Assembly (NCBI RefSeq): GCF_900156475.1
Contig: NZ_FTNR01000021.1
Span: forward strand, 1-34,518
Direction: 5' to 3'
Origin: Natronorubrum thiooxidans
Lineage (GTDB): Archaea > Halobacteriota > Halobacteria > Halobacteriales > Natrialbaceae
Length of the DNA stretch: 34,518 bases
Shown: one piece after another, positions 1-34,518 of the stretch
Position numbering within the stretch: the first letter of the stretch is position 1
Layout of the letters: each line of letters begins with the position of its first letter
Position numbers and translations under genes: made by a program
The notes under the pieces: model-generated
The model's input: the letters and a program-made list of their open reading frames with translations, nothing else
What the model was told of the DNA's origin: nothing
Databases searched by the model: none

Positions 1-89
1 CCCATCCCGAACACGGAAGATAAGCTCGCCTGCGTTACGGTGAGTACTGGAGTGGGCGACCCTCTGGGAAACTCGTTTCGCCGCCTCCA
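1..89 (+). rRNA. rrf: 5S rRNA, 3' portion (cut by window start)
   Basis: This is the distal part of a 5S rRNA. It is almost base-for-base the same as positions 183-271 of the complete 5S that follows, and shares the CCGAACACGGAAGATAAG core and the GTGAGTACTGGAGTG segment typical of haloarchaeal 5S. It ends in CGCCGCCTCC, the 3' strand of helix I. The rRNA operon therefore enters from the left and this would be its original 5S, with a second tandem copy behind it. Confidence 0.93.
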
Positions 90-105
90 TTCATATCGTA
101 GCAGC

Positions 106-148
106 GACCGACAGTGGTCTGACGGCGGTTCGATTCCGCCGGTCGGCA
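106..148 (+). pseudogene. Half-tRNA remnant between two 5S genes
   Basis: Positions 124-140 form a perfect T arm: stem GGCGG/CCGCC with a TTCGATT loop. It is followed by an acceptor-like 3' strand GGTCGGCA. Immediately upstream GACC-GACAGT-GGTC (106-119) can form a short anticodon-arm-like hairpin. No D arm and no matching 5' acceptor strand are present, so this looks like the 3' half of a tRNA. Haloarchaeal rRNA operons usually carry a tRNA (often Cys) after 5S. I infer that it decayed or recombined when the 5S was duplicated, and the sequence does not identify which tRNA it was. Confidence 0.5.
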
Positions 149-271
149 TTACAGCGGCCATAGCGGCGGGGTTCCTCCCGTACCCATCCCGAACACGGAA
201 GATAAGCCCGTCTGCGTTACGGTGAGTACTGGAGTGGGCGACCCTCTGGGAAACTCGTTTCGCCGCTTCCA
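149..271 (+). rRNA. rrf: 5S rRNA (second, complete copy)
   Basis: This is a complete 5S rRNA of about 122 nt. It starts near TTACAGCGGCC and ends near GCCGCTTCC. The first and last strands pair (AGCGGC with GCCGCT), giving helix I. The internal CCGAACACGGAAGATAAGC, GTGAGTACTGG and CTCTGGGAAAC segments are the expected loop B, loop E and helix IV elements. The few differences from the first copy are mostly near the ends and in a helix (GCTCGCCT versus GCCCGTCT). Two tandem 5S genes in one operon are unusual but not unknown in archaea. Exact ends are estimated from helix I pairing. Confidence 0.93.
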
Positions 272-411
272 CTCATACTTAATATTAACACTAACAATAG
301 TAACAACTGGAACGGTCTGTACACCCATTGTATCGATATCTTGTGCAAGAGGTGCGCAGCGACGTTTCTGATCGTGCTTGTAGGATACACGCCATGGTGT
401 CGGTTAGCGAC

Positions 412-429
412 CCCACGAATAAGAGTGGG
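412..429 (-). terminator. Weak hairpin after padR-like gene
   Basis: CCCAC (412-416) and GTGGG (425-429) form a five-pair stem with an eight-base loop, three bases beyond the stop codon of the minus-strand PadR-family gene. There is no clear T-run, so a terminator role is only a guess. Between the 5S end (271) and this hairpin I see AT-rich sequence that probably contains the rRNA operon terminator, and no gene. Confidence 0.25.
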
Positions 430-431
430 TA

Positions 432-704
432 CTAGTCGATGTACTGTTGTTCCCACTCTCTACGGGCTTTGATTTGCTCGAGTCCGCGATCGCTGATGGC
501 ATAGTAGTTCGTCCGTCGATCGAGCTGTCCTTTTTCGACGAGCGCTTTGTTGACAAGTGTATCCAGGTTTGGATACAGTCGGCCATGATTGATTTCACTG
601 TTGTAGTACTGCTCGACTTCGTCTTTTACGTCCTGACCAGACGGCTGGTCAGCACCGGCGATCACGTACAGAAGATCCCGTTGAAATCCGGTCAGATCGT
701 CCAT
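432..704 (-). CDS. PadR-family transcriptional regulator
   Basis: This 90-residue winged-helix protein belongs to the PadR/PhnF-like group common in haloarchaea. It begins MDDLTGFQRDLLYVIAG, a hallmark start of this family. It continues through a helix-turn-helix with the recognition region HGRLYPNLDTLVNKALVEKG and ends in the wing TNYYAISDRG. I placed the start at the inner ATG. An upstream ATG (728) would add eight residues, MVCSCGNK, which do not belong to the family. It is monocistronic, with the rRNA operon on one side and a gap of about 280 bp on the other. PadR proteins bind DNA as dimers and usually repress nearby genes in response to small molecules, but the target here is unknown. 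Confidence 0.88.
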   Translation of the reverse strand: MDDLTGFQRDLLYVIAGADQPSGQDVKDEVEQYYNSEINHGRLYPNLDTLVNKALVEKGQLDRRTNYYAISDRGLEQIKARREWEQQYID

Positions 705-987
705 TTTGTTACCACACGAACACACCAACTAACCAACTATTTGTTATCGTTCTCGTATCAACTGTTTCGGAACCCATTCGACAGACTAACTGTAAGACTA
801 GATCTGACAATTCAGGTCAGTGTCAGTAAGAAGGGATTACAGCGTTCGTTTCCGGAGGCACCCTGAGATGCGTGTTGCTATCACTGTGGCTCTCTGCGTA
901 CAGAGACAACGCTATCGCTTCCGAAGTAGGTGTCTTGAAGAATGTATAATCGAATGTGAAACCCGTTACCGAACGTGAGAGGCCGTA

Positions 988-1182
988 TTACAGGCGGGTG
1001 ACGTTGGTGGCGCGGGGGCCCTTGGGGGCCTGTTCGATATCGAATTCGATGTCTGTACCTTCTTCGAGGTCCGGACCGCCAACGTCTTCCATGTGGAAGA
1101 AAACGTCATCGTCCGCGTCGTCCGTCGAAATGAAACCGTAGCCGCCTGTGTCGTTGAAGAAATCAACGTTTCCTTTCGCCAT
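988..1182 (-). CDS. cspA: Cold-shock domain protein (CspA family)
   Basis: This 64-residue OB-fold nucleic-acid-binding protein begins MAKGNVDFFNDTGGYGFIST. It carries both cold-shock RNA-binding motifs: GYGFI (RNP-1 equivalent, residues 14-18) and DVFFH (RNP-2 equivalent, 26-30). The C-terminus KGPRATNVTRL is the typical end. The inner ATG was chosen because it starts exactly at the conserved MAKG; the frame is open upstream but adds non-conserved residues. The surface is strongly acidic, as in halophilic homologues. Cold-shock proteins bind single-stranded RNA/DNA and act as RNA chaperones. It stands alone, transcribed leftwards, with a TATA-like box about 30 bp upstream. Confidence 0.95.
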   Translation of the reverse strand: MAKGNVDFFNDTGGYGFISTDDADDDVFFHMEDVGGPDLEEGTDIEFDIEQAPKGPRATNVTRL

Positions 1183-1208
1183 TGCAATCAAAGAGTGTAC
1201 CCGGTCAC

Positions 1209-1218
1209 GTATAATAGT
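1209..1218 (-). promoter_or_regulatory. TATA box for cold-shock gene
   Basis: Read on the minus strand the sequence is CTATTATACG, centred about 31 bp before the ATG of the cold-shock gene. This is the normal spacing for an archaeal TATA box with a leaderless or near-leaderless transcript. A second TATA-like stretch (GTATAACAC) lies about 15 bp further upstream. Confidence 0.4.
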
Positions 1219-1500
1219 TGTGTTATACATGTCCTCTCGAGAGTCAGACACACACTCGACTGAAATGGCCGAAAATTCGGCTTTGAAGCCGTGGTTTCTG
1301 TATTTTAAAACTGCTAAATCTTCGAGTGGTATTTTCTCAGGACCGTGAGAAATGACTGTTAAGGGCGGTTATCGGCGTCTAATTCTTTGAAAAGATAGTA
1401 TGCTCAAGGGATATATTCGATCTCACGTGAACGTTCGGCCTCCCGGATCGAACGCATTTCGGCTCGCTGAACAGAGAGCGTTTAGTGACCGGCCTCGAGA

Positions 1501-2604
1501 GTGACCGATATGGACGAACGCGTTCGTGAACACGCCGAGGTACTGGTCGACTGGAGTGCCCGCGTCGAGGCGGGCGATAACGTCGTGCTCTCAGTAGGGC
1601 CCGATGCCCACGAACTCGCGGTTGCAGTCGCCGAGTGTCTCGGCGAGCGGCGGGCGAACCTCCTTTCGACCTACAGCTCCGGCGAAATCACGCGAGCGTA
1701 TCTCCGGGCTCACAATGGTGACTTCGATGCGAACCCAGCCCACGAGCTTGCACTGGTCGAACAGGCCGACGTTTATCTTTCGCTTGGGGGCGGCCGAAAC
1801 ACGAGTGCAACGGCGGACGTTCCGGGTAAGCGTCGACAGGCCTACAACAGCGCCAGAGCCGGAATTCGCGAACGACGACTCGACACGCGTTGGGTGTCGA
1901 CGGTCCATCCGACACGTTCGCTCGCCCAGCAGGCCAACATGGCTTACGAGGCGTATCAGGAGTTCGCGTACGACGCGATCCTCAGGGATTGGGGGTCGCT
2001 GGCCAAGGAGATGGCTCGAGTGAAGGAACTGCTCGACGAGGGGTCGGAGGTCCGACTCGTCTCGACGAACACCGATCTCACGATGCGGATCGACGGTCGC
2101 ACGGCCGTCAACAGCGCTGCCTCGGTGGCCTACGACTCGCATAACCTCCCCAGTGGCGAGGTGTTTACCGCACCGTACGCCACCGAAGGCGAGGTGACGT
2201 TCGACGTCCCGATGACGCTGCACGGGGAAGCGGTCCGAAACGTTCGTCTCGAGTTCGACTCCGGCGAGGTGGTCGAGTACGATGCTGACCAAGGGGTGGA
2301 CGTTATCGCCGAGATCATTGACGCCGATGATGGGGCGCGCCGACTCGGCGAACTCGGGATCGGAATGAATCGTGGTATCGACCGCTACACGGACAACATC
2401 CTGTTCGACGAGAAGATGGGGGAGACGGTCCATCTCGCGCTTGGGCGGGCCTACGATGCGAACCTTCCCGAGGATGAGTCCGGAAACGAGTCGGCCGTTC
2501 ACGTCGACATGATAACCGACGTCAGCGAGGAGTCGCGACTCGAGGTCGACGGCACGGTCGTCCAACGAAACGGCCGGTTCCGATGGGAAGACGGCTTCGA
2601 ATAG
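1501..2604 (+). CDS. Aminopeptidase, peptidase family M29 (AmpS/AmpT type)
   Basis: This is a 367-residue cytosolic metallo-aminopeptidase that releases N-terminal amino acids from peptides. The length matches M29 enzymes (about 370-410 residues). It has the family landmarks NLPSGEVFTAP with the metal-ligand Glu at about 220, LGELGIGMNRGI, DEKMGETVHLALG with His 311, and a C-terminal HVDMI with His 334 and Asp 336. The N-terminal domain holds the usual DNVVLSVGPDAHELAVAVAE strand-helix. The frame opens with GTG at 1501 and has an ATG at 1510. Either could be used, and the ATG gives 364 residues. It is monocistronic on the plus strand, and the upstream 300 bp hold no gene. Confidence 0.92.
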   Translation: MTDMDERVREHAEVLVDWSARVEAGDNVVLSVGPDAHELAVAVAECLGERRANLLSTYSSGEITRAYLRAHNGDFDANPAHELALVEQADVYLSLGGGRNTSATADVPGKRRQAYNSARAGIRERRLDTRWVSTVHPTRSLAQQANMAYEAYQEFAYDAILRDWGSLAKEMARVKELLDEGSEVRLVSTNTDLTMRIDGRTAVNSAASVAYDSHNLPSGEVFTAPYATEGEVTFDVPMTLHGEAVRNVRLEFDSGEVVEYDADQGVDVIAEIIDADDGARRLGELGIGMNRGIDRYTDNILFDEKMGETVHLALGRAYDANLPEDESGNESAVHVDMITDVSEESRLEVDGTVVQRNGRFRWEDGFE

Positions 2605-2926
2605 TCTCGCCAAAAGGAAAGAGAATCCGGCAGTGCCTGTCCCTGAATCCGTTGTGATTCCTGGTAGGAACCTATTAACAGCTCGTTCGGAACGAGTTGT
2701 CTATTGGTATCACGCAGTAACACTGTAGAAGCCACTGCATAATAATAGGGGAAACGACGGTGCTAGTGAGTACCGCCATGACCGGTGGCGGCCAGTAACC
2801 GGTCAGGGATTCGCTGTTCCCCTTCCACAGTTGTCTGCCCGCCCTGCCGGAGGCGGTACGTATCCGGCGACTGCGGCTCGTCACACGACTACTTTTTGAT
2901 TAGTCCGACACGCTCTCGAGGCTCGA
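2605..2926. other. Gene-free interval with nested inverted repeats
   Basis: I find no convincing gene in these 322 bp. Three inverted repeats stand out. ACAGCTCGTT...AACGAGTTGT at 2678-2700 is ten pairs with one wobble around a three-base loop. TGACCGGT...ACCGGTCA lies at 2779-2805. The overlapping CCGCCA...TGGCGG lies at 2773-2791. The last two are mutually exclusive structures. They could be operators or RNA hairpins downstream of the aminopeptidase gene. A TATA-like TTTTTGATTAG about 30 bp before position 2927 is probably the promoter of the DUF309 gene. Confidence 0.4.
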
Positions 2927-3556
2927 GTGCCTACGCCGGCTATGCGCGACCAGCTTCGGGCAGGGGCCGCGATTTACAACGCGGGCTACTACCATGCTGC
3001 CCACGACGCCTGGGAGGACCGGTGGCTCGACCTCGAGTCCGACACCGACGATGAGCGACTGCTCCACGGGTTGATTCAGTGGACGGCTGCGATCTACCAC
3101 GCCAGCGAACGAAACTGGGTGGGTGCTGTCGGACTGGCCGACAGCGCGATTGAGTATCTCGCGGAGTTACCTCCGGACTATCGCGAAGTCAATCTCCCGC
3201 CGATTCGGGCATTTCTCACCGCACTTGCGGCGGATCCAGAGCTCATAGAGCGCCGGTCGCCGGTCCGACTCGAACACGAGGGTGAGGTTCCGACGCTTTC
3301 GACTCTCGAGTTTGCGTCGACGGCGATCGCGGCGACTGTCCTCGCTGACGAGTGGGGTTTCGACAAAGCGCCAGTCGAACAGGCCCGAACGTACGCCGAA
3401 CGAGACCTCAAGGCCGGCGACGACGACAGCCAGTTCATCGCGCTGCTGTTCGATTTCGTTCGCGAAACCGAACATCGCGGGATCGTCTATCAGCGTCTCA
3501 CCAGCCACGTCGGCAGGCGACAGGCTCGAGAAACAGATGTCGACGGGCTGTTCTGA
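2927..3556 (+). CDS. DUF309 domain protein
   Basis: This 209-residue, largely helical soluble protein carries the DUF309 signature near its N-terminus: AIYNAGYYHAAHDAWEDRW, with the family's H-x-x-W-E pattern appearing as HDAWE. It is followed by LLHGLIQWTAAIYHASERNW, the second conserved helix. DUF309 proteins have an unknown biochemical role, and the conserved His/Trp/Glu helix pair suggests a small binding pocket. The first codon is GTG; an ATG five codons later (MRDQLRAG) is an equally good start given the TATA-like box at about 2893-2903. The C-terminal half is a helical extension seen in haloarchaeal members. Confidence 0.85.
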   Translation: MPTPAMRDQLRAGAAIYNAGYYHAAHDAWEDRWLDLESDTDDERLLHGLIQWTAAIYHASERNWVGAVGLADSAIEYLAELPPDYREVNLPPIRAFLTALAADPELIERRSPVRLEHEGEVPTLSTLEFASTAIAATVLADEWGFDKAPVEQARTYAERDLKAGDDDSQFIALLFDFVRETEHRGIVYQRLTSHVGRRQARETDVDGLF

Positions 3557-3603
3557 TCGGCACGCGATAATAACGAGCGACTGAGCGCGAATCGAGGAGG
3601 TGT

Positions 3604-4347
3604 TCAGTCGTGGCGGGCGGAGTTGTCCTGTGGCTCGTAATCAAGGGCCTCACGTGCCCGCTCGATCGAGTAGTATTTGCGGTCGTTGTCGGAGATGCCG
3701 TAGACGATTTCGTAGTCGTAGTCGGCGCGAATGCAGCGATCGAACAGGTGTGCACAGTCGCGGTAGGAAAGCCACATCGCTTGTCCACGCTCGTAGTCGA
3801 TTGGTGGGTGGCCTTCGGTGAGGTTGCCGATACGGACGTTGACGACCGAGATCCCGTACTCGTCGTGGTAGTAGCGTCCGAGGGCTTCGCCGGTGACCTT
3901 CGAGACACCGTAGAGATTGCCCGGTCGAGGAAGTTCCGTCCCGTCGAGCAGGTAGTCGTCGTCTGTTCGATACATTTCGGGGGTGCGCTCTTCGGTCTCG
4001 AACGCGCCGACGGCGTGGTTCGAGGAGGCGAAGGCGACCTTCTCGACGCCGGCGTCGACGGCGGCCTCGTAGACCGTCTGGGTGCCGTCGATGTTGTTCG
4101 TCAGGACGCTGTCCCACGGAGCGGTCTTTCGGGGATCGCCCGCGAGGTGGAGGACGACGTCGATGCCCGCCATCGCCTCGCGGACGGCGTCCTCGTCGGT
4201 GATGTCCGCGACGACGAACTCGCCCGGGTAGTCGTCCGTCGGCGGATCGCGATCCAGTAAACGCCACTCGTGTTCGTCTGCGAGGCCGCCGAGGATGGCC
4301 GTCCCGACCCGCCCCGCAGCCCCAGTAAGCAGGACCGACTGTGCCAT
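3604..4347 (-). CDS. azf: NAD-dependent glucose-6-phosphate dehydrogenase (SDR type)
   Basis: This 247-residue extended short-chain dehydrogenase catalyses NAD+-dependent oxidation of glucose-6-phosphate in the haloarchaeal oxidative pentose phosphate pathway. It has the nucleotide-binding GAAGRVG (9-15), the adenine-site ADITDEDAVREA, ASSNHAVGA, and the catalytic YGVSK (Tyr 146, Lys 150). NVRIGNLTEGHPP, RGQAMWLSYRDC, YEIVYGISDND and the end YEPQDNSA closely match the experimentally characterised Haloferax volcanii azf protein as I remember it. The inner ATG (4347) was chosen because it puts the Rossmann motif at the usual distance. Close relatives include uronate dehydrogenases, the main alternative annotation. 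It is monocistronic and divergent from the pterin gene. Confidence 0.85.
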   Translation of the reverse strand: MAQSVLLTGAAGRVGTAILGGLADEHEWRLLDRDPPTDDYPGEFVVADITDEDAVREAMAGIDVVLHLAGDPRKTAPWDSVLTNNIDGTQTVYEAAVDAGVEKVAFASSNHAVGAFETEERTPEMYRTDDDYLLDGTELPRPGNLYGVSKVTGEALGRYYHDEYGISVVNVRIGNLTEGHPPIDYERGQAMWLSYRDCAHLFDRCIRADYDYEIVYGISDNDRKYYSIERAREALDYEPQDNSARHD

Positions 4348-4469
4348 TCGTTCGGTGTGAGGCATACCGTCGATAAGTAACGTGCGATTCTGCGCCGGCG
4401 TGGTCGTCGGTCGCACAAGTCATTTCTCGGATCGGAATCGACTTCCCGACGGCACTCGAGTCCTCACGC

Positions 4470-4832
4470 ATGTCGACTGACGAGACCCCGACCGACGCCG
4501 AAGCCGCCTGCTTCGAGGCCGGTATCAAGTTCGGTTCGCTCTATCACCAGTTCGCCGGCACGCCGATCGCACCGGAGAGTGCATCCAGCCTCGCGACAGC
4601 GATGGAGGAGGCAATCGAAAACCAGCCCCACTGTATCGACGTGACCGTTGACGTCCGAACTGACGATCTCGAGGCTGAACTTGCCGACTCGACGGCCGAC
4701 TATACCGAACTGACGGGCCGCTTTCTCGAGGTCGAGATCGTTGTCGACTACGAGGGCTGTACGGTCGTCACGCACATGGCAATGGAAGACGGCTACCCGC
4801 TGATGAAACTCGAGTCGATTCGCAACCGCTAA
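4470..4832 (+). CDS. mptD: Archaeal-type 7,8-dihydroneopterin aldolase
   Basis: This 120-residue protein belongs to the archaeal MptD family, which is unrelated to FolB. It cleaves 7,8-dihydroneopterin to 6-hydroxymethyl-7,8-dihydropterin and glycolaldehyde in tetrahydrofolate/methanopterin precursor synthesis. The signature is CFEAGIKFGSLYHQFAGTPI near residues 14-33, followed by the second conserved block MEEAIENQPHCIDVTVDVR. The length equals that of the family (about 110-120 residues). It starts with ATG 35 bp downstream of a TATA-poor region. Its neighbours are azf (divergent) and DUF5790 (same strand, 133 bp further), with no sign of an operon. Confidence 0.88.
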   Translation: MSTDETPTDAEAACFEAGIKFGSLYHQFAGTPIAPESASSLATAMEEAIENQPHCIDVTVDVRTDDLEAELADSTADYTELTGRFLEVEIVVDYEGCTVVTHMAMEDGYPLMKLESIRNR

Positions 4833-4965
4833 CCGCCGGTCGCTCCGTTGAATCACCTCCCTTTCGAAATTCGGGTGCCGATTCGGCGATATCAGCCTTC
4901 TCGAGTCCGTTTTCACTTTCACTTTCGGGCGATCTTTTAACCCTGATCCCCGTGAAGGAACAAGT

Positions 4966-5397
4966 ATGAGCCAAGCGACACTCGGCGACGACGAGGAACT
5001 GTTCGGGGAAGCGGCCAACGAGATGCGCGAGGACGTCGAATCCTCACTCGAGGACGCGTGGGACGCACTTCCTGACGCCGAGGCAGTCTGGGAGACCGAC
5101 GCCGACAACGTACTGGGCGTATTAAACGGCCTCAACTCCGCACTGAACGTCGGCGACGCCGAGGAACAGCTCCGTGACGCCAAGAAGTGGTTCACGATGG
5201 GCCAGCGCGCGGACGCGTTCGAGGACGCCGACGACCTCGAGACCGAAATCGAAGCCCTCGACGAGGCCATCGAGGACATTTCCGAGGCTGGCGAGCAGGT
5301 CGGCGAACTCACGTCGACGATCCCGGCGCTTCGCGGGACGCTTCAGGACGCTGGTGGCGAAGCCGAAGCCGAAGCCGACGACGAAGACGAGGAGTAG
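4966..5397 (+). CDS. DUF5790 family protein (haloarchaeal, acidic, helical)
   Basis: This 143-residue, extremely acidic protein starts MSQATLGDDEELFGEAANEMREDVE. It is an almost entirely helical protein that I recognise as the haloarchaea-restricted DUF5790 family. The conserved middle is WETDADNVLGVLNGLNSALNVGDAEEQLRDAKKWFTMGQRADAF. The C-terminus (about the last 20 residues) is a disordered run of Glu, Ala and Asp. There are no catalytic motifs or membrane segments, and the heptad-like spacing suggests a coiled-coil structural or regulatory role. Transcription is probably leaderless: CTTTTAAC lies about 30 bp upstream of the ATG. The function is unknown. Confidence 0.8.
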   Translation: MSQATLGDDEELFGEAANEMREDVESSLEDAWDALPDAEAVWETDADNVLGVLNGLNSALNVGDAEEQLRDAKKWFTMGQRADAFEDADDLETEIEALDEAIEDISEAGEQVGELTSTIPALRGTLQDAGGEAEAEADDEDEE

Positions 5398-5464
5398 GGA
5401 TCGACGGCCCACCGGCCCGTATCCGACACGGATCGCTCGCCCGTTGTCCGCCAGCTCGTACCCG

Positions 5465-6202
5465 TTACCGGCCTTCGGGCCGTGAGACGTCTCGCTCGGC
5501 AACGGCCTCGAGCAGCCGAGCCAGCGCATCCGCAGCCAACTCGAGCAGTTCTTCGCCCCGTTCGTTGTCGCCCGCTTTGGGATCGCCGACGACGCCGTTG
5601 TCGGTAAACTCGGCCGAATCGTAGGCCAGATTTACGTGGCTCACCCACTCTCCCCAGCGCTCAGCACCGCCAGCGCGTGCCTCGTCGATCCGGTCTTCGC
5701 GGACGAGGTCGGGCTCGCAGTGGCGAAGCAAGGCGGTCTCGAGGGGGCCGCCGTGGCCCATCTCGGCAGAATGGTCGCCGACGGCCTCGAACCAGGTGAA
5801 GGGCACGGCGTAGGCGTCGCCGGTTCGTGTAATCGTTGCGCCGACCTCCCGCAGCGCGTCGACGTTGCCGCCGTGGCCGTTGACGATGACGACGCGATCG
5901 AAGCCGTGGTGGGCGAGACTCTCGATGGCCTCGCGGACGTAGTCTCGAAACGTCCCGGATGAGACCCACATCGTTCCGGGGAACTGACGGTGTTCCTCGG
6001 CGATGCCGACTGGAATCGCCGGCGCTCGGACGACGTCGTGATCGACACGCTCGAGGCCGGCGTCGGCGACCGCCTCGGCGGTCAGGACGTCCGTCCCGAG
6101 CGGTGCGTGGGGACCGTGTTGTTCCGTGCTCCCAACGGGAACGACCGCGAGGTTAGTCTCGAGGTCACGGATCTCTGTCCACGTTGCATCGGAAAGATTC
6201 AT
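5465..6202 (-). CDS. Creatininase-family amidohydrolase (ArfB-like)
   Basis: This 245-residue metal-dependent amidohydrolase belongs to the creatininase superfamily. The metal ligands are visible: Glu 27, His 29 and Asp 38 in STEQHGPHAPLGTD, and the histidine of VIVNGHGGNVDAL. The substrate-side Glu is in MGHGGPLETALLRH. In archaea this family includes ArfB, the formamide hydrolase that deformylates FAPy in riboflavin and F420 synthesis. That is the likeliest role, but creatinine or mycofactocin-type members have the same motifs, so I give no symbol. The inner ATG (6202) replaces an outer ATG (6229) that adds non-conserved residues. It is convergent with DUF5790 and divergent from the PAP2 gene. 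Confidence 0.82.
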   Translation of the reverse strand: MNLSDATWTEIRDLETNLAVVPVGSTEQHGPHAPLGTDVLTAEAVADAGLERVDHDVVRAPAIPVGIAEEHRQFPGTMWVSSGTFRDYVREAIESLAHHGFDRVVIVNGHGGNVDALREVGATITRTGDAYAVPFTWFEAVGDHSAEMGHGGPLETALLRHCEPDLVREDRIDEARAGGAERWGEWVSHVNLAYDSAEFTDNGVVGDPKAGDNERGEELLELAADALARLLEAVAERDVSRPEGR

Positions 6203-6324
6203 GGAGAAATACTCCCACGGCGTCGGCATGAAACCCTCGGTGACTGCGTCGGGTAGGGAACGTCTTTCGGGGGCTTGCAGGTGCTACTCCGGCTGCTATA
6301 TCGTCGTCTGTCGGATTGACTGGT

Positions 6325-7677
6325 ATGTATCGCGGCGGCGATCTCCTTGAAACGCTTCACGGCTCGATGCCCGAGTGGCTCCTACTATTGGCCGCACTCG
6401 TCACGCGGCTCGGCGACGTCTGGATCGTGATCTCGATCACGGTCATCGCGTCGTGGCTGCTTACGTGGCGACGATCCACCAGTGGATCCAACACACCGCA
6501 GCAAGCGGAGACAGGTCCACCCGAGGCGACGCCCGCAATCTGGATGGTCAGTGTCGTCGTCGGCGGGCTGGCAGTCATGACCACGCTGAAGTACGTCTTT
6601 GTACTCCCCCGACCGGCCCTCGTCGCAGCGACCCCTGCCGTGTTACCACCAGCGCTCGAGTCGAGCTACGTCTCGACGGTGACGATCGGCGGCTACGGCT
6701 TTCCGAGCGGACACGCGCTCGGGGCCACCGTCGCCTACGGTCTGCTGGCGCTGACGCCCCGGACCGGAACACGGCGGGTTCGGTTGGCCGTTGCGGGCGT
6801 CATCGTCCTCGCGGTGAGTTGCTCGCGGGTCGTTCTTGCCGTTCACTATCCGGGCGATATCGTCGCCGGAATCGCCGTCGGCGTCGCCTATCTCGTGGCG
6901 GTCTTGTGGCTCCTCGAGCGCTCGCCGTTCGATCGGACGACGAGTGCCTTCACACTGACACTCGGTCTTGCACTCGTCGCACTCGTCGTCAGTGATGTTA
7001 CAGGGCGATCAGTCACGTACACCGCACTCGCCGCCGGCGGCCTCACAGCCTGGTCGATCGGCCGGCCTCGGTCTCGACCGCGAACGACACCGCACGCCGT
7101 GATAGCGACGCTCGCACTCGGCGCGCTGGCGGGGCTTGCCGCCCTGGATGGCAGTCTGGTGACGGTCGCTGTAGCCGGTGTAATCGGTGCGATTGCAGTC
7201 GTGCCGGGTACTGTGATTCTGCAGTCGACGATCGACGGACAATCCCTGTGTGTCGACGACGGGTCCCGCTCTGTGCGACCGATGGCGAACGCAGGGCCAA
7301 CTGGTTTCCGACACCTCGCCTATCCCTCGAGTATGTCCGACAACAGTCGCGAACTCGGCGTCGAACTGGGTGACCTCGGCGACGCCCTCGAGAGCCAGAC
7401 ATATCCGGTTGGCGAAGACGAACTGTTCGAACAGCACGGCGACGCGGAAATCGAGATGGGCGACGAGACGGCAACACTCGAGGAACTCCTCGAGCCACTG
7501 AACGAAGACGAGTACGAGTCCGCCGATGAAGTCACACAGGCGATCATGAACATGGTCAGCGACGATGCGATCGGGCGGAAAAACTACAGCGACCGCACCC
7601 CACCTGCGGTGGGAGAAGATCGCCAGGATGAGGGTGCGCCGGACCAGGAGGGACAGCGCGAACAGGAGTCGTTCTAG
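6325..7677 (+). CDS. PAP2 phosphatase fused in frame to a DUF5789-like domain
   Basis: This is one 450-residue frame with two unrelated parts. Residues 1-330 are a multi-helix membrane phosphatase of the PAP2 superfamily. All three motifs are intact: K89-x6-RP (KYVFVLPRP), PSGH (127-130) and SR-x5-H-x3-D (Ser 167, Arg 168, His 174, Asp 178). Such enzymes dephosphorylate lipid phosphates or prenyl diphosphates. From Met 337 (nt 7333) a soluble acidic protein begins, MSDNSRELGVELGDLGD, which resembles the free-standing haloarchaeal DUF5789 family (about 110 residues). No stop separates them. An internal TATA-like box and ATG at 7333 suggest the second part may also be translated on its own. ATG 6325 was chosen over a TTG three codons earlier. 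Confidence 0.85.
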   Translation: MYRGGDLLETLHGSMPEWLLLLAALVTRLGDVWIVISITVIASWLLTWRRSTSGSNTPQQAETGPPEATPAIWMVSVVVGGLAVMTTLKYVFVLPRPALVAATPAVLPPALESSYVSTVTIGGYGFPSGHALGATVAYGLLALTPRTGTRRVRLAVAGVIVLAVSCSRVVLAVHYPGDIVAGIAVGVAYLVAVLWLLERSPFDRTTSAFTLTLGLALVALVVSDVTGRSVTYTALAAGGLTAWSIGRPRSRPRTTPHAVIATLALGALAGLAALDGSLVTVAVAGVIGAIAVVPGTVILQSTIDGQSLCVDDGSRSVRPMANAGPTGFRHLAYPSSMSDNSRELGVELGDLGDALESQTYPVGEDELFEQHGDAEIEMGDETATLEELLEPLNEDEYESADEVTQAIMNMVSDDAIGRKNYSDRTPPAVGEDRQDEGAPDQEGQREQESF

Positions 7678-7682
7678 GGTCG

Positions 7683-9698
<2,016 letters not shown>

Positions 9699-9768
9699 TA
9701 GGTTCGCCTCCGGGGTCGCTGCGGATAAGGGTTTGCGAGGCAGCGAAACGCGACCCAGGTCGGCAGTA

Positions 9769-10263
9769 TCACTCGTAGTCGATGACGACCTCGTCCCCGA
9801 CGCCGATGCCAGTTTCGTCGGCGTAGCCACGTGGCACCTCGAGGACCCACTTCGCCTGCCCGGTGTACTCGAGGTCGTTGCCGTCCTCGTCGGGCTCGGG
9901 CGCGCGGGCGTGTTCGATCGTCGTGATCTCGCCGTCGGCACCGATGAAGATGATGTCGATGTCGAAGGCCATCTCGCGCATGACGTAGGTGCGTTCGGCT
10001 TCACTCGAGTGAACGAACAGCATCCCTTTGCCGTCCTCGAGCGACTCGTGATCGCTCAGGCCGGTGTAGCGCTCGGCTTGCGTGTCGGCGACCTCGACGT
10101 CGATCGCGGCCAGCTCGTCGCCGGTGTCGCCGTCGAGGACTCGTACGTCGGCTTGCGATTCCGCCCACGGCGGGGTCACGATCCCGAGCTGGAGAACGAG
10201 CAGTCCAATCAGTGAAACGGCGAGAGCGGCCACCAGCACCGACCAGGCGCGCTCGAGGGCCAT
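9769..10263 (-). CDS. DUF192 family protein with N-terminal membrane anchor
   Basis: This 164-residue protein has residues of about 6-30 as one hydrophobic helix (VLVAALAVSLIGLLVLQLGIV), so the protein is probably anchored outside the membrane. The rest is a DUF192 beta-barrel: ERYTGLSDHESLEDGKGMLFV, the family's central MxFxxxxIDIIFIG variant (MAFDIDIIFIGADGEI), and the closing AKWVLEVPRGYADE. DUF192 structures are small barrels of unknown function, exported or membrane-anchored in many archaea. It lies 70 bp upstream of the ABC exporter on the same strand, so the two could share a transcript. Confidence 0.9.
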   Translation of the reverse strand: MALERAWSVLVAALAVSLIGLLVLQLGIVTPPWAESQADVRVLDGDTGDELAAIDVEVADTQAERYTGLSDHESLEDGKGMLFVHSSEAERTYVMREMAFDIDIIFIGADGEITTIEHARAPEPDEDGNDLEYTGQAKWVLEVPRGYADETGIGVGDEVVIDYE

Positions 10264-10324
10264 GTCAACTCCTCCGACGCGAGAAAGTAAAGGTTATTCG
10301 GACGGGGTGACTGTGTCCGAATGC

Positions 10325-10398
10325 GGGCTCGTGGTCTAGTTGGTCATGACGCGGCCTTTACAAGGCCGAGGTCGGTGGTTCGAACCCGCCCGAGCCCA
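10325..10398 (+). tRNA. tRNA-Val (anticodon TAC)
   Basis: This is a complete 74-nt cloverleaf. Acceptor GGGCTCG pairs with CGAGCCC, with discriminator A. There is a D arm with the GTCTAGTTGG loop. Anticodon stem CGGCC/GGCCG encloses the loop TTTACAA, giving anticodon TAC. T stem GGTGG/CCGCC encloses TTCGAAC. CCA is not encoded, as usual in haloarchaea. A weak TATA-like AGGTTATTCG lies about 29 bp upstream. Confidence 0.96.
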
Positions 10399-10558
10399 CT
10401 TCCTGCTGCGAGCAATATCGCGAGCAGCAGGTATGTGGAACGAGCGGTGGATTCGAACCCTATCAGTCGCGCGCAGCGAAGCGAGCACGTCTGATTTCGG
10501 TTCGAACCCGTCCGAGCCCATTTCTACCACGAACAATTCGTGAGCGGCAGTCTATCGC
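10399..10558 (+). repeat. tRNA-Val trailer with duplicated tRNA 3' end
   Basis: Bases 10499-10520 repeat the last 22 bases of tRNA-Val (10377-10398) with a single C-to-T change, 122 bp downstream. Both copies are followed by related trailers that can form hairpins (CTGCTGC...GCAGCAG at about 10403-10430; CACGAA-CAA-TTCGTG at about 10528-10542). Between them lies an inverted T-arm copy GGATTCGAACC (10449-10459), and a TCAG...CTGA hairpin around GCGAAGCGAGC. The arrangement recurs behind tRNA-Phe and tRNA-His in this window. It could be the scar of a small integrated element or a processed trailer RNA. Confidence 0.6.
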
Positions 10559-10560
10559 TT

Positions 10561-11007
10561 GGCGACGAGATCAAGCCACTGTGACGACCAGATCCACGCC
10601 GACGGCGATGGTCGATCGGACTCCATCGCAGCGATTCGAACGCCGACGACACCGGTACTCGAGTGTGGGTGCCACTCCTCCGGGACAGGTGCGGGCCGGA
10701 ACGCCTCATCAACTCGAGAGTTACACATTGTTCTCGTCGGTCTCGTTGTGGTGGTGCCCAATAGTTACGGAGCCGCTGAACCGGTCACGTTAGCAGTCGC
10801 CGACAGCGGTGATCGTACGTTTGGCTGACAAATACGGCTACTCGTGATTAGGATACCACGCGCCAGTAACTCGAGGATACGCCGTCGGTAACTGCTAGTG
10901 AATCGTCAGAATCGCGCACGTGGTGTGTAGATCGTCACCACCGGCGAGTCTCGTTCGAGCCGGCCGGACGACACCACACCTGGGGAATCCCATCAACACA
11001 GGCGTCG
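10561..11007. other. Gene-free interval
   Basis: I see no gene in these roughly 450 bp. Short open frames on both strands lack coding-like composition, family resemblance and plausible promoters. The stretch lies between the tRNA-Val trailer and the stop codon of a minus-strand regulator, and may be decayed sequence. Confidence 0.4.
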
Positions 11008-11454
11008 TCAGTGTTTGAGTCGGGCAACGTTTTCTCGGATCTGTCCCAGCAGTCCGTCGCCGGATTCGGTCTCGAGGGCGGCATGCAGCGTCGAGTTCTC
11101 TGGTTCGTCCTTGACCACGACGCGGAGGTACGGCTCGAGCTGTGTGAAGTTATCCGAGAGGACGACGGTGTGGTTGTCCTCGTCGTGGTCGACGACACCC
11201 GCATCGGCCAGTTTCGGCACGTGACACTGCACGGAGGAGACGTAGACGCTTTTATACTCGTTTTTTGCGACCTCGTCCGGTGGGACGTCGAGTTCCCAGC
11301 CGGCGACCTGCTCGGCCAGCGTCGACAGTTCGATCGGGTCGTCCCGTCCACGAAGCGCGTAGAGAAGGTATCGTCGCCGACGGTTTGCCAGCAACTCGAG
11401 GATCGTGTCTGCAGAGAGTTCTTGCACGTCTCGATCCGAGGTAAGTCCTTGCAT
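11008..11454 (-). CDS. Haloarchaeal HTH regulator (DUF7344-like)
   Basis: This 148-residue protein has an N-terminal winged helix-turn-helix of the type abundant in haloarchaea. It shows LSADTILELLANRRRRYLLYALRG (the 'NxRRRxLLxxL' opening), then PIELSTLAEQVAGWE, the tolerance loop with a KNEYKSVYVSSVQCHVPKLADAGVVDHDED recognition helix and wing, and VLSDNFTQLEPYL. The C-terminal 35 residues are a variable dimerisation or effector tail. It probably represses or activates transcription, and the target is unknown. It is divergent from tRNA-Phe, with about 220 bp between them. ATG 11454 is the family start. Confidence 0.85.
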   Translation of the reverse strand: MQGLTSDRDVQELSADTILELLANRRRRYLLYALRGRDDPIELSTLAEQVAGWELDVPPDEVAKNEYKSVYVSSVQCHVPKLADAGVVDHDEDNHTVVLSDNFTQLEPYLRVVVKDEPENSTLHAALETESGDGLLGQIRENVARLKH

Positions 11455-11647
11455 AACACAATATTACCCGCCAGACCGCAAAAGGGTGTCTTGAATATCT
11501 ACAAATCCAACAGACGGCGATCAACGGTTGATATACGCGAGTGTATCCTTCCCGTTACTTCGGATTGCTGCTCCTACTTGGGGGGCTACTGGGCGACTCG
11601 AGTACGACTGTGGTACGCACACTCATAGCGCCGCTGTTCCGAAATCC

Positions 11648-11657
11648 TTTTTTATAC
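11648..11657 (+). promoter_or_regulatory. TATA box of tRNA-Phe
   Basis: TTTTTTATAC is centred about 26 bp before the first base of tRNA-Phe, the canonical archaeal TATA position. It stands out as a T-rich island in a high-GC region. Confidence 0.6.
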
Positions 11658-11678
11658 CATCGACAGAGATAGAAGTGC

Positions 11679-11752
11679 GCCGCCTTAGCTCAGACTGGGA
11701 GAGCACTCGACTGAAGATCGAGCTGTCCCCGGTTCAAATCCGGGAGGCGGCA
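11679..11752 (+). tRNA. tRNA-Phe (anticodon GAA)
   Basis: This is a complete 74-nt cloverleaf. Acceptor GCCGCCT pairs with AGGCGGC, with discriminator A. The D arm contains AGCTCAGACTGGGAGAGC. Anticodon stem CTCGA/TCGAG encloses CTGAAGA, giving anticodon GAA. T stem CCCGG/CCGGG encloses TTCAAAT. There is no encoded CCA and no intron. A strong TATA box precedes it at normal distance. Confidence 0.97.
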
Positions 11753-11905
11753 TACCTTTTCCACGATGCAATTCGCCGAGCTGAAAGTATTCCCCGATTG
11801 GATTTGAACGAGAGAAGACACAGCGCGAGCGAAGCGAGCGACCGTCTTCGCGTGGTTCAAATCCGGGACGACATTTCTGCTCCGAGCAAACTCCCGAGCA
11901 GACAT
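11753..11905 (+). repeat. tRNA-Phe trailer with inverted and direct T-arm copies
   Basis: GGTTCAAATCCGGGA at 11854-11868 repeats tRNA-Phe bases 11731-11745 exactly, 123 bp downstream. GGATTTGAAC (11800-11809) is the perfect inverse complement of GTTCAAATCC (11855-11864). Inside that pair GAAGAC (11814-11819) matches GTCTTC (11844-11849). The result is a 65-base stem-loop whose arms are sense and antisense to the tRNA T arm, capped by a GCGAGCGAAGCGAGC loop. This is the same architecture as behind tRNA-Val. No protein gene is present. Confidence 0.65.
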
Positions 11906-11999
11906 CTATTCGAACGTATTTGAATCACGGAGGTGCTTCGTCCCCATCTAAAACGGAGAGCCTCGAGATTACTCGTGGCGTGTGCGTCTGTCCATGGCA

Positions 12000-12734
12000 T
12001 CAGAGCCACTCACTGACGGTATCGCCGCTGAGAACTTCGGGGATGACGACTTCGTCAGCGCCGGCGCGCCGGGCGACGGACTCGTACATTTCGTCGCCAA
12101 CGCGGACAATCACCCGCAGGTTCGGCGAGAGTTGACTCGCCGTGATGGCGATTTGGATGTTCGCGTTCGAGTCGTCGATGGCTCCGATGAGCGTCGCCGC
12201 TGTCGTGATGTTAGCCCGCTCGAGGACGTCCTCGCGGCGGCCGTCGCCCTGGATGGCGAGTGTCTCTTCACCGATGCGGTCGAATTCGGCTTGGTCGAGT
12301 TCGATTATCAAGACGTCGTGGCCGTCATCGCGCAGTTGCGCGGCGAGGGTGCGCCCGAAGATCCCGTACCCGCAGATGATGACGTGATCCGATAGGTCCT
12401 CGATCTTTCGTTCCGTTTGCATGTGTTTGAGTTCCTCCGTAATCTGACCGCCGAAGGCTGCCGACAGGACCGTCTCGCCGATCCACAGGCTCGAGAGGAT
12501 GATCCCGATCCGCACCGCGACCGCGAAGGCTTTCGTCACCTGCTCGGGACCGGCATGGTTCTGAAAGTGCAACTCGACACTCGTCAAATCAACCAGCCAA
12601 AATGTCGCCTCCACCAACCCGACCCCTGTGAGCAGCACGTATCCGATGATCCCGACCGTGGTGACGGTCACGAGGGCGAGAATTGGTCTAACGGCGCGGC
12701 CCAGAATCGGTCGATTCGACAACGGGGTGGCCAT
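12000..12734 (-). CDS. NAD-binding (TrkA-N/RCK) membrane protein, channel-like
   Basis: This 244-residue protein has two N-terminal membrane helices (about 14-37 and 66-92) followed by a cytosolic RCK/TrkA-N Rossmann domain. The latter opens with DHVIICGYGIFGRTLAAQL (GxGxxG, about residues 115-133), IIELD and QGDGRREDVLERANI. This is the layout of two-helix potassium channels with an RCK regulator. However, the segment between the helices, TFWLVDLTSVELHFQNHAG, has no TVGYGD selectivity filter. It may therefore be a sensor or a non-channel relative. It closes with RRAGADEVVIPEVLSGDTVSEWL. It is monocistronic and convergent with the tRNA-Phe trailer. Confidence 0.85.
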   Translation of the reverse strand: MATPLSNRPILGRAVRPILALVTVTTVGIIGYVLLTGVGLVEATFWLVDLTSVELHFQNHAGPEQVTKAFAVAVRIGIILSSLWIGETVLSAAFGGQITEELKHMQTERKIEDLSDHVIICGYGIFGRTLAAQLRDDGHDVLIIELDQAEFDRIGEETLAIQGDGRREDVLERANITTAATLIGAIDDSNANIQIAITASQLSPNLRVIVRVGDEMYESVARRAGADEVVIPEVLSGDTVSEWL

Positions 12735-12884
12735 GCCTTAGATCGTGCTCTCTCTTGGTTCGAGAACGACAAAAGCCTCCGACCGAACTGGTAAGGGACT
12801 ACGTGACTGGACAGTCGATTTTCCGTGACGCGACCGTTCAGTTGAACTAGACTGAACGTCTGTGAGCGAAGCGAGCAGGTTCTC

Positions 12885-12966
12885 ATACGGACTGCTGTCG
12901 TCAATTCCCGCCGATCACCGACCCCGTCTCTGGTGATCGGCGGGAACTCGGTACAGCAGACCGTAT
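12885..12966. repeat. Large imperfect stem-loop (82 nt)
   Basis: The core is a perfect 15-bp inverted repeat, TTCCCGCCGATCACC (12905-12919) with GGTGATCGGCGGGAA (12932-12946), around a 12-base loop. Outside it ATACGGACTGCTGT (12885-12898) pairs with ACAGCAGACCGTAT (12953-12966) with one mismatch, separated by small asymmetric bulges. The whole element reads equally from both strands. It sits in a gene-free 347-bp interval (12735-13081), about 115 bp past the stop of the zinc-ribbon gene. It could be a structured RNA, a bidirectional terminator or a small palindromic mobile element. Confidence 0.6.
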
Positions 12967-13081
12967 CAGGTGGAGATCACATTCGAGAGGTTGCAGACGG
13001 TTGCAACGAGCAACCGTGTGCCGGCTGCGTCGTGAGTCGTCCGGATTCCCGACCAACTCGAGCCCTGCGCCAAAGCGTGGA

Positions 13082-13372
13082 TCACAGTTTCGCTGTACAG
13101 CGATGACAGTACCTAAATCCCGGATCGTTCGCTGCACCACACTGACGACACGTCAGGTGTGGATGCCCGTCCGTCTCCTCCTCGAGGATACTGTGCGGGT
13201 CTCGGTTGGACGCCTCGTCGTCGGTGTCTCGTTTTAGCTCTCCGGCATTCCACTTCTGCCGTCGCTCGAGTCCCTCAACGAGAATGCGCTTGAGAACCGG
13301 GATACTAAGCCCCAACGCGAAGAGCAAGAGGATGATGACGATCGCTGTGTAGAGCTGTCCGGGAGTGACCAC
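13082..13372 (-). CDS. Membrane-anchored zinc-ribbon protein
   Basis: This is a 96-residue small protein. Residues of about 7-28 are one hydrophobic helix (LYTAIVIILLLFALGLSIPVL), followed by a basic, then acidic linker. The C-terminus is a treble-clef/zinc ribbon, CRQCGAANDPGFRYCHRC, with four cysteines in CxxC pairs. It is probably membrane-tethered with the zinc finger in the cytoplasm. Haloarchaea encode many such proteins with undetermined roles. Translation starts with GTG at 13372. A palindromic TATA box is 35-45 bp upstream, so the start is plausible. Confidence 0.75.
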   Translation of the reverse strand: MVTPGQLYTAIVIILLLFALGLSIPVLKRILVEGLERRQKWNAGELKRDTDDEASNRDPHSILEEETDGHPHLTCRQCGAANDPGFRYCHRCTAKL

Positions 13373-13404
13373 ACGATATCTACGGTCGCTACCCGTTTAG
13401 GCCA

Positions 13405-13422
13405 TGTGTGTATATAACACAC
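13405..13422 (-). promoter_or_regulatory. Palindromic TATA promoter
   Basis: The stretch TGTGTGTATATAACACAC is nearly palindromic around a TATATA core. It lies about 40 bp upstream of the zinc-ribbon gene on the minus strand and about 115 bp upstream of the aldo/keto reductase on the plus strand, so it might serve either direction. The flanking GTGT/ACAC arms could also be a regulator site. Confidence 0.45.
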
Positions 13423-13532
13423 TGTTTCAAAAACGCTCGGCCGTCACTGACCGTCGAGAAACGGTTCGGAGGGCGACGTGTCTTGGCGGCTGAACGGCCA
13501 ACGATTATTCTGCTCTGTCAAGTATACCGTCC

Positions 13533-14393
13533 ATGAGCAGTTCGACGATCGAAAACGAAAGCGAGACGTTCGAACTCGGCGAGACGACTGTCCACCGACT
13601 GGGATTCGGCGCAATGCGTCTCTGTGGTGAGGAGATTATCGGGCCGCCAACGGACGAGGAAGCCGCGCTCGAGGTCCTCCAGCGGGCGGTCGACTGTGGC
13701 GTCGACTTCATCGATACGGCCGACTCCTACGGGCCCGGCGTCAGTGAACGTCTCATCGGCGAGGCGATCGGCGACCGCGAGGACGTCCTTGTCGCGACCA
13801 AAGCAGGGCTGTTGCGCAACCGTGAGGGCGAGTGGATCGCCCACGGCAAACCGGCATACATCCGGAATCAGGTGCTTACCTCTCTCGATCGGTTGCGAAC
13901 CGACAGTATCGACCTCTACCAGTTCCATCGTCCCGATCCGGACACGCCCTTCGAAGACTCCGTCCAGACGTTCGCCGAACTCAAAGACGACGGCCTCGTC
14001 GAGCAGGTCGGACTCAGTAACGTCTCCGTCGAGCAACTCGAGATCGCCCGCGAACACGTCGAAGTCGCCACGGTCCAGAACCGGTACAACCTCGGCGACC
14101 GATCGAACAGAGCGGTCCTCGAAGCCTGTGCGGAGCACGATATCGGCTTCATGCCGTGGGCCCCGATCAATGGTGCTGACCTCGACACCCATGGCGACCT
14201 CCTCGACGACATCGCCGCCGATCACGACGCCAGCCGACGCCAGGTCGCCGTGGCGTGGCTCCTCGAGCGCTCGGACGTGATCCTTCCAATTCCGGGAACG
14301 TCGGATCTCGCTCATCTCGAGGCGAACGTTGCGGCCTCGCAGCTTTCGCTTGCTGACGGCGAGGTGCAACGGCTGACCGAGGCAGAAAGGTGA
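13533..14393 (+). CDS. Aldo/keto reductase
   Basis: This 286-residue TIM-barrel oxidoreductase uses NADPH to reduce aldehydes or ketones. The catalytic tetrad is visible: Asp 61 and Tyr 66 (FIDTADSYG), Lys 90 (LVATKAG) and His 132 (LYQFHRP). NADP-binding elements near the C-terminus are LPIPGTSDLAHLEANVAA and QLSLADGEVQRL. The protein is of the bacterial AKR12/13-like size class; the substrate cannot be told from sequence. It starts with ATG (MSSSTIENESETFELG), and TTCTGCTCTG rather than a clear TATA lies upstream. Its stop is two bases from the stop of a convergent small zinc-protein gene. Confidence 0.93.
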   Translation: MSSSTIENESETFELGETTVHRLGFGAMRLCGEEIIGPPTDEEAALEVLQRAVDCGVDFIDTADSYGPGVSERLIGEAIGDREDVLVATKAGLLRNREGEWIAHGKPAYIRNQVLTSLDRLRTDSIDLYQFHRPDPDTPFEDSVQTFAELKDDGLVEQVGLSNVSVEQLEIAREHVEVATVQNRYNLGDRSNRAVLEACAEHDIGFMPWAPINGADLDTHGDLLDDIAADHDASRRQVAVAWLLERSDVILPIPGTSDLAHLEANVAASQLSLADGEVQRLTEAER

Positions 14394-14395
14394 GC

Positions 14396-14563
14396 TCACT
14401 CACCGACGTAGATGGTCCGCAGTCGCGAGCCACAGTTTGAACAACACAGCGTCTGCCACTTCGTTGGATCTAAGCCACCCATCGTTTTTATGCGGCGGGC
14501 GTCCTCGAACGCCACCGTGGTTCCACAGGCTGCACATTCGAACGGGCCATCCGTGTCTGGCAT
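14396..14563 (-). CDS. Small zinc-finger protein (55 residues)
   Basis: This short frame runs from ATG 14563 to TGA 14396. It begins MPDTDGPFECAACGTTVAFE and contains two cysteine pairs, C10-x2-C13 (CAAC) and C41-x2-C44 (CSNC, with an extra Cys 40). It ends LRTIYVGE. This is the composition of haloarchaeal zinc-finger micro-proteins, several of which have been shown elsewhere to affect biofilm, motility or stress phenotypes. It is convergent with the aldo/keto reductase with two bases between the stops, and about 130 bp from the divergent alpha/beta hydrolase. It is short enough to be missed by length cut-offs. Coding is supported by the spaced CxxC pairs and the tight packing. Confidence 0.72.
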   Translation of the reverse strand: MPDTDGPFECAACGTTVAFEDARRIKTMGGLDPTKWQTLCCSNCGSRLRTIYVGE

Positions 14564-14692
14564 CGGGCAACCGTACGGCTGGAACGATAATGGGTGTGTC
14601 TGCGACGTGCGCCCGCTCGAGGCTGGTCGACCTGATCGGGTCGAGGCGGGCTAGACCGAAGAGTAAACTAGTTTTGTGTGTATTGGTGGCAT

Positions 14693-15547
14693 ATGTCTGT
14701 CGACGAACTTGAGGCTATCGAGCATGGACTGGCACGTGTCAACGACGTCAAACTGCACTACGTGACCGCTGGCGAGGGGCCACCGCTGGTCTTGTTGCAT
14801 GGCTGGCCCCAGACGTGGTACGAGTGGCGTAACGTCATCCCTCACCTCGCGACCGACTACACTGTTATTGCGCCGGATCTGCGCGGAATGGGCGACTCGT
14901 CGGTTCCCGCGACGGGGTACGACAAAGACACCGTTGCGACCGACGTTCGCGAACTCGTCTCTCATCTCGGATTCGACGACGAGCCGGTCGCACTCGTCGG
15001 CCACGACTGGGGCATGCCAACGGCGTACGCCTACGCGGCTCAGTATCGCGACGACGTCGCAGCGCTTTGCGTTCTCGAGGCGGGCATTCCGGGTGTCAAC
15101 GAGGCGGATAAACGCCGGCTCTGGCACACACGCTTTCACAACGTTCCTGATCTGCCCGAACGACTCGTCGCCGGGCGCGAACGGCTGTATCTCTCGTGGT
15201 TCTACAAGAAAGGCGCGTACGATCCCAGTGCGATCGACGACGTGGCCCGCGACGAGTACGTCCGCTGTTACGCACAGACTGGCGGGTTACGCGGCGGCTT
15301 CGAGTACTATCGTGCCTACGACGACGACGTCGAGAACAACGCCGCCCACGCCGAGGAGCCACTCGAGATGCCGGTCCTCGCGCTCGGCGGTGCGGCTTCG
15401 TTTCGTGACCGGCCGATCAAAGATATGAACGCGGTCGCAACCGACGTCGACGGCGAGGTCGTCGACCGCGCCGGTCACTGGATTCCCGAGGAGCGACCGG
15501 CGTACTTCGTGGAGCGCTTGACTGGGTTTCTCGATGACGCGCTGTGA
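14693..15547 (+). CDS. Alpha/beta hydrolase (epoxide hydrolase-like)
   Basis: This 284-residue alpha/beta hydrolase has HGWPQTWYEW (36-45), the oxyanion motif HGxP characteristic of epoxide hydrolases and haloacetate/haloalkane dehalogenases. The nucleophile is Asp 105 in the elbow GHDWG (103-107), and His 262 in GHWIPEE is the catalytic base. The cap domain contains LYLSWFYKKGAYDPSAI and a Tyr-rich segment that may supply ring-opening tyrosines. An Asp nucleophile rules out a lipase or esterase. Epoxide hydrolase is the best guess, and a dehalogenase is the alternative. The ATG at 14693 follows a TATA-like GTATTGGTGG poorly; a GTG five codons earlier is less likely. Confidence 0.9.
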   Translation: MSVDELEAIEHGLARVNDVKLHYVTAGEGPPLVLLHGWPQTWYEWRNVIPHLATDYTVIAPDLRGMGDSSVPATGYDKDTVATDVRELVSHLGFDDEPVALVGHDWGMPTAYAYAAQYRDDVAALCVLEAGIPGVNEADKRRLWHTRFHNVPDLPERLVAGRERLYLSWFYKKGAYDPSAIDDVARDEYVRCYAQTGGLRGGFEYYRAYDDDVENNAAHAEEPLEMPVLALGGAASFRDRPIKDMNAVATDVDGEVVDRAGHWIPEERPAYFVERLTGFLDDAL

Positions 15548-15694
15548 GTTGTGGGCTCGAGACCGAACCCATGGTGATGGGAACCGGCTCGAGTGCGAGA
15601 ATCGGACCCGACTGCGAGATTCGCTACCGCTCGTCTCGCGTGGTTCGATCTCTCCCGGAACTATTCGCTCCTCACGTCCGTTCGTCGCAGAATA
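15548..15694 (-). repeat. tRNA-His trailer with duplicated T-arm
   Basis: Read on the minus strand, the bases after the tRNA-His-like gene repeat its T arm. GGGTCCGATTCTCGCAC (15609-15593) matches GGGTTCGATTCTCGCAC (15717-15701) with one change, 108 bp downstream. An inverted T-arm-like segment, GAGATCGAACCACG, lies between them together with a GAGCGGTAGCGAA motif. This is the third instance of the arrangement seen behind tRNA-Val and tRNA-Phe. There is no protein gene. Confidence 0.55.
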
Positions 15695-15767
15695 GTCCGG
15701 GTGCGAGAATCGAACCCGCGTCTCAGCCTCCACAAGGCCTCTGAAGGGCAGACTACCCAATTCTCGC
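15695..15767 (-). pseudogene. tRNA-His-like gene (GTG) with unpaired acceptor 5' strand
   Basis: Anticodon loop TTGTGGA, T arm GCGGG-TTCGATT-CTCGC, 3' acceptor strand ACCCGGA and discriminator C at position 73 are all as expected for tRNA-His. The 5' strand GCGAGAA does not pair with ACCCGGA, and the usual G(-1)TCCGGGT is missing. The D arm is shortened (GGGTAGTCTGCCC) and the anticodon stem AGGCC/GGCTG has a mismatch and a wobble. The 5' strand instead complements the T-arm strand TTCTCGC. I read this as a decayed or recombined copy; a functional but aberrant tRNA is possible if the genome has no other tRNA-His. Confidence 0.55.
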
Positions 15768-16139
15768 GTCGGATTCCTTCTCGTACCCGAACTTTCTCTG
15801 CGGAATCGGGGATACTGGCCGCGTCGAAGATCTTGAACCCTGTTTCCGCGTCGAGCGGTCGGAAGTCCCCACGCCGTCACAAAACAAGACATCTCGACGC
15901 GTCTCCATAAATCCCGGCGTCGGTTGCCTATTAGGGCGTACGAGAATTCTTGGCGGTCTAGTAGCTGAGTCGACTCAAAGGCGAAGATAGGAGAGCGGCT
16001 GGCCGAGAGGTAGTGGTCGATCAGTACAGACGAAGGCGTTACCGGAGCGGCTATCTACCTCTCTGATGGTTGCCAAACAAGCGTGCTGAACAGAGAGATT
16101 CTGTTCATCACTCTCTCCAGATGGGGTGAAACCGTTGCA
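15768..16139. other. Gene-free transition into accessory DNA
   Basis: I see no convincing gene in this 370-bp stretch. It contains a perfect 12-base palindrome TGAGTCGACTCA (15966-15977) and an eight-base inverted repeat AGAGGTAG/CTACCTCT (16006-16013 and 16055-16062). Sequence beyond it is visibly richer in A and T and uses fewer GC-ending codons than the genes to the left. The damaged tRNA-His is therefore a candidate left boundary of an inserted region. Confidence 0.4.
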
Positions 16140-16149
16140 TTTTTATCTA
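16140..16149 (+). promoter_or_regulatory. TATA box of antitoxin/GNAT operon
   Basis: TTTTTATCTA is centred about 25 bp upstream of ATG 16170, which predicts a leaderless transcript starting at the antitoxin's first codon. Confidence 0.55.
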
Positions 16150-16169
16150 ATACACACGTCGTCTCAGAC

Positions 16170-16316
16170 ATGGCATACCCGAAGCCGGTTCCCGCGTTCA
16201 CCCCTGATGCGTTCCGTGAGACGATGAACCGGGTCGAGGAGACGACAGTCCCTGACGAAGAGAAGGCCGCTGTTGACGAGCTTCGGGCGGAGATCCGAAG
16301 TGAATCCGAGGACTAG
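16170..16316 (+). CDS. Small antitoxin-like protein of a GNAT toxin pair
   Basis: This 48-residue protein starts MAYPKPVPAFTPDAFRE and ends in a charged helix (EEKAAVDELRAEIRSESED). I do not recognise a named family. Its size, its position 11 bp upstream of a TacT-like acetyltransferase gene on the same strand, and the shared promoter fit an antitoxin. It lacks an obvious ribbon-helix-helix segment, and the N-terminal Pro-rich part may instead be the toxin-binding arm. ATG 16170 was chosen because the TATA box fits it; an upstream in-frame ATG at 16083 would precede the promoter. Confidence 0.6.
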   Translation: MAYPKPVPAFTPDAFRETMNRVEETTVPDEEKAAVDELRAEIRSESED

Positions 16317-16327
16317 CGTCCTAATTG

Positions 16328-16894
16328 ATGTCCTCGGAATCACTGCTTTCTTCGAAGTATAAGTTTTCCTTTGATCCGAGCATTGTTGAATTGAATTCTG
16401 ACGCGGATACCTCTGACTTCGATTGCGGGAAATCGGATATAAACGAGTTTATCCAGACAAAAGAAGCGGTTAAGTTCCACGAATATCGATTAGGGCATAC
16501 TCGCTTAGTCTACGACAACGAGACACTTGCTGCGTTCTTCACACTCGCTCCGTACAGTTTTCAGAGCGATGCGTATGACGGGTCTGAAACCCAATACGCG
16601 GAGAAACTCCAAAACGAAGATGACCTGCCTCCTGCAGTTCCAAGCCGTCTTCTTGGACAAATTGGTGTTGATAGGCAGTATCAGGATGTCGGATTAGGAA
16701 AGTACCTGATGCGGTACATCATTGCGGACACATTGGAGCGTGACCAAAGCATCCCGTTTCGATTCATCGTACTTCACGCTCATGAAGATGTCGTAGATTT
16801 CTACAAAAAATTCGGGTTCGTAGAAAGCAACTCGGGGAAAGATAACAGTTGGGAGAATACGATCATGTTCCTCGATCTGGAAGAATACCGGTAA
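16328..16894 (+). CDS. GNAT N-acetyltransferase, TacT-like toxin candidate
   Basis: This 188-residue protein has the order of features seen in GNAT toxins such as TacT/AtaT that acetylate aminoacyl-tRNA. These are DFDCGKSDINEFIQTKEAVKF near the N-terminus (the 'FDCG...L..FL' opening), then TRLVYDNETLAAFFTLAPYS. The substrate strand PSRLLGQIGVDRQYQ leads into the acetyl-CoA loop QYQDVGLGKYL (Q-x-x-G-x-G). The closing FYKKFGFVES has the Tyr often used as general acid. ATG 16328 is preferred to a TTG one codon earlier. It probably forms an operon with the 48-residue gene upstream. A non-toxic acetyltransferase cannot be excluded. Confidence 0.78.
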   Translation: MSSESLLSSKYKFSFDPSIVELNSDADTSDFDCGKSDINEFIQTKEAVKFHEYRLGHTRLVYDNETLAAFFTLAPYSFQSDAYDGSETQYAEKLQNEDDLPPAVPSRLLGQIGVDRQYQDVGLGKYLMRYIIADTLERDQSIPFRFIVLHAHEDVVDFYKKFGFVESNSGKDNSWENTIMFLDLEEYR

Positions 16895-17063
16895 CAGTGC
16901 TCGCGTTTACTATGTCATCTGTATCTGACGCTAAGGGCAAACAAGTAGCGTGACCGACATACGTTATGTATCTCGCACGACTCGACGAATCTGACCAATC
17001 ACTGTCAGAACTTTCAGTATTCCATATTACACGTGTGTTGTAGCCATCATCGCCTAAATGTCC

Positions 17064-17165
17064 TCACCCGAGCAGCCATTCACTGTTGCGATATTTCGAG
17101 CCACATTTGGGACAGTCGGTATGAGGACATCTCCACGTTAGTTCACAAGAATATCCGGAAGGTCG
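17064..17165 (-). pseudogene. Zinc-ribbon-like reading frame without a start
   Basis: A 33-codon open frame on the minus strand ends WRCPHTDCPKCGSKYRNSEW-LLG, a plausible zinc-ribbon C-terminus with CxxxxC and CxxC spacing. No ATG, GTG or TTG lies in frame after the preceding stop. The frame overlaps the end of the 232-residue gene in another register. It may be the tail of a broken gene, or an alternative C-terminus of its neighbour reached by a frameshift. Nothing else is visible in 16,895-17,137. Confidence 0.2.
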
Positions 17166-17836
17166 TCATGTGACTGGTTCGGAAACACATATCGACTACT
17201 TCGGATCCCCTCGTTTCCGAAAATAGGAAATCGCTCCTCCTGAGCCGTATTTCCACCCTCTTTCAGTTCAACAACCACTCCGTCCCCATGGACTGTAACG
17301 ACGTTGTACACTTCGTTTTCCAGCGTATCGTGAATAGTGACTTCACGGAGTTGCTTCGTAACATCCCACAGGGTTCCGAGAGGCACGATGAACGTGGCAC
17401 TTCCATTTTCTTCTTTAAACTGATGGCGTTCGGTACAGAACGCATATCGGTCAAGCCGGTGGCGAACGCCATCGAAGTCACCGTTGAGTCCTTGAGTGAC
17501 TCCTCTGACAATCGCATCGTACATTCGGTTACTAACCGCTTCCCGAAGCTTTGTTGCGTCTTCTTCGGCGGCAAGGGCAACGACGGTCGATTCGTCAAGG
17601 ACACTCCTCTCAAGGTCACCCGGAACGATCTCGTCACATTCTGCTTCTCCAATATGCAAATCAAACTCCAAACGCAACTTCGAGCCAATCGGATGGGCAG
17701 AAATCTCTCTGAAAATATTGTCGGGCTTGATCCGCTCTGTGTCTCTATTTTCGCTCACCGACTCCACAAGTTCCGCGAGTTTCGAAGCCTCGATATTTGA
17801 CTTCTGCATCGTGCTCGAGGATCGTTTATCGTTCAT
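17138..17836 (-). CDS. Unrecognised 232-residue protein, partner of GHKL-like gene
   Basis: I do not recognise this protein. It is soluble, acidic and mixed alpha/beta, with no membrane helix, no cysteine motif and no nucleotide-binding loop. The N-terminal third is helical and Lys/Glu-rich (KLAELVESVSENRDTERIKPDN). The middle holds RLEFDLHIGEAECDEIVPGDLE and VALAAEEDATKLREAVSNRMYDAIVRG. The C-terminal half is beta-rich, with NVVTVHGDGVVVELKEGG and RYVFPNQSHDDLPD. It begins 17 bp after the stop of the GHKL-like gene on the same strand, so the two are almost certainly co-transcribed. Codon use is less GC-biased than in the core genes to the left. Confidence 0.7.
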   Translation of the reverse strand: MNDKRSSSTMQKSNIEASKLAELVESVSENRDTERIKPDNIFREISAHPIGSKLRLEFDLHIGEAECDEIVPGDLERSVLDESTVVALAAEEDATKLREAVSNRMYDAIVRGVTQGLNGDFDGVRHRLDRYAFCTERHQFKEENGSATFIVPLGTLWDVTKQLREVTIHDTLENEVYNVVTVHGDGVVVELKEGGNTAQEERFPIFGNEGIRSSRYVFPNQSHDDLPDILVN

Positions 17837-17853
17837 CTGTGACGATTCCGAAC

Positions 17854-18387
17854 TCAGAGATCACGCAGTCTCCGAACGCTAGAAGCGTTCTCGTCTGTGT
17901 TAACCGAAACGAGTGCTGTCCATTCGCTTTCGTCGAGTGCAGCGTATTCCCGGAGCTCCGCTTCAGAGATACGTTCGCAGATGTCGTCAGGAGCATCGAG
18001 GTTCACAACCTCGACACGCGTACCACCTTCCCAATATCCGGAATTGAATTCTGTGATCTGGTACTCAGGGGGATTCTCACTTGACGCTCGCCACACCTGC
18101 CCGTCTTTTTTGGTGACGACATGAACCTCCTCAGCACCGTAGAACGGCACATCCTCTGCGGACGCGTCGAAGAATCTCTCGAATTCCGTGGGTGCCGTAC
18201 CCTCTCCGTCATCTTCGACAATGATCACGGGCCCAGCCTCCTCAACCCGAATGTCGATGCCGATCTGATCGGGGTCACGCTCGTACGCAGCACCAACGAG
18301 GTCAAGAACGGCAAGCTTGGTTGGCATGGTCGAATCGCTCTCATCAGATTCAGACATCTCGGCGCCGTCGTTATCGTGTGTGTTCAT
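17854..18387 (-). CDS. GHKL/Hsp90-type ATPase-fold protein, degenerate N-box
   Basis: This 177-residue protein has residues 21-130 resembling the N-terminal half of the Hsp90/MutL/histidine-kinase ATP-binding fold. LAVLDLVGAAYERDPDQIGIDI aligns with the N-box helix (ELVxNAxDA). IIVEDDGEG is the G1 box DxGxG (Asp 59, Gly 61, Gly 63). After a lid-like region, EGGTRVEVVNL matches the closing 'GTxVxV' strand. The catalytic Glu is Asp 29, and the Mg-binding Asn is Ala 33, so ATP binding is possible but hydrolysis is doubtful. The N-terminal 20 residues are disordered and acidic. It is the first gene of a two-gene minus-strand operon. A stand-alone domain of this kind is unusual. Confidence 0.65.
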   Translation of the reverse strand: MNTHDNDGAEMSESDESDSTMPTKLAVLDLVGAAYERDPDQIGIDIRVEEAGPVIIVEDDGEGTAPTEFERFFDASAEDVPFYGAEEVHVVTKKDGQVWRASSENPPEYQITEFNSGYWEGGTRVEVVNLDAPDDICERISEAELREYAALDESEWTALVSVNTDENASSVRRLRDL

Positions 18388-18733
18388 ATGCGAAGTTGCA
18401 ACTATCTATTTGCGCTGTTCAATATTTGCACGCCCCTCAATCGCCGTGTGGCCGCTATACCTTCTCAGATCGCTCGATTTTTCTCCTCGACGCTGAACAC
18501 GTGATAAGAGAAGATCAATTTCAAACTTATAGATTTTTGTTTCTATATTACATTTCGAAATCGGTCGCCGCATTATCACATTTGGTCTTACTCTTCACAC
18601 ATCTTCTCGATAGCGTCCTAACCATCGACTGTAGTGACTGCTCAGTGAATCACTAAGTGTTAATTTCGAACTGCTTCTTTCCGAATAGGTATCTTAATAC
18701 TTACTCTTATCAAAGAACAGACGTATTTCTCTC
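18388..18733. other. AT-rich divergent promoter region
   Basis: This 346-bp gene-free stretch is clearly AT-rich for this genome. It lies between the divergent GHKL-like operon and the ParB-methyltransferase gene. Several TATA-like runs occur (TTATAGATTTTTG, CTATATTAC, CTTAATACTTAC), giving ample promoter material for both directions. I see no reading frame that looks coding. Confidence 0.4.
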
Positions 18734-18751
18734 GAGGAGAACACCATCCTT

Positions 18752-20158
18752 GTGGGATCGAACTCATCACCGCCTAAAGAAGAAGTGACAGAACTTCCAG
18801 ACTACCTATCTGTAGAATCTGGCTACCAGCCTCGAGTAGAAACTCGGCACCTCGAGACGCTCCAACCCCATCCCCTTAACGAACGTACGTACGGCGACCG
18901 GACTGATCTTAAGGAAACATTCCTTGACTCCATCGAGAACAATGGAATTCACACCCCACTTATTGTCACCCCTACTGACCTGATTATCTCGGGTCACCGG
19001 CGATGGGAGGCCGGCAAACAGCTTGACCTTGAGATAGTACCGGTCATCGTTCAAGAGTTCGCCGATGAACTCGACCAAAAGGAAGCTTTGATCGATCTCA
19101 ACCGCCAGCGAGATAAGACCTTCAGCCAGAAAATGCGAGAATCCGAGGTGCTACACGAGATTGAGGCTGCCCGGGCACGTCAGCGTCAAGGCCAGCGTAC
19201 AGACCTTCGGGAAAACGTACCCGATAGTGAGGTTTCTGAGTTCGCGCGTACTCGCGATGTCGTCGCCGAGAAAATCAACATTGGGTCTGGCAAGACCTAT
19301 GACTACGCCCGCACCGTCTGGGAGGCCGCTCAAGACGACGATCCAGTCGCAGTCAACCAAGTCAATAAACTAGACCGTGGCGATCAATCTATCAGCGGGG
19401 CCTACAAGATGGTACATCAACGCCACCCTTCTGAGTCCTCGGATACTGGAACCCCATCCGCGGCTACCCCCACCGACAAGGATGGCACATCATCCGACAA
19501 GGGAGAAATCCTCTCGCCGGACGAGTTAATTCTCTCAGCTCACATCGGCACGAACGAGGATCTATTCCCGGATATTCTTGACCTGCACGTCGAGAAAGGC
19601 GCAGTAATCGCAGACGTCACCTTCGGTAAAGGCGTTTTCTGGAAACAAGTTGACGTTGATGCGTACGAACTTCGCGCGACAGACATTCAGCCAGAACGTT
19701 CTCCGAGCGACAACTCCGGAGTCAACTATCACGACCTTCCGTACGACGACAGCGAACTCGACTCGGTCGTCTTCGATCCGCCCTACGCTAGTGGTCTATA
19801 CAATGAAGATCGGCGCGATGGTGACGAGGAAGCGTGGATTGTTGAACAGTACGGTACCGTCTTCGAAGGCAAACGTACTGGCCACGATGCGGTACTTCAC
19901 GAGTATGCCGGCGGAGCGAAGGAAGCGAAACGCGTGCTTCGGGAGGGAGGAACGTACATCGTGAAGACGATGGACGAAGTAGCTAGCGGCAAGCAACATC
20001 TCACCCATGTTGAAATCATTGAAATTTGTGAAGAGTTAGGGTTCACTACGACCGATTTGTTTGTCCTTGTTGGACAGACCACACCATCGTCACAAGGAAT
20101 TGTAACACAGCAGCACGCTCGAAAGAACCACTCGTACTTCCTCGTCTTCACCGCCTAA
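18752..20158 (+). CDS. ParB-like domain fused to DNA methyltransferase
   Basis: This 468-residue protein has three parts. Residues of about 30-105 are a ParB/sulfiredoxin-like domain, with GIHTPLIVTPTDLIISGHRRWEAGK containing the GHRRWEA motif (81-87). Residues of about 120-230 are a helical DNA-binding linker rich in Arg, ending in a disordered Ser/Thr/Asp stretch. Residues of about 245-468 are an amino-methyltransferase, with motif I DVTFGKGVFW (Asp 288) and motif IV DPPY (342-345), so N6-adenine or N4-cytosine methylation is likely. The start is GTG, supported by a GAGGAG Shine-Dalgarno 12 bases upstream. No restriction enzyme gene adjoins it. Similar fusions occur in phages and integrated elements. 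Confidence 0.88.
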   Translation: MGSNSSPPKEEVTELPDYLSVESGYQPRVETRHLETLQPHPLNERTYGDRTDLKETFLDSIENNGIHTPLIVTPTDLIISGHRRWEAGKQLDLEIVPVIVQEFADELDQKEALIDLNRQRDKTFSQKMRESEVLHEIEAARARQRQGQRTDLRENVPDSEVSEFARTRDVVAEKINIGSGKTYDYARTVWEAAQDDDPVAVNQVNKLDRGDQSISGAYKMVHQRHPSESSDTGTPSAATPTDKDGTSSDKGEILSPDELILSAHIGTNEDLFPDILDLHVEKGAVIADVTFGKGVFWKQVDVDAYELRATDIQPERSPSDNSGVNYHDLPYDDSELDSVVFDPPYASGLYNEDRRDGDEEAWIVEQYGTVFEGKRTGHDAVLHEYAGGAKEAKRVLREGGTYIVKTMDEVASGKQHLTHVEIIEICEELGFTTTDLFVLVGQTTPSSQGIVTQQHARKNHSYFLVFTA

Positions 20159-20192
20159 AAGAGCAGGTAACTCGTAACCGAGGCTTCCATAA

Positions 20193-20348
20193 CCGCCCCA
20201 TCATGTAGCGGCAGTAGGATCGACATCGTGGTATTCTGCCATTTCCGTTCTCGGCGAGATCATTGATGGATTCATCAATCTCTACGAGTTTGCGCCCAAA
20301 CAGTGGCCAGACGACTCCAGCTGGCAAGTGGTCAAGATCGACGACTGA
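20193..20348 (+). pseudogene. C-terminal remnant of an unrecognised gene
   Basis: An open frame of 51 codons has no start codon and ends LGEIIDGFINLYEFAPKQW-PDDSSWQVVKIDD before TGA at 20348. The composition is coding-like, and it follows the ParB-methyltransferase on the same strand. It looks like the tail of a truncated gene. Between 20,349 and 20,627 I see no further gene. Confidence 0.3.
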
Positions 20349-20627
20349 CCACCATTTTCTCCCTGTTTTTCATCGGAACTCGAGGGGGTGGTCACTCACG
20401 TTCAATGTGCAAGACCTTGCGGGAACGTGTGGAGCTAATCGCCAGATAGCAGAACTCGTGAAACGTACCCCGGCAATACGGGGCATACGAAACGAAATGG
20501 TCTGCAGCCCGCCACGCCGGCATTCAAGTTGAGAGCAACCGGAGGAATCAGGTGGGTGGTAGGGAGGTCACTCGCAGAAGGGATGGGACGATGACGGCAC
20601 GGGACAGGAGGCCCGTACGCTCTACTC

Positions 20628-21008
20628 TTAGCAGTCACCGAACCTGTTGTCGCCGTAACCTCGCCAATCCTCGATCACCTCGCGGAGCGCCCGCCGGGCA
20701 CGCGTCTGGAACGCCACCGGATCCGCCTTACCGGACGGATCCACGTCCGGCGGGTAGTCCTCCTCCACGGTCAACTCGTGCATCGCGTCCGCACGCCTCT
20801 GGATCAGCCTGTCCATCCAGTCCTCGTGGTTGGCGGCCCACGCCAACGCCGCCGTCACGTCCGCCACGTCCAGCCCGCGCTCGTCCGCGTACTCCTCGAC
20901 GGATTGTGTCGAGCCACCCAGCTGTAGAACCACGGTCAGCACGGGGAGTCTCCGGCCAGCAATGCGTGGCTCCCCATCCATGGGTATCTCGACATGCGCG
21001 CTAACCAT
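20628..21008 (-). CDS. DUF433 (VapB45-like antitoxin family) protein
   Basis: This 126-residue protein opens with the DUF433 pattern EIPMDGEPRIAGRRLPVLTVV (the family's 'GKPxIRGTRIPV') followed by the helix-turn-helix VEEYADERGLDVADVTAALAWAANHEDW. DUF433 proteins are often antitoxins partnered with PIN or DUF5615 nucleases, but no such toxin is adjacent. The C-terminal 50 residues (DYPPDVDPSGKADPVAFQTRARRAL) are outside the usual domain. Its ATG overlaps the stop of the preceding gene by eight bases (ATGGTTAG), so translation is coupled. This start was preferred over an upstream ATG at 21017 for that reason. Confidence 0.8.
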   Translation of the reverse strand: MVSAHVEIPMDGEPRIAGRRLPVLTVVLQLGGSTQSVEEYADERGLDVADVTAALAWAANHEDWMDRLIQRRADAMHELTVEEDYPPDVDPSGKADPVAFQTRARRALREVIEDWRGYGDNRFGDC

Positions 21009-21321
21009 CGAGCACACCCTCGATCATCCCGCGCATATGCTGGTTCTGACGCCAGTAGTACGCGACGCGACGCCGTTCCCGCCGCTCACTCGCGTCCATC
21101 TCCGAGATAATGCCCTCCTCCAGTTCACGCGGGCCGTCGACATCGTACTCGTCGCACCATTCGCGTTCCTCCTCGTCCATCCGCGCGAGCTCCGCTCTGA
21201 GCTCCTTATCGGGCTGGTCGGCCAGTTCCTCGCGCTTCTCCTCGCGTAGTTTCTCTTCGTCATAGTCGGGAAGGGATAGTGGCTCCGTCTCTCCGTCGAC
21301 ATCCTCGATGTCCTCGAGCAT
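21001..21321 (-). CDS. Acidic helical protein coupled to DUF433 gene
   Basis: I do not recognise this 106-residue protein. It starts MLEDIEDVDGETEPLSLPDYDEE and is very rich in Glu, Asp and Arg, with long predicted helices (EKLREEKREELADQPDKELR; DASERRERRRVAYYWRQNQ). It ends MRGMIEGVLDG. There is no membrane segment and no catalytic motif. It is the first gene of an overlapping pair with the DUF433 gene. By position it could be the toxin or an accessory factor, but its charge pattern resembles neither PIN nor RelE. The inner ATG 21321 is used because upstream sequence in the same frame is Arg/Pro-rich noise. Confidence 0.6.
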   Translation of the reverse strand: MLEDIEDVDGETEPLSLPDYDEEKLREEKREELADQPDKELRAELARMDEEEREWCDEYDVDGPRELEEGIISEMDASERRERRRVAYYWRQNQHMRGMIEGVLDG

Positions 21322-21623
21322 ACCTGCTACTACGCTCTGACGACACTTCGTTCCTATCAATAAAGTTATGGATAGCGGAGGGTAGCAACGGGAGCGTGGC
21401 CGCCCGCCGAACGCGGCGGACGGTCGATGACTCCACCTGAACCACCGCCGAAGCGGGCTTATCGGAGTGGGCGGCGAACCCCCATTAGGTGGTTCGCTGG
21501 CGTTCCTCCTGTGGCCCGTCCGGCACACGCGTTTCTCTCGTGAAACTCCAAAAACGCTGCCCCGAGGGCATTAACGCCGACTACACGCAGACATTTATCC
21601 GACAGGACAGGTGACGAGCAGGT
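21322..21623. other. Gene-free divergent interval
   Basis: These 302 bp lie between the DUF433 operon and a small plus-strand gene. A TATA-like ACATTTATCCG at about 21,590-21,600 suits the plus-strand gene, and CTTTATTG at about 21,356-21,363 suits the minus-strand operon. No further gene is visible. Confidence 0.35.
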
Positions 21624-21797
21624 ATGGACGAACTCAACGAGATCAAGTCGAAACTCGCCATGGCCAGTTCAGGACTTCACAAAACCCTCGAAAACGCAGA
21701 AGACATCGAAGAAGTCGACGATGAAGCCCTCGACAACATCGAGACCGCCCGCGACGCCGCCCGCCGCGCACTCGAACTCATCGACGGTGATGAATAG
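21624..21797 (+). CDS. Small acidic helical protein (57 residues)
   Basis: This short frame from ATG 21624 to TAG 21797 starts MDELNEIKSKLAMASSGLH and ends RRALELIDGDE. It is a single amphipathic helix pattern with Ala/Leu heptads and GC-ending codons typical of halophile genes. It is convergent with the serine recombinase, with nine bases between the stops, and has a TATA-like box about 30 bp upstream. It could be a recombinase accessory or regulatory factor; similar tiny proteins accompany haloarchaeal resolvases. The function is unknown. Confidence 0.6.
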   Translation: MDELNEIKSKLAMASSGLHKTLENAEDIEEVDDEALDNIETARDAARRALELIDGDE

Positions 21798-21806
21798 GCC
21801 GCCGGG

Positions 21807-22568
21807 TCAGTCGTCAGCGCGGTCGATCTCGTCAAGGGCTGCATCCACGCGCTCGTCCTCGGCTTCCTCCTCAAGATACCACCGCCGCCGTTCGTCGTCC
21901 TTGTGAATGTTCATGAGTGTCTGCCGCGTGCAGTTTGGAATCTCTCGGGCGGCCTCACGATAGGACGCTCCATCCTCGATGGCCTCGAGTGCCCGGACGA
22001 CGTCGAGGTAGCTAGTCTCACCCTCTTCGTAATCGGGAGAGAGGTTGGGGTGGAGGTAGCCCTCATCACTACGAGCAAAGCCGGTCGGCGTCTGGCCAAG
22101 CCACTTCCCTTCTCGCCGGGCGCGACGAAGGCCGGACTTGGTGCGGCGGATGATCTGCCTGCGTTCCTCAGTGTAGACCATCCCGACGACATCGGCGACG
22201 AACCGATTCGTGCCGTCGGGCTTGATCTTGTCCACCTTCCCGTTGGTGATGTGGACGGTGACGCCGTTGTCCTCGCACGCGTCGAAGAACTCCTGAATGA
22301 TGGAGCCGCGCCGGCCGATGCGGCTGATCTCCCAGACCACGACGTGATCGAGTTCGCCGTTCTTGATGCGGTCGAGGAGTTCGAGGTAGTCTTCGCGGTC
22401 GCGCGTGCTCCCGCTGACATCAAGGTCAACGTAATTGGTGATCTCAGTGGGATCGATGGCGGTGTTCTCCTCAAGCCACCTGTCGAGGTCATGCATCTGG
22501 TGCGACTTCTCCTGCGTGTCGGTGCTGGCGCGAATGTACTTCGCGTAATCCTTGGTATCGTCAATCAT
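21807..22568 (-). CDS. Serine recombinase (resolvase/invertase family)
   Basis: This 253-residue site-specific recombinase has an N-terminal resolvase domain with the catalytic motif YIRASTDTQEKS (Ser 15). Further landmarks are VVWEISRIGRRGSIIQEFFDACEDNGV with the conserved Arg pair, and MVYTEERRQIIRRTKSGLRRARREGKWLGQTPTGFA leading out along the long E-helix. The C-terminal part carries a helix-turn-helix (DGASYREAAREIPNCTRQTLMNIHK) and an acidic tail. The length is between small resolvases (about 190) and large integrases (about 500). It presumably drives movement or resolution of the local element. The start is the ATG at 22568, and a 14-base palindrome lies about 75 bp upstream. Confidence 0.92.
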   Translation of the reverse strand: MIDDTKDYAKYIRASTDTQEKSHQMHDLDRWLEENTAIDPTEITNYVDLDVSGSTRDREDYLELLDRIKNGELDHVVVWEISRIGRRGSIIQEFFDACEDNGVTVHITNGKVDKIKPDGTNRFVADVVGMVYTEERRQIIRRTKSGLRRARREGKWLGQTPTGFARSDEGYLHPNLSPDYEEGETSYLDVVRALEAIEDGASYREAAREIPNCTRQTLMNIHKDDERRRWYLEEEAEDERVDAALDEIDRADD

Positions 22569-22643
22569 ACTTTGTGAGTGGTTAGGCGGGCCAGAGGGGT
22601 TGCCAGTTTACCGCAGAGGCTCCACTTAAAGAACCGCTCTCGC

Positions 22644-22657
22644 TTACAGGCCTGTAA
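22644..22657. promoter_or_regulatory. 14-base palindrome upstream of recombinase
   Basis: TTACAGGCCTGTAA is a perfect palindrome 76-89 bp upstream of the recombinase start and about 210 bp upstream of the histone-fold operon. A dyad of this size fits a dimer-binding operator or a resolution half-site pair. The 298-bp gap around it (22,569-22,866) has no gene. Confidence 0.45.
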
Positions 22658-22866
22658 ACGAACATCCGTCCGTGCAACCACTCTATCCGGATCCAAGCTA
22701 TCACCTCGGATAAACGCCGGCCCGGTGCAACCCCCAACCGCGACGAACGCGTGTCCGCGAACTCCGTTTTGAACCTCGGTCGCTAATCTGGAACGAGACC
22801 GGTCAGGAAGACGAACACTCTCCAACTGTAGAAAGGACTATTTGACCCCAATGACAGGTAGGAGTC

Positions 22867-23250
22867 ATGGCTGTTGAGGGAGAGGACTCCGAACAAGCAG
22901 AAACAGAAGAAAACGATACCGAAGACATCGCACCCCCGGTCAAACCAACCTCACTGAAACGATTCGTCAAACAGCACTCCGATCTGAATGCAGGCGGTGA
23001 TGCAGTCGACGAACTGCAACACCATCTCGAATTCGTCGCGGAGAGAATCTGGCTTGAAGCCAGCAAACACGCCGAGGACGACGGTCGCAAGACAGTGAAA
23101 GAACGCGACGTGCAACACGCTATTGACCAGTTCACGGAGCCTCACGATCTGATCAAGAAGACCACGGAGCAACTGGACTGGATGAAACGTAATCTCGATA
23201 GACAGGTTGAACAGTCCATCGTCTACGCCGAAGACAGATATGACGACTGA
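22867..23250 (+). CDS. Single histone-fold protein with acidic N-tail
   Basis: This is a 127-residue protein. Residues 1-25 are an acidic, disordered tail. Residues of about 27-90 form a histone fold: helix 1 TSLKRFVKQHS, long helix 2 DAVDELQHHLEFVAERIWLEASKHAEDDG, then GRKTVKERDVQHAIDQF. The last matches the loop-2/helix-3 signature of archaeal histones (GRKTIKxxDIxxA in HMfB). Residues 91-127 add a C-terminal helical extension (LIKKTTEQLDWMKRNLDRQVEQ) absent from ordinary archaeal histones. Known haloarchaeal histones are two-fold fusions, so this is not the housekeeping one. The stop overlaps the next gene by 11 bases, so translation is coupled. GGAG lies four bases before the ATG. Confidence 0.82.
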   Translation: MAVEGEDSEQAETEENDTEDIAPPVKPTSLKRFVKQHSDLNAGGDAVDELQHHLEFVAERIWLEASKHAEDDGRKTVKERDVQHAIDQFTEPHDLIKKTTEQLDWMKRNLDRQVEQSIVYAEDRYDD

Positions 23251-24730
23251 CCAATTCCTCTTCAGGGACGGATACTCCATTCCAGAGAAAATCCGCCGAA
23301 TTCCAACCGGGAGAATCACGGCGGAAACTCCTGAGATTGACTCTCGGCTCCAAGACCTCTCCCTGTCAGAGAACGAGGTCAGTCGGATGGGGAAGAACGA
23401 CTTCTTCGACGAAGCCGAGGAACAACTCTCTACCTCGGCATACAGAAGCTTCGTCTCCAAACTCTTCGACAAGTACGGCGAGGAGGGTGACAAGTTCAAC
23501 ATGCAGCTCTTCGTCGCCGAGGAATCCCTCTCTCGCGAACATCTCGCACGCCGCGTCAATCAATACAACGAGGAACGGATTGACCGCGACTTCGACTCAC
23601 TCGTTGAACCCATCGTCCTCACCAATCACGAAGAGAACTCCAACTCCATAGACCTACAGTTCCGAACAACGGCCCACCTTGAGGACATCAACCCGGACGA
23701 CAAAATACCAATTCAGATCATCGACTCTGAGACCGGTAACACCGTGGATCGATACGGTGCAGACTACCACATCAAGGCCCCCGCCCGCTACCGAGTTGAG
23801 ACACGGGTCTACACAGAAACCGGGCTCACCGCGGTGTCGAACTACTCCAAGATCAAGGACGGTCTGAAGACAGACATAGCTAAGACCGTCACCGAGATGG
23901 CCCGAAGTGGGGTGCAGACCGGCGTCGGAAGCACGCACCGGTTGGAAATGAACGAGACGGAGCTCCTACTCCTCCTGCAGGAGATGGAGGGTGACATCTC
24001 AGGACTCGGTTACACTCTTGAAATCGCCGGAGTGGACACGGCCGACTTCACCGGACAGCGGGACGAAGATATGGTTGACACCGAGGTTATCCGTGCTGCC
24101 GACGAGGCTGGCCAGATCAGAAAGATCAAATACTACGTCGATCATCCCGGCGCAGACCCAGATGACGAGCGCGACGTGATGCTCCGAATCTTCGACGACG
24201 GCCACCTCACCACGTCCAAACCGGTGCCCTCCGATCTCCTTGACGTCATCGTCCTCCAGATAAACACCATTCGGGGGTACGATGGATTCCTAACCCCACT
24301 GATCGAACTCATCTACTCCTACGTCGGCGCGAAGTTCCGCGGCAAGTCCTCGATGATGCGGAACTCCCACATCTCAAAGACCAACCTTGCATTCAACAAT
24401 CTCATCGAGGAGTACTTCGAGAAGAACCAGACTCCGACAGAAGAGCTTCGCCTGTACAAGTCGATGATCGCTAACATCGGGATAAAGCTCTGCGACGAAG
24501 GCATTCCAAGAACCGCCGACATGGACGAGGTTTCCGAGGTGGACGACTTCTACGATCTTCAAGGCAAAATCGAGGAGTTCTTCCAAGACTACTCGCAACG
24601 GTCACTTGGAAAGACGAGCATCGATTACGATGAGCTGTCCAACCACCTAAACCACCTACTCCAACAAGACTGGGAGAGTCCAGTCGAAATCATCGAGTAT
24701 GCGATAGACCTGTATGATCTTAGCCGATGA
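23240..24730 (+). CDS. Unrecognised 496-residue protein of histone-fold operon
   Basis: I do not recognise this protein. It is soluble and has no membrane helix, Walker motif or cysteine cluster. Residues of about 1-110 are helical and charged (LSLSENEVSRMGKNDFFDEA). Residues of about 115-320 are beta-rich, with SIDLQFRTTAHLEDINPDDK, ARYRVETRVYTETG and HRLEMNETELLLLLQEME. Residues of about 330-496 are again helical, including LTPLIELIYSYVGAKFRGK and a C-terminal run of helices ending in VEIIEYAIDLYDLSR. The start is ATG inside the histone-fold gene's last codons (overlap ATGACGACTGA). Its own end overlaps the third gene by 17 bases. The coupling implies a stoichiometric complex of the three products. 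Confidence 0.72.
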   Translation: MTTDQFLFRDGYSIPEKIRRIPTGRITAETPEIDSRLQDLSLSENEVSRMGKNDFFDEAEEQLSTSAYRSFVSKLFDKYGEEGDKFNMQLFVAEESLSREHLARRVNQYNEERIDRDFDSLVEPIVLTNHEENSNSIDLQFRTTAHLEDINPDDKIPIQIIDSETGNTVDRYGADYHIKAPARYRVETRVYTETGLTAVSNYSKIKDGLKTDIAKTVTEMARSGVQTGVGSTHRLEMNETELLLLLQEMEGDISGLGYTLEIAGVDTADFTGQRDEDMVDTEVIRAADEAGQIRKIKYYVDHPGADPDDERDVMLRIFDDGHLTTSKPVPSDLLDVIVLQINTIRGYDGFLTPLIELIYSYVGAKFRGKSSMMRNSHISKTNLAFNNLIEEYFEKNQTPTEELRLYKSMIANIGIKLCDEGIPRTADMDEVSEVDDFYDLQGKIEEFFQDYSQRSLGKTSIDYDELSNHLNHLLQQDWESPVEIIEYAIDLYDLSR

Positions 24731-25907
24731 AGCCGATGTGCTAGAGGAAGCCTTCTTTCGGGCCGACGTGAGCGACGTCACTAGTCTCGAATTCCGGGAG
24801 CAAGACCTGATGGAATACGCCGACTTCCTCCACATAGAACGGGACATCATCCCCGACATCCGCCCGTACTTCTCCATCTCTGAAGATCAGCGGTGCGAGA
24901 AACACGGCATCGCGACTTCCTCGTGCGGCTGCGGCGAGTCAAGGCAAGTTCTAGCTTCGGTCTACCGACTTGACCCCGATTCCCTCATTGAGGACTGGGT
25001 TGACGCGGTGCGCAACAGATCCATCTTCGACTCCGTCGAACTGGAGCAGATCGACTCCACGAGATACATCCTGAATGCGTGGCTGGATCGAATCCAGATC
25101 ACCTTCCATTGCTTCTTCAACAAGGATGAAATGGAGAGACACGATTTCGAGCCACAGGCGATGGAGTTCGGCGTCTCGTTCTTCGGCGATCAACTGGTGG
25201 TTGAACGGGAACACCGCTACTCGTGGCGTGAGTTCCTCAATGACGATTTCGAGGACAAAATCACGACGGACGTCAAACACCTGAAAGAGGCCATCGGATC
25301 CGATTTTTACGAGTACAACCCACTCGAGGACTTCCGTGACCGAGTACGGCAGAGTCTACGCGACTATTTCGAGGACTCGGGATACGAGGTGCGGCGTGAG
25401 GTGAGAGAAATATGTCCGGTGGAAACTACGCAGTACGACATCGACACGGGGAAGACCGACTTCGTGGCCCACCGCGACGGCTCGAAGTTCATCGTCTGTC
25501 ACTGCGAGAAGACGCCGAGCTGGCACGTCCACCACTTCTCGAACGGTCGCATCAAGTCCGCTGAGCAGACTCCGATTATCGAGGATATGACGGAGAAGAT
25601 TGAGTCCAAGATCAACACGTATCAGGACATCAGACTGAACAAACAGACCGCCTCGAGGTTTGTAACCGTTCTCGCTACGTTCTTCTCCATCGGTTTTGTT
25701 GTCCTCCTATTCGAGCGCCTCGGTCTGATCGCGTCCGTCCTGCAGGAACAGTTCCAAGTCGGCGGTAATCTGCAATTGATTGCGTTCCTCTTGCTCATCT
25801 TCAACGCCATCGCGGCTATCGCACTCGCCGCAGTTGTCACTCGCCCGTACGTCCGCGATTTCCGTTTCAGTTGGAAGATCGAACCTTTCGAGGCGGAACA
25901 GCGGTGA
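24714..25907 (+). CDS. Two-helix membrane protein of histone-fold operon
   Basis: This 397-residue protein matches no family I recognise. Residues 1-310 are soluble: an early cysteine cluster CEKHGIATSSCGCGE (about 61-75) that could bind metal, an aromatic-rich middle, and near 215-270 a strand pattern (GYEVRREV, then TDFVAHRDGSKFIVCHCEK). The last is faintly like a restriction-endonuclease fold but without a proper (D/E)xK. Two membrane helices follow near the C-terminus (about 316-334 and 355-377), leaving both ends on the same side and a short basic, aromatic tail. Translation starts within the preceding gene. The protein probably anchors the histone-fold complex to the cytoplasmic membrane; that is inference. 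Confidence 0.72.
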   Translation: MILADEADVLEEAFFRADVSDVTSLEFREQDLMEYADFLHIERDIIPDIRPYFSISEDQRCEKHGIATSSCGCGESRQVLASVYRLDPDSLIEDWVDAVRNRSIFDSVELEQIDSTRYILNAWLDRIQITFHCFFNKDEMERHDFEPQAMEFGVSFFGDQLVVEREHRYSWREFLNDDFEDKITTDVKHLKEAIGSDFYEYNPLEDFRDRVRQSLRDYFEDSGYEVRREVREICPVETTQYDIDTGKTDFVAHRDGSKFIVCHCEKTPSWHVHHFSNGRIKSAEQTPIIEDMTEKIESKINTYQDIRLNKQTASRFVTVLATFFSIGFVVLLFERLGLIASVLQEQFQVGGNLQLIAFLLLIFNAIAAIALAAVVTRPYVRDFRFSWKIEPFEAEQR

Positions 25908-25973
25908 AGGACGGAGACTGAACGTGATCACCCGGCGCCAACCTACAAGTCGAGCAGCCATCTACGTCTACAC

Positions 25974-26072
25974 GTGACCGACGACGAAGAGGAAGTCATC
26001 GAGGAACGCGCGCACCTGCTTGACAACGAGGAGAACCTCGAACAGATCGACGAACTGATCGACGATCTCTGA
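25974..26072 (+). CDS. Possible 32-residue acidic peptide gene
   Basis: GTG at 25974 opens a frame ending at TGA 26072 that encodes a strongly acidic helical peptide (MTDDEEEVIEERAHLLD, ending IDELIDDL). The codon use is typical of halophile genes. It follows the three-gene operon by 66 bp on the same strand. Nothing similar is known to me, and the coding status rests only on composition and position. Confidence 0.35.
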   Translation: MTDDEEEVIEERAHLLDNEENLEQIDELIDDL

Positions 26073-26203
26073 CTTCGGCAACGTCCGTCGCCGGGATCAC
26101 GGACACTCCACATGCGCCCTACTCAATGTCCCGGTCGCCGCTATACACTCAAGACCCGGCGCGCGACGCGATCGCCGGCAGAGCCAAGCCGATCACACTA
26201 CCA

Positions 26204-26848
26204 CTACGCGTCCACCAGTCCGTGTCTCATCGCCCGCCACGCGAACCACAACATCCCGAAAACTAGACCAAAAAAGTGAGAACCCACCGACACACCGTCC
26301 GGGCTAGATTCGAGGCCAGCAAAACGTTGGACGGTCGCCCACCCGTTCACGGTCAAGAACACGGTCGCCAACAACATTAGCACCGCGACGGCCACCTCCT
26401 GCCAGTCGAACTCGAAGTCGCTGAGATCCTCCAACTGTCCGCTGAAACCGACGAGAAGAGCGGGGATCGCGTAACTGGTCAGGGCCTTCGTCAGCCCGCT
26501 CGCTCCCTGAGACCAACCCCCGAGACCCCACAGAGGTGGAACATGGAGGGCGAGGTAGGGGATCAACACCGCGAAGGCAAGGAAAGGAATCGAATCCACC
26601 CGACGCTCCGCGTAGATGCCGAGCGGGATGAAGAACGCCATGTTGTTCCAGAAGTGTGACCACCCGGAGTGCATCCACGGAGAGAGGAAGAAGTACTTCG
26701 CCGTAGTGTCGGGGACGGGATCTAGAAGGTAGAGCCCAACCATCCAGACCGTCAGGAGAGCGGTCGCCCACGGCACGACATCTCGGTTCACTATCGGTGA
26801 GAGTACCGCAGAGTGACAAATATCCCCGGATCTCTCCACGAGGAGCAC
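26204..26848 (-). CDS. Rhomboid-family intramembrane protease
   Basis: This 214-residue polytopic membrane protein has rhomboid hallmarks. HSGWSHFWNNM (His 60, His 65, Asn 69) fits the HxxxxHxxxNM motif of helix 2. GASG (115-118) supplies the catalytic Ser 117, and His 191 in VGSHFFGLVFG supplies the catalytic His. Six hydrophobic helices are recognisable. The Ser-His dyad cleaves transmembrane substrates within the bilayer. There are no flanking genes on the same operon: its start faces a plus-strand HTH remnant. It could process the membrane protein of the neighbouring histone-fold operon, but only adjacency suggests that. The first 20 residues may be over-called. Confidence 0.85.
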   Translation of the reverse strand: MLLVERSGDICHSAVLSPIVNRDVVPWATALLTVWMVGLYLLDPVPDTTAKYFFLSPWMHSGWSHFWNNMAFFIPLGIYAERRVDSIPFLAFAVLIPYLALHVPPLWGLGGWSQGASGLTKALTSYAIPALLVGFSGQLEDLSDFEFDWQEVAVAVLMLLATVFLTVNGWATVQRFAGLESSPDGVSVGSHFFGLVFGMLWFAWRAMRHGLVDA

Positions 26849-26883
26849 TTACCGCCGCAGAAGACGGATCCCACACCGTGTAA

Positions 26884-27075
26884 CTCAACACGGTAGACTC
26901 GCCCCAATCGAAACTCGTCTTCCTCTATCTAGACGCGAACGGCCCCTGCTCACTGGAACAGCTCGCCGACGAACTGGACGCCAGCCTACTCACAACGCAG
27001 GGCATCATTAGTAACCACCGCGACCATTACAGGTTCCACTGGGATCAAGGCTACGCACACGGCGAGAGGTGTTGA
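26884..27075 (+). pseudogene. Winged-HTH fragment without a start codon
   Basis: An open frame of 63 codons ends at TGA 27075. It reads SPQSKLVFLYLDANGPCSLE, then QLADELDASLLTTQGIISNH, a clear winged helix-turn-helix. No ATG, GTG or TTG follows the upstream stop (26881-26883). Either the 5' end was lost, or an unusual start is used. It is divergent from the rhomboid gene. Between 27,076 and 27,222 nothing else is seen. Confidence 0.4.
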
Positions 27076-27222
27076 AGCACGTCGAAATAGGGAGGCCGCA
27101 CGTGCGGGAGAATTTTCCACGAGGTCGTTGGTTCGATTTGATTGCGGATGAACGACACCCGTCTTCTCAACCATTTCGTTCACCAGCGACCGGGAAGTTC
27201 TCCTCTAACGGTCGAAGGCTGC

Positions 27223-27621
27223 CTACGAGGTGACGTTGAGGTGGCTCGAGTACCAGCCTGCACCCTCTTGATCGAGTGCTCCGTGAAAGATCTTGTTCAG
27301 CCGGATGTCCACGTCGTCATCGGGGATAACCGGCTCATCCCAGAACTCGACGTCGTCGACGACGAATTGAACGCGCGGGTTCTGGTTCAGGAGATAGTTG
27401 ACGCGTTCAGAGAGAAGACGGTGAAGATGGTCGCAGATTTCGTCGGCGTCATCGGCGCCTCGGAGATAGTCGTCGAGACCGTAGACGGTCACGTCGAAGG
27501 GGATGTCTCCCATGAAGTTGACCCGACGGAGAAACTCGACTATGCTCATCTCGGCGTCGAAGGTGTCTCCCTCGCCGACGACATCGCGCGAGACGACGTG
27601 GTATCCAATATCGAAGTTCAT
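27223..27621 (-). CDS. Unrecognised 132-residue protein downstream of BREX-like operon
   Basis: I do not recognise this small acidic protein, which starts MNFDIGYHVVSRDVVGEGD. It has alternating strand/helix segments (IPFDVTVYGLDDYLRGADD, ICDHLHRLLSERVNYLLNQ, RVQFVVDDVEFWDEP) and a C-terminal SSHLNVTS. No metal, nucleotide or membrane motif is visible. It follows the methyltransferase gene on the same strand by about 110 bp, but has its own TATA box at leaderless distance, so it is probably transcribed separately. Its place at the end of a defence-type operon suggests an accessory or regulatory role. Confidence 0.65.
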   Translation of the reverse strand: MNFDIGYHVVSRDVVGEGDTFDAEMSIVEFLRRVNFMGDIPFDVTVYGLDDYLRGADDADEICDHLHRLLSERVNYLLNQNPRVQFVVDDVEFWDEPVIPDDDVDIRLNKIFHGALDQEGAGWYSSHLNVTS

Positions 27622-27640
27622 CTTATTGCTGTCAACTGAG

Positions 27641-27650
27641 TCGTTATATC
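27641..27650 (-). promoter_or_regulatory. TATA box of the 132-residue gene
   Basis: On the minus strand the sequence is GATATAACGA, centred about 24 bp before ATG 27621, consistent with a leaderless transcript. The A/T-rich TTTAAGTGATATAAC stands out in the short gap between two minus-strand genes. Confidence 0.55.
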
Positions 27651-27688
27651 ACTTAAATCTCGGTTCTATGACCGCGGCGGGGTGTTGT

Positions 27689-27711
27689 CCGGCTGGGAGC
27701 AGCCCAGTCGG
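27689..27711 (-). terminator. Hairpin after the BREX-like operon
   Basis: CCGGCTGGG (27689-27697) pairs with CCCAGTCGG (27703-27711), giving nine pairs with one G-U around a five-base loop. It begins 17 bases beyond the methyltransferase stop and precedes the promoter of the next gene. No U-run follows, so it may be a processing or stability element rather than a terminator. Confidence 0.4.
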
Positions 27712-27728
27712 AGCTAACGATCACCGAG

Positions 27729-30392
27729 TTAGCTGAAATCCTGTAGGTCGAGCTGGGTATCGGAGCGCTCCTCGACGTAGTCCGCGATGTCGGCGTAGTC
27801 CTCGTCGTTCTCAATCTCTGCCAGCCGGCGCAGCGCCGCAATCGAACCCTCCGTCGTCCACTTCCCGAACTTCTGGGCGAGTTGGTCGGTCTCGAACAGG
27901 TACTTCAGGTAGTGGGCTTCGTCGACGGCGAGCGGGTCACGCTTTCCGTCGATGCGGTTGGCGCGTGCCTCGGGCGAGAGGATACGGAGTTGGTCGCCCT
28001 CCTGTTCGAGCAGCCCCTCGTTGACGAGTTCGGAGACGTCGACGCCGCGCGTCCGGAGGTCTTTGTTCAGCGCGTTGTACGAGACGGTGTCGCCGCGCCC
28101 GAGTACGTACGTGAGGTAGATGGCGCTGAGCGTGTCCATCTCGTCGCTCATGATCTGGACGCGTTCGGCCATCAACTGCTCGTCGACGATGTCCCGAATC
28201 GTTTCGAGCGCCTGCTCGACGGACATCTGCTCGCCGTCAGCCGTCACGTTCGGGTAATGCTCGGAGTACACTTCGAGGCACTTCCCCATCGTGACCGCGA
28301 ACACGTCGCCCTGCGTGAGCCGTGACCCGCTCTCTTCGAGGCGGGTGATCTCCTCGCTGGCGCGGAAGTAGATGTCGTCCTCGAGAGATCGCCAGCTCAC
28401 CTCTTCGGGATCGTCGTCGCGATCGCGGCAGACGACGATCATGTCGTATTCGATGTTGGCTTTGTCGTGGATGTGCGTGCTGCCGCGCATCTCGCCGCGA
28501 ATCGGATACAGCGCGGTGACGTAGAACCCAGCGTCGAGAACCGACTGGAGGACGGTACTCCAGCCCTCAGTGGACTTGTGATGGTACGTGAACGCCATCA
28601 CGCCATCGTCCTTCAGTTTCTGGTTGGACTGGTCGAAGACGTTGGTCAGGCCCGTGACGAAGTGTTCCTCGTCGCGGTAGGTGTCCACGCTGTCTTCGCC
28701 AGCTGGGTCGCTGACGACCTCACTGGCCTTCGGGGTGAGTTCAGCAGTGAAGTGGTCGTATTCGTCCTCAAGCACCTGCTTCAGCCAGACGTAGTAGAAG
28801 TCCGCCGTCTCCGAGTACATCACGTTGTCAAAGTACGGCGGGTCGGTGATGACCGCGTCCACGCTGTTGTCCTCGATAGGGAGGTACTCGGACGTTCCAC
28901 ATCGGAGGTGGACGTTGCCCTCCTCGCCGAGGTCGTTAGGATCGTCAACGCGGTGGCCTTCGATTTTGCCGATGCCGTCCTTCTGCTTCGTCTCCCCGTC
29001 CTCGACGTACTTCTCGTACGGGATCTGGCAGAACTCCTTTCCCGCACGCATCTTGTCGAATTCACCGGTGAACGCTCCACGGCCGTATTTTGTACCCCAG
29101 ACGTTGTTCTCTACTGGGGTGTGCCTCGCCGTGATTGTGTGGCGTTTATAAATCCCGGTAAGTTTATTGTACGGTTTGTCATATTCACAGAAGACGTTGT
29201 TATACGCAAGCGAACTGGAGAACGCTAGCAGCAGGTACTCCTTGAGATTCTGATTTTCAATCTCATCTATTTCAGCCAGCAGTTTCGAAAGACAGAGCAA
29301 CTGCCGGTCATTGAACATCTGGTCATACGTCTTGAAACCGTGTTTTCGAGCACGGTCGGAACTCCCTCGGTACCGTTCTGTGGTCGGGAATGGGAGGTCA
29401 TCACGTTTGTCGTCTAGTTCATTTGATGCCTCTGCGAAGAGATTGCGGTCGAACTCTGTCGCCGGCTTGTATCCCTTCTCGTCCGCCTCTGGGCAGTAAT
29501 ACTCGACGGCATAGAGAGACTGATTGGCCTTTCCGAACCGCTCAACACTCTCGACAATAGACATCTCAGGATGCTCGTCGCAGTGTGGGCACGTGTAGGT
29601 TCCACGGCTCACGTTGCCCGCATCGTTGGGAACGTACTCGTGAGTACACTCGGGGCAAGTGGTCTCTGTGCGGTAGTCGTCGGTTTCAAAGACGTGCCAG
29701 CAGTCAGGACAGACCACGTTGTAATGGTCGTCCTTGGACGACCGAGCGTTAGCTAGTCGGTAGTCTTTGAATAGTGCGACATCTTCCCCGCAGTTCCGGC
29801 AAGGGAGTTCGTTGACCCAGAACTGATACATCGAGTCCGCGTAGTGGTCTTCGCCCTCGCAGTGCGGACATTCGGTACGGTAGTAGTCCTGAATCTCCTG
29901 TCCGACGCTCTCTTCAATCTCGTCCAGCGTAGCGTCAAGCTCGTCGAGATCGACCGGATCCACCTCTTTCTTCACGACGAACCACGCGACCGGGTTCAGT
30001 TCACTCCCGATAGCGTTACACCCCATCCGGATCGACTCGACGATGCTCGTCCCCCCTCCCATGAACGGGTCGAGGATGGTTTTCCCGTCGAAGTCGACGT
30101 CCTCTAGGTAGTATTCCCACAACGCGTCCGGATTCTCCCAGTCAATTTCAGGAAGGCCGTTGTCCTCGCCGAACGTGGACTGGCGCTCGCCGTCGACCGT
30201 CATCTCCTCGTCTGCGAGCGCGTAGAGGATCATCGTCCGGAACACCGACCCGAGGCGGCGTGCCCACCACTTGTGCATCGTGTAGACGGGCCGGTAGTAG
30301 CGTTTGGCGTGCGCTTCTTTTTCCGCGATTTCGTTCACTTGGTCGATGGGGAACGAGATTTCGAGAGGTCGACGGTCGTTGTCTTCTGACAT
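27729..30392 (-). CDS. DUF1156 adenine-specific DNA methyltransferase (PglXI type)
   Basis: This 887-residue methyltransferase belongs to the DUF1156/Zn-ribbon group (COG1743 type). The N-terminal DUF1156 signature is YTMHKWWARRLGSVFRTMI (about 38-56). SAM-binding motif I DPFMGGGT is at 108-115, followed by IGSELNPVAWFVVKKE. Residues of about 165-290 hold three CxxC zinc-ribbon clusters (CPHCEGE...CRNCG; CPDC...CPECTHEY; CPHCDEH). The catalytic DPPYFDNVMYSETADF is near 517. The C-terminal 300 residues are helical and presumably read the target. It modifies host DNA so that the defence complex spares it. Its start is three bases from the PglZ stop, and it ends the operon. Confidence 0.92.
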   Translation of the reverse strand: MSEDNDRRPLEISFPIDQVNEIAEKEAHAKRYYRPVYTMHKWWARRLGSVFRTMILYALADEEMTVDGERQSTFGEDNGLPEIDWENPDALWEYYLEDVDFDGKTILDPFMGGGTSIVESIRMGCNAIGSELNPVAWFVVKKEVDPVDLDELDATLDEIEESVGQEIQDYYRTECPHCEGEDHYADSMYQFWVNELPCRNCGEDVALFKDYRLANARSSKDDHYNVVCPDCWHVFETDDYRTETTCPECTHEYVPNDAGNVSRGTYTCPHCDEHPEMSIVESVERFGKANQSLYAVEYYCPEADEKGYKPATEFDRNLFAEASNELDDKRDDLPFPTTERYRGSSDRARKHGFKTYDQMFNDRQLLCLSKLLAEIDEIENQNLKEYLLLAFSSSLAYNNVFCEYDKPYNKLTGIYKRHTITARHTPVENNVWGTKYGRGAFTGEFDKMRAGKEFCQIPYEKYVEDGETKQKDGIGKIEGHRVDDPNDLGEEGNVHLRCGTSEYLPIEDNSVDAVITDPPYFDNVMYSETADFYYVWLKQVLEDEYDHFTAELTPKASEVVSDPAGEDSVDTYRDEEHFVTGLTNVFDQSNQKLKDDGVMAFTYHHKSTEGWSTVLQSVLDAGFYVTALYPIRGEMRGSTHIHDKANIEYDMIVVCRDRDDDPEEVSWRSLEDDIYFRASEEITRLEESGSRLTQGDVFAVTMGKCLEVYSEHYPNVTADGEQMSVEQALETIRDIVDEQLMAERVQIMSDEMDTLSAIYLTYVLGRGDTVSYNALNKDLRTRGVDVSELVNEGLLEQEGDQLRILSPEARANRIDGKRDPLAVDEAHYLKYLFETDQLAQKFGKWTTEGSIAALRRLAEIENDEDYADIADYVEERSDTQLDLQDFS

Positions 30393-30395
30393 AGA

Positions 30396-31286
30396 TTACT
30401 GTGTGAAAGTGATTCGGGGGGTGATGCATTCGGGGAGACTGAGGCCGCCGTGGGTGAACGTCGAGTACTTGCCGCGCGCCGGCCACGTGTACCGACCGAC
30501 TGGCATGTAGTACCCGTCCGCCTCAACGACGAGCCTTTCGCCGACGAGATCGTCCGCGTTTGTCTCGGCGACGCTCACGAACCGACCGCTGAACGTCTCC
30601 TGTAATCGGTTCTTCTGTGGCTCCGACACCGGGAACGTGTGACCTGCGTCCAGCCGCACGTACCCGTGGTCGGAACCGACGACGATTCGCTCGGCGTCAA
30701 GCTGATCGACGATCCGCTCGAACGTCCGCTCCGTCTTCTCGTACATCTCCTCGATGGAGGAGAGTTTCGTCTTCCCCTCCTGAATGTTCTCGAGGAGGGC
30801 GTCGGGGAACCGACACCACACGAGATCTTCGTCGCCGTCCAGCGACGGCTCGTCGCTCTTCACGGTGCCCGTCTTGTACTCCTTCTTGATGTCGGAGTAC
30901 CCGACGCGTTCGCGGTACGGCGTCGTCTCCGACGGCACCGTCGAGAACGAGTAGTCGACCGATGGATCGTAGCCCTCGTCGACGAGGAAGTCCACGAACA
31001 GCCCGGCCTCGCGGACGCTCATCGCGTCCATCACGACGAACGCACCGTCGTCGGGAATGTCGAGTGAAGCGTCGGTCACACACCGGTCGGGCAAGACGTC
31101 TTCGTAGAACTCGGCGTAGACGTCAAGCAGGAGTTCCTCGTACTGAACCATCTGACTCTCCCGGTCGTAGTGGTTGCTCACCGATTCCGACGCGGGCGAC
31201 CAGATACCCCACATCGCGTCCCACACACTCTCGACCGGGTCGTCGTCTTCGACCAGTCGGGTCAGTGCTTCAGTCCTGAACTTCAC
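30396..31286 (-). CDS. pglZ: PglZ-domain protein, short form
   Basis: This 296-residue protein belongs to the alkaline phosphatase superfamily (PglZ domain). Metal-site residues are visible in order: Asp 87 in VVMDAMSVREAGLF, Asp 206 and His 207 in VVGSDHGYV, and His 279 in THGGLSLPECITP. It is far shorter than BREX PglZ proteins, which are commonly above 600 residues, and lacks their N-terminal and C-terminal extensions. PglZ is one of the two proteins found in all BREX types and is thought to act as a phosphodiesterase or nuclease-like switch. Its start overlaps the DUF499 gene's stop by 17 bases. Its stop is three bases from the methyltransferase start, so the three form one translationally coupled operon. 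Confidence 0.87.
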   Translation of the reverse strand: MKFRTEALTRLVEDDDPVESVWDAMWGIWSPASESVSNHYDRESQMVQYEELLLDVYAEFYEDVLPDRCVTDASLDIPDDGAFVVMDAMSVREAGLFVDFLVDEGYDPSVDYSFSTVPSETTPYRERVGYSDIKKEYKTGTVKSDEPSLDGDEDLVWCRFPDALLENIQEGKTKLSSIEEMYEKTERTFERIVDQLDAERIVVGSDHGYVRLDAGHTFPVSEPQKNRLQETFSGRFVSVAETNADDLVGERLVVEADGYYMPVGRYTWPARGKYSTFTHGGLSLPECITPRITFTQ

Positions 31287-33801
31287 GCTCGATCACCACC
31301 GTTGCCTCGATGTGTTTCGCGCTGGGCAGCGCCTCGATGAGTTCGATGAGTTCCTCCTTCGAGAGGTCGTCAACGTCGTAGGAGAGGTCAACGTGCGTAA
31401 CGGTGTCCGTGTCACCGTTGACCCGAGACTCGGCGTGGCTGCGGAGGACGCGCGCCGACGGGCCTTCGAGCGTGACACGCGTCTCTTCCGTCTGGCTTGC
31501 CACTGTCCCGCCACCACTAGTTCCGCCGGCAGTCCCACCCGAACTACCGCCGGACGACCCCCCGGACGTACCACCGACAGTCGATCCTCCACCACCGGTA
31601 GCACCGCCGGTCGAACTCGTCCCACCGTCATCGCCGGTGCTACCGCCACTAGAGCCGGTGTCAGTTTTTGTGTAGACGGCCTCGTCGAGGTTCTTCGGGC
31701 TGTGGATCGTCAGCCCGTCGCCGAGGTCGGGGAGTGGATCGTTCTTGTGGGCGGCGTAGAACTTCCCACGGTCGCCTTCCAGCACGACCTTCTCGTCGCG
31801 GTAGAGTTTGCTCAGCGCGGACGTGAACACACCCTTGTCGAGAATGACCGGCATCCGCCGGAACTGTCGGAAGTCGTTCAGCATCGAGTCGAGGGAGATG
31901 CCGTTCTCGGCGTCCTCGACCTCGTCGAGAATCTTCTCGCCGACGTAGGTCTTGTCGCGACCGACCTTGTCCTTCACGTCATCGACGTCTGCGATGACGG
32001 ACTTCTTCCGCAGCCTGACGCCGCCGCGCGGGTCTTCGCTCCACTTGATCCAGTTCCCGTAGCGGTCTTCGAGTTCGTTACGGAGTTCCCGGCGTTCGTC
32101 CCGGATGATCTTCCCCAGCTCGCCCTGCTCGTCCTCGACTTTCCCTTGTAGGTTCTCGGCGCCGAGCACGCGTGCGGCCTTGCTGATGATGTCGTCGTCA
32201 TCCCGAATCTCCTGTTTGGGCGCGACGAACAGCACCGTGTTCTGGTAAGTGCGGCCCTCGAAGAAGCTATCCAACTCGCTCCGGAGCGCGCCGTTTGACA
32301 GGTAATCGAGCATCACGACGACCTGAATCTCCTTGGACTCCGGGATGTCTTCGTCGGGGTACACGTGGACGTCCCCGTCCCAAACGTCGTCGCGGACGAC
32401 TTCCATGAGTTTGGCTTCGATGTCGCTGTGGTCGCCGTCGAGAACGCGTTCCTGTTCGCGGGTAACGAGCGCGGTGAGTTTCGGATCTTCGGTAATGAAG
32501 TAGTTCTCCTTGGAACTGTCGCGGTCGAGGTAGTGCGCCGTCCCGTACAGGTTCCCGAGAGACATATCGAGTTTCGACACGGATGTCTTCTCGGGCTTGT
32601 ACGTCCCGATCAGGCACTCCGTGATCGACGCTTCCTGCCGGCGCTCGTCGAGCGTGTATAGGTGGATGGTCTTCAGGAGGTCATCGCCGTAGTCAATTTC
32701 CGCGATGGCGTCGAGATCGGAGCGGTAGCGATTGAACAGCGTCTGATTGATGCCTCGGAACGCCGCCGCATTGATGTCCGAGGTGATGATGAGGTCGGTC
32801 TCGTCGTACAGCCGGCGTACTGTGTCGGCGAGCACGTTCATCGCCCCCCGCACGTTCTGGCGCTCGCGGCCGCCCTCGTAGAGGCTGTCGAGCAGGTCGA
32901 GCAGTTCGGGGTGGAACGGGTAGGTCTCGACCATCCGATTCTCGTACCGTTTCTCTTCTTCGATCTCGATGGGATAGGAGTAGTTGTCGACGTATTCGCG
33001 GACGACGTCGCGGACAGCACTCTCGTCGATGTCTTCGCGACGCGTCTCGAACAGGCGGTGGAGAATGATGCGTTCGCGGTCGCCCGTGGAGTTGAGGTCG
33101 ACGGCGTATGGGCTGGTGCGGTTCAGGATGCGTTTGAGGTCTTCGCTCTTGTCTAGCAGCGTGACGAACGTAAACAGGTTGTAGTCGGGATCGTTCGCTA
33201 CTTCGAAGAGGTTCTGGAGGAAGAACTCGTTGCGTTCGACGAGTTCCTCATCGGCGGTGTCGCTGAACGACTCCCACCACGTCTCGATCTCGTCGAAGAA
33301 GATGGCGACGGTCTCGTCGGCGGCGAGTTCCTCGATGTGGTCGGTCGTCGGGTAGCGGTTGATGTCGTCGAGGATGTCCTCGCGGCCGAGGTCTTCAAAG
33401 ATGGGTTCCCAGATACGGTCGGCGTCTGTTTTGCTCGTAGAGAGGATTGACGCGTGCGCGGTAGTGGGGAGGTTGAGGGGGATGTCCCATTCGTCGAGCC
33501 AATCTTGAGCGAGTTCGGGACTGTCGAACAGGTGGTAGAGGGTGAGCAGACCATGGGACTTACCTGCACCGTACGGCCCAGAGAGGGTGATGCCACCTTG
33601 GGCGTCGCGGCCACGGAGCTTGTTGTCCACGTGGTCGAAAGCCGTCTGTAAGGCGTTCGAGGGATAGGTCATCGATAGCAGCCGACTCGAGTCGTTTTCG
33701 AGTCGGTCGTCGGATGACCCGACCTTGTGAGCTTGAAGCACCCCTTGGAACCGTCCCTCCACGACTTCGTCCCGAGGGGTAAGGAAATCCGAAACCTTCA
33801 T
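31270..33801 (-). CDS. DUF499 P-loop ATPase (BrxC/PglY type)
   Basis: This is an 843-residue protein. The AAA-like core has Walker A GPYGAGKS (75-82) in ITLSGPYGAGKSHGLLTLYH and Walker B AIFFDEIETWW (Asp 170, Glu 171). Later segments, including FRGINQTLFNRYR and LGRVLGAENLQGK-like helices, are typical of DUF499. At about 690-765 comes a low-complexity linker built almost only of Gly, Ser and Thr (GGSTGDDGGTSSTGG, SGGSSGGSSGGTAGG). A small C-terminal domain (VTLEGPSARVLRSHAE) follows. DUF499 ATPases are the BrxC/PglY component of BREX systems. This is the first gene of the operon within the window. A TATA-like AAAATATCA lies about 35 bp upstream of the ATG. Confidence 0.92.
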   Translation of the reverse strand: MKVSDFLTPRDEVVEGRFQGVLQAHKVGSSDDRLENDSSRLLSMTYPSNALQTAFDHVDNKLRGRDAQGGITLSGPYGAGKSHGLLTLYHLFDSPELAQDWLDEWDIPLNLPTTAHASILSTSKTDADRIWEPIFEDLGREDILDDINRYPTTDHIEELAADETVAIFFDEIETWWESFSDTADEELVERNEFFLQNLFEVANDPDYNLFTFVTLLDKSEDLKRILNRTSPYAVDLNSTGDRERIILHRLFETRREDIDESAVRDVVREYVDNYSYPIEIEEEKRYENRMVETYPFHPELLDLLDSLYEGGRERQNVRGAMNVLADTVRRLYDETDLIITSDINAAAFRGINQTLFNRYRSDLDAIAEIDYGDDLLKTIHLYTLDERRQEASITECLIGTYKPEKTSVSKLDMSLGNLYGTAHYLDRDSSKENYFITEDPKLTALVTREQERVLDGDHSDIEAKLMEVVRDDVWDGDVHVYPDEDIPESKEIQVVVMLDYLSNGALRSELDSFFEGRTYQNTVLFVAPKQEIRDDDDIISKAARVLGAENLQGKVEDEQGELGKIIRDERRELRNELEDRYGNWIKWSEDPRGGVRLRKKSVIADVDDVKDKVGRDKTYVGEKILDEVEDAENGISLDSMLNDFRQFRRMPVILDKGVFTSALSKLYRDEKVVLEGDRGKFYAAHKNDPLPDLGDGLTIHSPKNLDEAVYTKTDTGSSGGSTGDDGGTSSTGGATGGGGSTVGGTSGGSSGGSSGGTAGGTSGGGTVASQTEETRVTLEGPSARVLRSHAESRVNGDTDTVTHVDLSYDVDDLSKEELIELIEALPSAKHIEATVVIEREVQD

Positions 33802-34041
33802 GATATTCTCTACTCGGTTAGTGCCTCACTTGATATTTTCCACATTCGTACGCGCCCCTGCAGTACTGTTCGACCGTCTATCCACTTCTGGCAGCGATGA
33901 AAATAACCTATCGCGTTGTTTAGGCTTGGAATTAGTTTTATTCAGCCGAAAACCCGTTCTGATGTCGTCTACGGCGTATTTCGGCTCTTGGGCCCTGACA
34001 CAGAGACAAGTCCATCGCTGACAGCTATTTTTGCGAGGTAG

Positions 34042-34299
34042 CTACCCGAGCAGTTCATCCACGGCGTCCTCCAGCTCGTCGTTCCCGTCAGCTTCGGCTT
34101 CGCCTTTACGCTGATCTTCGAGGCTCCCGAGACGGTCGCGGCCAACCTCAGTACCATATTCGGTACTTCCCGAACGTCGCTTCGTGAACTGTGCTGAGTC
34201 ATGGACGAACGGAGTGAATGCCGGTGTGGTAACTGAGTGAACAGGAAGTAGAATCCACGCATGAGGAGAAGTGAAGTAAGAAGGCTGAAATACGCTGTT
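34042..34299 (-). pseudogene. Detached C-terminal tail, in frame with edge gene
   Basis: An 85-codon open frame without a start codon ends at TAG 34042. Its final 50 residues look like a genuine protein tail (TKRRSGSTEYGTEVGRDRL, then EDQRKGEAEADGNDELEDAV). It is in the same register as the gene entering at the window edge. It is separated from that gene by two in-frame stops and a GC-rich duplication at 34,337-34,390. I infer that one longer gene was interrupted. Between 33,802 and 34,041 there is only promoter-like AT-rich sequence. Confidence 0.4.
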
Positions 34300-34336
34300 C
34301 TAGGTGAATGCTGTTGCTCACCAGGAGCTTGCCCAA

Positions 34337-34390
34337 GGCCGCGGGCTGGCGTCAGCCCGCGGCCGGCGCGGTCAGCCCGCGGCCGGCGCG
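34337..34390. repeat. Hairpin plus 20-base tandem duplication
   Basis: GGCCGCGGGCT (34337-34347) and AGCCCGCGGCC (34354-34364) form a perfect eleven-pair hairpin. The unit beginning GTCAGCCCGCGGCC occurs twice back to back (34351-34370 and 34371-34390). The second copy supplies the stop codon of the edge gene. The pattern suggests a slippage or insertion event that truncated the reading frame, or a strong structured terminator. Confidence 0.65.
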
Positions 34391-34518
34391 TATGCTTCTG
34401 GCACACCTGTTCCGTTCATCTCTATCTCCCAACTCCGCTCTAGCTCTTCCTCTAATGCATGTCTGATCCAGTCAGAGAAGGTCTTGAACGTGAATTCCTC
34501 GGGCAGGTCGCGCCCGCC
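34372..34518 (-). CDS. Partial gene entering at window edge (3' end only)
   Basis: The last 48 codons of a minus-strand gene run off the window. The residues include LPEEFTFKTFSDWIRHALEE, then ELERSWEIEMNGTGVPEAYA, then PAAG before TGA. The helix-rich acidic segment is clearly coding, but I cannot assign a family. It lies upstream of the DUF499-PglZ-methyltransferase operon on the same strand, so it could be the missing BREX-like partner (for example a helicase). The Ala/Pro-rich last residues come from the duplicated GC-rich repeat, which suggests that the stop is secondary. Confidence 0.55.
   Translation of the reverse strand, partial: GGRDLPEEFTFKTFSDWIRHALEEELERSWEIEMNGTGVPEAYAPAAG

What the first reader, a model, noticed from the sequence alone, without database searches (positions are those of the whole stretch)
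15593..15767. tRNA-His-like gene with wrong acceptor 5' strand and a duplicated T arm
The 3' three-quarters is a good tRNA-His (GTG anticodon, C73). The 5' strand GCGAGAA instead complements the tRNA's own T-arm/TTCTCGC region, so the acceptor cannot form. A T-arm copy follows 108 bp downstream, as with the other two tRNAs. It may be the scar of element integration at tRNA-His, and it marks where accessory DNA begins.
Basis: partly seen in the sequence, partly recalled or inferred. Interest (0 to 1): 0.5.

Follow-up and report, generated by a model that had tools for sequence, protein, structure and literature searches.

The report
Integration scar beside tRNA-tail repeat
The odd histidine-tRNA gene is the leftover end made when a mobile DNA element inserted into the real gene, which is ordinary, but the extra tRNA-tail copy beside it belongs to a family of small folded repeats that sits behind tRNA genes across the salt-loving archaea and whose role is unknown.

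Summary
The tRNA-His-like sequence is real (minus strand) but is not a gene: ARAGORN and Rfam do not call it. The genome has an intact tRNA-His on contig C37. The window copy shares an exact 44-nt block with it (15695-15738), and a tyrosine integrase gene follows the intact tRNA. In relatives both chromosomal flanks meet at one intact tRNA-His. So the window copy is attR, the far attachment site of an integrative element, as known at tRNA-His in Haloquadratum (PMC3119063, passages).

The "duplicated T arm" is older and different: in relatives without the element it already follows the intact tRNA-His. It belongs to a family of roughly 100-bp units behind tRNA genes: tRNA tail, hairpin A, inverted T-loop, hairpin B, direct copy of the tRNA's own tail. 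The inverted/direct T-loop signature occurs in 281 of 293 genomes of the order and 7 of 163 elsewhere in the phylum. Similar hairpin modules recur behind different tRNAs, while tail copies match the local tRNA. No Rfam family covered the units tested, and none of nine literature searches surfaced a description. The mechanism is unresolved.

The parts
15695..15738 (-). attR core: 44 nt identical to the 3' part of the intact tRNA-His (anticodon arm to discriminator C73)
   Evidence: intact copy at C37:17328-17401
15739..15767 (-). element-side, diverged tRNA-His-like 5' part with GCGAGAA in place of the acceptor 5' strand
   Evidence: sequence; compared by eye with the intact gene
15655..15694 (-). 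hairpin A of the tail unit that belonged to tRNA-His before the insertion
   Evidence: same place and type behind intact tRNA-His in G013, G011 and G005 (by eye)
15642..15652 (-). inverted T-loop of the tail unit
   Evidence: by eye
15608..15641 (-). hairpin B of the tail unit
   Evidence: by eye
   Evidence: count by hand
14678..15547 (+). alpha/beta hydrolase gene, chromosomal flank that adjoins intact tRNA-His in G003, G006, G008 and G016
15768..34518 (.). element side of attR (one arm of the integrated element, to the contig end)
   Evidence: bases 15768-19500 tested: no hit in 24 tRNA-His or hydrolase loci of 18 relatives; the rest is inference
10325..10399 (+). tRNA-Val (TAC), intact
10400..10520 (+). 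tail unit of tRNA-Val: hairpin A, inverted T-loop, hairpin B, direct tail copy at 10500-10520 (20 of 21)
11679..11752 (+). tRNA-Phe (GAA), intact
11753..11875 (+). decayed tail unit of tRNA-Phe: inverted T-loop from 11800, tail copy at 11855-11875

Best explanation
The tRNA-His-like sequence is attR of an element integrated in tRNA-His. Recombination within the shared 3' block split the old locus: the promoter side with a restored, intact tRNA-His and the integrase gene are on contig C37; the old 3' end, its tail unit and the hydrolase flank are in the window. The T-arm copy 108 bp away belongs to a tRNA-tail unit that stood behind tRNA-His before the element came; such units are common behind tRNA genes in this order. 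These steps are shown by comparison; that one element joins the two contigs is inferred. How the units arise and what they do is open. My leading reading (about 0.4) is a DNA-level repeat whose hairpin modules A and B are exchanged between tRNA 3' flanks at T-loop sequences while tail copies are kept like the local tRNA; no enzyme is identified.
For: No tRNA call here; intact tRNA-His on C37; 44-nt identity; tyrosine recombinase gene on the same strand behind the intact tRNA (PF00589 E 2.9e-14). Empty site: 11 of 18 relatives hit both chromosomal flanks on one tRNA-His locus (three of them over only 137-250 nt of the C28 flank); both element-side stretches hit none of 24 loci. The tail unit follows the intact tRNA-His in 15 of 23 relatives. 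Units follow tRNAs widely.
Against: C28 and C37 are not joined in the assembly and share no end overlap. In G001 and G004 the aldo/keto reductase side, not the hydrolase, adjoins tRNA-His, and the hydrolase lies 46-51 kb off, so this flank is rearranged in some relatives. The integrase scores far below NCBIfam cut-offs. For module exchange: nearest B modules are enriched for the same tRNA (27 of 65 against 7.3% of random pairs), which fits inheritance, and orientation is nearly fixed (48 to 1).
Confidence: 0.92

Rival explanations
1. This is the sole or a second functional tRNA-His, repaired by 5'-end editing or by another rearrangement.
For: GTG anticodon and C73 are present.
Against: An intact tRNA-His exists; ARAGORN and Rfam do not accept this copy; the promoter side of the old locus is on the other contig.
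Confidence: 0.01
2. The tail units act as RNA: a transcribed pre-tRNA trailer whose hairpins and inverted T-loop serve termination, processing or small-RNA formation; the direct copy pairs with the inverted T-loop and keeps it off the tRNA's own T arm.
For: Stems of A and B keep Watson-Crick pairing through double changes (9 of 10 and 7 of 8 pairs, structure derived from the same alignments). One-sided orientation, 48 to 1. Inverted T-loop against direct copy has more G-U than A-C (69 to 24), though 43 of these are T-G, many at one position. A paper reports that another screen found Haloferax volcanii tRNA fragments mainly from 3' trailers of pre-tRNAs (PMC3544259, passage).
Against: In the stems G-U is not favoured over A-C: A 10 to 6 and B 5 to 15; A 30 to 42 and B 11 to 16 on alignments (a subset of 18 B modules gives 3 to 0). 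Units are present behind under half of tRNAs in each of three genomes. No transcript data were available.
Confidence: 0.3
3. The tail units are footprints of tRNA-targeting integrases: very small integrated elements or remnants that leave a copy of the T-loop-to-3'-end block each time, in tandem.
For: The direct copy starts at the T-loop and ends at the tRNA end, a usual archaeal att block (PMC8371274, section 18). Tandem units exist, such as two at G010 tRNA-His.
Against: The same A-inverted-B plan and similar modules behind many tRNAs are not expected of independent remnants. No exact hairpin A match in viral contigs.
Confidence: 0.2
4. The units are a by-product of palindrome-driven template switching at tRNA 3' ends, homogenised by gene conversion, without function.
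For: A 50-bp block is perfectly inverted between two tRNA-Met loci with near-identical flanks, as template switching at inverted repeats can do (recalled). Decayed units are common (by eye).
Against: Similar modules in different families and genera, including an identical 37-nt module behind tRNA-His in one genus and tRNA-Val in another.
Confidence: 0.15

Closest known systems
Genomic island 3 of Haloquadratum walsbyi HBSQ001 at tRNA-His (PMC3119063, passages seen)
   Same: Insertion begins at an intact tRNA-His with an integrase gene next to it and ends with a 43-nt repeat of the 3' end of that tRNA
   Different: Host, cargo and size differ; here the two ends are on separate contigs; the passages seen do not mention a tail unit
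Partial tRNA genes left by integration in archaea (PMC9897764, passages seen)
   Same: A non-functional 3' tRNA fragment explained by an integrated element, with the intact gene elsewhere
   Different: Those are Thermococcaceae; the tail unit is an addition here
REP/BIME repeats of bacteria (recalled, no call)
   Same: Short extragenic palindromes in alternating orientation with variable spacers
   Different: Here the alternating repeat is the local tRNA's own T-loop and the arrays sit behind tRNA genes; no REP transposase was looked for
PATEs, palindrome-associated elements of Haloquadratum (PMC3119063, passages seen)
   Same: Small haloarchaeal elements with palindromes near their ends
   Different: PATEs are linked there to IS605-type transposons; tail units carry a copy of the local tRNA tail

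Membership tests
Integrative element at a tRNA gene with tyrosine integrase | intact tRNA at one end, 3' tRNA repeat at the other | tested here: met
   44-nt exact block
Integrative element at a tRNA gene with tyrosine integrase | integrase gene beside the tRNA | tested here: met
   L036 (C37) 16047-17246 minus, PF00589
Integrative element at a tRNA gene with tyrosine integrase | empty site in relatives | tested here: met
Integrative element at a tRNA gene with tyrosine integrase | one contiguous element between the two ends | tested here: inconclusive
   two contigs without end overlap
Integrative element at a tRNA gene with tyrosine integrase | excision or transfer | not testable with these tools
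   needs the strain
SNJ2-type integrase family | membership of the integrase | not tested
   nearest NCBIfam model is archaeal XerA, 53.7 bits against a cut-off of 220; the SNJ2 paper is not held
Functional, permuted or split tRNA gene | no intact gene for the same tRNA elsewhere | tested here: not met
   intact tRNA-His on C37
Known Rfam RNA family (for the tail unit) | match at gathering score over the unit | tested here: not met
   window and six loci: tRNA, 5S rRNA and an S15 leader only
REP/BIME-type repeat | alternating palindromic repeats outside genes | tested here: met
   inverted T-loop of 8 of 10 or better in 74 of 91 units against 4 of 91 shuffled
REP/BIME-type repeat | cognate REP-type Y1 transposase | not tested
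   no search made

The most novel reading that the evidence does not exclude
Halobacteriales carry an order-wide, still active system of short cassettes anchored behind tRNA genes. Hairpin modules come from a common pool and are exchanged between tRNA loci and species at T-loop sequences, while the flanking tail copies are kept nearly identical to the local tRNA.
Probability: 0.33. Interest if true: 0.8.

Novelty: new variant of a known kind. Interest (0 to 1): 0.57.

Why it matters
The scar is routine, but it explains a false tRNA-His and marks one end of an island with defence-like genes. The tail units matter more: a structured repeat of a whole archaeal order, tied to tRNA genes and changing with them. 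They can mislead att-site mapping, because a tail copy near a tRNA does not prove an integrated element. Whether they work as DNA sites or RNA trailers can be tested in Haloferax volcanii if it carries them.

Tried and rejected
Sole or edited tRNA-His: rejected, an intact copy exists. T-arm copy made by this integration: rejected, it stands behind intact tRNA-His in relatives. Hairpin B as a freely flipping switch: disfavoured; 48 forward, 1 reversed, 31 of 80 without the motif. RNA-strand signature: mixed. Stems show none; the inverted T-loop against the direct copy does show a G-U excess, 69 to 24. Joining C28 and C37 by end overlap: none found. Hairpin A in viral contigs: 0 exact matches.

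Limits of counts; the 14 places with up to 2 mismatches were checked for tRNAs; the 22 with 3 mismatches were not. One search scored 80 of the 86 stretches (61 matches in haloarchaea, 25 in bacteria); 10 of the 61 have no tRNA end within 400 bp upstream. Of the 6 of 30 places without a tRNA upstream, L269 lies inside a tRNA, L275 and L296 show the same or nearly the same motif and were not tested, and L276, L279 and L291 stay unexplained. One search printed no tRNA-His for 3 loci (L066, L073, L074), which are outside the 23. The sets are biased, since many loci were fetched by hairpin A or tRNA-His; one search dropped units longer than 140 nt or with an inverted T-loop below 7 of 10 (91 to 80). 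In one search pairs identical in both A and B were dropped as repeat fetches, and 13 of 78 had no neighbour within 20%. One search is the unbiased set. In one search one genome (G417) had one control hit.

Literature: nine answered searches, seen as listings. Passages were seen of PMC3119063, PMC8371274 (and section 18), PMC9897764, PMC3623002 and PMC3544259. None of what I saw describes the tail units; the library lacks most subscription journals.

Full report
What is there. The window is a whole contig (C28, 34,518 bp) of a 4.21-Mb genome in 62 contigs. On the minus strand 15767-15695 resembles tRNA-His, but ARAGORN and Rfam at gathering score do not report it. An intact tRNA-His is at C37:17328-17401. 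The two share exactly 44 nt, plus one base on the 3' side. On the 5' side the window copy has a diverged, D-arm-like stretch and the 'wrong' strand GCGAGAA.

attR. Behind the intact tRNA on C37, on the same strand, lies a tyrosine recombinase gene. Four stretches were compared with 24 loci of 18 related genomes. Eleven of the 18 hit both chromosomal flanks on one tRNA-His locus, three of them over only 137-250 nt of the C28 flank. In G003, G006, G008 and G016 the window's hydrolase adjoins the tRNA. In G001 and G004 the aldo/keto reductase side adjoins it and the hydrolase is 46-51 kb away, so the flank is rearranged there. The two element-side stretches hit none of the 24 loci. So the window copy is the far attachment site. 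If C28 15768-34518 and C37 1-17327 are the two arms, the element is at least 36 kb; the contigs show no end overlap. An island at tRNA-His with a 43-nt repeat and an adjacent integrase is described in Haloquadratum (PMC3119063, passages). This part is a new member of a known kind.

The T-arm copy is older. In relatives an intact tRNA-His is followed by a hairpin, an inverted T-loop, a second hairpin and a direct copy of its own tail. Of 23 relatives whose tRNA-His I could print, 15 have a copy of at least 17 of 21. In the window genome the unit sits behind attR, as expected if the element inserted between the tRNA and its unit; behind the intact tRNA on C37 the best match is 12 of 25, no better than shuffled sequence.

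A family of tail units. Over the tRNAs that Rfam finds in three genomes, a tail copy of at least 17 of 21 lies 55-160 nt downstream in 10 of 45 (own), 15 of 43 (G013) and 18 of 44 (G161, another family). Within 300 nt the numbers are 11, 15 and 19 downstream, 1, 0 and 0 upstream, and 0 in shuffled sequence or on the opposite strand. A hairpin A 18-mer with up to 2 mismatches occurs 14 times in the own genome: 13 lie within 280 bp behind listed tRNAs, and the 14th stands behind a tRNA-like sequence with an apparent intron (by eye). In public genomes 51 of 61 exact haloarchaeal matches have a tRNA end within 400 bp upstream, 39 within 40 bp, against 0 of 25 bacterial ones. The signature GATTYGAA-N22..52-GTTCRAATC occurs in 281 of 293 genomes of the order and in 7 of 163 genomes elsewhere in the phylum. 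Of 30 signature places from 30 genomes, 24 lie 37-94 bp behind a tRNA on the same strand.

Anatomy and behaviour. The direct copy runs from the T-loop to the tRNA end. The inverted copy pairs well over about 9 nt and fades by about 13. An inverted T-loop of at least 8 of 10 is found in 74 of 91 units, against 4 of 91 shuffled. Stems of A and B keep Watson-Crick pairing above shuffles (0.754 against 0.557; 0.788 against 0.599), with double changes in 9 of 10 and 7 of 8 pairs (the structures come from the same alignments). G-U is not favoured over A-C in the stems, but it is between inverted and direct T-loop (69 to 24). Hairpin B modules: the nearest neighbour within 20% edit distance lies behind a different tRNA for 38 and the same tRNA for 27 of 78; random pairs share a tRNA in 7.3%. 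So modules are shared across tRNAs, yet also inherited with a tRNA. One 37-nt module is identical behind tRNA-His in L058 and tRNA-Val in L193. At tRNA-His, A and B types combine differently between species, and where the T-loop differs (G010, G022, G029) inverted or direct copies differ with it (by eye). A 50-bp block is perfectly inverted between two tRNA-Met loci, flanks 47 of 49 and 30 of 31 identical; overall orientation is 48 to 1.

Mechanism. I favour a DNA-level repeat whose modules are exchanged at T-loop sequences, with tail copies kept like the local tRNA; the enzyme is unknown. RNA trailer function is a close rival, integrase footprints and template-switch by-products follow. The nearly fixed orientation speaks for a strand-bound role; the stem mismatches do not show an RNA strand; the T-loop pairs do. 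These are weak tests.

Known or not. No Rfam family covered the units in the window or six loci. Nine answered searches and the passages read gave no description. That is not proof of novelty, since most subscription papers are not held.

Noticed in passing
window 27729-33801 (-): Defence-like genes on the element side: a DUF1156/HmaB-like methylase, a weak PglZ match and a DUF499/HmaC-like ATPase; far below the NCBIfam cut-offs.
   Followed up: partly
window 21807-22568 (-): Serine recombinase (Resolvase domain, PF00239) on the element side.
   Followed up: no
window 1-89 and 150-271 (+): Two 5S rRNA matches in tandem at the contig start, the first cut off.
   Followed up: no
window 7118-7208 (+): ARAGORN's tRNA-Ala (91 bases) lies inside a long ORF and is not supported by Rfam; probably a false call.
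   Followed up: no
window 12882-12969: Large inverted repeat (38-nt arms, 82%); similar CATACGG...CTGCTGT-like letters follow tRNA loci in L054 and L228 (by eye), perhaps another haloarchaeal repeat.
   Followed up: no
L216 3248-3265, L228 3753-3770: Hairpin A with a tRNA-Gly tail about 2.5 kb behind tRNA-Gly, as if small elements had pushed the unit away.
   Followed up: no
C42:60940-61014 and C50:9792-9866 (L030, L031): Two tRNA-Met loci whose tail units differ by a perfect 50-bp inversion.
   Followed up: yes

Follow-up and report, generated by a model that had tools for sequence, protein, structure and literature searches.

A mobile three-gene RdgC-histone operon of haloarchaea as a candidate for membrane-coupled exclusion of foreign DNA

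The closest described relative of the locus studied here is an operon named "RdgC histone" that occurs in Halobacteria and Bacillus (Schwab et al. 2024, Nat Commun 15:7950; PMC11390915). In that operon the histone gene comes first and is followed by the gene for an RdgC-like protein and then by the gene for a transmembrane protein. The histone is described as a tetramer held together by a coiled-coil bundle, its class is DNA-bridging by prediction, and it carries a conserved lysine, K34, in helix 1; its expression is low in both H. volcanii and B. cereus. The second protein has an RdgC fold with additional small N- and C-terminal domains, and the third, which has a transmembrane domain and a winged-helix domain, is found only with the operon (PMC11390915). 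Functional coupling of the three genes was proposed without an assigned function, and the main text of PMC11390915 makes no mention of defence, kinetochores or RexA.

Two further groups of proteins are brought in by the fold reported for the second protein. RexA, which is soluble and binds DNA, has the RdgC fold, and together with RexB, a protein with four membrane helices, it excludes phage; mutants in this system showed that exclusion is not determined mainly by DNA binding itself (PMC11077077). RdgC, RexA and the kinetochore proteins IML3/CHL4 (CENP-L/N) represent one two-domain fold (PMC11077077; PMC4080450).

We analyzed a window of 34,518 nucleotides, the whole stretch of DNA presented above, from the haloarchaeon Natronorubrum thiooxidans. 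It carries three plus-strand genes at positions 22867-23250, 23240-24730 and 24714-25907, which encode proteins of 127, 496 (from the ATG at 23240) and 397 amino acids. Genes 1 and 2 overlap by 11 nt (23240-23250) and genes 2 and 3 by 17 nt (24714-24730), exactly the arrangement given in the original prediction. That prediction had offered the trio as a candidate new system; it is not new, because the same operon, the RdgC histone operon, was already described in 2024 (PMC11390915). The published gene order was matched in the window and at 15 other loci. The trio shares with the published operon its occurrence in Halobacteria, the long C-terminal helix of the histone, a basic residue in helix 1 and a membrane protein exclusive to the operon, and there is no known difference between the two. 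It is very likely that the window trio is the haloarchaeal RdgC-histone operon. To the published description we add its transfer as a cassette, its defence neighborhoods and a second gene that is split at some loci; the value of the analysis lies in this mobility and defence setting, in the strict coupling of the genes and in a concrete RexAB-like hypothesis. The H. volcanii exemplar D4GVY1 was not found when 15 Haloferax genomes were searched with gene 2, histone and PF00808 profiles, and only H. larsenii matched. A histone-like Haloferax ORF (L110) was rejected as an operon member, as it stands without partner genes.

To compare copies of the operon, we gathered relatives from whole genomes, GTDB contigs and plasmids. 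The complete trio was present at 16 distinct loci, the window included, with gene 2 identities of 20-91% (halves counted separately). Genes 2 and 3, searched independently by profile, were found in the same 11 of 293 genomes (p ~4e-19), with one spurious extra match for gene 2; the gene 3 profile matched only genomes that had gene 2. At three divergent loci the histone was missed by BLAST, and the small upstream ORF there turned out to be a clear family member. A candidate gene 2 in genome G219 (E 1e-3) was rejected, as the alignment spanned no more than 129 residues (28% identity), and neither the histone nor gene 3 was found there. Individual copies show irregularities: in L033 an ambiguous base lies where the third gene is broken, and gene 2 holds a run of unread bases in L032. 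In one further genome, at L049:9936-10316, a related histone is accompanied by a truncated, stop-containing RdgC-like remnant, which is a decayed copy of the operon.

Between the window and Halobaculum roseum copies, dN/dS was 0.06, 0.05 and 0.10 for genes 1, 2 and 3, respectively. These values rule out chance ORFs, and by this measure all three genes have been under strong purifying selection since the two copies diverged. The proposed functional coupling of the histone to the large protein and the membrane protein was supported by the genome-neighborhood survey that had been suggested as a check: the genes are together wherever they are found. The idea that they are unrelated neighbors is extremely improbable and is already contradicted by the overlapping genes, the 16 complete copies, the statistics of co-occurrence and the transfer of the trio as a unit (see below). 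Almost certainly, the three genes form one functional unit. The operon is sparsely distributed, occurring in ~4% of the sampled genomes of the order and in none of the five other genomes searched from the window's own genus. No relative was detected outside the haloarchaea in a 295-genome sample of the phylum, and there was none in viral and phage collections.

The first gene (22867..23250, plus strand) encodes an RdgC-type histone with an acidic tail at residues 1-22, a histone fold at ~27-91 and a long C-terminal helix extending to residue 116. Residues 42-86 scored above the cut-off of Pfam PF00808 (CBF/NF-Y and archaeal histones; E 6.4e-6), and the NCBIfam archaeal histone model matched at E 2.5e-12, slightly under that model's cut-off. 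The best match among PDB sequences was HmvA (8bdk, E 1.8e-9), a non-canonical, bridging archaeal histone that is the closest solved relative by sequence, although identity over the fold is only ~30% and HmvA is not known from such an operon. Structure prediction, which had been recommended for this protein, gave a histone fold: the AlphaFold2 model (pLDDT 65 overall, 79-87 in the core) has helices at 27-37, 44-71 and 79-116, the last being one long helix, and in two structure comparisons the matches listed were histone folds (best Z 6.6). A single histone fold with a large C-terminal helix is the arrangement of the published RdgC histones. The single fold, the acidic N-terminal tail and the helical C-terminal extension had all been recognized correctly at the outset; the GRKTVKxxDV loop-2/helix-3 signature cited alongside them is not conserved across the histone family. 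The helix-1 residue K35 is basic (K or R) in 15 of the 15 family members compared, and it corresponds to K34 of the published histones by helix position only, without direct alignment to D4GVY1. The same genome encodes the usual two-fold histone elsewhere, so the RdgC-type histone is an extra one.

The second gene (23240..24730, plus strand) encodes the 496-residue protein that occupies the position of the published RdgC-like gene. In agreement with the original prediction, in which proteins 2 and 3 were assigned to no family, HMM searches of Pfam, NCBIfam, PADLOC and PHROGs gave no family match for either; protein 2 was also without a match among PDB sequences. The model of the intact protein, built from six sequences, was poor (pLDDT 43.6). 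Its best PDB matches were several entries of CENP-N (E 0.05, probability 0.14), and since these are all one protein they count as one piece of evidence. On realignment, this low-confidence model can be divided into a helical and perhaps pyrin-like N-domain at ~9-87 (NLRP4 pyrin, Z 5.1), two TBP-like segments at ~122-230 (TBP/polo-box-like, Z ~3) and ~232-348 (CENP-N/RnlA-like, Z ~4; CENP-N 3.3-4.3) and a helical C-terminus. By themselves such Z values would prove little about the fold. They gain weight, however, from two independent sources: at six loci (L021, L024, L025, L026, L046 and L048) gene 2 is split into two overlapping or adjacent genes at residue ~226-230, where one TBP-like segment meets the other, and in the literature RdgC, RexA and IML3/CHL4 share one two-domain fold. 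RdgC was not among the structure matches listed for the model, which proves nothing at this pLDDT, and comparison with viral structures returned noise only.

Sequence kinship of gene 2 to RdgC or RexA was considered and rejected, as profile comparison, PDB, Pfam and PHROGs searches revealed none. The hhalign probability was 0.1-0.4% for RdgC and 0.5% for RexA. The accepted RdgC-RexA pair was also missed by the same profile comparison, and the negative result for gene 2 is therefore uninformative.

The third gene (24714..25907, plus strand) encodes a 397-residue membrane protein whose body is soluble and whose C-terminal part carries two transmembrane helices (residues 316-334 and 356-374). These helices had been noted in the original prediction and are kept in nearly all relatives: two or more hydrophobic helices are present in 14 of the 15 homologs and one in the homolog from L021. 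The early Cys cluster noted with them is real in the window protein (near residues 61-74) but missing from several homologs, and we rejected it as a feature of the family.

The operon is mobile. The only stretch common to the window and a region of the Halobaculum roseum plasmid NZ_CP082289 is 22829..25895 (plus strand, 83% DNA identity). Comparison of the whole window with this region (locus L045) by blastn produced one alignment, 22829-25895, and megablast of 19000-34518 produced the same segment, which starts 38 bases 5' of the first start codon and leaves out the final 12 bases of the third gene. The counterpart of gene 2 in Halobaculum roseum, a member of the Haloferacaceae, shows 91% identity, against only 70% for that of Natronosalvus, which belongs to the same family as the window. 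Because exactly three genes are common to the window and a plasmid from another family, we conclude that the operon moves as a cassette; the single aligned segment together with the low dN/dS values identifies these three genes as the unit of transfer and selection. Copies occur on plasmids as well as on large chromosomal contigs (L021, L024, L025 and L026). No convincing flanking repeats were found to mark the cassette ends.

A patchy and mobile operon, often in a defence neighborhood, is supported by these data. Neither the serine recombinase gene nor the BREX-like genes that flank it in the window belong to it: similarity to the Halobaculum copy stops at the cassette edges. The serine recombinase gene (21807..22568, minus strand; PF00239, E 5.6e-29) has relatives of 28-30% identity near two other copies of the operon. 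Directly after the cassette is a short acidic ORF of ~32 codons (25975-26072), and annotated small ORFs of ~55-78 amino acids likewise lie 3' of the operon in L045-L047. At the right end of the contig, 34152-34518 shares 92% identity with transposase regions of the ISH3 family on several haloarchaeal plasmids.

Known defence genes were present within ~10 kb at 8 of the 16 loci, or at 7 of 16 if the DpdA-like protein of L027, which might instead be a tRNA-modifying enzyme, is set aside. The other neighbors are BREX/Hma-like genes in the window, Druantia DruE and DrmMI at L018, DrmMI/type IIG at L021, a complete type I R-M system at L025, an N-6 DNA methylase at L045, a helicase with BREX PglX and a methylase at L046, and Pycsar at L047. 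Of 12 control regions taken from these genomes, one or two had comparable genes (Fisher p 0.02-0.08, with few controls, scoring that was not blind and three case loci read from plasmid annotation). No recognized defence gene lies within ~10 kb at half of the loci. Mobile genes of any kind tend to group with defence genes. Given the small numbers, the non-blind scoring, the plasmid-annotated loci and the general clustering of accessory genes, the defence association of the operon is suggestive only.

In the window, the BREX/Hma-like operon lies outside the cassette on the minus strand (27223-33801; PADLOC, NCBIfam). It includes a DUF1156 methylase (27729-30392, minus strand; PADLOC HmaB, E 6e-51), a short PglZ-like protein of 296 amino acids (30396-31286, minus strand; PADLOC PglZ, E 2e-6) and a DUF499 ATPase (31270-33801, minus strand; PADLOC HmaC, E 6e-19), and the NCBIfam anti-phage DUF1156/DUF499 models match it under their cut-offs. 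With PglZ joined to Hma-type HmaB/HmaC it is a poor fit to any standard type, and the contig ends soon after it. On the other side of the cassette, 18752-20158 encodes a 468-amino-acid fusion of a ParB N-terminal domain and a weak N6/N4 DNA methylase domain, and 17138-18387 (minus strand) encodes a 177-amino-acid protein with a weak HATPase (gyrase B/HSP90-like) match and a 232-amino-acid protein without a Pfam match; these last two are possibly another defence pair.

The products of the three genes very probably act as one complex. Recruitment of a membrane complex to DNA, the role put forward in the original prediction, would be plausible. In our analysis its best explanation, a tentative one that falls a little short of probable, would be a RexAB-like, membrane-coupled defence system with a DNA-bridging histone. 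Membrane-coupled exclusion is favored because the cassette has the two kinds of part found in RexAB together with a predicted bridging histone. Histone tetramers, linked by their long C-terminal helices, would bridge double-stranded DNA or coat it. The second protein, RdgC-like, would act as a DNA clamp with two lobes and the RdgC/RexA fold; it would sit on the complex of histone and DNA, or on foreign DNA during recombination or replication, and would either pass a signal to the membrane protein or be held by it. The outcome might be membrane sequestration of the invading DNA or an infection stopped by the membrane partner. The overall logic would be exclusion of the RexA/RexB kind with an added histone.

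Like RexA and RexB, the cassette pairs a protein that is putatively DNA-binding and RdgC-like in fold with a membrane protein. In contrast, RexB has four predicted helices in 144 residues while the window protein has two in 397, and the lambda pair is lysogen-encoded and without a histone. No similarity between gene 3 and RexB was detectable (hhalign probability 0.2%). Since DNA binding is not the main determinant of RexAB exclusion, the analogy fixes the kinds of part and not the chemistry. CENP-N/CENP-L (Chl4/Iml3) are similar in that they have the RdgC-type fold according to the literature, that CENP-N reads nucleosomes, and that the low-confidence gene 2 model shows weak pyrin-like and TBP-like segment matches, although they have no sequence match to gene 2. 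Kiwa, a defence pair of the membrane protein KwaA and the DNA-binding KwaB, likewise combines a membrane protein with a DNA-binding partner; KwaA and KwaB were not matched, as none of the three proteins had a PADLOC match at E <= 1.

Defence against foreign DNA is itself plausible though somewhat doubtful, and other roles must be weighed against it. The complex could serve element maintenance, keeping plasmid or chromosomal DNA attached to the membrane or aiding its segregation. Plasmids carry many of the copies, in some cases close to orc1/cdc6 and ParA genes, CENP-N recurs among the weak structure matches of gene 2, and the RdgC/RexA fold is common to kinetochore IML3/CHL4 (PMC11077077, PMC4080450), which would allow a kinetochore-like arrangement of histone, CENP-L/N-type fold and membrane anchor. 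However, copies are also found on the four large chromosomal contigs, and the replication and partition neighbors vary from locus to locus while the cassette moves without them; we consider such a maintenance role unlikely. Another possibility, to our minds equally unlikely, is a modulator of recombination, in which the RdgC-like protein would hold RadA-type recombination in check on DNA bridged by the histone and membrane localization would be secondary. The predicted DNA-bridging class of the histone (PMC11390915) would suit such a role, but it would be odd for a housekeeping modulator to be so patchily distributed, mobile and almost absolutely linked to a membrane protein.

It could also be speculated that the three genes are passengers of plasmids and integrative elements without benefit to the host, and that the defence genes nearby merely share the same hot spots. 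Recombinases or integrases do occur near several copies, and the defence association is only marginally above that of the controls; the strength of purifying selection on each of the three (dN/dS 0.05-0.10) nevertheless makes mere cargo quite improbable. We favor an exclusion complex, ranked above DNA anchoring or segregation and above control of recombination.

The most far-reaching form of the exclusion complex would be a transferable anti-virus or anti-plasmid system in which a bridging histone, a reader of the RexA/RdgC/CENP-N type and a membrane partner exclude foreign DNA, and in this complete form we regard it as rather unlikely. If true, such a histone-based exclusion system would be a prokaryotic precedent for the pairing of histone with CENP-L/N at the inner kinetochore. 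Confirmation would also reveal a defence system whose DNA-binding part is a histone, and it would connect the RexA/RdgC fold with exclusion coupled to the membrane and with the CENP-L/N fold, which reads histones. The mobility of the cassette, the purifying selection on its genes and its defence neighbors make this known operon a testable defence candidate.
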